Shown piece by piece: positions 1-53,147 of a DNA stretch of 53,147 nt. The notes under the pieces are model-generated. The model ran no database searches and was not told the DNA's origin. It was given only the letters and a program-made list of their open reading frames with translations. Source of the DNA: Desulfuromonadaceae bacterium (GTDB taxonomy: Bacteria; Desulfobacterota; Desulfuromonadia; Geobacterales; Pseudopelobacteraceae); NCBI GenBank assembly GCA_028683435.1, contig JAQUIG010000014.1, forward strand, positions 1 to 53,147, given 5' to 3'. Each line of letters starts with the position of its first letter. The stretch's first letter is position 1. Position numbers and translations under genes: made by a program.

Positions 1-200
1 AATGTGCGGCTTTCCTCGAATATGCTGTTTTCAAACGGCTGAAATGCCCGCTCGAAGCCGAGAAGCCGACCTGCAAGCATTGCCGGATTCACTGCTATGA
101 CAAGCCGCGCCGCGAAAAGGTGCGGGAGATCATGGCCTATGCGGGGCGGAGGTTGATGATGAGGGGGAGGCTGGATTATCTCTGGCACTATTTTTTTTAA
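1..200 (+). CDS. YgbA-like (nitrous oxide-stimulated promoter family) protein, 3' end only
   Basis: The reading frame is open from the window edge to the TAA at 198-200, so only about the last 65 codons are present. The visible part is small, basic and cysteine-containing, with the pattern CP followed by PTCKHCRIHCY and then REKVREIMAYAGRR. This resembles the YgbA / nitrous-oxide-stimulated promoter family, whose conserved core is a CxxCxxxC cluster followed by a basic helix ending in YAG-R. Members are thought to be linked to the nitrosative-stress response, but the biochemical role is not established. The cysteines suggest metal or Fe-S binding, which is inference. The upstream part is missing, so start, length and operon cannot be judged. 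Confidence 0.6.
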   Translation, partial: CAAFLEYAVFKRLKCPLEAEKPTCKHCRIHCYDKPRREKVREIMAYAGRRLMMRGRLDYLWHYFF

Positions 201-263
201 TTTTATTCTCATGCAGTTTCCGCTCATTATTGTCGAGCGGCCGTCGCAGCCCATGCTCCATGG

Positions 264-2570
264 CTATCCGGTCACTGAGCGTTCTGTTGAGAAGAAGCGG
301 AAGGTGTTCTTTCCCTCTTCCTTGGCATGATACAGGGCAATATCTGCATGTTTTTCAAGGGTCTCGCTGTCTTCGCCATCCTTGGGAAACAGCGCTATGC
401 CGGCGCTCCCGGTCACCACAACTTCGCTCCCTTCAAGCAGCAACGGTTCTGTCACCGCTTCCAGCAGCTTCCGGGCAACCGGCTCCGCATCCTGCGCATG
501 GTGGATATCATGCAGAATGACGGCAAACTCGTCTCCCCCCATGCGGCAGACAATATCGTCATCACGTAAAAGATTCTCAAAACGGCCGGCCATCACCCGC
601 AACAGCTTGTCGCCGGCCGGATGTCCCAGGGTGTCGTTGATATGCTTGAAACCGTCAAGGTCGATGTAGAGCAGTGCGACACCGATCTCCTGGCGCCGAC
701 TGCGCTTCAGAGCCAGGTCCAGCCGGTCCTGCATCATGCGGCGATTGGGGAGGTCGGTCAGCGGGTCATAATAGGCCAGCCGCTCAATGGTGGCCTCGGC
801 ATTTTTACGCTCGTTGATGTCTTCAACGTTGGCGATGAAACTGGTAATCACACCGTCATCGTTATACAGCGGGCTGATCGACGCAATGGACCAGTAGACC
901 TCACCGCTCTTGCGCCGGTTGAGGAGTTCTCCCCGCCACTCCCTGCCGCTCAGGATTGTTCGCCACAGGTCGTCGAAAACCTCACGGGGGGTCGCATCAG
1001 ATTTGAGAATGCGCGGATTCTTGCCGATCGCCTCTTCCGGGGGATACCCGGTCAGCTGGCTGAATTTCCGGTTGACGTATTCGATCGTTCCCTGATTATC
1101 GGTGATCAAGACCGCACTGGCGCTGTGTTCGATGCCGTGGGTCAGCTTGCGCTGATGCTCCTCGCTCTTCTTGCGCTCGGAAATGTCGCGGATTGACTCA
1201 ATCGCGCCGGTCCGCTGGCCGGAAACATTGTAGAGCGGCGCGCCGGTCACCCAGACATGGGAACCTTCGCCCCCTTTCAGAGCCGGACAGAAGGTCTCCG
1301 CATCGAGGATCTCTCCGTCCCGGCGGATGTTGACATACTTGGCCGCCAGCTCCGCATCATCCACATCGAACAGATCCAGCAGATTGTTCCTCCGGGAGCC
1401 GTAGAACGGGATCATGTATTCATTATCCCCCTTGCCGACCATCTCTTCCTTGGTAATCCCGGACATCTTCTCCATGGCACGGTTCCAGATGACCACTTTT
1501 TTGTCGCGATCGATGACAAAGGTGGCGTCCGGAAGGAAATCGATGATTTCCATCAGCTGCTGCTGTGTGTCTCGCACGGCTTTTTGTGCCAGAGCTGTCT
1601 CGCGTATCTGCGTGCGCTGGTAGAGTTGGAATGCTGCGAGCGTCGTCATGGCACCCAGCATGATGGTGATAAAGGCAATAACCTGGCGCCATGCATGGGA
1701 GAGCCAGTCGGCAAAAATGGCGGACATATCCCTGCTGGCTGCGACTACCAGCGGTTTATTCATGCGCAGCGCCGGGGGGTGGATGGTGAGCTGGGCTATC
1801 AGCCGATGTTCCCCCGTGGCAAAGATGACACCTGACATGACGCTTTCGCGTTCGCCGCGGGCCATATGGCGGGTGAACATTGACCCCGGCCTGGCGATGT
1901 TTTTCCCCTGCTGGCCGTCCCGTTCCGGGGAGATAAGGAACTGTACGCCGTCACCATGGCCGATGGCCGACCACATGTCGGGGGTATAGTTGACCGAATC
2001 GAGAACGGTTTTGAAATATTCCGGATCAAGGGTTGCCACTGTGATGCCGGCAAACTCACCCTTTGCATTGTGAATGACCCGTGCCAGGCTCATGCTCCAG
2101 GCGTCGAGCATCGTCTTGAAGGGAGGTGATATAATAAGCAGCGAAGGGTCGGGGGTATGCACCGCCGTCTGAAAATACTCCCGTTGACTGACATCGTTTC
2201 CGAGAAGCTGTTTCCAATTGGCAAGCCGGATGATCCCGCGTGCATCAATGGCAAGGATTGTTCTGACGCCCGGCATGGCAGCGACAAGTGCCTCCAGGCG
2301 GTCATTGGTCGTGACTTCCGACCAGCGATCTGCAGGAACTTTCATCAGAACGTCCCTGATGATCCGCAGTACGCGGTCGGTCCCCTGCAACTGTGAACTC
2401 AGATTGACATTGATGACCCGCACCTGGGTCATGAGGCGCTGTTCTTCGCCGCTTCTGATGTCTTGATGGCTTTTATACAGATTGTGGATGACGGCGCCGG
2501 CCAACAGCAGCAATGCCAGGAGCAAGGCTCCCCACTGCCTGATGAACCGGTATTTTATTTGTAGCTTCAT
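264..2570 (-). CDS. Membrane-bound sensor diguanylate cyclase (Cache-PAS-PAS-GGDEF)
   Basis: A 768-residue protein predicted to make c-di-GMP from two GTP. ATG 2570 is chosen because AGGAACAG lies just upstream; the TTG six codons earlier has no ribosome site. Order: membrane segment at about 10-30, a periplasmic region of about 260 residues resembling a double Cache sensor, a second membrane segment near 290-315, two PAS domains (about 335-450 and 460-590), then GGDEF from about 600. The active site GGDEF is intact, preceded by RDDD five residues upstream, which fits the RxxD product-inhibition site. The purine-contact Asp is present in the HPAGD motif, so it should be a c-di-GMP enzyme and not a cGAMP-type Hypr enzyme. 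The second PAS (NPRILKS, LW, W-GELLNR-K-GE-YW) looks like the Aer/NifL flavin type. It is divergent from the next signalling gene pair. Confidence 0.9.
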   Translation of the reverse strand: MKLQIKYRFIRQWGALLLALLLLAGAVIHNLYKSHQDIRSGEEQRLMTQVRVINVNLSSQLQGTDRVLRIIRDVLMKVPADRWSEVTTNDRLEALVAAMPGVRTILAIDARGIIRLANWKQLLGNDVSQREYFQTAVHTPDPSLLIISPPFKTMLDAWSMSLARVIHNAKGEFAGITVATLDPEYFKTVLDSVNYTPDMWSAIGHGDGVQFLISPERDGQQGKNIARPGSMFTRHMARGERESVMSGVIFATGEHRLIAQLTIHPPALRMNKPLVVAASRDMSAIFADWLSHAWRQVIAFITIMLGAMTTLAAFQLYQRTQIRETALAQKAVRDTQQQLMEIIDFLPDATFVIDRDKKVVIWNRAMEKMSGITKEEMVGKGDNEYMIPFYGSRRNNLLDLFDVDDAELAAKYVNIRRDGEILDAETFCPALKGGEGSHVWVTGAPLYNVSGQRTGAIESIRDISERKKSEEHQRKLTHGIEHSASAVLITDNQGTIEYVNRKFSQLTGYPPEEAIGKNPRILKSDATPREVFDDLWRTILSGREWRGELLNRRKSGEVYWSIASISPLYNDDGVITSFIANVEDINERKNAEATIERLAYYDPLTDLPNRRMMQDRLDLALKRSRRQEIGVALLYIDLDGFKHINDTLGHPAGDKLLRVMAGRFENLLRDDDIVCRMGGDEFAVILHDIHHAQDAEPVARKLLEAVTEPLLLEGSEVVVTGSAGIALFPKDGEDSETLEKHADIALYHAKEEGKNTFRFFSTERSVTG

Positions 2571-2609
2571 GTCTGTTCCTGTACACAAAAAACAATTTTA
2601 GCGCGTGAA

Positions 2610-2762
2610 TTAAATAGCTTCGTAGTACATACCCACAGGCTGGTAAAAAGTCAATGCTTCCGGGCTTTGGACGTCTGCAGGATGGAGCGCGGCAGCTTGA
2701 TGACAACAATCTTTACATCCGAAGCCGGCCAGGTTGTCCAGTACGCCGGACATCTTGGCCAT
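2610..2762 (-). CDS. Possible small protein with a CKDCCH motif (uncertain)
   Basis: A 50-codon frame beginning MAKMSGVLDN sits in the gap upstream of the minus-strand GGDEF gene and ends 39 bases before its start. It contains FGCKDCCH, and its codons (CTG GCC GGC, GCC GCG CTC) look like local coding usage. AGAGGA abuts the first ATG, and the second ATG, nine bases later, has better spacing. I do not recognise the product. It could be a short leader gene, a remnant of a larger gene, or chance. A candidate promoter for the GGDEF gene lies inside it, which argues mildly against it. Confidence 0.25.
   Translation of the reverse strand: MAKMSGVLDNLAGFGCKDCCHQAAALHPADVQSPEALTFYQPVGMYYEAI
2626..2654 (-). 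promoter_or_regulatory. Candidate sigma-70 promoter for the GGDEF gene at 264-2570
   Basis: Read on the minus strand, TTGACT (2649-2654) is separated by 17 bases from TATGTA (2626-2631). The -35 is good and the -10 weak. It lies about 55 bases upstream of the chosen start codon. Confidence 0.35.
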
Positions 2763-2807
2763 TCCTCTACAATATGTAGTAAATATTAAAAATGGCGTAC
2801 ATTTTAC

Positions 2808-2827
2808 ACTGACAGACATATGTCAGT
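2808..2827. promoter_or_regulatory. Inverted repeat, candidate operator upstream of the HTH regulator
   Basis: ACTGACA and TGTCAGT form perfect 7-base arms around GACATA, and the inner GACATATGTC is itself a perfect palindrome. It lies between the divergent GGDEF and HTH-PAS genes, about 57 bases before the latter's ATG. A homodimeric regulator, possibly the adjacent HTH protein acting on its own promoter, could bind here; that is inference. Confidence 0.4.
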
Positions 2828-2883
2828 ATGATTTGCTATAAGTGTTCGGATGTAATTAAATCAATGGGTGGTAACGGATCGGC

Positions 2884-4362
2884 ATGACGTATAAATACTC
2901 TAACAAGATTGATTCATTGACCGCTATTTTGCGGAAATTGAACAACATGGAACGGGTCACGACCGGGTCGCTCGCTCTGGAAATGAACGTTACGGAACGG
3001 TCGATTTACCGCTACCTGGAAAACCTCCAGGCGGCAGGATACCCGATATATTTTGATCACGACACAAAGTCATACCGCTTTTCTGAGAACTTCAAGCTGA
3101 CCAAATCTCCTGTCGATAACGACCTGGCCCAGGCGCTTGACCTGAGCCGGCATGTTGTCAGCTCGGCGACTGTCGCAATTGCGGTGTATCGCAGTAACGG
3201 TGAATGCGTTATGAGCAACGAGGCGATGGGGCGTTTGATGGGGACTCCTGACCGATCAGTATACGGTCGGAATTTTCGGCTGTTTGCCGACTGGCGTGAA
3301 TCCGGCTTGTTGAGTATGGCGCAAGAGGTGCTTCAATCAGGAGAAGAACGCTCCGGTGATTTCAAAATGGTGGCGGCAGTCGGGAGAGAAATTTGGTTTC
3401 ATTGCACCATGATGTCAATTGTGCATGGTGGAGAGTGCTATCTGGTTGTCACAGCCCAGAATCTGTCGCCACGCATGAAGAAAGAATTGCAGGTCGCCAA
3501 ATTTTTTGCCGCCATCAACCAGAGCGTCAATCTGATCATGATTACCGATCTGCAGGGTACTATTCGGTATGTCAGCGAAAAAATCTACGAACTGACCGGG
3601 TATACCGCCGATGAGGTCGTCGGGCAGAATCCCCGTATGTTCAAAACAGAAGAAACAAAGCCGACCGTGCATGCCCGTCTCTGGAGCACAATCAGCAAGG
3701 GATATGAATGGAACGGTGAGCTGTGCAACCGGCGCAAGGACGGCAGCAGCTACTGGGAACATATGCGGGTTTCTCCCATTTTCGATGCTGACTCGGTTCT
3801 TACCCATTATGTGGCGGTAAAACAGGATGTCACTCACCAAAAGGAACTCGACGAGGAACTGTACCACTATGCGATCCTGGATCATCTGACCGGAGCATAT
3901 AACCGGCGGATGCTGGTTAAGATGGGGAGCCGGGAGCTCTCCCTAGCGCAACGCTATGAACGCCACATGACTCTTCTTCTGCTGGATGTCGATTGCCTTA
4001 GCAGGATTAATCATCTCTACGGTCATCCTGCCGGCGATGATGTGCTGCGGCAGGTTGTCCTGATCTGCCACTCAGGGATGCGGGAAACCGACATTCTTGC
4101 GCGGGTTGAGGCGGATTGCTTTGCGCTTTTACTGCCTGATGCCGATCAGCAGGGCGCGTACCAGGTGGCGGAACGGATCCGGCGGCAGGTGGCATCTCAT
4201 AGTTTCAGAAGGCCGGACGCGACATTTTCTTGTACCGTCAGTATCTCCGGCACACTGCTGTCATCCCATTACGTGGATTTGGAGCAGATGCTTCAAGTTG
4301 GCCACCGTTTGCTGCACCAGCAACCTGTCGTGTTTAACCGGATTGTCGGAATACACGGCTAG
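2884..4362 (+). CDS. HTH-PAS-PAS protein with degenerate GGDEF domain
   Basis: A 492-residue soluble protein. Residues about 8-60 form a DeoR/HTH_11-like winged helix (LALEMNVTERSIYRYLENL), followed by two PAS regions (about 85-200 and 205-320) and a C-terminal GGDEF fold (about 330-480). The second PAS has the Aer/NifL-like pattern NPRMFK, LW, W-GELCNR-KDG-YW and may bind FAD. The catalytic GGDEF is replaced by EADCF, and the usual ND is NH, so cyclase activity should be lost. The I-site-like RETD is kept exactly five residues upstream. A GGDEF fold without catalysis but with RxxD is a known way to bind c-di-GMP, so this may be a c-di-GMP-responsive DNA-binding regulator, perhaps also redox-sensing. 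It is followed 22 bases later by an active GGDEF gene, probably co-transcribed. Confidence 0.85.
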   Translation: MTYKYSNKIDSLTAILRKLNNMERVTTGSLALEMNVTERSIYRYLENLQAAGYPIYFDHDTKSYRFSENFKLTKSPVDNDLAQALDLSRHVVSSATVAIAVYRSNGECVMSNEAMGRLMGTPDRSVYGRNFRLFADWRESGLLSMAQEVLQSGEERSGDFKMVAAVGREIWFHCTMMSIVHGGECYLVVTAQNLSPRMKKELQVAKFFAAINQSVNLIMITDLQGTIRYVSEKIYELTGYTADEVVGQNPRMFKTEETKPTVHARLWSTISKGYEWNGELCNRRKDGSSYWEHMRVSPIFDADSVLTHYVAVKQDVTHQKELDEELYHYAILDHLTGAYNRRMLVKMGSRELSLAQRYERHMTLLLLDVDCLSRINHLYGHPAGDDVLRQVVLICHSGMRETDILARVEADCFALLLPDADQQGAYQVAERIRRQVASHSFRRPDATFSCTVSISGTLLSSHYVDLEQMLQVGHRLLHQQPVVFNRIVGIHG

Positions 4363-4383
4363 ATATCACAAGGAGCAGCACCG

Positions 4384-6135
4384 ATGATAACAGAGGGTAA
4401 GATCCCCGATTTTTCAGGCATGACAAAAAGCGATCAAATTATTTCTTCCGTAGGCGATGGAGTTACGGTTCATGACCGGAATTTCCGCATCATCTACCAG
4501 AACCAGACGATGAAGAGTATTTTTGGAGAGTGCGTCGGGGAGCTCTGTTACGAAGCCTATCAGCAGTTAAGCGCCATCTGTCCTGCGTGCCCGGTAGCCG
4601 CCTGTTTTTCCACCGGCGAGGTTCACACCGTGGAAAGGGTTGTCAGTATTACTGAAAAGACCTTTGTTTTTGAAACCTGTGCATCTCCCATCCACGACAT
4701 GTCCGGCAATATTGTGGCATCTGTGGAGGTGGTCCGCAATGCGACCAAGCGCAAGGAAGAACAATATAGAATTGCCAAGTTAAAAAACCTTTTTGAGGCT
4801 ATAAGCCGGGTCAACAAGGCCATCATGTTCAATAAGGATAAAGATAAACTGTTCCAGGAGATATGCCGGATTTTGGTGAAACACGGGAAATTGTCACAAG
4901 CCGAGATTGATATCCAAGAGCAGGCAGGTTTTGCCGTGCCGACCGCACGTTGCGGCACGGAGACCATTTATGTCCCCACAGATCGTGGTAAAGCCGCCTC
5001 CTGTGCAGACGACACCTGTTCGTCGGCTGAATTGCCATTGATACACGAGGGGAAGTCTTTCGGTCTGCTCAGGGTATTCTCTGACCAAAAAAGTTTTTTT
5101 GATCAGGAAGTCATTGACCAGCTTCAGGAGATAGCAATAAGCATATCTTTTGCCATCGAAAATCATGCCAATGAAGAAGTGCGCAAAAAAGCGGAAGAGG
5201 CGTTGCGGGGGAGCGAGGAGCGCCTGAGGCTGGTATTGGATGGGAGTGATTATGGTTATTGGAATTGGGATGTTACAACAGGCGGCGTCGATCTCAGCCC
5301 TCGTTTCATGGCAATGCTCGGTTGTCCGCCGGGAAGTGGTATAGCCACGATTTCCGGATTGCTGAAGCTGGTTCATCCCGCTGACAGGACGCGAATGCGT
5401 AATATCATGTACGGTCGAGTGTCAAGAAGTGCCTCGGGTTTTGAACTCGAACTGCGGGTGATAAAAAAAACGAAGGCATACGAGTGGCTCCTGTGCCGGG
5501 GAAAAGTAGTTTCATGCGATGGACAGGGCGCTCCTCTATTAATGTCGGGGGTCGTACGAACAATTACCGAAAGAAAGCGGCATGAGGAGGAACTTCAATA
5601 TAAATGCACCCATGATCAGTTGACCGGATTGTACAATCGTGCCTATTTTGATGCCGAAATGGTACGGGTGGAACAGAGCCGGCAATATCCGGTAAGTGTT
5701 GTCGTCGCCGACGTTGACGGTTTAAAATGTATCAACGACAGCTTCGGTCATTCAGAGGGGGATCGGATCATCAGGCAGGCAGCCCGGGTACTTCAACAAT
5801 CCTTCCGTGGTGATGACGTCGTCGCCCGCATCGGTGGGGACGAATTTGCGGCAATACTTCAAAATACCGATGCTGGTGTTGTTCAGGAGGCGACCAGGCG
5901 GATACTACAGTTTCAGGCAGACATCAACGGGGAGAACAGCGCGTACACGTTGAGTCTATCCTTTGGCAGTGCAACGGCAGAGCGGCGCAATCAACTTAAT
6001 GAAGCCCTCAAACAGGCGGACTCCCGGATGTACGACTATAAATTCCGGAGGAAATCATCATATGTAAACTTGGCAGATTCGCTTCAGACGTCTGAACAGA
6101 AAAAACGCCGACAGATGTCCGGTCTCGCATCATAA
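4384..6135 (+). CDS. PAS-GAF-PAS-GGDEF diguanylate cyclase, cytosolic
   Basis: A 583-residue protein with AAGGAG before ATG 4384. There is no membrane segment. An N-terminal PAS (about 15-125) carries a cysteine cluster, CYEAY then CPACPVAAC, in the position where many anaerobe PAS domains have a CxxC pair. A GAF-like region (about 130-265), a second PAS (about 275-400) and a GGDEF domain (about 405-560) follow. The GGDEF motif is intact, the RGDD I-site lies five residues upstream, and the purine-contact Asp is present in HSEGD, so c-di-GMP synthesis with product inhibition is predicted. The cysteines might hold a metal or sense redox; that is inference. It probably forms an operon with the degenerate-GGDEF regulator just upstream, which could detect its product. 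Its 3' end overlaps the convergent YkgJ-like gene by 52 bases. Confidence 0.9.
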   Translation: MITEGKIPDFSGMTKSDQIISSVGDGVTVHDRNFRIIYQNQTMKSIFGECVGELCYEAYQQLSAICPACPVAACFSTGEVHTVERVVSITEKTFVFETCASPIHDMSGNIVASVEVVRNATKRKEEQYRIAKLKNLFEAISRVNKAIMFNKDKDKLFQEICRILVKHGKLSQAEIDIQEQAGFAVPTARCGTETIYVPTDRGKAASCADDTCSSAELPLIHEGKSFGLLRVFSDQKSFFDQEVIDQLQEIAISISFAIENHANEEVRKKAEEALRGSEERLRLVLDGSDYGYWNWDVTTGGVDLSPRFMAMLGCPPGSGIATISGLLKLVHPADRTRMRNIMYGRVSRSASGFELELRVIKKTKAYEWLLCRGKVVSCDGQGAPLLMSGVVRTITERKRHEEELQYKCTHDQLTGLYNRAYFDAEMVRVEQSRQYPVSVVVADVDGLKCINDSFGHSEGDRIIRQAARVLQQSFRGDDVVARIGGDEFAAILQNTDAGVVQEATRRILQFQADINGENSAYTLSLSFGSATAERRNQLNEALKQADSRMYDYKFRRKSSYVNLADSLQTSEQKKRRQMSGLAS

Positions 6136-6386
6136 ATGCTGCAACGCCCCCCGACCAGAAATTCACACCCACTGTCGATCTCTAGCTTATGAGGCCCGAA
6201 GAGCGACAGCTGCAGGCGCCTGGCTCCCAGACCCTGAAGCCGCTCGTACTCGTCCCAGCTGATCTCAACGGCGGTAAACGAACTGCAGCAGATGCCGCCG
6301 CAGTTCCGGCAGCGATCATCACCATCCCTGGGTGCGTCGAGAAGGATTCCATGGAATTTTTTCTTTCGGAGGGGAGGGAAGAGCAT
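6084..6386 (-). CDS. YkgJ-family CxxCxxCC metal-cluster protein
   Basis: A 100-residue protein. AAGGAG lies upstream of the ATG at 6386. It has the YkgJ pattern: CRNCGGICC near residues 26-34, then CEFLVGGRCSIYDARPDICRRFFC, eight cysteines in total and consistent with a bound zinc or iron cluster. Function in the family is not well defined. The last 52 bases overlap the 3' end of the convergent GGDEF gene; both frames look real because the final cysteines of the YkgJ motif fall inside the overlap. It diverges from the macro-domain gene, about 100 bases separating the two starts. Confidence 0.85.
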   Translation of the reverse strand: MLFPPLRKKKFHGILLDAPRDGDDRCRNCGGICCSSFTAVEISWDEYERLQGLGARRLQLSLFGPHKLEIDSGCEFLVGGRCSIYDARPDICRRFFCSDV

Positions 6387-6486
6387 ATGTATCTCTCCTT
6401 CTTGCCGCAGTCACTGGAAATGGTGAATGAATTGCAGTATACTATTGGTGCCAAACTATGCAACTATTTGTTTTAAAAGAGGAACT

Positions 6487-7017
6487 ATGCCGGCTGTCAT
6501 CGAGATTATTCAGGCTGATATTACAACCCTGTCAGTAGATGCCATCGTTAATGCCGCCAATAATACGCTTCTGGGTGGGGGAGGGGTGGATGGCGCTATT
6601 CACCGGGTTGCCGGACCGGAGTTGGTACGGGAGTGCGCCGCTCTTCAAGGATGCGAAACCGGGGACGCCAAGATCAGCGGCGGGTACGGTCTCCCGGCAC
6701 GGCATGTCATTCACACCGTCGGTCCGGTCTGGAAAGACGGCGCGCACGGTGAGCCGAAATTGCTGGAATCGTCCTACCGTCGCTGTTTCGAAGTAGCGCA
6801 CCAGCATGGCCTGAAAAGCATCGCCTTTCCCGCTATCAGCGCCGGGGTCTACGGCTATCCGATAGGTGAGGCCGCTGTTGTCGCTCTTGCGGCGGCTTTA
6901 GAAGCTATCAATCTGTATCCTGAGCTGAAGCGGGTTGTCTTCGTTCAGTTCAGTGAAGGTGCTCAGCAGGTTTACCGGGAAGCGGCGACCAGGTTGGGGA
7001 TACCGTACACGACCTGA
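6487..7017 (+). CDS. Macro-domain protein, predicted O-acetyl-ADP-ribose deacetylase
   Basis: A 176-residue protein when started at ATG 6487, which has GAGGAA six bases upstream; an earlier in-frame ATG at 6427 would add 20 unrelated residues. The whole chain is one macro domain: [23 protein letters not shown] near the N-terminus, HTVGPVW in the middle and [12 protein letters not shown] at the distal loop. These are the ADP-ribose-binding motifs of the MacroD/YmdB-type hydrolases, which remove ADP-ribose or acetyl from O-acetyl-ADP-ribose. Cytosolic. It ends 3 bases before the stop of the convergent ABC permease gene. Confidence 0.9.
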
Positions 7018-7020
7018 CGT

Positions 7021-8163
7021 TTAGTCCAGCGTTTTCCGGTACCGTTTGACCCCGACAGCCAGCACAACAACCGCGAACAGAGCGATCTGCCAGAGCTGCA
7101 GGAGCACCTCCTCAAAGCCGTTCCCTTTGAGGAGAATTCCCCGGATAACCCGGAGGAAATGGGTGAGCGGCAGGATCTCGCCGATGGCCTGCGCCCATTC
7201 CGGCATGCCGCGGAACGGGAACATGAATCCTGACAGCAGCAGGGATGGGAGGAAGAAAAAGAAGGTCATCTGCACGGCTTGGAGCTGGTTTTTTGCCAGG
7301 GTGGAAAAGGTGATCCCCATCGCCAGGTTTGCGGCGATGAAGACCAAAGATGTCAGCAGCAGCAGCGGGATGCTGCCGGTCATCGGTATATGGAACAGAA
7401 ACCGTGCCGCTGCCAGGATCAGCCCGACCTGGATGTAGCCGACAAAAATATAGGGGATGATCTTGCCGAGGAGAACTTCGAGCGGCCTCGTCGGCATGGA
7501 GAGGAGGTTCTCCATCGTGCCCCGTTCCCGCTCGCGGGTTATGGCCAGGCCGGTAATCATGACCATGGTCATGGTTAAAACCACACCCATCAGCCCCGGA
7601 ACGATATTGTACTGCGAGATCCCTTCCGGGTTATAGCGGGCGTGGACGCGGAGATTTATCGGGCCGTCGCTCCCAGCCAGAAATGAGAGCGGTCCTTTGA
7701 GATCTTGCTGCAACGCGCTGCCGAGAAGTGTCCGCAGGGAAGCGATGGCGTTACCGGTGGCCGACGGATCGGTTGCATCCGCTTCAACGAGGACGGTAGG
7801 TTTCTCGCCGCGCAGCAGGTTGCGACTGAAATTTTCCGGGATTGTGACGACAAACTGGACTTCGCCACGAGCAAGGGCAGCATCCGCCTCAGCTTCTGTA
7901 TGCAGTTCGCGGACGAATCTGAAATAATCGCTGTTTTTGAGGGCGGAGAGGATGGAGCGCCCCTGCTGGCCGTTGTCTGCCAGCAGCACAGCGGTCGGGA
8001 GATGTTTTGGATCCCCGTTTATGGCATAGCCGAAGAGCATGAGCTGAACCACCGGGATGCCGATAATCATGCCGAAGGTAAGGCGATCCCTCCGCATCTG
8101 CACGAATTCCTTGATGACAATTGCCCAGAAGCGCGCAAATGAGAGTGGTGGCCGTTTTTTCAT
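7021..8163 (-). CDS. ABC-2 type export permease
   Basis: A 380-residue inner-membrane protein: one N-terminal membrane segment (FGMIIGIPVVQLMLFGYAI), a long extracytoplasmic region of about 130 residues, then five hydrophobic segments from about residue 185 to the end. This is the YhhJ/YbhR-type ABC-2 permease architecture. The motif TRERERGTMENLLSMP before the third membrane segment is typical. GAGG precedes the ATG. It follows the ATPase gene by 7 bases in a HlyD-ATPase-permease operon, so it should form the channel of a drug or small-molecule exporter. Related systems often have two permeases; here there is one, which would have to act as a homodimer. Confidence 0.9.
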   Translation of the reverse strand: MKKRPPLSFARFWAIVIKEFVQMRRDRLTFGMIIGIPVVQLMLFGYAINGDPKHLPTAVLLADNGQQGRSILSALKNSDYFRFVRELHTEAEADAALARGEVQFVVTIPENFSRNLLRGEKPTVLVEADATDPSATGNAIASLRTLLGSALQQDLKGPLSFLAGSDGPINLRVHARYNPEGISQYNIVPGLMGVVLTMTMVMITGLAITRERERGTMENLLSMPTRPLEVLLGKIIPYIFVGYIQVGLILAAARFLFHIPMTGSIPLLLLTSLVFIAANLAMGITFSTLAKNQLQAVQMTFFFFLPSLLLSGFMFPFRGMPEWAQAIGEILPLTHFLRVIRGILLKGNGFEEVLLQLWQIALFAVVVLAVGVKRYRKTLD

Positions 8164-8170
8164 TTGAGCC

Positions 8171-8920
8171 TCATTGAGAGAAATTGTCCTTCGAACTCCC
8201 CATCAGATGGATGAAGACTTCCTCAAGGCTCGGATTGGTCAACCCCGCTCCGGCAATCACCTCGGCCGGTGTGCCGCTGGTCAACAGGTTGCCATAGGAG
8301 AGATAGGCGAGTCGATCGCACCGTTCGGCTTCATCCATGTAGTGTGTGGTGATTAAAAATGTCAGTCCCTGACCGGCCAGTTCGTGTATCTGCTCCCAGA
8401 AGTCCCGGCGCGCTTTCGGATCTACCCCGGCGGTCGGTTCATCCAGCAGCAGCAGGCGAGGGTTGTGAATCAGGCAGGCCGCCAGGGCGAGGCGCTGTTT
8501 CCAGCCACCGGAAAGTTCACCGGCAAGCTGTTTCTGCCGTCCGGCAAGTCCCAACCGGTCGATGCTCTCCCGAACGGCTTCACGCCGGTTCTCGACGCCA
8601 TACATGCGCGCCACGAAATCAAGATTTTCAGCAATGCTCAGGTCTTCATAGAAACTGAAGCGCTGGGTCATGTAGCCGACCTGGCGCTTGATGGAATCGC
8701 TCTCCCTGATGATATCGAAACCGAGACAGGTGCCTTCCCCCCCGTCCGCATCAAGCAGTCCGCAGAGCATGCGGATGAAGGTGGTTTTGCCGCTGCCGTT
8801 CGGTCCGAGAAAGCCGTATACCTCCCCCCCGCGCACCTGCAGATCGATGCCGTTGACGACGGTGTGATCCCCGAATCGCTTGGTCATTCCGCGCACATCG
8901 ATAGCGAAGTTCCCTTTCAT
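8171..8920 (-). CDS. ABC exporter ATP-binding protein
   Basis: A 249-residue nucleotide-binding protein with Walker A GPNGSGKTT near residue 40, signature LSGGWKQRL near 140, and Walker B LLLLDEPTAGVD followed by the H-loop TTHYMDEAERC. The closest type is the DrrA/CcmA-like ATPase paired with ABC-2 permeases. Its start overlaps the stop of the upstream HlyD gene by 4 bases (ATGA), indicating translational coupling. With the permease and the membrane-fusion lipoprotein it should form a three-part efflux pump; substrate unknown. Confidence 0.93.
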   Translation of the reverse strand: MKGNFAIDVRGMTKRFGDHTVVNGIDLQVRGGEVYGFLGPNGSGKTTFIRMLCGLLDADGGEGTCLGFDIIRESDSIKRQVGYMTQRFSFYEDLSIAENLDFVARMYGVENRREAVRESIDRLGLAGRQKQLAGELSGGWKQRLALAACLIHNPRLLLLDEPTAGVDPKARRDFWEQIHELAGQGLTFLITTHYMDEAERCDRLAYLSYGNLLTSGTPAEVIAGAGLTNPSLEEVFIHLMGSSKDNFSQ

Positions 8921-9912
8921 GGTCCGGAACCGAGCTGGACATCCACCGGCTGCCCCGGGTGCAGCTGCACAGCGGTCGCCCGGTCGAAACCGATCTCAAT
9001 CATGTATACCAGTTTCTGCCGATTTTCCCGGCTGTAGATGACAGGCGGGGTGAACTCCGCTTGAGGCGAGACGAAAGCCACGGTGCCGGAAAACGACGCC
9101 CGCTCCCCGTCGACGGTTACCTGCACCCGGTCACCCTGATGGATTGTTGCGATTAGAGGTTGAGGCACGAATACCCGGACCTTGATGTTCTGCGGCGGCA
9201 GCAGGACAACGATCGGCCGCCCCGCAGCGATCCATTCCCCCGCGCGGTACAGTGTATCGAAAACCAGTCCGGCCTGCGGTGCACTCTGCCGCTTCTGTGC
9301 AAGATCCCATTCGCTCCTCGTCAGCGCCGCTTCCTGTGATCGTGCGCTTGCCTCGGCTGCCGCTATCTGATCCCTGCGCGCGCCGAGTTTTGCCGTGCTG
9401 AGCTCGGCTTCCAGCTGGGCCACACGCTGCCGCTCCTGATCGCGCACGGAGCGGAGCCGGTCAACATCCTGCAGCGGAACTACTTTGGCACGCAGCAGAC
9501 GTTCCTGACGAGCCAGCTCTTTTTCCGAAAATTGCAGCGCTGCCCGCGCCAGATTCAATTGCGCGGTACTCGATTCAATCTCGGTCGGCCGCTTCCCTTT
9601 CTTGATATCGGTCACTTGGGCCCGAATCTGCGCGAGTCGCAGTTTTGTTTCATCACGAGCGGTTTTCTCTGTGACACTCTCCAATTGAAAGAGTGGATCG
9701 CCTCCCTTGACCTGTGCACCCCGCTGCACGAAGAGCGTCTCCAGCCTCCCCGGTGTGGGAACTGAAATATAAACGAACTCTCCCTCGACATACCCCTGAA
9801 CCGTGTTGGAGCTTGCTGGCGTCCGGTTGCATCCAGCCATAATGCAGAACAGCGTCGCGATGATGCCTGGAAGTATGGTCTTCATTCGTTTAATGGAGGA
9901 TACTGTACTCAT
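8917..9912 (-). CDS. HlyD-family membrane-fusion lipoprotein
   Basis: A 331-residue periplasmic adaptor. ATG 9912 is supported by GAGGAAGG eight bases upstream; the internal ATG at 9885 has no such site. Residues about 12-28 form a signal peptide ending in the lipobox IMAGC, so it should be a lipoprotein. The biotinyl-lipoyl-like half motif (GRLETLFVQRGAQVKGGDPLF) is followed by a long alpha-helical hairpin rich in Arg, Glu and Ala (about 75-210) and a beta-barrel region (KVRVFVPQPL). It is the first gene of a coupled HlyD-ATPase-permease operon of the YbhG type. No TolC-like gene is in the window. Confidence 0.9.
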   Translation of the reverse strand: MSTVSSIKRMKTILPGIIATLFCIMAGCNRTPASSNTVQGYVEGEFVYISVPTPGRLETLFVQRGAQVKGGDPLFQLESVTEKTARDETKLRLAQIRAQVTDIKKGKRPTEIESSTAQLNLARAALQFSEKELARQERLLRAKVVPLQDVDRLRSVRDQERQRVAQLEAELSTAKLGARRDQIAAAEASARSQEAALTRSEWDLAQKRQSAPQAGLVFDTLYRAGEWIAAGRPIVVLLPPQNIKVRVFVPQPLIATIHQGDRVQVTVDGERASFSGTVAFVSPQAEFTPPVIYSRENRQKLVYMIEIGFDRATAVQLHPGQPVDVQLGSGP

Positions 9913-10064
9913 GGAATGACCTTCCTCTTTTCAGTGACTTCACAACGTCGTATTCTAACATTTATCAGTAATAGAGCAAGCAGAGCGGTCCCATTCCTGT
10001 ATGGAACGAAACATTTCCTCCACACACTTGCCCATTTCAGCCCTACTATGCTACAACAGCTCCC

Positions 10065-12014
10065 ATGCTCCAACTCATAAACCTATCCAAAAACTTCGCC
10101 GGCAAGCCGCTCTTCACCGACATCTCCTGGCACCTTAAAAAGGGTGAACGGGTGGCGCTGGTCGGCGAGAACGGCGCCGGTAAATCGACGCTGATGAAGA
10201 TCATCGCTGGTTTGACCGAACCGTCATCGGGCGAGATCCAGTTCGCCCGGGGGGCCAAGGCGTCCTATCTGCCGCAGGACGGCATTGTCACGTCCGGTCA
10301 GAGTCTGTTCCATGAAGCCCGCTCCGCGCTCTCCGAACTGCTGGCGATGGAGGAAGAGCTGCACCGGATCGGGCTCGATCTGGAACGGCTCCCGCACGAT
10401 TCCCCTGAACACGATCAGATTCTGACGCGGTACGGCGAACTGCAGGAACAGTTCCGCCACGGTGGCGGCTATACGATGGAGGCAGAAATCGGCACCGTAT
10501 TAAAGGGGCTCGGTTTTGTGCAATCCGACTGGGGGCGCGACTGCGGAGAATTCTCCGGCGGCTGGCAGATGCGCATCGCTCTGGCCCGTCTGCTGCTGCA
10601 GAAGCCGGATGTCCTGCTGCTGGACGAGCCGACCAACCATCTCGATCTCGAGGCGCGCAACTGGCTGGAGGCGTATCTCTGCGCTTATCCCGGTTCGGTG
10701 GTTCTCGTTTCCCACGACCGCTACTTCATGGACAGCGTCTGCAGCCGCATTGCCGAGGTCTGGAACCACACTCTGGCGGATTATCATTGCAATTATTCCC
10801 GCTATCTTCTGCAGCGGGAAGAACGGGTCACCGCCTTGCGGAATGCCAAGCGTATTCAGGATGAGGAGGTTGAAAAAACCGAGGATTTTATCCGCCGTTT
10901 CCGTTATCAGGCCAACAAAGCTTCACAGGTGCAATCGCGGGTCAAACAGCTCGAAAAGGTGGAGCGGATCGTGCTCCCGCCCGAGCGGAAACGTATCCGC
11001 TTCCAGTTCCCGGAAGCGCCAAAGAGCGGCAAGAGCGTCGTCGAACTGAAGGAGTTAACCCGTTCGTTTGGCGACCATGTCGTCCTGAACAAGATTGATC
11101 TGAACATCGAAAAAGGTGAGCGGGTCGCGCTGGTGGGACACAACGGCGCCGGTAAATCGACTCTGATGGCGGTACTGGCCGGGGGAGAGTTTCAGGGGGG
11201 GGAGCGGATCATCGGGCACAATGTAGCGATGGATTATTTCGCCCAGGATCAGGCCAATGCTCTGGATCAGAGCCGCACGGCCTACGATGAACTTTATGCG
11301 GAAGCGCCGTACGACATGGTGCCGAAGCTGCGCGACATTCTCGGCGCCTTTCTCTTCTCGGGGGATGACATCCACAAAAAGGTCAGCGTCCTTTCCGGCG
11401 GGGAGCGGAACCGTCTGGCCCTCGCCAAGATGCTGCTCCGCCCCTCCAACCTGTTGCTGATGGACGAACCGACCAACCATCTCGATCTGAACAGCAAGGA
11501 GGTGCTGCTGGATGCTTTGAAGAGTTTCGACGGCACGGTGGTGTTCGTTTCCCATGACCGCTACTTTGTCAACGCCCTGGCGACGCGGGTGGTTGAGGTA
11601 GAGGGGGGAGGCGTCGAAAATTATTTCGGCGATTATGAATATTATCTGGGGAAGAAGGCGGGAACGTCCGCTGCTGCGATCACTGCGCCTGCAATCCTTG
11701 ACTCAATCTCACCGGAAGCAGCCGGCGCTGCTTCTCCGGCACTGCTGCCTCCTCAAAACAAGGAAGTGCGCCTGAAGGACCGGGAAGAGGAAAAACGGCG
11801 CAAGCGGGAGGATCAATCCCGCCAGAAGCGGATGGGTGAGGTTGAGGCAGAGATTGCAAAGGTAGAAAAGGAGCTGGCGGTGTTGGAGCGCGAGATGAAT
11901 GCGCCCGGTTTCTTCGATGACCCGGAGCGGGGACTGCAGGGGGGTGAGCGTCACGCCGGGTTGAATACCAGATTGGAAGAGTTGTATGGGGAGTGGGAAG
12001 GTCTTTCTGTTTGA
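10065..12014 (+). CDS. ABC-F family ATPase
   Basis: A 649-residue protein with two ABC ATPase domains and no membrane segment, the ABC-F arrangement of ribosome-acting translation factors. Domain 1: Walker A GENGAGKST, signature FSGGWQMRI, Walker B LLLDEPTNHLDL. Domain 2: GHNGAGKST, LSGGERNRL, LLMDEPTNHLDL. The linker (about 240-320) is rich in Arg, Lys and Gln, as in P-site tRNA interaction motifs. A charged coiled coil closes the chain. No clear Shine-Dalgarno precedes ATG 10065. It is 11 bases upstream of the lyase gene. The closest type I can suggest is the YheS/YdiF class, with moderate certainty. Confidence 0.9.
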   Translation: MLQLINLSKNFAGKPLFTDISWHLKKGERVALVGENGAGKSTLMKIIAGLTEPSSGEIQFARGAKASYLPQDGIVTSGQSLFHEARSALSELLAMEEELHRIGLDLERLPHDSPEHDQILTRYGELQEQFRHGGGYTMEAEIGTVLKGLGFVQSDWGRDCGEFSGGWQMRIALARLLLQKPDVLLLDEPTNHLDLEARNWLEAYLCAYPGSVVLVSHDRYFMDSVCSRIAEVWNHTLADYHCNYSRYLLQREERVTALRNAKRIQDEEVEKTEDFIRRFRYQANKASQVQSRVKQLEKVERIVLPPERKRIRFQFPEAPKSGKSVVELKELTRSFGDHVVLNKIDLNIEKGERVALVGHNGAGKSTLMAVLAGGEFQGGERIIGHNVAMDYFAQDQANALDQSRTAYDELYAEAPYDMVPKLRDILGAFLFSGDDIHKKVSVLSGGERNRLALAKMLLRPSNLLLMDEPTNHLDLNSKEVLLDALKSFDGTVVFVSHDRYFVNALATRVVEVEGGGVENYFGDYEYYLGKKAGTSAAAITAPAILDSISPEAAGAASPALLPPQNKEVRLKDREEEKRRKREDQSRQKRMGEVEAEIAKVEKELAVLEREMNAPGFFDDPERGLQGGERHAGLNTRLEELYGEWEGLSV

Positions 12015-12025
12015 AGGAGGTAATC

Positions 12026-13420
12026 ATGGCCACACGCATTGAAAAAGATTCCATGGGGGAGATGTCCGTTCCGGCTGAGGCCTACTACGGAGCACAGACC
12101 GCCCGGGCGGTACAGAATTTTCCGATTTCCGGCTTGAAGCCGCACCCGGCCTTTGTCTGGGGGACAGTGATCATCAAGAGGTGCGCGGCTCAGGCCAATA
12201 TCTCTACCGGCAGGCTGGCGGCCGAGATCGGTGACGCCATCGTGGCCGCTGCCGATGAGGTGCTTGCCGGGGCGCTGGCCGACCAGTTCGTGGTCGATCC
12301 CTTTCAGGCCGGGGCCGGGACATCGCATAACATGAACGCCAACGAGGTGCTGGCCAATCGCGCACTGGAGCTTCTGGGGCGCGAGCGGGGCGACTTCTCC
12401 ACCCTCCACCCGAATGACCATGTCAACATGGCCCAATCCACCAACGATGTCATTCCGACTGCGATCCGTCTCGCCTCACTGGAGATGCTCGACCCGCTGC
12501 TGGAGGCGCTTGAGGTGTTGGAGATGGCGCTGGCCGCCAAGGGGAATGAGTTCCATCATATCCTCAAATCGGGGCGAACGCATCTGCAGGATGCCGTACC
12601 GATCCGGATGGGGCAGGAGTTCGGCGCATACGCCGCCGCGATCCGGAAGAACCGCGAGGGGCTGGAGGCATGTATTCCGGCGCTGCTGGAACTCGGGATC
12701 GGCGGCACCGCCGTCGGCACCGGTCTGAACGCCGAACCTGCTTACATCACCGCCATGATCGAAGAGCTGACACTTGCCACCGGTTTCCCGCTGGTTGCCA
12801 GCGCTGACCTGTTCGAGGCGATGCAGAACATGGACCCCTTTCTGGCTCTCTCCTCTGCGTTACGCCGCACGGCGGTCAACCTCGGGCGGATTGCTAATGA
12901 TCTGCGGCTGCTGGCTTCCGGGCCACGAACCGGCCTGGACGAAATCCGTCTCCCCGCCATCCAGCCCGGCTCATCGATCATGCCGGGGAAGATAAACCCC
13001 TCCATGGCCGAGATGGTCAACATGGTCTGCTTCCAAGTCATGGGATGCGATCAGGCAATCATGCTGGCGACTCAGGCGGGGCAGTTGGAGCTGAATGTGA
13101 TGATGCCGCTAATCTCCTGGAACCTGACTTTTTCAATGGAAATACTCAAGAATTGCGTGCAGAAATTTACCGAATCCTGTATAAACGAAATGACTGCCAA
13201 CGAAGAACGCTGCCGCCACTATCTGGAGACCTCGCTCGGCCTGGTGACGGTACTGGCGCCGTACATCGGCTACAACGCCTCGGCCGCCATCGCCAAGGAA
13301 TCGGTCGCCAGCGGCAGGAGCATTCGTGAAATCGTACTGGAGCAGGGTCTGATGACCGCCGGAGAATTGGACGAGGTCATGCAGCCGGAGCACCTGACGA
13401 AGCCGGGGCTGCCGAAGTAA
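12026..13420 (+). CDS. aspA: Aspartate ammonia-lyase (aspartase/fumarase superfamily)
   Basis: A 464-residue cytosolic enzyme started at ATG 12026 behind a strong AAGGAGG. It carries the superfamily signature GSSIMPGKINP near residue 320 with the catalytic Ser loop, and the earlier blocks GAGTSHNMNANEV and NDHVNMAQSTND. Aspartase and class II fumarase are hard to separate by eye. Aspartase is favoured by LQDAVP (fumarases usually have DATP), the MVNMVCFQVMG block, and the C-terminal CINEMTAN, which matches aspartase CINGITAN. The reaction would be aspartate to fumarate plus ammonia, feeding the TCA cycle. Fumarase (fumC) remains possible. It probably shares a transcript with the ABC-F gene upstream. 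Confidence 0.75.
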   Translation: MATRIEKDSMGEMSVPAEAYYGAQTARAVQNFPISGLKPHPAFVWGTVIIKRCAAQANISTGRLAAEIGDAIVAAADEVLAGALADQFVVDPFQAGAGTSHNMNANEVLANRALELLGRERGDFSTLHPNDHVNMAQSTNDVIPTAIRLASLEMLDPLLEALEVLEMALAAKGNEFHHILKSGRTHLQDAVPIRMGQEFGAYAAAIRKNREGLEACIPALLELGIGGTAVGTGLNAEPAYITAMIEELTLATGFPLVASADLFEAMQNMDPFLALSSALRRTAVNLGRIANDLRLLASGPRTGLDEIRLPAIQPGSSIMPGKINPSMAEMVNMVCFQVMGCDQAIMLATQAGQLELNVMMPLISWNLTFSMEILKNCVQKFTESCINEMTANEERCRHYLETSLGLVTVLAPYIGYNASAAIAKESVASGRSIREIVLEQGLMTAGELDEVMQPEHLTKPGLPK

Positions 13421-13433
13421 AAAAACCTCCCCG

Positions 13434-13457
13434 TCCCTCCCCTTGTCAAGGGAGGGG
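13434..13457. repeat. GC-rich hairpin with one bulge
   Basis: CCCTCCCCTT pairs with AAGGGAGGG around a GTC loop, with one bulged C. It lies just after the lyase stop and before the NFU gene's ribosome site. There is no T-run after it on the plus strand, so it is a poor terminator. Short hairpins of this composition are sometimes dispersed intergenic repeats; copy number cannot be tested here. Confidence 0.4.
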
Positions 13458-13492
13458 GTTGGTGAACACCACATACAAAGGAGAATGAACAG

Positions 13493-13714
13493 ATGAAAGA
13501 AGAAGTACTGAGGGTTCTTGAACAGATACGCCCCATGCTGCAGAACGATGGGGGAGATGTTGAGCTGGTTGAAGTCACGGATGACGGTATTGTCAAGGTT
13601 CGCCTGAAGGGCGCTTGCGGCAGTTGCCCGATGTCCACGATGACCCTGAAGATGGGGATCGAAGCCGCCATGAAGGAACAGGTCCCGGGCGTAAAGGAAG
13701 TCGTTCAGGTCTGA
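13493..13714 (+). CDS. NFU (NifU C-terminal domain) Fe-S scaffold protein
   Basis: A 73-residue protein consisting only of the NFU domain: [13 protein letters not shown] start ([14 protein letters not shown]), then the cluster-binding CGSCP (about residues 42-46) and [11 protein letters not shown]. Pairs of such domains hold a [4Fe-4S] cluster at the CxxC of two subunits and hand it to client enzymes. AAAGGAG precedes the ATG. Followed by a strong terminator. A generic carrier would suit a genome with many Fe-S proteins. Confidence 0.93.
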
Positions 13715-13736
13715 TCTAGGCAACAGACAAAAATCT

Positions 13737-13778
13737 CAAACGCTCCTTCGGGTAATGCTGACAGGAGCGTTTGTTTTT
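13737..13778 (+). terminator. Rho-independent terminator after NFU gene
   Basis: CAAACGCTCCT (13737-13747) pairs perfectly with AGGAGCGTTTG (13763-13773), followed by TTTTT. It closes the transcript containing the ABC-F, lyase and NFU genes. Confidence 0.9.
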
Positions 13779-13865
13779 AGTAAGTTAGAAGCTGTTTTCT
13801 GCGTTATGTTGCAGAAAATAACTTCGTTAACGCACTTATCCTGCTTGTCAGGGTTAGGAGTTTAC

Positions 13866-14084
13866 ATGGTCTTGATTCGCCCCGGTCACTATCGGCACTA
13901 CAAAGGTAACGAATACGAAGTGATTGATACTGCCCGTCACAGTGAGACCGAAGAGGAAATGGTCGTCTATCGCAAGCTATATGGCGATCATTCGTTGTGG
14001 GTCAGGCCGCTTGGCATGTTTGTTGAGGATGTACAGGTGAATGGGCAGACTGTGCCGCGCTTCGAATGGGTAGGGGAAATTTGA
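13866..14084 (+). CDS. DUF1653 domain protein
   Basis: A 72-residue protein. ATG 13866 is chosen because TAGGAG precedes it and the DUF1653 pattern begins at once: RPGHYRHYKGNEYEVID, then ETEEEMVVYRKLYGD, LWVRPLGMF and a terminal FEWVGE. An earlier frame opening at 13755 lies over the terminator and is not credible. The family is widespread, small and cytosolic with no assigned function. It sits between NFU and uup without obvious functional linkage. Confidence 0.85.
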   Translation: MVLIRPGHYRHYKGNEYEVIDTARHSETEEEMVVYRKLYGDHSLWVRPLGMFVEDVQVNGQTVPRFEWVGEI

Positions 14085-14163
14085 AAGCTGAACATGCAAA
14101 TTCCCCCAATAGCACTTGTATTATAAAAACTACCCTGTAAAGAGACTAATTAATGAGGTATTC

Positions 14164-16056
<1,893 letters not shown>

Positions 16057-16062
16057 CCTCGC

Positions 16063-17265
16063 TTATTCCACAACCGGCATTCGCAGCAGCAGCGTGGCCA
16101 CTCCGAAGGCTGCCAGTAGCAGCAATGTAATCATCGCTACCACCCCGTTCCAGCCGAAGTTCAGCCAGAACATCCCCCCCACCGTGCCGGAAATGCTTGA
16201 ACCGAGATAGTATGAGAAGAGGTAGAGCGACGATGCCTGGGCCTTGGCTGTCTTGGCACGCCTGCCGACCCAGCTGGATGCGATTGCGTGGGCGCTGAAG
16301 AAGCCGCAGGTGAAAACACCCACGCCGGCCACGATGGCGGGGAGCGATCCGGAGAGCGTGATGGCTGTTCCCGTCAGCATGACACAAAGAGCCAGCCGAA
16401 TCATGAAGGGTCGCCCAAAGCGGTGAATCAGGCCGCCGACCGCTCCGGAGCTGAACGAACCGAGCAGGTAGACGAGAAAGATCAGGCTGACCTGGTAATT
16501 GCTGAGATTGTAGGGGGCGGCCAGGAGACGGAAGCCGATGTAGTTGTAGAGGGAGATGAAGCCCCCCATCGAAAGAAAAGCCAGCGCGTAAAGGCAGAGC
16601 AGGCCGGGGTCGTGCAGGTGCTGGAACAGCGAGGTGAACAGGTAACGGAGCTGGAACGGCCGCTGACGGAAGTTGGTGGAGGGGGGGAGGCTTTTGATGA
16701 ATACGAGCGTGAGCAGCAGGCTGAAGGCGCCGATGATGGCGATGGCACTGTGCCAGGGGACATATTCGCAGAGCAGCGCCGATCCTATCCGGCCGGTCAT
16801 TCCCCCCAGCGCGTTGCCGCTGATATAAAGCCCCATGGCATGGCCGATTGACTGCGCATCCATCTCCTCACCGAGATAGGCCATCGCGACCGAGGGGACA
16901 CCGGCCAGCACGAGACCCTGCAGCAGCCGCAGCGTCAGGAGGGATTGAAACGAGTGACTGAAGAGCGTCGCCACTGCCAGCAGCGACGTCAGGAAGAGCG
17001 CCACGGCCATGACCCGTCGTCGCCCCAGAGTTTCGGATACGGTGCCGGCAATCAGCATGCCGACCGCCAGAGCGACCGTCGCAAAAGAGAGCGGCAAGCT
17101 GGCCACGGCGGGCGATACGCCAAACTCCTTTGCAAAAATCGGGAGAAGCGGCTGAACATCATAGAGGGTTATAAAGGTGACGAAACCGGCACAGAACAGG
17201 GCTACGTTGATACGCCTGAACTCTGAGGTGCCGACCCGGACCTGCCCTTCGGTAACTGCAGCCAT
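16063..17265 (-). CDS. MFS transporter, YnfM-like
   Basis: A 400-residue inner-membrane protein with twelve predicted hydrophobic segments. The first (VALFCAGFVTFITLYDVQPL) and the cytoplasmic loop GTVSETLGRRRVM between segments 2 and 3 fit the drug-efflux major facilitator branch, near YnfM. A charged central loop (about 195-210) separates two halves. Proton-driven export is likely, substrate unknown. It stands alone, convergent with uup and 80 bases after the lipoprotein gene on the same strand. Confidence 0.88.
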   Translation of the reverse strand: MAAVTEGQVRVGTSEFRRINVALFCAGFVTFITLYDVQPLLPIFAKEFGVSPAVASLPLSFATVALAVGMLIAGTVSETLGRRRVMAVALFLTSLLAVATLFSHSFQSLLTLRLLQGLVLAGVPSVAMAYLGEEMDAQSIGHAMGLYISGNALGGMTGRIGSALLCEYVPWHSAIAIIGAFSLLLTLVFIKSLPPSTNFRQRPFQLRYLFTSLFQHLHDPGLLCLYALAFLSMGGFISLYNYIGFRLLAAPYNLSNYQVSLIFLVYLLGSFSSGAVGGLIHRFGRPFMIRLALCVMLTGTAITLSGSLPAIVAGVGVFTCGFFSAHAIASSWVGRRAKTAKAQASSLYLFSYYLGSSISGTVGGMFWLNFGWNGVVAMITLLLLAAFGVATLLLRMPVVE

Positions 17266-17345
17266 TCACTCTCCCTTTCAGAGATGTACGCCCGTGTCAA
17301 ACAATAGCAAAAAACAGGGCTACATAACCTGCTGCCGTACCTTCT

Positions 17346-18227
17346 TTATTCTCTGCGGTCCATTTTACGATGTTTCCCACGAAACTCGGGACGGTGGATT
17401 TTCCCATCATAGCGCGCTCTGTCGTGCGAATATCGTCTGTACTCCACATCTCGGGAATGGCGGACATTGCTAATCCCGAAATTGAACAAAACCGTGGGGA
17501 GATATCTCCTGGTAGCAAGTTCCCACGGGCCGTTATAATAAGGTCCACGATACCAGCGCCCGCCGTAAAAGTAGAAGTAGTCCGAACCGGTGTAGACCAG
17601 GTCATACGGGACTCCAACGGCAACATACATATTGAGTGCAGGTGAATAAATGAACTGTGGCGCTTCATTAACATAAATTTCTTCCGGAGATGGGTACTGC
17701 TCCGACTCGGAATAAACCTCGGGTGGGACCAGCTCTTCTGCTGGAGCAGTGGTCGGCGGTGGCGGTGGTGCAGCGACTGCTATGCGGGGGTGATACCCGG
17801 GCACCTGATTCCCGTAGGTGTACATGCACTGGACATAGGTATTGTCATATCTGCGCTGGGCCTCTCTGCCATAAACCTGACCCGCTTCTGAGCCTGAAGC
17901 CGTACCTAAAAGAAGTCCGGTTGCAGCACCGACAAGGGCACCTCCTCCGGCGCGGCCTGAGGCTGAACCGATGGCGGCACCCAACCCCGCCCCCATTGCT
18001 GTCCCCGTAACTGCTCCTGTAGCAACATTGCTTTCATAGGTTTCTTGTGCTGACATTCCGAGATGCTGTTCCGCCCACTGTCTGCAGATCGCGTCTTCAG
18101 CCCGGAAGGTGTCAAAAGACTTCCCCTCTGCCGGTAGAACTCTGACGCTTGGTCCAGTTGGAAGAGTGGCACAGCTGCTCAAAACCAACAGCAAAAGCAA
18201 GGGGGTGATTTTTGGTAGTAATCGCAT
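17346..18227 (-). CDS. Glycine-zipper lipoprotein with C-terminal YNGPW module
   Basis: A 293-residue envelope protein. ATG 18227 has GAGGAGG upstream; the longer frame to 18266 lacks a site. A signal peptide ends in VLSSC, so it is a predicted lipoprotein. Residues about 75-125 are a glycine zipper (GAGLGAAIGSASGRAGGGALVG written in two overlapping GxxxG runs), like outer-membrane Gly-zipper proteins. After a proline-rich stretch, the C-terminus (about 200-293) has VPYDLVYTGSDYFYFYGGRW and YNGPWELATRRYLP. The same module occurs in the secreted protein at 19568-20119. Cell-envelope role inferred; no enzyme motif seen. Confidence 0.75.
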   Translation of the reverse strand: MRLLPKITPLLLLLVLSSCATLPTGPSVRVLPAEGKSFDTFRAEDAICRQWAEQHLGMSAQETYESNVATGAVTGTAMGAGLGAAIGSASGRAGGGALVGAATGLLLGTASGSEAGQVYGREAQRRYDNTYVQCMYTYGNQVPGYHPRIAVAAPPPPPTTAPAEELVPPEVYSESEQYPSPEEIYVNEAPQFIYSPALNMYVAVGVPYDLVYTGSDYFYFYGGRWYRGPYYNGPWELATRRYLPTVLFNFGISNVRHSRDVEYRRYSHDRARYDGKIHRPEFRGKHRKMDRRE

Positions 18228-18306
18228 CGTTTTTACCTCCTCAATTCCGGCAGTATTTTCCGCCATCTCTCAATTGTAATCAGTTGATCTTGGATTCAAT
18301 CATATC

Positions 18307-18335
18307 ATAATAATATGAGGTAAAGACGGAGTAAA
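18307..18335 (-). promoter_or_regulatory. Candidate sigma-70 promoter for the glycine-zipper lipoprotein
   Basis: On the minus strand TTTACT (18330-18335), a 17-base spacer and TATTAT (18307-18312). A second TATTAT overlaps by three bases (18310-18315). Located about 80 bases before the start codon. The rest of the 251-base gap between this gene and the hydrolase stop (18228-18478) shows no convincing gene. Confidence 0.45.
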
Positions 18336-18478
18336 TAGACAATTTTATTGTGCGGCGAACCTTTTTTCAGTCTGTCTTTATCCATTTGTTTTGTTTCTGC
18401 AGCATTGGAACCACATAGGAATTGCCAACTGTCGGAACGTATGTGCTGCTCTTGAAGTTGGTCCATTCCAAAGTCAAA

Positions 18479-19339
18479 TCACAACGTGTCGATAAATGCG
18501 GCGATTGCCGCATGAACCTTTTCAGATCCTTCTCCGGCAAGAATCCCATGCCGGTTGAAATCGAAGGAAAGATACCGCTTGTTTTCCGATCCGATGCGAT
18601 TGAACATGAGTTCTGTCCCTTTGTGATTGACGATCGGATCCCCCTTTGCCTGCATGATCAGGGTCGGCACCTTCACCTCTGTCAGACGCCGTTCAAGGCC
18701 TTTCATGAATCGCTCCATCTGCGACAGCGCCGCGAGCGGAACCCGCGCATAGTTGATCAGCGGGCGTTCTGAGCTGCGCTCGGTGTATTCTTTTGTCGCT
18801 CCGTGGCAGTGAATCATATCCATGAATCTGTTCCAGGAGGTGACAGTCGCTGCAAAGCGACTCGAAAAATTCCGCAGACGAAAGGGTGGTGAAACCGCAA
18901 AAATTCCTGCAGGGGCCCTCATACGCGCTGCCGCGTCCAGCGCCAGACCGCCGCCGAAAGAAAAGCCGCCAATTACGACCCGCAGGCAGAGGGCACTCAT
19001 CAAGGCATAGCCACAATCAACCGATTCAACCCAGTCTCGCCCGTTGCGGGTGGCAAGATCTTCAGGGGCGGTCCCGTGCCCGCGGAGGCGGACGCAGTAG
19101 ACCCAGAATCCTTTGTCGTGAAGATATGCTGCAAGCTCAGCCATTTCGCGGGGTGATGCCAGAAAACCGTGTACCAGTACAACGCCCAGTCGCCTGGAAG
19201 TGCCCTCCAGCAGAAACGGTGCGCCGACAGTTCGCTCTTTGGATTCTTCAGGGCGGTAGAAGCGGGAGTAGTCGGCTTCAAACTGATCCTCGCCCTGGCG
19301 CTGCAGGCCATCACTGGTCATGCTATGAATATCGGACAT
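18479..19339 (-). CDS. Alpha/beta hydrolase (carboxylesterase / monoacylglycerol-lipase-like)
   Basis: A 286-residue soluble enzyme. GAGGTG precedes ATG 19339. The fold is clear: oxyanion segment LVHGFLASPREM (about 54-66), VRLRGHG (about 82-88), nucleophile elbow GFSFGG (Ser near 119), acid Asp in QAKGDPIV (near 232) and catalytic His in NRHGIL (near 260). This order matches the serine hydrolases acting on short-chain or monoacyl esters (Est30-like). No signal peptide, so cytosolic. Flanked by two envelope proteins that share a domain; a functional link is not evident. Confidence 0.88.
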   Translation of the reverse strand: MSDIHSMTSDGLQRQGEDQFEADYSRFYRPEESKERTVGAPFLLEGTSRRLGVVLVHGFLASPREMAELAAYLHDKGFWVYCVRLRGHGTAPEDLATRNGRDWVESVDCGYALMSALCLRVVIGGFSFGGGLALDAAARMRAPAGIFAVSPPFRLRNFSSRFAATVTSWNRFMDMIHCHGATKEYTERSSERPLINYARVPLAALSQMERFMKGLERRLTEVKVPTLIMQAKGDPIVNHKGTELMFNRIGSENKRYLSFDFNRHGILAGEGSEKVHAAIAAFIDTL

Positions 19340-19534
19340 GAAGTGGCACCTCTCACATAAGTTGCGGCTTGTGCCGACAGAGTCACCGGGACGATAACGG
19401 CCATGCTGCCTGTTCCGAGTTTAGCCTATGTTGCCGACGAGCGCAAACAGCTTGTTTACTACATCACCGTATCTATACCCTCTTCCGGTGCCCTGTGCCT
19501 AATTGGAATAAATCGGGACTTAAACTGCTAAATG

Positions 19535-19543
19535 TGGTATAAT
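19535..19543 (+). promoter_or_regulatory. Extended -10 promoter for the secreted protein at 19568
   Basis: TGGTATAAT is a perfect TGn-TATAAT extended -10, with no good -35. The -10 ends 24 bases before the ATG, so the 5' leader would be very short, about 18 bases including AAAGGAG. Confidence 0.6.
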
Positions 19544-19567
19544 ATAAAAATTAGAAAGGAGATCTCT

Positions 19568-20119
19568 ATGAAAAAGACAGCACTGGTTCTTGTGATCGCA
19601 GCCATGGCAGCGGTATCGTCTGCACAGGCGGAGGTGAGTGTCAATATAAACCTTGGCGTACCGGCTCCACGGGTGATTGTCGCCTCTCCCCCGTCAGTCC
19701 GTTTTGATGTGGCACCGCGCTTTATCGCCCCGCCCCGCCTCGGTTTTTATGTCGGAGTGGATACTCCGTATGACATCATCTTCAGCTCTAATTATTACTA
19801 CCTGTATTACGGCAACAGCTGGCACCGTTCCGGAAACTATAACGGTCCTTGGTTTGAAGTTCCTTACCGGCATTTGCCGCCGGGCATCCGCAAACACCGG
19901 ATCGAGCAAATCCGCTCGTACCGTGACCGTGAATACCGCGTGTATCGCAGTAAGCCGGATCACTATCGCGGACGTCAATTCCGCCCCGATCATGAGCGGA
20001 GGGGCGATTTGAAGGAAGAGCGTCGGCGCGGTAAGCAGGAATGGAAAAATGATCGCAGGCAAGACAAGCGAGAGCGGAAGGAAGAAAAACGCGACAGGAA
20101 CGGGCATGGTCGTGACTGA
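19568..20119 (+). CDS. Secreted basic protein with YNGPW module
   Basis: A 183-residue exported protein. ATG 19568 follows AAAGGAGATCTCT. The signal peptide is clear (Lys-Lys, hydrophobic core, cleavage after SSAQA). The body carries GFYVGVDTPYDIIFSSNYYYL, WHRSGNYNGPWFEV and RHLPPG, matching the C-terminal module of the lipoprotein at 17346-18227. The last 60 residues are extremely rich in Arg, Lys, Glu and Asp and probably disordered. The function is unknown; a periplasmic or surface role is likely. A good terminator follows. Confidence 0.8.
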   Translation: MKKTALVLVIAAMAAVSSAQAEVSVNINLGVPAPRVIVASPPSVRFDVAPRFIAPPRLGFYVGVDTPYDIIFSSNYYYLYYGNSWHRSGNYNGPWFEVPYRHLPPGIRKHRIEQIRSYRDREYRVYRSKPDHYRGRQFRPDHERRGDLKEERRRGKQEWKNDRRQDKRERKEEKRDRNGHGRD

Positions 20120-20134
20120 GTTATTATGATACCA

Positions 20135-20160
20135 GTGGGGGGGCAACCTCCCACTTTTTT
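20135..20160 (+). terminator. Rho-independent terminator after the secreted protein gene
   Basis: GTGGGGGG pairs with CCTCCCAC around GCAA, followed by six T. The next 137 bases up to the smc start have no recognised feature. Confidence 0.88.
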
Positions 20161-20297
20161 GTGGTGCGCCAGGCATGATTCCGCCAAAACAACACCTCGC
20201 GACTCCTGCATCAAGTTTGATACGGACGAACTTTGCCGCAGCGCCATAACATCCCTCTGGACATGCCTTCCCCCCCTCTGATAAAGTACGCGCTTCC

Positions 20298-23200
20298 ATG
20301 AAAATCAAACGACTCGAAATATCCGGTTTTAAATCCTTTGCCGACAAGGTTGTACTAGACTTCCAGCAGAATGTAACCGGCGTGGTCGGCCCGAACGGCT
20401 GCGGCAAGTCGAATATCGTCGATGCGATCCGCTGGTGCATGGGGGAACAGTCCGCCAAGAACCTGCGCGGCAAGGCGATGGAAGATGTCATCTTTGTCGG
20501 CAGTGAGACCCGCAAGCCGCTGGGTGTCGCTGAGGTGTCGCTGGTCTTCTCCACCGAGGATGGCCGGGCGCCGGCCAAGTACCTCGATTATGCCGAGATC
20601 CAGCTCACCCGCCGTCTGTACCGCGACGGCGACAGCGATTATCTGATCAACAAGACCCCCTGCCGCCTGCTGGACATAACCGAACTCTTCATGGATACCG
20701 GCGTCGGCACCCGTGCCTATTCGATCATCGAGCAGGGGAAGATCGGCCAGATCCTCCATTCGCGCCCGGAGGAACGCCGCTTTCTGATCGAGGAGGCGGC
20801 CGGGGTTACCAAATTCAAGTCGCGTAAGCAGCTGGCTCTCAAAAAGATTGAGGGAACACGCCAGAATCTGGCCCGTCTGGCGGATGTGCTGGGGGAGATC
20901 CGGCGGCAGTTGGCATCGCTCCAGCGCCAGGCCAAAAAGGCTGAAAAATTCCGGGAAGTCCGCGACGAACTGCGGGAAATAGAACTGCTCTTTACCGCGC
21001 GGGAGTATTGCGAGACTCAGATCCAGCGGAGTGCGGCAGAGCGGGAGCTCGATGCTCTCAATCATCGGATCCGCGAAGCGTTTGCCGCCTCCGCACTCGG
21101 AGAAGCGCAGGCCGAGGAGGCCCGCGTGACGCTGCTGGAGGCGGAAAAGCGGCTGACGATCGCCCAGGAGGAGATCTTTCGCGTCAGGAGTGAGTTCAGT
21201 ACGACCGGAAACGGGTTGGATTTTCAGCGCAAGGAGCTGGCCGGTCTTGATGCACGGTTGGCCCGGCTGGTGTCCGAGAGGGCCGAGCTGGAGGCGAGAC
21301 TGAAGGAGTGTGGAGAACAACGGGGCGTGCTCGAACTTCGCCGTGATACCGGGGTTGTCGATGCCGCCGGAATGCAGAGCGAGCTGGAACAGTCCGAAGG
21401 TCTGCTGGCCGCGCACCAGCTGGCCGAAGAGGGGTTGAATCGTGATCTGGAGAACCGCCGTCGGGAGCTCTTTACCGCCCTGGCCGAGGCGGCCCAGTTC
21501 AAGAGCCGCTTTGAAAACGCCCAGAAAAGGTTGGGAGCGCTTCGCGAACGGCTCGACCGCCATGCCCGCGAAGCGATGCAGCTGGGTGAACGCCACCTGC
21601 AACTGCGCCAGCGGGCGGATGCGCTGGAGAAGGAAATCGCCACCAGCCAGTTGGAACAGGAAACGCTGCAAGCCCAATTGTCCTCGCTGCGCGGCCGGGA
21701 GGACGAGCTGAAACTGCGGCTCCCCGAGGTTGAAAATGGGTGGCACTCCGCACGGGATGGCTTGAATCGCAGTTCTTCGCGTCTCCTTTCGCTTAAAGAG
21801 CTGGAAGCCCAGTTTGCCGGGTTCGGCCAGGGAACCCGTACGCTGATGAAGGATGCTACCCTCCGCTCCCGTTTCAGCGGCGTGCTGGCTGATGCCATTC
21901 AAGCTCCCGCCGAACTGGAGGCGGCGCTTGAGACGGCCCTGGCGGAGCGCCTGCAGTGCATCCTCTGCTCCGATGATCACGATGCTCTTGGGGCGGTAGA
22001 ATTTCTGAAAACAAACAATGGCGGGAGGGCCGGAATCGCCCTGCCGCTGGAGCAGATGGCCGGTGCCCCCCCGACGGTGACGGGAGCCGTTCCGCTGGCG
22101 GGGCAGGTGGAGGTCGTCGGCCCGTTTGCCGGATTGATCCTGAATCTGCTGGCATCTGTCATGCTGGTTGATGATGTCAGCACAGCGCTCGGGCTTGCAC
22201 GGCAGCACCCCGGGCTGACCTTTGTCACCCGCGCCGGCGACATGGTCGCCCATGGGGGGATCATCAGCGGTGGTTCGGGTGAGCAGGTGGGGAAGGGACT
22301 GATCCACAAGAAGCGTGAAATCAGGGAGCTGGAGCTGGCCGTGGCCCGACTGGGGGGGGAGGTCGTCTCCCTCGGCACGCAGCGCGATGATCTGCGGCGC
22401 TGTAGTCAGGAGGTGGCCGAGGGGATTAAGGGGGGGGGGGCAACATTGCACCAGGCAGAGCTGAAACTGACCGGGCTGCTCAAGGATCGCCAGCAGGCTC
22501 GCGATGAAGGAGCCCGCATTGATGAGCGGCTGGAGGTCCAGTCCCTGGAGTCTGAAGATCTCAATGAGGAACAGGCCGCACTGGAGGGTGAACTTAAGTT
22601 TGCCGGGGAACAGTTAGCCCGGACCGGCGCCGCCTCAAAGGGGCTGGAGGGGGAAACGTCCCGCTTGAAGGGTGAACTTGATACCCGCCGCGCGCAGCTG
22701 GCCGTTGTTCGCGAAAAGGTGACCGCCATCCGGGTGCAAAACGCTACGGTCAAGGAGCAGCATGATGCCTCTCTGCGTGCACTCTCCGAGCTGGAGCAGC
22801 GTACGGAAGAGGTCCTGCGGCGCATGGCTGCCGACCGGGAGGAAATTGAATCCGGTGATGCCGCCAGAGTGCAGCTCCAGAGGGAGATATCTGCCGCGAC
22901 CGAGCGGCTGGAAGGTCTCGTCCGGGAACAGGCGGATGCTGAAGGAGGGTTGATCGTACTGCGGGGACGTTTTGAGGATGCCGGTGCTGTCCTGAATCTG
23001 CTTGACGTTCAGCTCAAGAAGGCTCGCGAAGAGGGGGACGCTGCCAGGCAGGCACAGGCCGACCTTAACCTTCGCTTTTCAACACTGACTATGCACGCTG
23101 AGCACCTGGAGCGGGCTCTGCAGGAACGGAGCCGCATCGCCATGTCGGAAGCGGTCGCAAAGCTGGAGTCAACCGAATTTGACGAAGCGTCCCGCCGACT

Positions 23201-23828
23201 GCGGCAGGCAGAACTGCAGCGGCTTCTGGACGAGATGGGCGAGGTAAACCTGATGGCGATCGAGGAGTGTGCCGGGATGGAGGAACGGTTCACTTTTCTT
23301 ACCGGTCAGCGGGATGATCTGGAGGAGTCGCTGCGCGGTCTGCAGCAGGCTATCCAGCGCATCAACCGCACTACCCGCCAGCGTTTCCTGGAGACCTACA
23401 ACCTGATCAACGCCAAATTCCAGGAGGTCTTTCCGCGCCTTTTCTGCGGTGGGCGGGCCGAGTTGCGCCTGACCGACGAAGCGGACCTGCTGGAGACCGG
23501 CATCGACATCATCGTACAGCCCCCCGGAAAGAAACTGCAGAACGTGACGCTCCTCTCGGGGGGGGAAAAGGCGCTAACCGCCGTGGCACTGATCTTCTCG
23601 ATCTTCCTGATCAAGCCGACCCCGTTCTGTCTGTTGGATGAGGTAGATGCGCCGCTCGACGACGCCAATATCGGCCGCTTCAACGAAATGGTCAGGGAGA
23701 TGAGCGATATTTCGCAATTCATCATCATTACCCACAACAAGGCCACGATGCAGGTGGCCGACACCCTTTACGGCATCACGATGGAAGAACCGGGGGCATC
23801 GCGGGTGGTGTCGGTGCGGCTGCATTAA
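20298..23828 (+). CDS. smc: Chromosome segregation ATPase SMC
   Basis: A 1176-residue protein, the usual bacterial SMC length. Order: N-terminal ATPase lobe with Walker A GPNGCGKSN (about 32-40) and the conserved KSFADK start; Q-loop region ending in RSAMGEQSAK-like RWCMGEQSAKNLRGK; long coiled coil (about 170-500); hinge (about 510-670, with glycine-rich THRVTRAGD-like VTRAGDMVAHGGIISGG); return coiled coil; and C-terminal lobe with signature LLSGGEKALTAVALIFS and Walker B FCLLDEVDAPLDDAN. It forms the condensin ring that compacts and segregates the chromosome; scpA and scpB are not in the window. An unusual run of 11 G lies at 22430-22440 inside the gene. The stop overlaps the convergent DUF2007 gene by 4 bases. 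Confidence 0.97.
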   Translation: MKIKRLEISGFKSFADKVVLDFQQNVTGVVGPNGCGKSNIVDAIRWCMGEQSAKNLRGKAMEDVIFVGSETRKPLGVAEVSLVFSTEDGRAPAKYLDYAEIQLTRRLYRDGDSDYLINKTPCRLLDITELFMDTGVGTRAYSIIEQGKIGQILHSRPEERRFLIEEAAGVTKFKSRKQLALKKIEGTRQNLARLADVLGEIRRQLASLQRQAKKAEKFREVRDELREIELLFTAREYCETQIQRSAAERELDALNHRIREAFAASALGEAQAEEARVTLLEAEKRLTIAQEEIFRVRSEFSTTGNGLDFQRKELAGLDARLARLVSERAELEARLKECGEQRGVLELRRDTGVVDAAGMQSELEQSEGLLAAHQLAEEGLNRDLENRRRELFTALAEAAQFKSRFENAQKRLGALRERLDRHAREAMQLGERHLQLRQRADALEKEIATSQLEQETLQAQLSSLRGREDELKLRLPEVENGWHSARDGLNRSSSRLLSLKELEAQFAGFGQGTRTLMKDATLRSRFSGVLADAIQAPAELEAALETALAERLQCILCSDDHDALGAVEFLKTNNGGRAGIALPLEQMAGAPPTVTGAVPLAGQVEVVGPFAGLILNLLASVMLVDDVSTALGLARQHPGLTFVTRAGDMVAHGGIISGGSGEQVGKGLIHKKREIRELELAVARLGGEVVSLGTQRDDLRRCSQEVAEGIKGGGATLHQAELKLTGLLKDRQQARDEGARIDERLEVQSLESEDLNEEQAALEGELKFAGEQLARTGAASKGLEGETSRLKGELDTRRAQLAVVREKVTAIRVQNATVKEQHDASLRALSELEQRTEEVLRRMAADREEIESGDAARVQLQREISAATERLEGLVREQADAEGGLIVLRGRFEDAGAVLNLLDVQLKKAREEGDAARQAQADLNLRFSTLTMHAEHLERALQERSRIAMSEAVAKLESTEFDEASRRLRQAELQRLLDEMGEVNLMAIEECAGMEERFTFLTGQRDDLEESLRGLQQAIQRINRTTRQRFLETYNLINAKFQEVFPRLFCGGRAELRLTDEADLLETGIDIIVQPPGKKLQNVTLLSGGEKALTAVALIFSIFLIKPTPFCLLDEVDAPLDDANIGRFNEMVREMSDISQFIIITHNKATMQVADTLYGITMEEPGASRVVSVRLH

Positions 23829-24136
23829 TCAACAGACGGTCGGCTGCTTCCGCATTTCCAGCACTCGGTGAATTGCCCCTCGATTTCCTCGCCGCATGAA
23901 CCACAAACCCAGGCGGCACTCTCTTTTACTGCAAGTGCCTCTGCTACAATCCGTTGCGCTTCTGAAAAATCACCATCGTCAACGCATAGTTGGGGCCAGC
24001 ATTCAATCGGCGGGATGTGACCGATTCCGGCAGAAATGAATTCATTTTTGATCCAGCAGCTGATCCCGTGTCCTTCCAGGATGTTCTGAAATATGCTCAC
24101 AATCGATATGGTTGAAGCGCTGTAAACAGTTTTCAT
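23825..24136 (-). CDS. DUF2007 protein with C-terminal zinc ribbon
   Basis: A 103-residue cytosolic protein. Residues 1-70 have the DUF2007 (putative signal-transducing) pattern: VYSASTISIVSIFQNILEGHGI, then PQLCVDDGDFSEAQRIV. Residues 77-98 form a zinc ribbon, CGSCGEEIEGQFTECWKCG. The combination is common in proteobacteria and its function is not established. Its stop overlaps smc by 4 bases. Confidence 0.82.
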   Translation of the reverse strand: MKTVYSASTISIVSIFQNILEGHGISCWIKNEFISAGIGHIPPIECWPQLCVDDGDFSEAQRIVAEALAVKESAAWVCGSCGEEIEGQFTECWKCGSSRPSVD

Positions 24137-24288
24137 ATAATCTCCGGTGTCACTTTTTTACTCCATTCGTTTATAATACTCTGATAAAAGTTTCCTTTCA
24201 TACCCTTAACTACTCTTTTTGCTGCTCACATTTTGTAGCCAACCTATGATATACGTACCATCCGTAAGCTGTTAATAAGGAGTTTGTC

Positions 24289-24645
24289 ATGTCATTCGAG
24301 GTGATACTAGAGGATCTGGTGAATCGGGTGCCGCAGACGGTCGGTGCCATCCTGGTTGATTGGGAAGGTGAGGCGGTCATGGAACATTGCAGCTGTGATC
24401 CATATGACATCCGTTTTATTGCCGCTCACAAGGGGATTATCCTGGCGCGCCTCAAGGAGATGCAGGGTGCTGCACAGGTTGGTGAGGTGGAGGATGTCGT
24501 TGTCACCTCCAGCCGGGGGCATCTGATCATCGGCTGTATTGATCAGTATTATTCACTTGTTATGAAAATTGAGCACAACTGTCCGGTGGCGCTGGCGCTG
24601 TACCATTTTCGCCTTGCAATCACCGCGCTGAAAAGGGAGGTCTGA
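24289..24645 (+). CDS. Roadblock/LC7 domain protein
   Basis: A 118-residue single-domain protein: FEVILEDLVNRVPQTVGAILVDWEGEAV begins the Roadblock fold, followed by the helix HKGIILARLKEM and the strands VVVTSSRGHLIIGCI. AAGGAG precedes the ATG. Bacterial Roadblock proteins act as partners or activators of small Ras-like GTPases such as MglA. Here the gene's TGA overlaps the ATG of ftsY (TGATG), so it is translationally coupled to a signal-recognition-particle GTPase. Whether it contacts FtsY is unknown but worth testing. Confidence 0.85.
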   Translation: MSFEVILEDLVNRVPQTVGAILVDWEGEAVMEHCSCDPYDIRFIAAHKGIILARLKEMQGAAQVGEVEDVVVTSSRGHLIIGCIDQYYSLVMKIEHNCPVALALYHFRLAITALKREV

Positions 24646-25712
24646 TGAATCCTCAAGAGAAGAAGGGCTTTTTCCGTGGGCTTATCGACAAGATTGCCGG
24701 TTCGGAACCGGCAGAAGCGCCGCCTCTGACTTTGGAAACACCGCTCCTGCAATCAACTCCGGCCGAGACACCAAAAGAGGAGGAAACACAGGCAAAGCCG
24801 AGTTTTTTTGAAAGGCTGAAGTCCGGTCTGAAGAAGACCAAGGATGGTCTGGTGGGGCGGATCGATGCCCTGGTGCTGGGCAAAAAGACGATCGATGCCG
24901 ATACCCTCGAGGAGCTTGAAGAGATCCTGATTACCTCTGATATCGGTGTCAAGACCACGGTGGAGTTGATCCGGACCCTGGAAGGGCGTCTGGGGCGCAA
25001 CGAGTTGAAGGATGGCGAGGCGCTCAGGGGCGCCTTGAAGGAGGAAATCCTGGCCCGTCTGACCGCTCATCACCGTCCGCTCGATTTCGGCAGCGGTAAG
25101 CCGTTCGTAATGCTGGTAATCGGTGTCAACGGCGTCGGCAAGACGACGACGGTCGGTAAGCTGGCCTCGCGTTTTTCCGCCTCCGGCAGTAAGGTGCTGC
25201 TGGCGGCGGCCGATACCTTTCGGGCCGCCGCGGCCGAACAGCTGGTGGCCTGGGGGGATCGCTCCGGTGTGGATGTCATCCGCCATAAGGAGGGTGCCGA
25301 CCCGTCTGCGGTCGTCTTTGATGCCTGCAAGGCGGCAGTTGCGCGCGGCGTTGATATTCTGATCGTTGATACCGCCGGCCGTCTGCATACCAAGGTGAAC
25401 CTGATGGAGGAGATGAAGAAGATTCGCCGCGTTATTGACCGGGAGATCCCCGGGGCTCCTCACGAAACGCTGCTGGTGCTGGATGCCGCAACCGGCCAGA
25501 ATGCGACCTCGCAGGCCCGCCTCTTCAAGGAGGCGGCCGGTGTCACCGGGCTGGTTCTGACCAAGTTGGACGGTACCGCCAAGGGGGGGATTCTGGTGGC
25601 GGTCAGCCATGAATTTGCCCTGCCGGTCCGTTATATCGGTGTCGGCGAATCAATTGAAGATCTGCGCGACTTCGATCCGCAAGAGTTCACCGATGCCCTT
25701 TTCCAGGCCTGA
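24645..25712 (+). CDS. ftsY: Signal recognition particle receptor FtsY
   Basis: A 355-residue SRP GTPase that docks ribosome-SRP complexes at the membrane. A short acidic, charged A region (1-60) precedes the N domain (about 60-140) and G domain. GTPase motifs: G1 [10 protein letters not shown] (about 165-174), [12 protein letters not shown]3 DTAGR, and G4 [11 protein letters not shown]-terminal [18 protein letters not shown] is typical. It is coupled to the upstream Roadblock gene by a one-base stop/start overlap. Confidence 0.97.
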
Positions 25713-25774
25713 AAAAACAAGGCGCGGCGCGGGTAAGGATGTCACGGAACTCTGCGATATCAATCAATTAGGGC

Positions 25775-25803
25775 TTGACTTTGCGCAAGCCGCTTCGTAT
25801 AGT
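25775..25803 (+). promoter_or_regulatory. Sigma-70 promoter for zapB-like/zapA
   Basis: TTGACT (25775-25780), a 17-base spacer and TATAGT (25798-25803). About 28 bases upstream of the zapB-like ATG. Both hexamers are near consensus at optimal spacing. Confidence 0.75.
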
Positions 25804-25830
25804 GTGCCACTTCGAAAGGAAATAGAACTC

Positions 25831-26007
25831 ATGAATCAGGAACTACTGGAAGTACTTGAAAAGAAAATCGGCGACGTTGTCGAAAAGTATAGCGCCCTCA
25901 AAGAGGAAAACGCTCGCCTGCATGAAGAAATTGAGCGGCTCTCAAACGACCGGGAGGGTTTCAAGCACCGTGTTGATGCCATTCTTGGCAGGCTCGACGG
26001 AATTTAG
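25831..26007 (+). CDS. ZapB-like short coiled-coil cell-division protein
   Basis: A 58-residue protein started at ATG 25831, with AAGGAAAT upstream and a promoter just before; the longer open frame from 25609 overlaps ftsY and is rejected. The sequence is a continuous heptad coiled coil (LEVLEKKIGDVVEKYSALKE, ENARLHEEIERL), as in ZapB and related division proteins. Its position 20 bases before zapA supports a role in Z-ring assembly. ZapB homology is by type and context, since coiled coils are too degenerate to assign firmly. Confidence 0.75.
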   Translation: MNQELLEVLEKKIGDVVEKYSALKEENARLHEEIERLSNDREGFKHRVDAILGRLDGI

Positions 26008-26027
26008 GGCGCGAGCGTGGTCATTGT

Positions 26028-26300
26028 ATGAAAATAAGCCATGCGGTGACAATCCTTGGCCGCGAACTTTCGGTGCGGAGTTCTGCTCCCGAGGCGAAAG
26101 TAAGGGCGGTAGAAACCTTCGTCAATGGAAAGCTTCAAGATATCGGCGCAGCTCTTAGAAATGGTGACGCCCAACTGGTGCTGACGCTGGCTCTGCTGAA
26201 TACCTCGGAAGAGCTGCTTGAACTTCGCGCTCAGCGAGAAAAGGATGCTGCTGTCGACGGCAGAATTGCTGCCGCCATTGCAACGCTGGAAACGGCCTGA
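26028..26300 (+). CDS. zapA: Cell division protein ZapA
   Basis: A 90-residue protein with the ZapA pattern: HAVTILGRELSVRSSAPEAKV at the N-terminus (the FtsZ-binding globular part), then AETVNGKL-like VETFVNGKLQDI and a C-terminal coiled coil (LALLNTSEELLELRAQREK). ZapA cross-links FtsZ protofilaments. It forms an operon with the ZapB-like gene. The downstream order zapA - structured RNA - 5-formyl-THF cyclo-ligase matches the arrangement around ssrS in many proteobacteria. Confidence 0.9.
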   Translation: MKISHAVTILGRELSVRSSAPEAKVRAVETFVNGKLQDIGAALRNGDAQLVLTLALLNTSEELLELRAQREKDAAVDGRIAAAIATLETA

Positions 26301-26330
26301 TTTTACATGGTCTCTCAGGGAGACTTGATC

Positions 26331-26511
26331 ATATATTCGCATAATTGTTCTGCCGGTCGGGTGCGTCAAACATTGTGATTTACCTGTTTGATTGAAATAA
26401 TGTAACGCCCGTTGAATATATCCTCACTGGAAGGGAAAAGTCGCTTCTGAGTTGCAAAAGCGTAATCCGCGCGTTTACCTGACGGCACTCAAGACTTTTT
26501 CTCCCTTTCAG
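26331..26511 (+). ncRNA. ssrS: Candidate 6S RNA region (zapA to 5-FTHF cyclo-ligase gap)
   Basis: The 279-base gap after zapA has no credible gene but strong pairing potential. ATATATTC (26331-26338) pairs with GAATATAT (26414-26421), with inner pairing GGG..CGT / ACGCCC and ACATT / ATGT. Next, CTGGAAGGGAAAAGTC (26427-26442) pairs with GACTTTT..CCCTTTCAG (26493-26511), with further inner pairing TGAGT / ACTCA and GCG / CGC. A small GTCTC / GAGAC hairpin at 26310-26324 directly follows zapA. The location between zapA and the cyclo-ligase gene is the classical 6S RNA site. 6S RNA is expected as one long rod with a central bubble; my pairing gives two adjacent rods, so the exact ends and fold are unsure. 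Confidence 0.45.
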
Positions 26512-26579
26512 CCTCCCTGGTCGACATTCCCGATTTCACTTCGGGGCCACTCCGCACATGCGTATCGAAAGCAGTCAGT

Positions 26580-27152
26580 ATGCCCAAGCGCTCTATCCGT
26601 TCGCAGTTGCTGGCACAGCGCCGGGCGCTCAGCCATGATACGTGGCTGGCATCCAGTCGCGCCGCACAGCTCAATCTGCTCTCTCTTGATGAGTATGGCC
26701 GGGCTGAATGCGTGGCGCTGTATGCAGCTGCCCATAACGAAACAGATACAGGGCTGATCCTGGCCGCTGCCTTCCAGGCGGGGAAACGGGTGCTGTATCC
26801 GGCTGTCTGCGGCCATCAGATGGTGTTTCGCCGTGTCGAACAGGTTGAGGAGTTGCAGGAAGGGACGTTTGGTATCCTTGAACCATGTCCGACCGGGGTT
26901 GACCATCAGGCCGATGAAGCTGATCTGATCGTTGTCCCAGGGGTCGCTTTTGACCTGTCGGGGCACCGGATCGGCTACGGCAAAGGATTCTATGACCGTT
27001 TCCTGCAGCACCCAGGCCGCAGGGCACATCTCGTCGGACTGTGCCATGATTTTCAGGTGACTGGCTGCGCTATTCAGGCGGATATCCACGATATTCCGAT
27101 GGAAATTATCATTTCTGATAAACGAATTATTCGTATCCAACGATCATGTTGA
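26580..27152 (+). CDS. 5-formyltetrahydrofolate cyclo-ligase
   Basis: A 190-residue enzyme of the YgfA/MTHFS family, which converts 5-formyl-THF to 5,10-methenyl-THF using ATP. Basic N-terminus [16 protein letters not shown], then [14 protein letters not shown] (substrate region), and the C-terminal nucleotide/substrate motif [24 protein letters not shown], which is diagnostic. In enterobacteria the gene lies downstream of 6S RNA, often co-transcribed. The RNA-like region just upstream supports the same arrangement here. Confidence 0.93.
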
Positions 27153-27207
27153 AGAAGTAACCGGAGTTCGCCAGGCGGCCCGGATTTATATACAGGAGGT
27201 TGATAGT

Positions 27208-28770
27208 ATGGAAGTCGTAATTAGCGTTATCATTACTCTGATTGTCGCTGCCGGAGCTTATTTTGCCGGTAACAAGCTCAACAAGAAGGATACGGGATCG
27301 ATTCTGAAACAGGCCGAAGAGCTTGCCGCCAAGGTACTCGAAGATGCCCGCCGTGAATCGGATACTATCAAGAAAGAGGCGGAACTTAAGGCCAAGGACC
27401 TGGCTATTCAGGCCAAGGAAGAGCATGACCGCAAAACAACCGAAAAAAACAAGGATCTCCAGGCACTGGAAAAAAGACTTGTTCAGAAGGAAGAAAATCT
27501 CGACAAAAAAGCTGGCCTGATCGACCAGAAAGAGATGGATATTCTCAAAAAAGAGCAGGCGGTTTCGCAAAAAGATCAGGTTCTTCTCCAGCGTGAAGAA
27601 GAACTGAAAAAAGCGTCAGATGTTCAAAATGCACGGCTCGAACAGATTTCCGGCATGTCGGCAGGGGAAGCAAAAAAAGAGTTGATGAACGCGATGGAAA
27701 CCGAGGCCAAGCATGATGCCGCCAAGATCATCAGGGCTATTGAAGATGAGGCCCGTGAAACTGGTGACAAGAAAGCCAAGGAAATCATGGCGCTTGCCAT
27801 TCAGCGCTATGCTGGTGAATACGTTGCCGAACGTACCGTTTCCGTTGTGCCGCTCCCCTCTGATGAGATGAAGGGGCGTATTATTGGCCGCGAGGGGCGC
27901 AATATTCGCGCGCTGGAGGCGGCCACCGGCATCGACCTGATTATTGACGATACCCCCGAAGCGGTAATTCTGTCCGGTTTTAATCCGGTACGCCGCGAAG
28001 TGGCACGTTTATCTCTTGAAAAACTCCTCGCCGATGGTCGCATCCATCCGGGTCGCATCGAAGAAGTCGTGGCAAAGTCAACCGAAGAAGTGGAACTTTC
28101 AATCAAAGAAGCGGGTGAACAGGCCGCCTTTGACCTGGGTGTCCACGGTATCCACCCGGAACTGCTCAAATTGATCGGACGCCTCAAATACCGTACCTCC
28201 TACACCCAGAACGTCTACCTCCACTCGCTGGAAGTCGCGTTTCTCTGCGGGATCATGGCCGCCGAACTCGGAATCAACGTCAAACAGGCCAAACGTGCCG
28301 GGCTGCTGCATGACCTGGGCAAGGCGGTTGACCACGAAGTTGAGGGTTCGCACGCGGTCATCGGCGCCGAGTTGGCCCGTAAATACGGCGAAACACCGAA
28401 GATTGTCCATGCCATTATGGCGCATCACGAAGATGAGAAGCCGAATTCAGTGCTGGCGATTCTGGTTCAGGCTGCCGACGCACTATCCGGTGCCCGCCCC
28501 GGCGCACGGCGTGAGATGATGGAAACCTACGTCAAGCGCTTGGGCGATCTGGAGCGCATTGCAACATCGTTCAGCGGTGTGCAGTCGTCATTTGCGATCC
28601 AGGCCGGTCGCGAGATCCGCGTCATGGTTTCGAGCGAGCATGTCAGCGATGATCAATCGGTGGTCATGGCTCGTGACATTGCCAAGAAAATCGAGGCAGA
28701 AATGACCTATCCGGGGCAGATTAAAGTCAACGTGATCCGCGAAACAAGATCAATAGAATATGCCCGTTAA
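27208..28770 (+). CDS. rny: Ribonuclease Y
   Basis: A 520-residue membrane-anchored endoribonuclease. AGGAGGTTGATAGT precedes the ATG. An N-terminal membrane helix ([19 protein letters not shown]) is followed by a long Lys/Glu-rich coiled coil (about 25-180), a KH domain (about 205-275, with [15 protein letters not shown]) and an HD domain (about 335-430, with [12 protein letters not shown] and [12 protein letters not shown]). RNase Y starts mRNA decay in bacteria that rely less on RNase E. It overlaps the phosphodiesterase gene by 11 bases, the same neighbour as in Bacillus. RNase J is also encoded in this window. Confidence 0.97.
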
Positions 28771-29545
28771 AATATTATTTGTGGGTGATATCATCGGTAA
28801 GCCGGGTCGCCAGGCGCTGTCGCGTGAGCTGCATCGCCTCGTGGACCGGCACACGGTTGATATCGTTATTGCTAATGGTGAAAATTCCGCCGGCGGATTC
28901 GGACTGACGGTCGAGGTTGCCAAAGAGCTGTTCAATCAGGGCGTTCACCTGCTGACCGGCGGCAACCACATCTGGGACAAGAAAGAACAGGTTCAGATGA
29001 TTCTGGCTGATCCGCGCATTATCCGTCCCGCCAACTATCCGGCCGGAGCGCCAGGAGTCGGAAGTACGGTCCTGACAACGCCGGGGGGAGTGAAGGTCGG
29101 GGTTCTTAATCTGGAAGGGCGGGTTTTTATGAAAAGCCTGGAGTGCCCTTTTCTGGTTGCCGACCGTGAGGTCAAACGCCTTCAAAAGGAGACGCCGATT
29201 ATCCTTGTCGATTTTCACGCCGAGGCCACCTCGGAAAAATCGGCGTTAGGATGGTATCTGGATGGACAGATCAGTGCCCTGATCGGCACGCATACCCACG
29301 TGCAGACCGCAGATGAGCGGATTCTGCCGATGGGGACAGCCTTTTTGACTGATGCCGGCATGACCGGCAGCTTTGACTCGGTCATCGGCATGGGGAAGGA
29401 AGAAACTATTTACCGCTTTCTGACCCAGTTGCCGGCCAAGTTTGAAGTTGCCAAGAAGGACATCCGCCTTAATGGCGTTGTGATCGGTATTGATGAGACA
29501 AGCGGCAAGGCTGTCAGTATTGAACGAATAAATATGGCCTGCTGA
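28760..29545 (+). CDS. YmdB-family metallophosphoesterase
   Basis: A 261-residue cytosolic phosphodiesterase of the TIGR00282/YmdB type. Metal-binding motifs in order: GDIIGKPGR (Asp near residue 10), ANGENSAGG (Glu/Asn), [10 protein letters not shown] (Asn-His), [10 protein letters not shown] and [15 protein letters not shown]. subtilis YmdB acts on cAMP-type cyclic nucleotides and influences biofilm and RNase Y. Here the ATG lies inside the last codons of rny, implying coupling to RNase Y in this lineage as well. Confidence 0.92.
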
Positions 29546-29571
29546 TTTATTAGATTTTAGGAGCTATTTAT

Positions 29572-30783
29572 ATGTCCGTAGCCGAACAGATGGCCGTCAT
29601 CAAACGCGGCACCGTTGAGATCCTGGTTGAGAAGGAGCTGGAGGAAAAGCTCGCAACGTCCATTTCCAGCGGTGTCCCATTGGTAATAAAGGCGGGCTTC
29701 GACCCGACCGCTCCCGACCTGCATCTGGGGCACACCGTGCTGATCCAGAAGCTGCGCCAGTTCCAGCAGTTGGGGCACGAAGTCAATTTTCTGATCGGCG
29801 ATTTTACCGGCATGATCGGCGACCCGACCGGCAAGTCCGAGACCCGGAAGGTGCTGACCCGCGAGGATGTGCTGAGGAATGCGGAAACGTACAAGGAACA
29901 GGTCTTTAAGATACTCGATCCGGGTAAGACCAAAGTCGTCTTCAACTCTACCTGGCTGAACGAGCTCGGCTGCGGTGGCTTGATCGCTCTGGCTTCAAAA
30001 TACACCGTTGCCAGAATGCTTGAGCGGGATGACTTCCATAAACGATATACGACCCAGCAGCCGATTGCCATCCATGAATTCCTCTACCCGCTGATTCAGG
30101 GGTATGATTCCGTGGCCATGAAGGCCGATGTCGAACTGGGGGGAACCGACCAGAAATTCAACCTGCTGATGGGGCGCGAGCTGCAGCGCGAGTGGGGGCA
30201 ATCCCCGCAGTGCGTTCTGACGATGCCGCTCCTGGAGGGGTTGGATGGCGTCAACAAGATGTCCAAGTCGCTCGGCAACTATATCGGCATCAGCGAACCG
30301 GCCGATGAGATCTTCGGCAAGATCATGTCGATCTCCGATGACCTGATGCTCCGTTACTACGAACTCCTCTCCGACCTGACGCTGGCCGAGCTAGAGGTGC
30401 TGAAGTGCGAGCTTAAGGACCACACTCTGCACCCGATGGCTGCAAAAAAACGATTGGGGCGCGAAATTGTTGCCCGTTTTCACGGTGCCGGCGCCGGAGA
30501 AACAGCGGAAGAGAACTTCGTCAAACGTTTCAAGGATAACGAGATCCCGGAGGATATGCCGCAGGTAAGCTACGTGCTGGTCGACGGTGCGGTGCTGTTG
30601 GCCAAAGCGATGACCGAAGCCGGCCTCACCAAGTCCAACGGCGAAGGGCGGCGGGCGATCGACCAGGGAGGTGTGAAGCTGAATGGCGAGAAGGTCAGCG
30701 ACACGAATCAGGAGTTGACCTCCGTCGGTGAACATATCGTCCAGATCGGCAAGCGCCGCTTTGCAAGGATTATGGTTTCATAG
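29572..30783 (+). CDS. tyrS: Tyrosyl-tRNA synthetase
   Basis: A 403-residue class I synthetase, the length of the TyrZ-like bacterial branch. AGGAG precedes the ATG. The HIGH-type motif is HLGH within [14 protein letters not shown] (about 44-57), the KMSKS loop is intact (near 230), and a C-terminal S4 RNA-binding domain (about 340-403) includes [18 protein letters not shown]. It charges tRNA-Tyr. A strong terminator follows. No T-box or other leader is visible in the 26-base gap upstream, so it is probably read through from rny. Confidence 0.97.
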
Positions 30784-30799
30784 GGGCTTTAGCGCATAT

Positions 30800-30847
30800 A
30801 AACCAGAAAGCGGGATCGGCACATTGTCGGTCCCGCTTTCTGGTTTT
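30800..30847 (+). terminator. Rho-independent terminator after tyrS
   Basis: AAACCAGAAAGCGGGA (30800-30815) pairs perfectly with TCCCGCTTTCTGGTTT (30831-30846), followed by one further T. The A-rich start of the left arm means it could also work on the minus strand. The 176 bases after it, up to the kinase gene, contain no gene I can support. Confidence 0.92.
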
Positions 30848-31023
30848 AAACAGGCTTGATTTGTCTATTAAGCGAAAGCCTCATTAATTAGTGTGTTTTT
30901 TGTTGATCTCCGCTAGTGACTATGACTATATAGGACGCTATCAGTCTTGTTACGCTCTGTAAAAAACATTTCCTCCTCTGAATACATACTCCGTCAAGAC
31001 AGAAATATTGGAAAGGCACGTTG

Positions 31024-32574
31024 ATGCATAAAAATATGAACGGCACTTTGCAGGGGCATCAGGTCTGCGATCTGCGTCTGAACGTTAGCCGTTACGACCA
31101 GTTGCGCCATGCTATTAATCAGCATGCGATTGTCAGTGCCACCGATGAGAACGGCACTATTGTCGAGGTTAATGACAGGTTCTGTGCCATCTGTGGTTAC
31201 AGCCGCCGTGAACTGATCGGTCAGAACCACCGTATTGTCAAGTCCGGGGTCCACCCCGACTCACTGTATCGGGATATGTGGGCCACGATCACGAGTGGAA
31301 ATGTCTGGCAGGGTACCGTCTGTAACCGCAAGAAGGATGGCGGTTACTATTGGGTCGAAGCCACCATCGTGCCGATTCTGGACGAACATGGACTCCCGTG
31401 GCGCTATATCTCGATCCGCACCGATATTACCGGATTCAAACAGGCCCACGAACTGCTGGAACTGGAGCTGGGGCGGACCCATGCCTTGCTTGAAGCGCTC
31501 GGGGAGGGGGTCTTCGGTGTTGATCCTCTGGGGATATGCACCTTTATCAACCCGGCCGCCCTGGCCATGCTCGGCTATGAGCAGGATGAAGTGCTGGGGA
31601 AAAACGCTCACCTGCTTTTTCATGGTTCAGTGACTCTCATTTCTCAGGTGCCGGAAGGAGAATGTCCCGTCTGCGATACCCTGAAGGACGGCATATCCCG
31701 CAGAACGGATGATAACCATCTTTTTCGCAAGGATGGCACCCTTCTGCCGGTCAGCCTCTCCGTGAACCCGATCGGTTGCAGTGACGACGGCTCTGGCTGT
31801 GGCGTTGTAGCTGCTTTTCGCGATCTGACCCGGCGCAAGGCCATGGAAGCGGGCCTGATCACCGCACGGGACGAGGCGCAGGCCGCCAATCAGGCAAAGT
31901 CACTGTTTCTTTCCAACATGAGCCATGAACTGCGCACCCCGCTGAACGCCATCCTCGGCTTTGGTCAGCTGCTGGAGGGGGACCCGGCACTGAATCCGGA
32001 CCAGCTCGATTCGGTACAGGAGATAACCAGTGCCGGCAGTCACCTGCTCGAGCTGGTGAACGAGGTGCTCGATCTGGCCAGGATCGAATCCGGACGGCAG
32101 GAACTTGCACTCGGGCCGATTGCCGTGGATGAACTGGTGGATGAATGCCTCTCTCTGACGGCCACACAGGCCGCACATCGTGGAATCAGTTTTGTCCTTC
32201 CGGCGGTTTCCGGATGTGTACTTCATGCCGACCGCACCCGCCTTAAACAGGCGCTGGTTAACCTGCTCAGTAACGCCGTCAAGTATAACCGTTCGGGCGG
32301 CGAGGTGCGTCTGGAATATGAGATGCCGGACGTACAGAGTATCCGCATCCACGTGCATGATGGCGGCGCCGGTATTGCGCCGGAGCTTTTGTCGGAGCTG
32401 TTTCAGCCGTTTCACCGCCTCGGGCAGGAACTGGGTGAGGTGGAGGGGACCGGTATCGGCCTTGCCATTACCAAGCAGCTTATTGAGGCGATGGGAGGGG
32501 CGGTCGGTGCGTCAAGCACCCTCGGCAAAGGGAGCGACTTCTGGCTGGAATTGCCGCTGACGGTGTCAGCATAG
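31024..32574 (+). CDS. PAS-PAS sensor histidine kinase, cytosolic
   Basis: A 516-residue kinase; ATG 31024 is preferred over the adjacent TTG 31021 because GGAAAGG is well placed. Two PAS domains (about 25-140 and 150-270), then HisKA with phospho-acceptor His301 in MSHELRTPLNAI, and an HATPase with N-box LVNLLSNAVKYN, G1 HDGGAGI and G2 GTGIGLAI. The first PAS has the flavin-type pattern (NHRIVKSG, MW, W-GTVCNRKKDG-YYW). The second has CPVC in its central loop. No membrane segment, so it senses an internal signal such as redox. It is followed by a hybrid kinase and a REC-HD-GYP protein, forming a phosphorelay-like set. Confidence 0.93.
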   Translation: MHKNMNGTLQGHQVCDLRLNVSRYDQLRHAINQHAIVSATDENGTIVEVNDRFCAICGYSRRELIGQNHRIVKSGVHPDSLYRDMWATITSGNVWQGTVCNRKKDGGYYWVEATIVPILDEHGLPWRYISIRTDITGFKQAHELLELELGRTHALLEALGEGVFGVDPLGICTFINPAALAMLGYEQDEVLGKNAHLLFHGSVTLISQVPEGECPVCDTLKDGISRRTDDNHLFRKDGTLLPVSLSVNPIGCSDDGSGCGVVAAFRDLTRRKAMEAGLITARDEAQAANQAKSLFLSNMSHELRTPLNAILGFGQLLEGDPALNPDQLDSVQEITSAGSHLLELVNEVLDLARIESGRQELALGPIAVDELVDECLSLTATQAAHRGISFVLPAVSGCVLHADRTRLKQALVNLLSNAVKYNRSGGEVRLEYEMPDVQSIRIHVHDGGAGIAPELLSELFQPFHRLGQELGEVEGTGIGLAITKQLIEAMGGAVGASSTLGKGSDFWLELPLTVSA

Positions 32575-32592
32575 TTGAGGGAGGCCGCCGCA

Positions 32593-34632
32593 ATGACCAA
32601 CAACGATACACAACCTGCTGAAACGGCCGTTGCGGACAGCTCCTGCCAGGCGTTACTGGCGGTTGAAGCTCGATTGAACAAGACCCAGGAACTCGCCCAT
32701 CTTGGAAGCTGGGAATTAAACCATCAAACGGGGGAGCTGATTTGGTCGAATGAGGTGTATCGCATCTTTGGACTGATTCCGCAGGAATTCACCCCTACCT
32801 ATGATGCGTTTCTTGATTATGTGCATGCGGATGATCGCGATCTAGTCAATTCAGCATATTCAACCTCGGTCCAGGAGGGTAAAGAAGGCTACGAAATCGA
32901 GCACCGGGTTGTGCGCAAGCAGAACGGTGACATCCGCTATGTGTACGAAAAGTGCGAACATACGAGAGATGCTTCAGGCAAAATCATTCATTCTTTCGGC
33001 ATGCTGCAGGACATCACCGAGCGCAAGCTGGTGAATGATTCGCTGGAACAGCGGACGCTGCAGGTCGAGCTGTTGACAAGCGAACAGCAGTTTATCTTAA
33101 GCACGATGCCGATAGGCGCAGCCTTTCTCAAGGAGCGCAAAATACAGGTGGCCAACGCGGCCTTCGATAAAATATTGGGGTATGAAATCGGCGGTACGCT
33201 GGGGATGAGTAGCGTCGGGTTATATCCGGACAGCGAAACATACCTGCGTGTAGGAAAAGCGGCGTACCAGGAGATTGCCGCAGGCCGGACCCATACCGTA
33301 GAGACGACCATGAAAAGGAAGGACGGTGCTCTGATCTGGTGCAGTATGGTGGGGCGGGCTGTGAATGCGGCAACTCCCGAAAATGGTACGATCTGGATGA
33401 TCCAGGACATCACGGAACGGAAGCGGGCCGAACAGTTGCTTATTGAATCGAACCGCCGGTTCAGGGAAGCGAGAGAGCAGGCCGAATCTGCCAACCGGGC
33501 CAAGAGCGAATTCTTGTCGCGCATGAGCCATGAGCTGCGGACCCCGATGAACGCCATCATCGGTTTTGCGCAACTGCTGGAGGATGACCGGAACAACCCG
33601 CTTTCCGATGACCAGCAGGACAGTCTCCATGAGATCAGCAAGGCGGGAAGTCACCTACTTGAATTGATCAATGAAATACTGGATCTTGCCCGGATAGAGA
33701 ATGGCCGGTTATCCCTTTCCCTCGAACCTTTGGAGCCCGCTGATATCTGCTTTGAATGCGTTTCCCTGCTAAGACACCTGGCGGCTGAGCGCGGCATAAC
33801 GGTTACCGTTGCCCCGGCAGTGTCCGGCCGGGTCGTCGCCGATCGGACCAGACTGCGCCAGGTGCTGATCAACCTGATCTCTAACGCCATCAAGTACGAT
33901 CCTGAAGGTGGGACCGTTGCCGTCGGCTTCGAGCTGCTGCCGGAGAAGATGCTGCGAATCTCGGTGCGTGACTCCGGCCCCGGCATCGACCCGGAATTTC
34001 TCCCCCGCATGTTTCTCCCCTTTGAACGTGCCGCCTCCGTCGATGGCCTTATTGAAGGGACCGGCATCGGCCTGGTCCTGGCGAAGCGTCTGACTGAGGC
34101 GATGGGAGGAGCTATCGGGGTTGAAACGACCCTCGGCAACGGCTCCCTGTTTTGGGTGGATCTTCCCCAGGCCGGGCAAATGGAGGCATTTGAAGCCGGT
34201 CAGGTTGCCGCGGCGGTTCCTCTGCATGTCCCGTCCGTCCGCGAACGGCAGGTGCTGTACATAGAAGATAATCCTGCCAATATGCGGCTGGTGAAGAAAA
34301 TCATATCCGGCCTCGAGGGGGTACGTCTGCTCGGCGCCGAATCTGCTGAAGCGGGGCTCGAATTGCTGTGCAGCACCGTTCCCCATCTGATTCTGATGGA
34401 TATCAACCTGCCGGGAATGGACGGCTTCGAGGCGCTTGAGCGCCTGCGTGGGAATCTGCAGACACGGGACATCCCGGTCGTTGCGGTGACGGCCAGCGCC
34501 ATGTCGGACCAGGTGAAGAGAATAAGAGCGGCCGGATTTGATGACTGCCTGACCAAGCCGATCAACCTGCAGCGTTTCGCTGCTGTCGTTAATACGTTGC
34601 TGGAGAGACCCGTTCCCGGAGAAAACCGATGA
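32593..34632 (+). CDS. Hybrid sensor histidine kinase (PAS-PAS-HisKA-HATPase-REC)
   Basis: A 679-residue protein; ATG 32593 follows GGGAGG with eight-base spacing, in preference to the TTG at 32575. PAS1 (about 30-145; LGSWELNHQTGELIWSNEVY), PAS2 (about 165-275), HisKA with His313 in MSHELRTPMNAI, an HATPase (about 415-525; NLISNAIKYD, RDSGPGI, GTGIGLVLA), and a C-terminal receiver (about 553-670) with phospho-Asp603 in LILMDINLPGMDG and Lys in LTKPINL. The kinase core is strikingly like the preceding kinase, suggesting duplication. Its last codon overlaps the start of the REC-HD-GYP gene (ATGA), so the two are coupled. Confidence 0.94.
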   Translation: MTNNDTQPAETAVADSSCQALLAVEARLNKTQELAHLGSWELNHQTGELIWSNEVYRIFGLIPQEFTPTYDAFLDYVHADDRDLVNSAYSTSVQEGKEGYEIEHRVVRKQNGDIRYVYEKCEHTRDASGKIIHSFGMLQDITERKLVNDSLEQRTLQVELLTSEQQFILSTMPIGAAFLKERKIQVANAAFDKILGYEIGGTLGMSSVGLYPDSETYLRVGKAAYQEIAAGRTHTVETTMKRKDGALIWCSMVGRAVNAATPENGTIWMIQDITERKRAEQLLIESNRRFREAREQAESANRAKSEFLSRMSHELRTPMNAIIGFAQLLEDDRNNPLSDDQQDSLHEISKAGSHLLELINEILDLARIENGRLSLSLEPLEPADICFECVSLLRHLAAERGITVTVAPAVSGRVVADRTRLRQVLINLISNAIKYDPEGGTVAVGFELLPEKMLRISVRDSGPGIDPEFLPRMFLPFERAASVDGLIEGTGIGLVLAKRLTEAMGGAIGVETTLGNGSLFWVDLPQAGQMEAFEAGQVAAAVPLHVPSVRERQVLYIEDNPANMRLVKKIISGLEGVRLLGAESAEAGLELLCSTVPHLILMDINLPGMDGFEALERLRGNLQTRDIPVVAVTASAMSDQVKRIRAAGFDDCLTKPINLQRFAAVVNTLLERPVPGENR

Positions 34633-35693
34633 TTGAGCCGATTGAAACCGCCCAAAACAGCAGGATACTGATCGTTGATGACGAACCGGCCAACCTCAAG
34701 CTGCTGGAGAAGATGCTTAAAGCGGAAGGGTTCTTAAATCTGGTGCTGATATCCGACCCACGTCAGGTGCGTGAGGCCTATCGTGCCGAACCGACAGCCT
34801 TGATCCTGCTGGATATCAATATGCCGCACCTGGACGGCTATCAGGTGATGGCGCAGCTGAAGGCGCTGAACGACCCGCTGCTCCCACCTATTCTGGTACT
34901 GACCGCCCAGAACGGAAGGGAATTTTTGATGCGGGCTCTCAACGAAGGGGCGCGGGATTTTCTCAGCAAACCATTCGACCGTTATGAACTGCTCGCAAGG
35001 GTCAGGAATCTGCTGGATGCCCACCTGGCACTGCGACTTACGTATGACCAGAAGGGGGTTCTGGAGGAGTTGGTGTGCAAACGCACCGCCGAGGTGGTTC
35101 AGTCCCGCCTGGAAATTTTGCAGCGTCTGGGGAGCGCCTCGGAGTATCGTGATAATGAAACCGGTCGGCATCTCTTTCGCATGAGTCACAGTGCGGCACT
35201 GCTGGCCAGGCAGATCGGCTGGAGTGATAAACGCTGCGACCTGATGCTGAACACGAGCCCGATGCATGATCTGGGGAAGATCGGCATTTCGGATTCTATT
35301 CTGCTGAAGCCGGCGCGCTTGACGCCGGAGGAGCGGGCGATCATGGAGACGCACACGACGATCGGCGCCAACATTCTGTCCGGTTCGAATAATGAACTTC
35401 TTGAAACTGCCCGCATCATCGCCCTGACTCACCACGAAAAATGGGACGGCAGCGGCTATCCATGCAAGCTGGCCGGCGAGGCGATTCCGCTGGAGGGACG
35501 TATCGCCGCGATTGTTGATGTCTTTGACGCCCTTACCTCCGAGCGCCCTTACAAAAAGGCCTGGTCCGTTGCTGAAGCGGTCGAGGAGTTGCGGAAGCAG
35601 AGCGGCAGCCATTTTGACCCGGAGCTGGTGGAACATTTTATGACGATCCTGCCGGGAGTGCTCATGATCGGGGAGCGCTTTGCCGAACCATGA
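34629..35693 (+). CDS. Response regulator with HD-GYP phosphodiesterase domain
   Basis: A 354-residue RpfG-like protein. The receiver domain (about 12-130) has acidic residues VDDEP, phospho-Asp62 in LILLDINMP, and Lys in FLSKPF. The HD-GYP domain (about 160-350) contains His213-Asp214 in MHDLGKIGISD, THTTIGANIL, and HHEKWDGSGYP at 268-278. Metal ligands appear complete. The GYP motif is GSGYP, a normal variant. It should hydrolyse c-di-GMP when phosphorylated. It is coupled to the hybrid kinase upstream (4-base overlap), which is the obvious phosphodonor. It thus opposes the GGDEF proteins at the start of the window. Confidence 0.95.
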   Translation: MIEPIETAQNSRILIVDDEPANLKLLEKMLKAEGFLNLVLISDPRQVREAYRAEPTALILLDINMPHLDGYQVMAQLKALNDPLLPPILVLTAQNGREFLMRALNEGARDFLSKPFDRYELLARVRNLLDAHLALRLTYDQKGVLEELVCKRTAEVVQSRLEILQRLGSASEYRDNETGRHLFRMSHSAALLARQIGWSDKRCDLMLNTSPMHDLGKIGISDSILLKPARLTPEERAIMETHTTIGANILSGSNNELLETARIIALTHHEKWDGSGYPCKLAGEAIPLEGRIAAIVDVFDALTSERPYKKAWSVAEAVEELRKQSGSHFDPELVEHFMTILPGVLMIGERFAEP

Positions 35694-35802
35694 CGGGTTG
35701 ACATCTGTCGCTTTTTACGATCAGAGGGGTGTAGGGATCCTTGCAATAATATACAGTTGTGATACTAACAATACTCAATAATCTATCAGGGGGAGAATAC
35801 TC

Positions 35803-36921
35803 ATGGGTTTTTTTGGCAACAACAGCAAAGCGGAGCTGATCGAGAAGGATGCAGAAATCAAGAAGCTGATGCAAATGGTTGACAATGTGGATAATATTGT
35901 CATGCTCTGTGATACCACCCCTGATAACAAAATATTTTACATGAACACCCGGGCGAAAGCGCTGATGCAGCAGCACCGCTCCGAGTTGAACGCCGGTTTG
36001 CGGGGGGCTGATGCCGGCAACGCGTTCAGCAACTCCATACACCAGTATCATAAGGATCCCGATCGAGTAAGACGGCTTTTTTCAAACCCACGCACCAATC
36101 TGCCGCATACGGCCGAAATTCCTATCGGTGCCATTACCCTCAAGACCACCGCGTATCCGATCTGGGACAGCAGCGACGGCAGCAAGGTGCTCTGCTTTAT
36201 GGCCTGCTGGAGTGATATTACTTCTGAAAAGCTCGTGAAGGAGCAGCAGTATCAGCAGATAGAGCGGAAAAACTATCTTGAAGAGCGGATCCACCAGATA
36301 GCGACCGCGATGGAAGAGATGAGCATGACCGTCAACGAGGTGGCCGGCAATACCAATAACGCCTCTGATTCGGCTTCCCAGGTGTCGGACAACGCCCTCG
36401 AAGGGCAAAAAGTTGTCAACCAGGCGGTCAAGGAGATGCAGAAGGTCGCCGAAGTCGTCAGATCCTCGGCGGTTATTGTCGGCAATCTGGGGGCGACATC
36501 GGAAAAAATCGGTGAGTTTGTTAATGTCATCAACGAAATTGCCGATCAGACCAACCTGCTGGCCCTGAATGCTGCTATCGAAGCGGCCAGAGCCGGTGAA
36601 ATGGGGCGCGGATTTGCGGTGGTAGCCGATGAGGTGCGCCGCCTGGCGGAGCGTACCATGACCTCAACCAAGCAGATCAGCTCCATGGTGGCCGAAATAC
36701 AGAACGGTACCAAGCTGGCGGTTGAGTCGATCGAACGGGGCAAGACCGAAGCGGAAAAGGGGGAGGCACTTTCTCACAAGGCGGAAGAATCGCTGAACTC
36801 CATCGTGCAGTCCGTTGAAGAGATCAAGAACATGATCGCCCAGATTGCCACCGCCTCGGAGGAACAGGCGGCGACGGCGACAGTTATTGCCAGCAATCTT
36901 GAAGAAATATCGCGGCACTGA
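35803..36921 (+). CDS. Cytosolic methyl-accepting chemotaxis-like protein, short C-terminus
   Basis: A 372-residue chemoreceptor-like protein without membrane segments. A PAS-like N-terminus (about 20-145; [22 protein letters not shown]) precedes the helical signalling region. The highly conserved hairpin tip is present: [20 protein letters not shown], then [17 protein letters not shown]. The chain stops soon after [20 protein letters not shown], where most receptors continue through further adaptation heptads, so the C-terminal half of the coiled coil is short. No frameshift explains it. GGGGGAG precedes ATG 35803. The neighbouring kinases and HD-GYP protein suggest a redox-sensing signalling block. 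Confidence 0.9.
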
Positions 36922-36945
36922 TAGGCGTTTTGAAACTTTGAAATA

Positions 36946-36983
36946 ACAAAGAGGTACCGGTATGATCGCCTGTACCTCTTTGT
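36946..36983. terminator. Probable bidirectional terminator between the chemoreceptor gene and rnj
   Basis: CAAAGAGGTAC (36947-36957) and GTACCTCTTTG (36972-36982) pair perfectly. It lies between two convergent genes. The T-rich tail is better on the minus strand (TTTGTTATTTC) than on the plus strand. Confidence 0.7.
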
Positions 36984-37005
36984 GTGAAGAGTATTGAAAA
37001 TCTGT

Positions 37006-38679
37006 TTACATCTCCATAATCACCGGCAGGATCACCGGTCTGCGCTCGATGGTTTTTTTGCAGAAACGCCGTAACGCCTGGCGGACCGCGGTTTCAACCT
37101 CTTCGTTCTCGCAGCGCATCTCCTTGTTCAATTCATCCAGCGCGGCAATCACGACACCCCTGGCTTCGGTCAGATATTCCTGGTTTTCATCTTCAAAGAC
37201 AAAACCGCGTGATACGATGTCCGGTCCGTAGATGACCTCGCCGCTGGATTTGTTGATGCCGATGATCACGACGATCATGCCGTCCTCGGAGAGGTGCTTG
37301 CGATCCCGCAGGACGATCCTGCCGACGTCACCCACACCTTTGCCGTCAACGAAGACCCTGCCTGATTCAATCCGTTCAACTATTGCCGCCGTATCGGAAT
37401 AGAAGGAAACGACTTCGCCGTTGACCGCCAGGATGCAGCGTTCTTCGGGGATACCGACCTTACGGGCCAGCTTGACGTGATTGATCAGATGACGATATTC
37501 TCCGTGGATCGGGATGAAAAAGCGCGGCTGTACGATGTTGATCATCAGCTTCAGCTCTTCCTGGCTGGCATGGCCGGAAACATGCACCTCGGAGACTTTT
37601 TCGTGGAAGACCTCCGCGCCGCGACGATAGAGGTGGTTGATCAGTTCCGAAATGGTTCGCTCATTGCCGGGAATGACGCGCGAGGAGAGGATGACGGTAT
37701 CACCCTTTTCCAGCTTGATCTGTTTATGATCGTCCATGGCGATGCGGGTCAGGGCGCTCATCGGCTCCCCCTGGCTGCCGGTGGAGATGATGCAGATCTG
37801 CTCGGGTGGCAGGTGCGGCAACTCTCTTATATCCATCAGATGTTCATCTGCAATGGTCAGGTAGCCGAGGTCGCGCGCGATCTGGACGTTTTTGAGCATC
37901 GAGCGGCCATTAAGCAGGATCTTGCGGCCAGAGTTAATGGCGGCATCGGCGACCTGCTGTACGCGGTGGATACTGCTGGAGAAGGTGGCCACGATAATCC
38001 GCCCGGAGCAGGGGGGAAAAATTTCACCCAGTGCTCCGGCAACGTATTTTTCGGAGAGGGTGTACCCCTCGCGTTCCACGTTGGTCGAATCCGAAAGGAG
38101 TGCCAGCACCCCCGCTTCGCCGTAGCGCGACAGGCTGGCCAGGTCGGTCAGTTGGCCGTCGACCGGGGTCTGGTCAATTTTGAAGTCTCCGGTATGGATA
38201 ATGACCCCTTCCGGTGACGTGATGGCGAGGGCGCAGCCATCGACAATCGAGTGTGCCACCCGCAGGAATTCTACCCGGAAACAGCCGACGGCGACCGTGT
38301 CGCGTGGTTTGACCGTCACCAGCGTGGCGGCATCATCCAGTTTGTACTCTTCCAGTTTGGCATTCAACAGCCCCAGCGTCAGGGCGGTGCCGTACACCGG
38401 GACATTCAGCTCCTGCAGCACGAAGGGGAGCGCACCGATATGATCCTCGTGGCCGTGGGTCAGGCAGATGCCGCGCACCTGATCGGATCTCTCGCGCAGC
38501 CAGCTGATGTCGGGGATTACGTAGTCGATGCCGAGCATTTCAGGGGTAGGAAACATCATGCCGCAATCGACAATCAGGATGTCTTCGCCGTGCTGGTAAA
38601 CAGTCATGTTCATGCCGATTTCGCCCAAGCCACCCAGGGCGACGATCTGCAATGCTGAATGTGATTCTAAACCTTCCAT
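37006..38679 (-). CDS. rnj: Ribonuclease J
   Basis: A 557-residue metallo-beta-lactamase/beta-CASP ribonuclease with 5'-3' exo- and endonuclease activity. Near the N-terminus, ALGGLGEIGMN is followed by the metal motif THGHEDHIG (about 74-82), HTGDFKIDQ, and LLSDSTN. The beta-CASP region has TGSQGEPMSAL and HVSGHAS, and the C-terminal domain follows IPIHGEYRHL. It is the fourth gene of a plsC - 2TM - TPR-like - rnj operon, starting 2 bases after the previous stop. Together with RNase Y it implies a B. subtilis-like mRNA decay system. Confidence 0.96.
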   Translation of the reverse strand: MEGLESHSALQIVALGGLGEIGMNMTVYQHGEDILIVDCGMMFPTPEMLGIDYVIPDISWLRERSDQVRGICLTHGHEDHIGALPFVLQELNVPVYGTALTLGLLNAKLEEYKLDDAATLVTVKPRDTVAVGCFRVEFLRVAHSIVDGCALAITSPEGVIIHTGDFKIDQTPVDGQLTDLASLSRYGEAGVLALLSDSTNVEREGYTLSEKYVAGALGEIFPPCSGRIIVATFSSSIHRVQQVADAAINSGRKILLNGRSMLKNVQIARDLGYLTIADEHLMDIRELPHLPPEQICIISTGSQGEPMSALTRIAMDDHKQIKLEKGDTVILSSRVIPGNERTISELINHLYRRGAEVFHEKVSEVHVSGHASQEELKLMINIVQPRFFIPIHGEYRHLINHVKLARKVGIPEERCILAVNGEVVSFYSDTAAIVERIESGRVFVDGKGVGDVGRIVLRDRKHLSEDGMIVVIIGINKSSGEVIYGPDIVSRGFVFEDENQEYLTEARGVVIAALDELNKEMRCENEEVETAVRQALRRFCKKTIERRPVILPVIMEM

Positions 38680-38681
38680 AG

Positions 38682-39083
38682 CTATCTCTCTCTTTGCAGC
38701 GGTATCAGTGCTGCTATCTTACTGTCACATTTTTCGATCCAGATCGTGCCGGGAGTAACGAGCCAGTGATCGGCGTAGAACGAACTCCGCAGGGAACGAT
38801 ACGCAATCAGGGCGCGATTGATATCTCCCTGACGTTCGTTGCTTTCGCCGAGCTGCCATAACCTTTCGGCCGCTTTTCCGATTGTCGGGTGATAGGGGAT
38901 AAACATATGCAGGGCCGATTCGTATCCGGCAACAGCGCCGGTAAAATCTCCCCTGCGGAGAGCCGCTTCCCCCTGGCTGAATTGACTGTTCATCCGCCAC
39001 CAGGTGCTCGCAAAAAGCATCAGCAGACTGATCAGGATGATAACGATACCGTTGGCTATGGCGCTTTTTGCCTGTTCGTTCAT
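38682..39083 (-). CDS. Membrane-anchored small TPR-like protein
   Basis: A 133-residue protein of unknown function. A single N-terminal membrane helix (about 10-30) precedes two degenerate helix pairs reading like tetratricopeptide repeats (GEAALRRGDFTGAVAGYESAL, and LGESNERQGDINRALIAYRSL written as adjacent units). Most of the chain would face the periplasm or the cytoplasm; topology is not certain. Its ATG overlaps the stop of the upstream 61-residue protein (ATGA) and it ends 2 bases before rnj, so it is in a tight operon. Confidence 0.75.
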   Translation of the reverse strand: MNEQAKSAIANGIVIILISLLMLFASTWWRMNSQFSQGEAALRRGDFTGAVAGYESALHMFIPYHPTIGKAAERLWQLGESNERQGDINRALIAYRSLRSSFYADHWLVTPGTIWIEKCDSKIAALIPLQRER

Positions 39084-39265
39084 TTAAAAAAACCGGGGAC
39101 AAAGGCCAAAAGGAGACCCAGTGCAAAAATGATCACTCCGCAGAGCACCGCGGCTGCAGCAGCGATATCAAACGGGCTCTTCAGGCGGTGCGCAGCCGGC
39201 AAACCCCAGGCCATCCCTGCCAGACCCGCGACAATAAGCGCTATGTACCGGTAGCCGATGTTCAT
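39080..39265 (-). CDS. Small two-helix membrane protein
   Basis: A 61-residue protein that is almost entirely two hydrophobic helices (IALIVAGLAGMAWGLPAA and IAAAAAVLCGVIIFALGLLL) joined by a short basic loop. GGAG lies six bases before ATG 39265. It starts immediately after the plsC stop (TAGATG) and overlaps the TPR-like gene by four bases. I do not recognise a family. The tight coupling makes it a real gene and hints at a membrane-lipid or RNase J localisation link. Confidence 0.72.
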   Translation of the reverse strand: MNIGYRYIALIVAGLAGMAWGLPAAHRLKSPFDIAAAAAVLCGVIIFALGLLLAFVPGFFK

Positions 39266-39970
39266 CTAACGCTCCAGCCCGGATTCAATCTCTCCCCGCA
39301 CGGCTTCCATCATCCAGGTTTCGGCCTCGCTGCGCCGGAGTTCAGGCGGAGCGACAAGCGGAGGATGCAAGGTGATGCGGATATTGCCGCTATACAGCCT
39401 GATCTCCCCTGCCGGATTGATGCCGCCGCTGCCGTTGATCGTGACCGGAACCACCGGCACAGCCGCCTTGCGGGCTAGGATAAAGCCGCCCCGTTTGAAG
39501 GGGAGCAGGTTGCCGTCAGTCGAGCGGGTTCCTTCGGGGAACAGGACGACACTTTTGCCTTGATGAATCGTCGCTGCAGCCTCATCCACACTCTGCAATG
39601 CCTTGCGTCCATCACTGCGATCAAGCGGGATATAACCGCCGCGCCGCATGGAGGGGCCAAAAAACGGAATTTCAAAGAGTTCTTTTTTTGCGATCCAATG
39701 GATCTGGCGCGGCATGGCGGCCAGCAGGGCCAAAATATCAAAATTACTCTGGTGATTACTCATGAAAATAACCGGGCCGTCAGGAAGGTGCTCCGTCCCG
39801 GCAAGCGTCAGGGTAACACCATTCAGCGCCAGTCCCAGTCGTGCCCAGAGTCTGGCGTGCCAGGCGTAGGCCCGGCCGCTTGAATCAAACAACGTCGAGA
39901 TAATGGCGCTGACTGAAAAAAGAAATGTCAGCGGAATAAACGCTGCCAGATAGAGATACGCGCGAATCAT
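39266..39970 (-). CDS. plsC: 1-acyl-sn-glycerol-3-phosphate acyltransferase
   Basis: A 234-residue membrane-associated acyltransferase that makes phosphatidic acid. ATG 39970 is chosen because GGAG is six bases upstream; ATG 39973 is only three bases from it. An N-terminal membrane segment is followed by the HX4D motif NHQSNFD (about 73-79), KKELFEIPFFGPSMRRGGYIP block, and the substrate motif FPEGTRS. These are the four PlsC blocks in order. It is the first gene of the operon ending in rnj, behind a candidate promoter. Confidence 0.93.
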   Translation of the reverse strand: MIRAYLYLAAFIPLTFLFSVSAIISTLFDSSGRAYAWHARLWARLGLALNGVTLTLAGTEHLPDGPVIFMSNHQSNFDILALLAAMPRQIHWIAKKELFEIPFFGPSMRRGGYIPLDRSDGRKALQSVDEAAATIHQGKSVVLFPEGTRSTDGNLLPFKRGGFILARKAAVPVVPVTINGSGGINPAGEIRLYSGNIRITLHPPLVAPPELRRSEAETWMMEAVRGEIESGLER

Positions 39971-39996
39971 CATGAACTCCAAATATAAACTTATAT

Positions 39997-40025
39997 AAAT
40001 TACAGTGTTATCGCAGGTGAGTCAA
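39997..40025 (-). promoter_or_regulatory. Candidate sigma-70 promoter for plsC-rnj operon
   Basis: Minus strand: TTGACT (40020-40025), 17 bases, TAATTT (39997-40002). The spacing is optimal and the -10 weak but with key T, A and T positions. It lies about 27 bases before the plsC start. Confidence 0.45.
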
Positions 40026-40065
40026 ACAAATTCAGCGATGATGGCGGCAGGTAGAGACTAACGTA

Positions 40066-40386
40066 CTAATCCAGTGTTGTGCGCAGACGTTTTTTTTCAG
40101 AAGTGATTTTTTTACCGGCCAGGCGGTTTTCTTTGGCCCGCCTCGGCACACGGGTGGAGATCCGCTTCTTGACCTTCCGCTCGCGCCGTTCCAGTGCGGC
40201 ACGCAGGCGCTCCATGGCAACCTCGCGGTTTTGAAATTGACTGCGGTTTTCCGAGGCCTGGGCAACGATCCCGGTCGGGAGATGACGGATGCGTACGGCC
40301 GAATCAGTCGTGTTGCGATGTTGCCCGCCCGGGCCGGAGCCGCGGTAGAACTCGATCTTTATGTCTGATTCGCGTATTTCTATCAA
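40066..40386 (-). CDS. Stand-alone class I release-factor domain (GGQ) protein
   Basis: A 106-residue protein carrying only the catalytic domain of class I release factors: [20 protein letters not shown] near residues 17-36 and [14 protein letters not shown], then a strongly basic tail. The start is a TTG at 40386, with GGAGGAGG eight bases upstream and no better ATG. The GGQ loop is nearer to RF1/RF2 ([13 protein letters not shown]) than to ArfB (GGQHVNKVSSAV). Such proteins release peptides from stalled ribosomes or free peptidyl-tRNA, and the basic tail resembles those of ArfB/C12orf65 that probe the mRNA channel. It follows a 56-residue gene and an rRNA methyltransferase in one operon, a translation context. 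Confidence 0.88.
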
Positions 40387-40406
40387 TGCTTCGGCCTCCT
40401 CCAGTT

Positions 40407-40577
40407 TTAAAAACTGTCTCTAAACTTTACCAGCAGGTAGAAACAGCCGACTCCAGCAGCCGCCATCAGCAGGTCGCGTCCCCACGGGATCGGTTTTTCC
40501 AGCATCGAATAAAGGAGCGGATCGAGCAGAGCCGTCGTTAATAGGCCGACGCCCCCCCAGGATAGCAGTTTCTTCAT
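40407..40577 (-). CDS. 56-residue small membrane protein
   Basis: A small gene on the minus strand. ATG 40577 overlaps the stop of the rRNA methyltransferase gene by four bases (ATGA), and TAA is at 40407, 20 bases before the release-factor start. The protein begins [18 protein letters not shown] and has two hydrophobic stretches (about 8-24 and 36-50) separated by a short Pro/Lys/Trp/Arg segment, ending KFRDSF. I do not recognise a family. The start overlap and the position between two well-supported genes make it likely to be real. Confidence 0.7.
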
Positions 40578-41809
40578 CGGTTACACCTTTCCGCTACACA
40601 GCCGGACTTCACACAGATCGCATATTTGAGATAGCGCCCTTCCGGGAAGGTGACCGGATAGGGGAAATCTTCCGGCTGCCCGAGCAGGGAGATCACCCGC
40701 AGGTCACACGCTGCCTGGAGTGCTCCCCGGCGCAACTCTTTGAGGTATTCGGCGACATCAACCTTCTGGTGATTGGACGATGCGATCAACAGCCCGTTGT
40801 CGGTCAGCAGCGGGAGGGCCGCAGCTACCAGGTCGGAGGTGCCGCCGCGGGTCGTAAAGCGGCTCTTGGCGGTGGTGGAAAAAGAGGGGGGGTCCATCAG
40901 GATAATATCGTAGCGTTTCCCCCCCTGCGCCAGTTTCCCCAATACCGCCAGGCAGTCGCCGACGATGAATTCATGCTGTTTGGGGTTGATCCGGTTGGCG
41001 GAGAAGTTGTCTCTGGCCCAGTCGGTGTAGCCGGCCGAGGCGTCGACACTCGTCACCTCTGCTGCGCCGGCAGCGGCTGCCGCCACCGAAAACGCGCCGG
41101 TGTAGGAGAAGAGGTTGAGCAGCCGTTTTCCTTTGACACGCCCCATCAGGTCGCGGCGGTTGCGTCGCTGATCGAGGAACAGTCCGCTGTTCAGCCCCTG
41201 TTCCAGGGTCACCAGAAAGGTGAGGCCGTTCTCCCGGGCTTCCAGGCGCTGCGGCGCTGCTTTTCCGGCCAGAAGCCGCCCGTAATTCTTGCTGTCACTG
41301 ACCGCTTCCAGCTCGCGGGTCTTCTGCGGACGGCTCTTCTCGTAAATCCCGAGCGGCGACAGCAGCTCCTGCAAAATCTGGGTTACCAGCTTCAGGTGCG
41401 GCCGCCAGGCGGCGCAGTATATCTGCAGCATCAGGTAGTCGGCATAGCGATCCACCGTCAGCCCCGGCAGGCCGTCCCCTTCGGCGTTCACGAGGCGATA
41501 GGCGGTGGAATCGTTCAGATCGGCATGGAGGCTCCGCAGCTCTATCGCTCGCTTCAGACGCCCGGTCAGCCAGGAGCGATCAAGCTGTATCCGCCTCCGC
41601 TCCAGTACCCGCGCCACGATCCGTTCCCCCGGATCAAGCAGGGCCGTGGCCAGGAAGCGCCCCTCGGAGTCGCACAGCTCTACGCTCTGCCCGGAGGTGC
41701 CGGCCGGCCATTTCCGGGTATATGCATCAGCGACAACCCAGGGGTGCCCCAACTCCAGCATTCTGACCGTTTCGGGGCCAACGATTCTTGCCGTATCCTT
41801 TGAACTCAC
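40574..41809 (-). CDS. Class I SAM-dependent rRNA methyltransferase, RlmI-like
   Basis: A 411-residue enzyme if GTG 41809 is used, which has GGAG six bases upstream; GTG 41821 in the same frame would add four residues. An N-terminal PUA-like domain (about 8-80) is followed by EGDGLPGLTVDRY, an RNA-binding middle region, and a Rossmann methyltransferase: LLNLFSYTGAFSVAAAAAGA (SAM motif I), TSVDAS, IVGDCL, and DPPSFS (catalytic motif). This is the RlmI/RlmO-type family that makes 5-methylcytosine in 23S rRNA. It follows mog by 15 bases and is coupled to the small membrane protein. Confidence 0.88.
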   Translation of the reverse strand: MSSKDTARIVGPETVRMLELGHPWVVADAYTRKWPAGTSGQSVELCDSEGRFLATALLDPGERIVARVLERRRIQLDRSWLTGRLKRAIELRSLHADLNDSTAYRLVNAEGDGLPGLTVDRYADYLMLQIYCAAWRPHLKLVTQILQELLSPLGIYEKSRPQKTRELEAVSDSKNYGRLLAGKAAPQRLEARENGLTFLVTLEQGLNSGLFLDQRRNRRDLMGRVKGKRLLNLFSYTGAFSVAAAAAGAAEVTSVDASAGYTDWARDNFSANRINPKQHEFIVGDCLAVLGKLAQGGKRYDIILMDPPSFSTTAKSRFTTRGGTSDLVAAALPLLTDNGLLIASSNHQKVDVAEYLKELRRGALQAACDLRVISLLGQPEDFPYPVTFPEGRYLKYAICVKSGCVAERCNR

Positions 41810-41824
41810 ATGCTTCTCCACTCT

Positions 41825-42322
41825 TTATTTTGCAAACCTGTTGCCGCAATCTTCCTGTCCGCCGCGGATCTTTTCAACGGCGTGACCGATTGTCGGCCAG
41901 ACCGCCTCCAGGTTTTCCAGGGCACCACGGGGGCTTCCGGGGAGATTGATGATCAGCGTCTGCTTGCGAATGCCGGCGGTAGCCCGGGACAGGGAAGCCA
42001 TTGGGGTCTTCTCCAGGCTTCGGAGGCGCATCAGTTCGCCGAGACCGGGGATGGCTCGCTCGACGACCTGCAACGTCGCCTCGGGAGTCACGTCGCGGGG
42101 GGAAACGCCGGTGCCGCCGGTCGTCAGGATCAGGTCGGCCGCATCGGTATCGGCCCATTCCGTCAGCACCGCCACAATCTGCTCGAATTCATCGGCAATG
42201 ATGCGGGACACAACCGTCTGTACCCCGCGCTCTGCAAGCCACGCCGCCAGCGCCGGGCCACTTTTATCAACCCGCTCGCCACGCGAACCCTTGTCACTCA
42301 ACGTCAGAATAGCGGCTTTCAT
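41825..42322 (-). CDS. mog: Molybdopterin adenylyltransferase (MogA/MoaB family)
   Basis: A 165-residue enzyme. ATG 42322 is chosen because GGAGGAGAG precedes it; the longer frame to 42364 has no site. It starts AAILTLSDKGSRGER, has the nucleotide-binding TTGGTGVSPRDVTPEA (about 72-87), and ends with NLPGSPRGALENLEAVWP. This is the MoaB/MogA fold that adenylates molybdopterin for molybdenum insertion. Anaerobic respirers use molybdoenzymes widely. It heads an operon with the rRNA methyltransferase, a small membrane protein and the release-factor domain; the functional link is unclear. Confidence 0.93.
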   Translation of the reverse strand: MKAAILTLSDKGSRGERVDKSGPALAAWLAERGVQTVVSRIIADEFEQIVAVLTEWADTDAADLILTTGGTGVSPRDVTPEATLQVVERAIPGLGELMRLRSLEKTPMASLSRATAGIRKQTLIINLPGSPRGALENLEAVWPTIGHAVEKIRGGQEDCGNRFAK

Positions 42323-42452
42323 CTGCTCTCCTCCCGTAAAATCCCTTTTCTCTCGGAGTGTCACGGATTAATTCCAGTACAATGCGATCACCGGGTGCAT
42401 GAGCATAACAAAACTTATCATGGATGTCCCCGGAATTATCTAATTTTCTCGC

Positions 42453-42482
42453 AAAAAAGCCCCGCCGGTTTTCCGGCGGGGT
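42453..42482 (-). terminator. Rho-independent terminator after the multiheme cytochrome
   Basis: CCCCGCCGG (42460-42468) and CCGGCGGGG (42473-42481) pair perfectly around TTTT. The A-run at 42453-42458 becomes a T-run on the minus strand, directly after the cytochrome gene stop. Confidence 0.92.
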
Positions 42483-42506
42483 TGATGGAGTCATCGGAGA
42501 GGCCAA

Positions 42507-44642
42507 TTACTTTTTAATGCCCACCGTAAGACCACGCTCGGAAGCGCGGGTGAAGCTGTGGCACATGGAACAGTCGATCTTCTCACTGGTCACGTGCTTG
42601 CTGTGCAGAGAAGTAAAGCTTGGCATATCCTCGTTGCCGTGACACTGGGTGCATACGGTTGATTGCGCCGCCTTTAACGAATAACCCATACTCTTCAGGT
42701 TCATCTGGGGTGCCGGTGCAGTCGTGGTCCCGTGGCAGGAAGTGCACTGCAGCGCAGCTGTTTTTGGTGAGACGGTATGGTTCAGCATCTGGTACTCGTC
42801 GGCCTTCACCATAGTGTACGCATCTCCTGCATTCAGGCCCATGTTGGTCAGGCCGGACTGTACTGCTCCAACAAGGTCACCATTTTTGAAGTACAAAGAG
42901 GTATTCAGAGCAATAAGCTTGCCGGATGCTGCATGTCTCGGCTGCAGGGATGTTTTGTACTTGAACGGCGTTAATTTACTGTTAGCGCCGTTGATGTCGC
43001 CGTTTGGCCGGCTGATCTTGTAGGCGCCTGTTGCAGGGTCAATTACGGCGACGTCGTTAAGATCGGACACCCAGGAAGTGCCATCGAAGAAGGCGTAGAG
43101 CGGTTTCAGATTATTTGCTTTAATTACGGTAGGTTCCCAGCGGTTGTTGGCAACAGACCACTCAGGAGTGACCCAGGTACGGGTTGTTTCGGTTGCTTGG
43201 TCGCCAAAGCCGGTGAGTTGATCAACCACCGCATCGGCAGCCATCTTGCCGTACGTCGGGATGTGACAGGTTTGGCAGGCGACTCGTTTCATATGTGAGT
43301 TAATAGCAGCGGTTGCATGGCCGGATGTAAGTGCCGCTTTGCTGCTGTGGCAGGCAGATGTTGAACAGTTGACACCAACGGTGCTATCGGTGGGGCGCAG
43401 ATCTGAACCGCGGCCGGCCACGTGGTGGTTGGTGAAGGTGTGGCACTGCTGGCAGGACAAGTTTGCTCCGGTCGTAGCCATATGGACATCATAGTTGCGA
43501 TCATTGGTCGTTCCGTTGATCAGAGCCAGGTCGCCGCGCTTAAGTGCATCGCCGCCGCCACCCTTGGCGTGGCACTGTAGGCAGCTGGACTTGACCGGTT
43601 TGTGGACGGTCTGTACGGCGGCATCCATGGTGATGGTCATCTTGGTCATGTCAGGTTCGAATAGGCCGGTGCTGGAGTTGCGGGCCCTTTTATACTCTTT
43701 CTGGTGACAGATCAAGCAGTCGATATTCCTGGTGGCGTCGGCAACGGTACCAGGTTTTGCGCCTGCACCAATATGGCAGCCACCGCAACCGTTCCAGTTA
43801 CCCAAGGTGTTGATGCAGTAGGCGTTAATGGCGGTGTTTAGTTTGCCGCCGGTGACGCCCGGTTTGTTGCTGATCTGGCTGTTTGGCCCTTCCCATTTGT
43901 AGTGCGTGCTGCCGGCCATTCCTGCGGCCTGGGTGGCGTGGCACTGGAGGCACATGGTGCCGTCGGTATAGGTCAGGTTGGCATGATTGCCGGCTGGGGG
44001 CTGCGTCGTTGTACCGGCGGTGAAGGTGGCTGTCTTCACCGCTTCGTTGTTACCGGCGGCGTCGCGGGCGAAGAACTTCAATGTTGTGGTAGCGGTCAGA
44101 GAGATCGGGGCGCTGTAGCGGGTTGAAGAAGTTGTCGGAGTAGTGCCGTTGAGAGTGTAGTAAATGGTGGCGCTCTCGTTGACAGTCAGGGTGACGCTGA
44201 CCGGCATTGAATGTGTTCCGGAAACAGGGGAAACAGCCGTTACCGGTGGGGTGGCGTCGGCAGTGGTAGTCGTGACAACCTGTGGATAGCTGTATGCCTT
44301 GGTCTCATTGTCCTTATACTTAAAGCTGCCGCGGACCTCGTACTTACCCGTTTTGGCGGAACGGGAGAGCGTGTAGGCGTAGCTGTAAACGCCGTTGCCG
44401 GCGTTCTTCATGCTGGTCTGTACCAATTCACTGCCGGAAGAGTTTTTGATGCGGACTTCACGGGTTCGGGGCGAAGTAATCGGTTTGCCATACTTGTTCT
44501 TGTACAGGGCGGTGATCTTAATTACTTGCCCTGGGGAATAGCTGCTCTTGTCGGTGCTGACGGTCAGTGTGTCGGCAGAGGCAATCGCCGTGATGGCGAA
44601 GACACATAGAAACAAAAACAGTGCAGGCAGTTTCGTCATCAT
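42507..44642 (-). CDS. Secreted multiheme c-type cytochrome with Ig-like N-terminus
   Basis: A 711-residue exported cytochrome. AAGGAG precedes ATG 44642. A signal peptide ends near AIASADT. Residues about 25-110 look like an Ig/MG2-type beta domain (STDKSSYSPGQVIKITALY), and about 130-205 resemble a chitobiase-C-type beta domain (YYTLNGTTPTTSSTRYSAPI). Nine CXXCH haem sites follow (CLQCH, CGGCH, CLICH, CLQCH, CQQCH, CQTCH, CTSCH, CTQCH, CSMCH) plus one CX4CH (CSTSACH), so ten haems are predicted. The role is probably electron transfer to an extracellular acceptor; its own partner proteins are not in the window. Expression is likely set by the riboswitch upstream. Confidence 0.92.
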   Translation of the reverse strand: MMTKLPALFLFLCVFAITAIASADTLTVSTDKSSYSPGQVIKITALYKNKYGKPITSPRTREVRIKNSSGSELVQTSMKNAGNGVYSYAYTLSRSAKTGKYEVRGSFKYKDNETKAYSYPQVVTTTTADATPPVTAVSPVSGTHSMPVSVTLTVNESATIYYTLNGTTPTTSSTRYSAPISLTATTTLKFFARDAAGNNEAVKTATFTAGTTTQPPAGNHANLTYTDGTMCLQCHATQAAGMAGSTHYKWEGPNSQISNKPGVTGGKLNTAINAYCINTLGNWNGCGGCHIGAGAKPGTVADATRNIDCLICHQKEYKRARNSSTGLFEPDMTKMTITMDAAVQTVHKPVKSSCLQCHAKGGGGDALKRGDLALINGTTNDRNYDVHMATTGANLSCQQCHTFTNHHVAGRGSDLRPTDSTVGVNCSTSACHSSKAALTSGHATAAINSHMKRVACQTCHIPTYGKMAADAVVDQLTGFGDQATETTRTWVTPEWSVANNRWEPTVIKANNLKPLYAFFDGTSWVSDLNDVAVIDPATGAYKISRPNGDINGANSKLTPFKYKTSLQPRHAASGKLIALNTSLYFKNGDLVGAVQSGLTNMGLNAGDAYTMVKADEYQMLNHTVSPKTAALQCTSCHGTTTAPAPQMNLKSMGYSLKAAQSTVCTQCHGNEDMPSFTSLHSKHVTSEKIDCSMCHSFTRASERGLTVGIKK

Positions 44643-44705
44643 TTTCTCCTTGCGGGGCTACCGCGGTAGTAAACGAAAGCCGGTTGGCTCTTTGGATGGC
44701 ATTTG

Positions 44706-44734
44706 ACTACACAGAGAAGGAGGTTCGTTGTCAA
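44706..44734 (-). promoter_or_regulatory. Possible internal promoter downstream of the riboswitch
   Basis: Minus strand: TTGACA (44729-44734), 17 bases, TGTAGT (44706-44711). The -35 is perfect and the -10 weak. A transcript from here would carry the cytochrome gene but not the riboswitch. A 12-base palindrome, CTACCGCGGTAG (44658-44669), lies further downstream in the same leader. Confidence 0.3.
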
Positions 44735-44815
44735 TACCTGGCGATGCTACAGAGTTTAGTGGTTTGGTCAGATCGTCGGCACCCTCCTTTCATGAGTCGT
44801 ATCTGCTACAAACGC

Positions 44816-44921
44816 AAAACAGCCGGACGCCCAATATCGGTGTGATATTTCGGCGACCCGGCTGTCTCAATGAGACCCTGTAGGCTTTCCGTCCTACCTT
44901 CGCAGGCAGTTTAGTATTATC
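44816..44921 (-). promoter_or_regulatory. GEMM-I riboswitch (cGAMP-I type) with terminator
   Basis: Minus strand. The aptamer runs from about 44921 to 44844. Recognisable parts: ACTAAAC, a hairpin with GCGA tetraloop (GCCT-GCGA-AGGT), then ACGGAAAGCC with the adenine that intercalates between the ligand bases, a second arm GGGTCTC/GAGAC, and CAGCCGGGTCGCCGAA, the tetraloop-receptor strand. Aligned to the V. cholerae Vc2 GEMM aptamer, the residue at position 20 (two before TAAAC) is A, not G; in Geobacter GEMM-Ib RNAs that A goes with 3',3'-cGAMP binding. CAGCCGG (minus, 44864-44858) also pairs with CCGGCTG (44826-44820) to make a long hairpin followed by TTTT (44819-44816), so ligand binding should block the terminator and turn expression on. 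Confidence 0.88.
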
Positions 44922-44961
44922 GTTATCATACGCAGTTTGTTTGCGTACAATTATGGTTAGC

Positions 44962-44989
44962 AATATAAATTAACAACAGATTTAGTCAA
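44962..44989 (-). promoter_or_regulatory. Sigma-70 promoter for the riboswitch-cytochrome transcript
   Basis: Minus strand: TTGACT (44984-44989), 16 bases, TATATT (44962-44967). Start of transcription expected near 44955, giving a short unpaired lead-in before the aptamer. The whole gap from 44643 to 45039 is thus explained by promoter, riboswitch and leader. Confidence 0.7.
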
Positions 44990-45039
44990 GTAAAAAGAGA
45001 GGGGAGACTTAGAGTGGGTTTGGTGTGAAAGATTAATAG

Positions 45040-46698
45040 TCACATGGTACTAGCGGCATTGTATGTGTCAATTCCTCCGGAGAGATTGAAGCAGTTGGTA
45101 AAGCCGTGTGCTGTGAGGATACGGCTGGCTATGTATCCGCGCACGCCAACCTTGCAGAAAATCAGAATAGGTCTGTCCTTCGGCAGCTTTGAAAGCTTGC
45201 GGCGCAGCATGTCTACCGGGATATTGACCGCCCCTGCGATCGTGCCCGCCAGGAACTCACCGAGTGAGCGCACGTCAAGGAGGTATGCGCCTTCAGCAAC
45301 GGCAGGCGCAACAGCATCGTAGCTTATGCTTTGCACGAGTCCATCAAGAATGTTCTGCGCGATAAATCCGATCATATTGACCGGATCCTTCGCGGATGAG
45401 TAAGGTGGCGCGTAGGCGTGCTCTATTTCAGTCAGGTCATCTACCGTCATGCCCCCCTTTATCGCCGTCGCAATCACGTCGATCCGCTTGTCGACCCCTT
45501 CGTAGCCGACGACTTGCGCGCCGAGTACGCGCCTGGTTTCGGGGCAAAAGGTGAGCTTGAATGAGAGCATGGTTGCGCCGGGGTAATACTCTGCATGGTG
45601 CCCGGAATGGTTTATGACGCTGCGATACGGGATGCTTTCGGCTCTGCAGAACTTTTCAGTTGCGCCGGTTATGCCGACGGCAAGATCAAAGACCTTCGCA
45701 ATGGACGTTCCCATGGTGCCGGTATAGCAGCGCGTCATTATCCCGTGGATCGTGTCTGCGGCGATTCGTCCCTGCTTGTTGGCAGGCCCGGCCAGCGGTA
45801 CGGCACCCCTCTTGCCGCTAAAAGGGTTTATGACTTCGATGGCATCACCGGCAGCATAGATGTCGGGCTGGTTTGTCCGGAGATGCTGGTCTACGATGAT
45901 GTGCCCGCGCGCGCCAAGCTCAATGCCGGAATCGGCAAGAAATCCGGTATTCGGCGCGACACCGATGGAGAGAAGAACCAGCTCCGCCTCAAGGCGTGCC
46001 CCGCTCCCGAGTCGCGCCAGAACACCCCCTCCAGGGAGCGGCTCAAAAACGGTCACCGTTTCGTTTAAAAACAGTTCGATGCCGTTCTTACGCAGTTCAC
46101 CATGCACAATGGCAGCCATTTCCGGGTCGATGGCATTCATCACCTGTGGCGCCATTTCAACAACCGTCACCTCTATCCCGCGCAGGCGGATGTTTTCAGC
46201 CATCTCCAGCCCGATAAAACCGCCACCCACGACCAGGGCTTTCCTGACGCTGCCATTGTCAACTATCGCCTTTATTGCGTCTGTGTCAGGTATGGTCCAG
46301 AGGGTTTTTATGGCCGGATGCCGGCTACCGGGGATGGCAGGTTTGACCGGTGACCCGCCGGGAGTCAGCAGCAGCGAGTCGTAGCTCTCTTCGTACTGCT
46401 CCCCGGTGCGAAGGTTGTTCACCGTGACCGTTTTCCTCTCCGGATGTACGGCAACGGCTTCGTTATGTATTCTTACATCGGCATTAAAGCGCCGCTTGAA
46501 TGATTGGGGTGTCTGCAGCAGGAGCTCGTCCCGGTCAGTTATCTCGTTTCCGATATAATAGGGAAGTCCGCAGTTGGCATAAGAAACATACTCGCCACGT
46601 TCAAGAACGATAATTTCGGTTGTTTCATCAAGACGTCTCAGGCGTGCAGCCGCAGACATTCCTGCGGCAACTCCGCCAATAATAAGATATTTTGCCAT
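45040..46698 (-). CDS. CoA-disulfide reductase-type flavoprotein with rhodanese domain
   Basis: A 552-residue FAD enzyme. GGAGG precedes ATG 46698. N-terminal FAD-binding GGVAAGMSAAARLRRLD; redox Cys43 in SYANCGLPYYIG, the single active cysteine of CoA-disulfide and CoA-persulfide reductases; NAD(P)H-binding VVGGGFIGLEMAENIRLRG (about 155-173); dimerisation domain (about 330-445) with MLSFKLTF; and a C-terminal rhodanese domain (about 460-552) with Cys515 in IFCKVGVRG. The fused form (CoADR-RHD, Npsr-like) reduces polysulfides or persulfides via CoA. It is the last gene of the four-gene operon, 63 bases after the radical SAM fusion, and could accept sulfur from the periplasmic rhodanese pathway. 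Confidence 0.9.
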   Translation of the reverse strand: MAKYLIIGGVAAGMSAAARLRRLDETTEIIVLERGEYVSYANCGLPYYIGNEITDRDELLLQTPQSFKRRFNADVRIHNEAVAVHPERKTVTVNNLRTGEQYEESYDSLLLTPGGSPVKPAIPGSRHPAIKTLWTIPDTDAIKAIVDNGSVRKALVVGGGFIGLEMAENIRLRGIEVTVVEMAPQVMNAIDPEMAAIVHGELRKNGIELFLNETVTVFEPLPGGGVLARLGSGARLEAELVLLSIGVAPNTGFLADSGIELGARGHIIVDQHLRTNQPDIYAAGDAIEVINPFSGKRGAVPLAGPANKQGRIAADTIHGIMTRCYTGTMGTSIAKVFDLAVGITGATEKFCRAESIPYRSVINHSGHHAEYYPGATMLSFKLTFCPETRRVLGAQVVGYEGVDKRIDVIATAIKGGMTVDDLTEIEHAYAPPYSSAKDPVNMIGFIAQNILDGLVQSISYDAVAPAVAEGAYLLDVRSLGEFLAGTIAGAVNIPVDMLRRKLSKLPKDRPILIFCKVGVRGYIASRILTAHGFTNCFNLSGGIDTYNAASTM

Positions 46699-46761
46699 TA
46701 TTCCTCCGGAAAAGTTTTAATCATGCCAGGGCATATCTGCTTCGTCAGCTGCCGGTGAGTG

Positions 46762-49700
46762 CTACGGCCACAACGGGCATTCCACCCCAAGACATTCCTT
46801 GTTGCGTGCCATCTGGCTGCAGGCAAACGGTTCAACCCCGGACAAATCCAGCGCAAACAGATCGCGTGCAAGCCGTATCCCGCTCCTCAGGGCTATCCAG
46901 CAATCCCGCTGGCAGCAGCGGGCGGCTTTATGCCCGGCAATCTCCGCCAACACTTGTTGGACAACGTTCTGCACGGTCTGCCGGGCTGCCGCCGTAAGCG
47001 GCGTCGCCTCCAGCAGTACGCTGAAGGTTATGCCAACTCCTGTCGCTGCGCCACAAATACCCATGAAACCGCAACTGCCGCCGCTGACCTCACCGCCACG
47101 GTGAATGGCGGCGTGCAGCATCTTCCCGGTAACCGGTTGCCCGGCGTTACGCAGGCAGGCCAGCAGTACCCCCGGCACCAAGGCATGGTATTGTGGACCA
47201 TGCAGCGGAATGTAAGGGTGCCTCCGGATCTCCTGAAAAAGGGTGATCGGGTCAGTTTCAGCCGTTGCTCCGCAGAGATGTTCGATCAGCTCCAGGGTAT
47301 CGCCGGTGTGGCAGCTGTCGCAGACAAAGTGCCCCTGCAGGCAGCAGGCATTGGCCGGCAGGATTTTGCCGCAGAAGTGGCAGGCGGTTTCCTGCTCGGT
47401 AGCGTGGTACACCAACGCCGCGCCGCAGACGAGACAGCCTTCATCATGGAGTGTTTTCGGCGATGAAAGCGGCACTCCTTGGGGCTCGGGGGGGATGCCA
47501 CAGTTGGCGCTGGCAGCAATGGCTACGTTCGTGACAAAGCCTTGGCTGTCAAGCTGCCAGAGCTGTTCGGCCAACAGGTCGGCATCCCTTTGCGTAACCA
47601 TGACGCTTTGCCCGGGGCGCAGCCACTGTCCGCCGGGGGTTAGCAGCCCTTTGGCCGGGCCGGGGTAAAAAACCCTGATCTTCTCAGGGAGGAGGAGTTC
47701 CGGTTTGTTGACGGCAAAGGTCAGGGAGAAGAAGGGATGGCCGTTCACTATCCTGTAAGGGAGCCGTTTCAGTATCCTGAAACCGGTAAAGCCGCTCTCC
47801 TCCAGCATCCCCAACAGATCTTTCTGGGTCATGGCGCCGCTGATGCACTCACCTCGCAGCGTTTCGTCATTCAGGATGGCTGCATCCGGCTCGGTTTCGC
47901 AGACGACATCAGCCGCTACCAGACGCCCGCCGGGGGCCAATACCCGCAGGATCTCGGCGAAGGTGAGGCGTTTGTCGCTTGACAGGTTCAGTACGCAGTT
48001 GGAAACTATCAGGTCTGCATCGTTATCGGGCAGCGGCAGCTCTTCCAGATAACCTTTCTGGAAGCAAAGGTTGTCGTATCCCAATGACTGGCTGACCTCC
48101 CGCGCCCCCTTGCGGGCCAGATCCAGCATCGGCTCCAGCATGTCTATGCCGGTGACGATCCCCTGAGCCCCAACCATCCGGGCCGCGATAAAACATTCCA
48201 CGCCGCTGCCGCACCCAAGGTCTACCACCCGTTCACCCGGCATTATCCCCGCATCCATCACCGGGCTGCCGCAGCCATAACCACGGAAACGGTACGCTGC
48301 CGGAATATGTTCGATCAGGTCACCATCATAGTGAACAGGGTTCAGGATTTCGCTCCGTTTGTCTCCGGCGGCAGTGGCATAATAGGCACCTACTTCATCC
48401 CGGCTGTCGGTTGATCCGTCCAGCGACAGCAGACAGTTGGTGTGGCAGATGGATACCGGGCCGTGGCTGCCACAGCTGACCAGCAGCTCACCCATCTTTA
48501 ACCGTACGGCAGGCCCGGACGGTTCAGGAAGACGGGCAGCCGCCTGTGCAATCAGCTGTAGCGCCAGCTGCTCAATCAACGGCTGATAGGGGTCGTGTCC
48601 GATGAAGGTGGCGCCGTGATGGTAGCTGTGATCAAGGTCGCCTCCTCCAAGCAGATAGCGCCAGGGATCGGCAAGGGTTGCAGTGCTGGTCTGGCGGATG
48701 AGGGACAATACCGGGCTCTCCTGCCACCCGGTGACCAGCCCGCACTCAAGCGGTGTGGCCAGCCGGTCAATCCCGACCGTGGCGGCAGAAGGATAGAGAC
48801 GGTTGTCCGGGCCGATGGCGGCCGCCTCCCACCCTGCGCTGGAGCCGTCATGCACCGTGCCGGGGGAAGAAAAAATCTGCCCTTTCAAACTCTCTACATT
48901 ATCGATGGTAATTCCCCGCACTTCGGCCCTCTGCATGGCCGCCAGCATCGGTTCAAGCAGTTGCAGCGGGGCTATGTGCTGGTCAGAGGTACCCCTGCCA
49001 CTGATGAAGTGCCACATCAGGTGGACCGCAGCGGCCCCCTGATCAGCGGCGTAATCCACCAGCCAGGTCAGATCCTCAGCATTCTCGCGGGTGACACAGC
49101 AGCTTAACGTAAACCGCCAGTTATTTTTTCTCAGCCATATCAGTTGCTGTTCCAATCTCTTAAAACTGCCAGTTCCTCGCACCTGGTCGTGATGTTCCTG
49201 CGTGCCATCAAGACTGATCTGCAGATGGACGCGCTTACGGGGCCATTCCGGTTGGAGGCGCGTTTCCAGCAAAAGTCCGTTTGTCAGGATAGCGATACGG
49301 CTCTCCGCTATGGCCAGGATATGGTCGATCAGCGGGATGAAGTCGGGATGAACCAGCGGCTCGCCACCTGTGAGGGCAAAGGTGCGGCACCCTTGTGCCG
49401 CCGCGTCATCGAGATGCTGCACGAGTTGTGTAAAAGATAATTCACGTCCGGCATCCGGGCCGGAACTGAACAGGCAATGGGAGCAGGCCAGATTACAGCG
49501 GTCGGTGATATGCAGCCAAAGCTCTCTCAGGGGTGGTGTGCCGGGAAGCAGGGCGTCACGCCCCGGATAGCTCTCTTCAGGTGGATCAGGGAGGCGTTGC
49601 AGGAAGCTGGCAATTTCAAAGGACGTATCGTCTCTGCCGGCTGTCAGCTTCTGCAACAGCCGGTCTCCGGCGGCGGTAGGTACAAACCAGGAAGGACGAT

Positions 49701-49767
49701 CAGGGCAGAGCCATACAGCGGTGTTAGCAGCGGACAGGCGGATCCATCGGGTTGGGTCAAAGCTCAT
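46762..49767 (-). CDS. Radical SAM - methyltransferase - DUF5714 fusion protein
   Basis: A 1001-residue cytosolic protein, read from ATG 49767 (MSFDPTRW); the longer open frame overlaps the upstream gene. Residues 10-60 look PqqD-like. Radical SAM core at about 80-300, with C91-x3-C95-x2-C98 in DRCNLACSHC and GGEP in TGGEPLVHP. A Cys-rich linker (CGSHGPVSICHTNC, about 432-445). SAM methyltransferase at about 490-690: VVDLGCGSGVECF, GIDMLEPML, SNCVLNL, with Cys499 (YGCGSP) and Cys641 (GECISG), matching two catalytic cysteines of arsenite methyltransferase ArsM; the third ArsM cysteine is not evident. DUF5714 at about 775-1001, with CLVCG, CHFCG, CDSCH, GGSCGFMGICGA and a CX8CX4C tail. The substrate is unknown. 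Operon with Fe-S, rhodanese and CoADR-RHD genes. Confidence 0.9.
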   Translation of the reverse strand: MSFDPTRWIRLSAANTAVWLCPDRPSWFVPTAAGDRLLQKLTAGRDDTSFEIASFLQRLPDPPEESYPGRDALLPGTPPLRELWLHITDRCNLACSHCLFSSGPDAGRELSFTQLVQHLDDAAAQGCRTFALTGGEPLVHPDFIPLIDHILAIAESRIAILTNGLLLETRLQPEWPRKRVHLQISLDGTQEHHDQVRGTGSFKRLEQQLIWLRKNNWRFTLSCCVTRENAEDLTWLVDYAADQGAAAVHLMWHFISGRGTSDQHIAPLQLLEPMLAAMQRAEVRGITIDNVESLKGQIFSSPGTVHDGSSAGWEAAAIGPDNRLYPSAATVGIDRLATPLECGLVTGWQESPVLSLIRQTSTATLADPWRYLLGGGDLDHSYHHGATFIGHDPYQPLIEQLALQLIAQAAARLPEPSGPAVRLKMGELLVSCGSHGPVSICHTNCLLSLDGSTDSRDEVGAYYATAAGDKRSEILNPVHYDGDLIEHIPAAYRFRGYGCGSPVMDAGIMPGERVVDLGCGSGVECFIAARMVGAQGIVTGIDMLEPMLDLARKGAREVSQSLGYDNLCFQKGYLEELPLPDNDADLIVSNCVLNLSSDKRLTFAEILRVLAPGGRLVAADVVCETEPDAAILNDETLRGECISGAMTQKDLLGMLEESGFTGFRILKRLPYRIVNGHPFFSLTFAVNKPELLLPEKIRVFYPGPAKGLLTPGGQWLRPGQSVMVTQRDADLLAEQLWQLDSQGFVTNVAIAASANCGIPPEPQGVPLSSPKTLHDEGCLVCGAALVYHATEQETACHFCGKILPANACCLQGHFVCDSCHTGDTLELIEHLCGATAETDPITLFQEIRRHPYIPLHGPQYHALVPGVLLACLRNAGQPVTGKMLHAAIHRGGEVSGGSCGFMGICGAATGVGITFSVLLEATPLTAAARQTVQNVVQQVLAEIAGHKAARCCQRDCWIALRSGIRLARDLFALDLSGVEPFACSQMARNKECLGVECPLWP

Positions 49768-49787
49768 GGGGGTAATATACCTGAAAT

Positions 49788-51491
49788 TCAGCGTGCTGTC
49801 GAGAGGGTGATGTCGCCGTACCAGGCGGTTGCCTCGGCGCCGGTGTTGTCGGTGTCGGTCATAATCGCCACGCCACCCGCCATTGGCGGCTCTTCTCCAA
49901 AGACGCGGCGGTAGTCGGCCAGGATGTCCCGTTCTTCGCTGACCCACTGGCCGACTTTCGATGATCCGGATTCTACCGCCAGCATTTTTGCGTTTCCGGT
50001 GTAGGCGTTGGCGATGAATTCACCTTTGGGCAGCTTGTTGGCCCAGATGTAGTTGAGGGCGCGCATCTGCCAGAAGAACCGGCCGGGGAAAATCACGTAG
50101 AGTCGCGCCGCGTAGTCATCCCCCTGTTGTGTGCTTTCATTGCCGTTCGCTACGGTGCCTGCAATCTTCCAGCTCCATTTCAGATAACGGTATACCGCCG
50201 GACTGAATTTAATTTTTTTTGTCAGGCCGGATGCCGCCCCCTTGGCATGGGATTTCAGCACGGCGTGGCCATTTTCATGGATAATCCGGTAGTCGGTAGA
50301 GCCTTTAAATCTCTTGATTTCCCATCCCCTTAACCCATCTGCCGTAAAATTGCTTACCGGCAGATCCTGCGCATTTGCTCCCTGCACCATCGCTGCCAGC
50401 AGGAAAATGGTGATCATCAGTGGGCGAAACCGAAGGAGCAGGCGGTTCATCCAGCGTCGAGGAGATGAGGGAGGCGTGGGTGGGACCGGCATGTTTCCCT
50501 GGCTGCCTATCAGATCAACAAGGTGTAACGCAGCTGTATGGGTGCCTAGGGTGTCAATACAGGCGGCACAGGAACTGATCGCCATGCGGCCGTCCGCTTC
50601 GGCTGCAATCTTCACGGCCTCACGCGTTACGCTGCCCGGCATGCATCCCTCGACCATACCTCCTTGACCACAGCAGCGGGTGGTGCGGCCATGCTCCGGC
50701 AACTCCTCGACCCGGTAACCGCATGAATGCACCATCTGCCGGACAGCCTGCTGCTGGGCATCATCAAAGCGGGCAGGGCAGGGATCGTGTACGGTGACGG
50801 TCGGCGCATCGGGGCTGGGAACAACGACCGGTTCCGCTTCGGCCAATATTTCATAGACACTGGTTGTCTCAAACTCCTCGCCGTACTCCCGCAGGATCTT
50901 GCTGCAGCCGGGGCAGGAGGTGAGGATGCGGGTGATTCCCCTTGCTTTCAGCCGGTCAGAGAGCTTATTGAAGATAGCTTCAAACCGCTCTGTCAGGCCA
51001 AGGTCGTGGGAAATCTTGCCGCAGCAGTCCAGAACCAGTCCGATGTTCGGGTCGATTGTGCGCAGCTTCTGCAGCAGGATAATCACGCCGTCCGGTCTGG
51101 TGCCGGGAAAGGAACAGCCGGGGAAGAAAACGGTAGTGCAGCCTTCAGGGATAGCGTCGCGACGGAACGGGGGGGAACCGCCAAGTTTTTCGTAGGTGAG
51201 CCAGGGGGAGTATGGCTTCAGGTCTATAACATGGCGTTTGGCCGCTTCCTGCCGCATGGCGCGGAACATGTCCGATGGTGACAGGAGTTCCGGGCAGACC
51301 GCATCACAGAGACCGCAGAGGGAACAGCGATACGCGACAAGCAGATTGTTATCTGTGTCACCCCGCCGTGCAACCGCCGCCGGCGTTCCTTCCACCTGCA
51401 AAAAAGAGCAGGGGCGTACGCATTCGCCGCACGATGTACACCGGGCGGCCATGTTGGGCATGATCGCCCGGATGGTGCTGGTTTCACTCAT
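49788..51491 (-). CDS. Fe-S/CCG oxidoreductase fused to a DUF3047 domain
   Basis: A 567-residue fusion. N-terminal part: two [4Fe-4S] motifs, CTSCGECVRPC (C18, 21, 24, 28) and CSLCGLCDAVCP (C56, 59, 62, 66), then two CCG domains (C126, CC156-157, C193/C196; C238, CC273-274, C308/C311), as in GlpC/HdrD-type electron-transfer subunits. A Pro-rich linker and a hydrophobic helix (about 353-374, ending QGANAQ) follow. The rest (about 375-567) is a DUF3047 domain (FTADGLRGWEIKRFKG, RYLKWSWK, GDDYAARLYVIFP). The hydrophobic helix looks like a complete signal peptide beginning at Met348, so the protein joins a cytosolic redox unit to a periplasmic domain. A fused ORF or an artefactual join are both possible. 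It lies 10 bases after the rhodanese gene. Confidence 0.88.
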   Translation of the reverse strand: MSETSTIRAIMPNMAARCTSCGECVRPCSFLQVEGTPAAVARRGDTDNNLLVAYRCSLCGLCDAVCPELLSPSDMFRAMRQEAAKRHVIDLKPYSPWLTYEKLGGSPPFRRDAIPEGCTTVFFPGCSFPGTRPDGVIILLQKLRTIDPNIGLVLDCCGKISHDLGLTERFEAIFNKLSDRLKARGITRILTSCPGCSKILREYGEEFETTSVYEILAEAEPVVVPSPDAPTVTVHDPCPARFDDAQQQAVRQMVHSCGYRVEELPEHGRTTRCCGQGGMVEGCMPGSVTREAVKIAAEADGRMAISSCAACIDTLGTHTAALHLVDLIGSQGNMPVPPTPPSSPRRWMNRLLLRFRPLMITIFLLAAMVQGANAQDLPVSNFTADGLRGWEIKRFKGSTDYRIIHENGHAVLKSHAKGAASGLTKKIKFSPAVYRYLKWSWKIAGTVANGNESTQQGDDYAARLYVIFPGRFFWQMRALNYIWANKLPKGEFIANAYTGNAKMLAVESGSSKVGQWVSEERDILADYRRVFGEEPPMAGGVAIMTDTDNTGAEATAWYGDITLSTAR

Positions 51492-51501
51492 AGAGTTTCG
51501 G

Positions 51502-51918
51502 CTATCGCCCTGTTACGAACAGTTCCTTGTAGGGCCACCCGGCGATGCCATCTTCCAGAATCTGCATGCGCTCTTCAGATACCCCTTTTGATTCAAGGTA
51601 ATTGTAGCTGTTTTTAGCGCCGGTTTTACCGCGTGGGCAGACTACCACCACCGGGGCCTTGGATGCCTTGATGGCGGTCAGCGCACTGTCAAGGCGGGCT
51701 TTCTCTTCATCCTTTGCGGCAGGGAAGGCGTTGGTCTCAATGGAGCCGGGGAGGTGCTGTTTTTCAAAATCGGCAGCAGGCTGGATATCGACCAGAATGA
51801 CGTCGCTCTTCTTGTCCAGCAGTTCCTTCAGCTCCTGCGGTTCGATGTAGTTTGCCGCCAGTGCAGCGGTTGCGGACAGCAGGGTCAGGGCCAGGGTCAT
51901 GGTTATTCTTTTCAACAT
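51502..51918 (-). CDS. Periplasmic single-domain rhodanese
   Basis: A 138-residue exported protein. ATG 51918 has AAGGAG nine bases upstream; the longer frame to 51984 overlaps the promoter. A signal peptide (about 1-21, ending TAALA) is followed by one rhodanese domain with active Cys94 in VVVCPRGKTGAKNSY. The loop CPRGKTG has the six-residue shape of sulfur-transferring rhodaneses. It is the first gene of the operon and should move sulfane sulfur, for example from thiosulfate or polysulfide, in the periplasm. Confidence 0.9.
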   Translation of the reverse strand: MLKRITMTLALTLLSATAALAANYIEPQELKELLDKKSDVILVDIQPAADFEKQHLPGSIETNAFPAAKDEEKARLDSALTAIKASKAPVVVVCPRGKTGAKNSYNYLESKGVSEERMQILEDGIAGWPYKELFVTGR

Positions 51919-51955
51919 GTTGTTTCTCCTTTTATATGCAAAAAATTGAATGTAT

Positions 51956-51993
51956 TTTATAGCAATTGATTGCTTGTCTGGCAAATAGATAAT
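51956..51993. promoter_or_regulatory. Overlapping divergent promoters with palindromic operator
   Basis: Minus promoter: TTGCCA (51979-51984), 17 bases, TATAAA (51956-51961), driving the rhodanese operon. Plus promoter: TTGATT (51966-51971), 16 bases, GATAAT (51988-51993), driving lysR. Between the minus hexamers lies AGCAATTGATTGCT (51961-51974), arms AGCAAT and ATTGCT around TG, a plausible LysR-type site. A regulator bound there would cover both promoters. Confidence 0.6.
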
Positions 51994-52040
51994 CTGGTAG
52001 AAATGCGTTGCATGCTATTGAAAAATACGATGGAGGCGCC

Positions 52041-52970
52041 ATGACGTTGAAACAGTTGCAGGTTTTTATGGCGATTGCCGATACCGGCAGTTTCTCAAAA
52101 GGTGGCGAGGCCGTCAGCCTCGCCCAGTCCACGGCAAGTCAGCATATTCATGCCCTTGAGGATGAGTTTGGGGCACGACTGTTTGACCGCTCTGCCAGTC
52201 GTGTCACCCTGACTGAAGCCGGTCGGTTGTTTTACGAACATGCTGCCCGGATCTGCGGCCAGTGTGGAGAGGCTATCACTGCGATCAAGCGCTTTCAGGG
52301 GCTTGAGCAGGCGACTCTGCGGGTTGGGGCAAGCACCATTCCGGCTGCCTGTCTGATTCCTGATCTGCTCGGCAGTTTCAGTGCCGCCCGTCCCGGGGTG
52401 CGGCTGGAGGTGCTGCAGGGGGATACCCGTGAGGTGATTCGCCTGCTGCAGGATGAAGCCGTTGAACTTGCCGTGGTGGGGGGGCGGTTTGATGCCGATA
52501 CGATCTGTTACGAAGAGGTGGGCGCCGAGCGGATCGTGCTGGTTGCACAGCCTGGAGTGTTCTCTGAAGCGGTGGTGGCCATTCAGCAATTGCAGGAAAT
52601 GCCGTTGTTGATGAGAGAACCGGGATCGGGTACCCGGCTGGCGGTGGATGGCGCATTACAAAAGGGTGGTCTTGACCTGCGCTGCCTGCGGGTGGTCGCC
52701 CAGCTTGGCAGCAGCGAGGCGCTCCGGCGCGCCGTGTTGAGTGGGGCAGGCTGCGCCTTTCTGTCGTCCATGGCGGTCGGAAGAGAATTGGCAGACGGCA
52801 CGCTTAAGACAGTGGATATTGCCGGTATAGAAATAAGCCGCAGCTTTTATCTCGCCTGGCGTCGGGGGAGGAGTTTCTCGCCGGCAGCAGAGGTGTTCAT
52901 GGAGGCGGTGCGGCTGCATCAAGGGCTCGTCGGACGGTCTGCGCCAATTCAGGCCGATCAAGCGGCTTGA
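52041..52970 (+). CDS. LysR-family transcriptional regulator
   Basis: A 309-residue regulator. ATG 52041 follows GGAGG by four bases; an earlier in-frame ATG at 52008 lies too near the promoter and lacks a site. Residues 1-60 form the LysR winged helix (LKQLQVFMAIADTGSFSKGGEAV, QSTASQHIHALEDEFGARLFDR). The effector domain (about 90-300) opens with LRVGASTIPAACLIPDLLGSF and has GDTREVIRLL and FYLAWR; this looks like the sulfur/selenium-type LysR branch, but the ligand is not readable. It diverges from the four-gene operon, sharing the promoter region, and is its likely regulator. Its 3' end overlaps the convergent response-regulator gene by 74 bases. Confidence 0.92.
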   Translation: MTLKQLQVFMAIADTGSFSKGGEAVSLAQSTASQHIHALEDEFGARLFDRSASRVTLTEAGRLFYEHAARICGQCGEAITAIKRFQGLEQATLRVGASTIPAACLIPDLLGSFSAARPGVRLEVLQGDTREVIRLLQDEAVELAVVGGRFDADTICYEEVGAERIVLVAQPGVFSEAVVAIQQLQEMPLLMREPGSGTRLAVDGALQKGGLDLRCLRVVAQLGSSEALRRAVLSGAGCAFLSSMAVGRELADGTLKTVDIAGIEISRSFYLAWRRGRSFSPAAEVFMEAVRLHQGLVGRSAPIQADQAA

Positions 52971-53147
52971 TGGCCACTTCAGTGATAAATTCTGCAATCT
53001 GTCCATTCTCATCAGTACCGTAGCTGGAGGTGGGGTCGAAGCCGGTACAGAGGATAATCGGCAGGTCAGGCCGTAAAGCCGCAATTTCTTCTGCCAGTTG
53101 AAGGCCGTTCAGGTTTGGCATGGCCTGATCAGTAATAACAAGGTCAA
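52897..53147 (-). CDS. Receiver domain, C-terminal part of a longer protein (truncated by window end)
   Basis: The frame is open to the window edge and stops at 52897. It shows the second half of a receiver domain: phospho-Asp in LVITDQAMPNLNGLQLAEE, CTGFDP, conserved Lys in VAIKPLDRPEL, then a short Ala/Pro tail. The sequence style matches receivers at the C-terminus of hybrid histidine kinases, but the rest lies beyond 53147. The last 74 bases overlap the end of lysR on the other strand. Confidence 0.8.
   Translation of the reverse strand, partial: DLVITDQAMPNLNGLQLAEEIAALRPDLPIILCTGFDPTSSYGTDENGQIAEFITEVAIKPLDRPELAQTVRRALDAAAPPP

Follow-up and report, generated by a model that had tools for sequence, protein, structure and literature searches.

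The window, that is, the whole stretch of 53,147 nucleotides that was analysed, encodes a single polypeptide in which a radical SAM part, an ArsM-like methyltransferase and a DUF5714 domain are joined. We favour, with a probability of roughly 0.62, the reading that this one chain takes the place of both ArsM and ArsS in the opening step of an arsenosugar-type pathway. The protein is real and conserved, and it is probably an enzyme of the arsenosugar route.

The open reading frame runs on the minus strand from an ATG at position 49767 to a stop codon ending at 46762, and its position, strand and length are those given in an earlier note on this DNA. Starting at a GTG further upstream, at 49947, would give a longer frame, but the alignments with relatives begin at residue 1 of the ATG version. 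That the three parts share one chain, as the note also held, is borne out by three Pfam matches within the single frame: Radical_SAM (PF04055; residues 87-238, E 4.8e-22, 79.3 bits versus a cut-off of 29.5), Methyltransf_31 (residues 510-659, E 1.3e-29) and DUF5714 (PF18978; residues 828-1000, E 9.1e-57, whole profile, 191.8 bits versus a cut-off of 26.2). The features of the chain and of its neighbours are as follows.

46762..49767, minus strand: gene of the radical SAM/ArsM-like/DUF5714 chain, 1001 residues (ORF and Pfam; 16 of 21 named loci match over at least 990 residues)
48874..49533, minus strand: radical SAM core, residues 79-298 (Pfam Radical_SAM at 87-238; structural match to anSME and SkfB)
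49474..49497, minus strand: CX3CX2C motif CNLACSHC, residues 91-98 (invariant in 45 of 45 chains covering it)
48523..48873, minus strand: SPASM/twitch-like remnant with no conserved cysteines, residues 299-415 (4k38 aligned over model residues 79-409)
48346..48522, minus strand: linker with invariant C432 and C445, residues 416-474 (alignment; pLDDT <50 in the model)
47698..48345, minus strand: ArsM-like methyltransferase, residues 475-690, with Cys499, Cys591 and Cys641
47287..47535, minus strand: CxxC-rich stretch, residues 745-827, with invariant C756, C778, C781, C796, C799, C809, C816 and C819 (alignment)
46768..47286, minus strand: DUF5714, residues 828-1000 (Pfam PF18978, E 9.1e-57)
45040..46698, minus strand: downstream CoA-disulfide-reductase-like flavoprotein with a rhodanese tail (TIGR03385, 485 bits, under the cut-off of 579; Pfam Pyr_redox_2 and Rhodanese)
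49788..51491, minus strand: upstream ORF, 4Fe-4S dicluster/CCG part joined to DUF3047 (Pfam)
51502..51984, minus strand: rhodanese-domain protein (Pfam)
52008..52970, plus strand: divergent LysR regulator, NF040786, selenium-metabolism-associated (255.7 bits versus a cut-off of 250)
Invariant cysteines of the chain (window numbering, alignment of 47 chains): 91, 95, 98; 432, 445; 499, 525, 591, 641; 756, 778, 781, 796, 799, 809, 816, 819; 899, 905, 951, 952, 983, 992, 997

A sequence search related 21 named loci to the chain, among them L018, which holds the orthologue of the isolate Desulfogranum japonicum; besides the 16 with near-complete matches, five (L011, L012, L017, L020 and L021) match over shorter stretches. 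We examined 75 DUF5714 ORFs, from loci L001-L021 and L052-L104. The methyltransferase is present in 49 of them, and 47 of these also contain the radical SAM part in the same frame; the other two (L017 and L073) lack that part, and both ORFs are cut by contig ends. Counted by locus, the three parts stand in a row at 49 loci and do not at 24. The 49 include L059, where 100 Ns interrupt the fusion gene, and L074 (genome G218, positions 9000-12500), where one frame holds the radical SAM/methyltransferase part and a second, overlapping frame the DUF5714 part, with no Ns, reflecting either a split gene or a frameshift. Among the 24, a contig end truncates L017, L020, L064 and L073; the remaining 20 were classified as stand-alone DUF5714, and two of them, L094 and L095, likewise lose their 5' end at the end of a contig. 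The alignment comprises 47 chains, the window's and 46 others (L017, L073 and the window's duplicate, L104, were left out), whose identity to the window protein ranges from 39 to 83%; at 24 positions every chain with coverage (45-47 of them) has a cysteine. Because the same chain occurs in named genomes and keeps these cysteines, the join is no assembly artefact. The case that would have spoken for one, namely that the halves are separate genes in all relatives, does not apply, since all three parts share one frame in 47 of the 75 ORFs; an assembly join is thereby ruled out. Another genome of the same genus (G404) has two DUF5714 copies, on contigs C13 and C38, with fusion-sized frames of 1006 and 1034 aa.

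The genes around the fusion in relatives point to arsenic. In L008 and L016 the genes are arranged as LysR, rhodanese, dicluster protein, DUF3047, VTT, fusion, TIGR04283 and TIGR04282, with other genes in between in L016. The two L008 glycosyltransferases exceed their NCBIfam cut-offs (232.7 versus 182 and 183.2 versus 134); the term "arsenosugar" for TIGR04282 and TIGR04283 is NCBI's label. With HMMs built from L008/L016-type clusters, one or the other was found near the fusion at 14 of 49 fusion loci versus none of 20 stand-alone DUF5714 loci, a comparison that leaves aside the four further contig-truncated DUF5714 loci. Both were absent from the sequence stretch at the other 35 fusion loci, many of which are short; the window is one of these, and the arsenosugar-type company is thus a property of the fusion family and not of the window itself. 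The phylum sample alone gave 9 of 30 fusion loci versus 0 of 20 stand-alone loci (p 0.007), or 0 of 18 (p 0.018) without L094 and L095, so this test is modest by itself.

Loci encoding ArsS resemble the fusion loci in the kinds of gene they carry, with VTT, a MerA-like flavoprotein, DUF3047, a fatty-acid hydroxylase and both glycosyltransferases. Thirteen of the 30 best-scoring ArsS loci, taken with at most 1.5 kb of flank, have at least one of these six. Loci L146-L163, which are larger, were selected in part because ArsS and TIGR04283 share a contig there; they only illustrate the pattern. DUF3047 is found at 10 of the 49 fusion loci and recurs in the ArsS sets, and it may, together with the fatty-acid hydroxylase, belong to an arsenosugar or arsenolipid route. 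The hydroxylase recurs at fusion loci L004, L013, L019, L071 and L084 and at ArsS loci L156, L162 and L163. Radical chemistry and methylation on one metalloid substrate had been proposed from the window's sequence; the gene company supports this and makes arsenic, in an arsenosugar route, the predicted substrate.

The fusion and ArsS exclude each other. Across 395 phylum genomes, DUF5714 was detected in 53, ArsS over cut-off in 119 and TIGR04283 over cut-off in 167. ArsS is present in only 1 of 31 fusion genomes (G352) versus 118 of the 364 others, phylogeny being ignored in this count, and in 1 of 34 when G156 (N gap), G209 (contig cut) and G218 (two frames) are added. The 31 include G261 and G041, which have shorter frames, and G352 was judged by frame length alone. 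The result within one genus is stricter than the phylum-wide one: among 39 genomes of the window's genus, 10 contain DUF5714 and 28 contain ArsS over cut-off, both being present only in G399 and neither in G426 and G427 (Fisher p 2.4e-6, which ignores phylogeny). The DUF5714 frames are 1005-1085 aa long in seven of these ten genomes and shorter (781, 449 and 134 aa) in three. The exceptions to the exclusion are G352 and G399, which have both DUF5714 and ArsS.

The glycosyltransferases discriminate less well. In the phylum, TIGR04283 occurs in 26 of 31 fusion genomes and 98 of 119 ArsS genomes, and also in 44 of the 246 genomes that have neither, which shows that it is not specific; no TIGR04283 over cut-off was found in the fusion genomes G162, G228, G316, G334 and G371, and none even at E 1e-45 in G228 and G371. 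TIGR04282 is present in 36 of the 39 genus genomes, including all 10 with DUF5714, and is therefore alone no marker of fusion genomes.

ArsS (TIGR04167) thus shares with the fusion its kinds of accessory gene and shows complementary presence across genomes, but its radical SAM family differs from that of the chain: the window gene scores 51.9 bits, missing the cut-off of 300, and ArsS frames are mostly about 320-430 aa. Many ArsS copies (in G025 and others) have one in-frame TGA and are probably selenoproteins; the DUF5714 matches in the phylum survey have none.

The methyltransferase fold nearest to the model is ArsM. Cys499, Cys591 and Cys641, which are invariant in 47 of 47 chains, align with C72, C174 and C224 of CmArsM (4fr0), which we take to be its As(III)-binding cysteines. 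Two ArsM-like cysteines, Cys499 and Cys641, had been named before; both are upheld by their alignment with C72 and C224, but the count of two falls short by Cys591. At the place aligned with ArsM's fourth cysteine, C44, the chain has no Cys. The chain is set apart from ArsM/AS3MT by the lack of the first ArsM cysteine, by its fusion to two other parts and by its scores of 197.2 and 198.9 bits on NF008823 (ArsM), under the curated score of 263.

In the radical SAM part, the CX3CX2C core described in the earlier note is present as CNLACSHC. According to structure comparison, the solved radical SAM folds closest to the model include SkfB, anSME and SuiB. The chain resembles SPASM/twitch enzymes (these three, and NirJ/AhbD and mycofactocin models) by fold in the core and the following domain, with weak profile scores; it differs from them in that its listed NCBIfam scores are far under the cut-offs and in that the auxiliary-cluster cysteines are absent. 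The SPASM-like stretch lies near residues 309-330, its likeness to SPASM being apparent by eye and by fold, and the alignment of 47 chains has no conserved Cys between 225 and 431, in agreement with the earlier remark that the expected cysteines are lacking. The suggestion that a Cys-rich linker before the methyltransferase provides the extra Fe-S cluster fared differently: this linker has just two invariant cysteines and a pLDDT <50 in the model, and the Cys-packed stretch, C756-C819, sits between the methyltransferase and DUF5714.

Among the closest folds, SkfB, anSME and SuiB are peptide or protein modifiers, and the tail of the chain is packed with invariant cysteines. Both facts would suit a radical SAM part that acts as a maturase, modifying cysteines in the chain's DUF5714 tail or in a partner protein in the manner of the peptide-modifying SPASM enzymes, while the methyltransferase acts on arsenic separately. 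We consider this unlikely, because the SPASM cluster cysteines are gone and the exclusion with ArsS would be left unexplained.

For the tail itself no fold match was found in the PDB. Alignment of the DUF5714 core with C_GCAxxG_C_C (PF09719) by hhalign covers 52 columns with E 2e-4 and a probability of 46, versus E 0.25-0.86 for ten control alignments, which hints, at the sequence level, that the core might be a remote relative of the C_GCAxxG_C_C redox proteins. Residues 773-999 of the chain match positions 36-265 of the 468 of MbdU, the metal-binding double selenoprotein (NF045648), with 132 bits, missing the cut-off of 600; this match is partial, and in-frame TGA codons are absent from the DUF5714 matches of the phylum survey. 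In genome G208 a stand-alone DUF5714 gene lies directly after a TrsS gene (549 bits, cut-off 490), in the vicinity of genes for a DVU_1556-like methyltransferase (152.4 bits, just under the cut-off of 155), a DVU_1553 ligase (457 bits, cut-off 300) and a dicluster protein (631 bits, cut-off 530). By clustering, G252 has the same TrsS/DUF5714 pair. DUF5714 thus travels with two different radical SAM/methyltransferase pairs. In the TrsS/DVU_1556 cluster these are separate genes, unlike in the fusion, and the next-best score of the G208 TrsS is to tetraether lipid synthase, not to the chain's radical SAM part. This second system that uses DUF5714, a stand-alone gene beside TrsS with DVU_1553 and DVU_1556-like genes nearby, is seen at L067:8177-10295 and in L066. 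The selenoprotein families listed in passages of PMC13188914 include MbdU, TrsS and fusions of arsenite methyltransferase to AhpD or DUF2284; those passages name no radical SAM fusion.

Around the fusion in the window, the flavoprotein scores 451 bits on the cluster's flavoprotein HMM versus about 700 in 12 of the 16 fusion loci having one, and is therefore of a different subfamily from most in the shared set. The dicluster and DUF3047 parts of the upstream ORF are separate consecutive matches in L008, L009 and L016; the dicluster cluster also contains an ORF of 582 aa from L019, a close relative. In the window ORF (49788-51491), a stretch that looks like a signal peptide by eye opens the DUF3047 part. 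A multiheme cytochrome is encoded at positions 42507-44642 (minus strand); its octaheme tetrathionate-reductase-family part (264.9 bits, cut-off 375) follows MG2 and chitobiase-like domains. Neither TIGR04282 nor TIGR04283 adjoins the fusion in the window; the window genome has them on contigs C7 and C81, respectively, both away from the fusion. Its TIGR04283 (188-189 bits versus a cut-off of 182) has aconitase as a neighbour and might be a paralogue. Its TIGR04282 gene (L145:8514-9913, G000 C7) lies directly before a futalosine hydrolase gene.

Since the LysR regulator is labelled selenium-metabolism-associated and selA is present in the window genome, selenium remains a rival substrate. The chain would then act on selenium or another metalloid, the product being a methylated, sugar-linked selenium compound, and the partial match to the selenoprotein MbdU fits this. 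Three ArsM cysteines, ArsM as the nearest methyltransferase fold and the exchange with ArsS, an enzyme for which studies cited in passages of PMC12159101 report adenosylation of arsenic, argue for arsenic, and we judge selenium quite unlikely.

According to passages of PMC12159101, radical SAM enzymes form C-As bonds by adenosylation in arsenosugar synthesis (citing Cheng 2021) and by 3-amino-3-carboxypropyl transfer in arsinothricin synthesis (citing Yao 2024); a passage of PMC8552651 has Synechocystis ArsS working with ArsM in the first arsenosugar steps. Given this known ArsM/ArsS chemistry, a single chain standing in for the pair is the simplest reading. Judging from the homology with ArsM, Cys499, Cys591 and Cys641 would bind As(III), which would be methylated with SAM. 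The radical SAM domain would then cleave a second SAM and add a further C-As bond to the methylated As(III), most likely by 5'-deoxyadenosyl transfer as in ArsS, a proposal that builds on the gene exchange with ArsS and not on sequence likeness. The Cys-rich tail probably handles the arsenical; our guess is that the Cys-rich ribbon and DUF5714 would hold, reduce or pass it between the two sites. Finally, the TIGR04283 and TIGR04282 proteins would glycosylate the product, as their NCBI label and their nearness at 14 of 49 fusion loci suggest.

The same two activities could instead give an arsinothricin-like product, if the radical SAM part, working like ArsL, attached a 3-amino-3-carboxypropyl group to As(III) and a single methylation by the ArsM part followed. 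ArsL and ArsM, likewise a radical SAM enzyme and ArsM on one arsenical, act in that order in B. gladioli (passages of PMC8552651), and the chain's radical SAM part, like ArsL, has only three invariant cysteines. However, ArsL and ArsM are separate genes with another group transferred and other neighbours, glycosyltransferases are among the genes near the fusion, and the exchange partner is ArsS, which makes this product very unlikely. Least probable of all is that lineage, or the exchange of two genomic islands, produces the exclusion as a side effect and that the chain is a plain arsenic-methylating detoxification enzyme: the Fisher tests ignore phylogeny, and when 12 proteins of window positions 36000-53147 were compared at E 1e-5 with the ArsS loci of three relatives, the only matches were weak ones of the flavoprotein and the radical SAM part, but the exclusion holds within one genus, the kinds of accessory gene are shared with ArsS loci and the radical SAM motif is invariant.

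We would give even odds that this chain is the first recognised single polypeptide running both arsenic methylation and radical C-As bond formation, with a non-ArsS radical SAM family recruited for the same job and DUF5714 as an arsenical-handling domain common to two radical SAM/methyltransferase systems. DUF5714 gains a testable job, and the shared gene set nominates DUF3047, VTT and the fatty-acid hydroxylase as pathway members. For phylum genomes without ArsS (Geobacteraceae and other Deltaproteobacteria), the fusion is a candidate for the start of arsenosugar synthesis, and it suggests that radical C-As bond formation has been solved more than once in nature.
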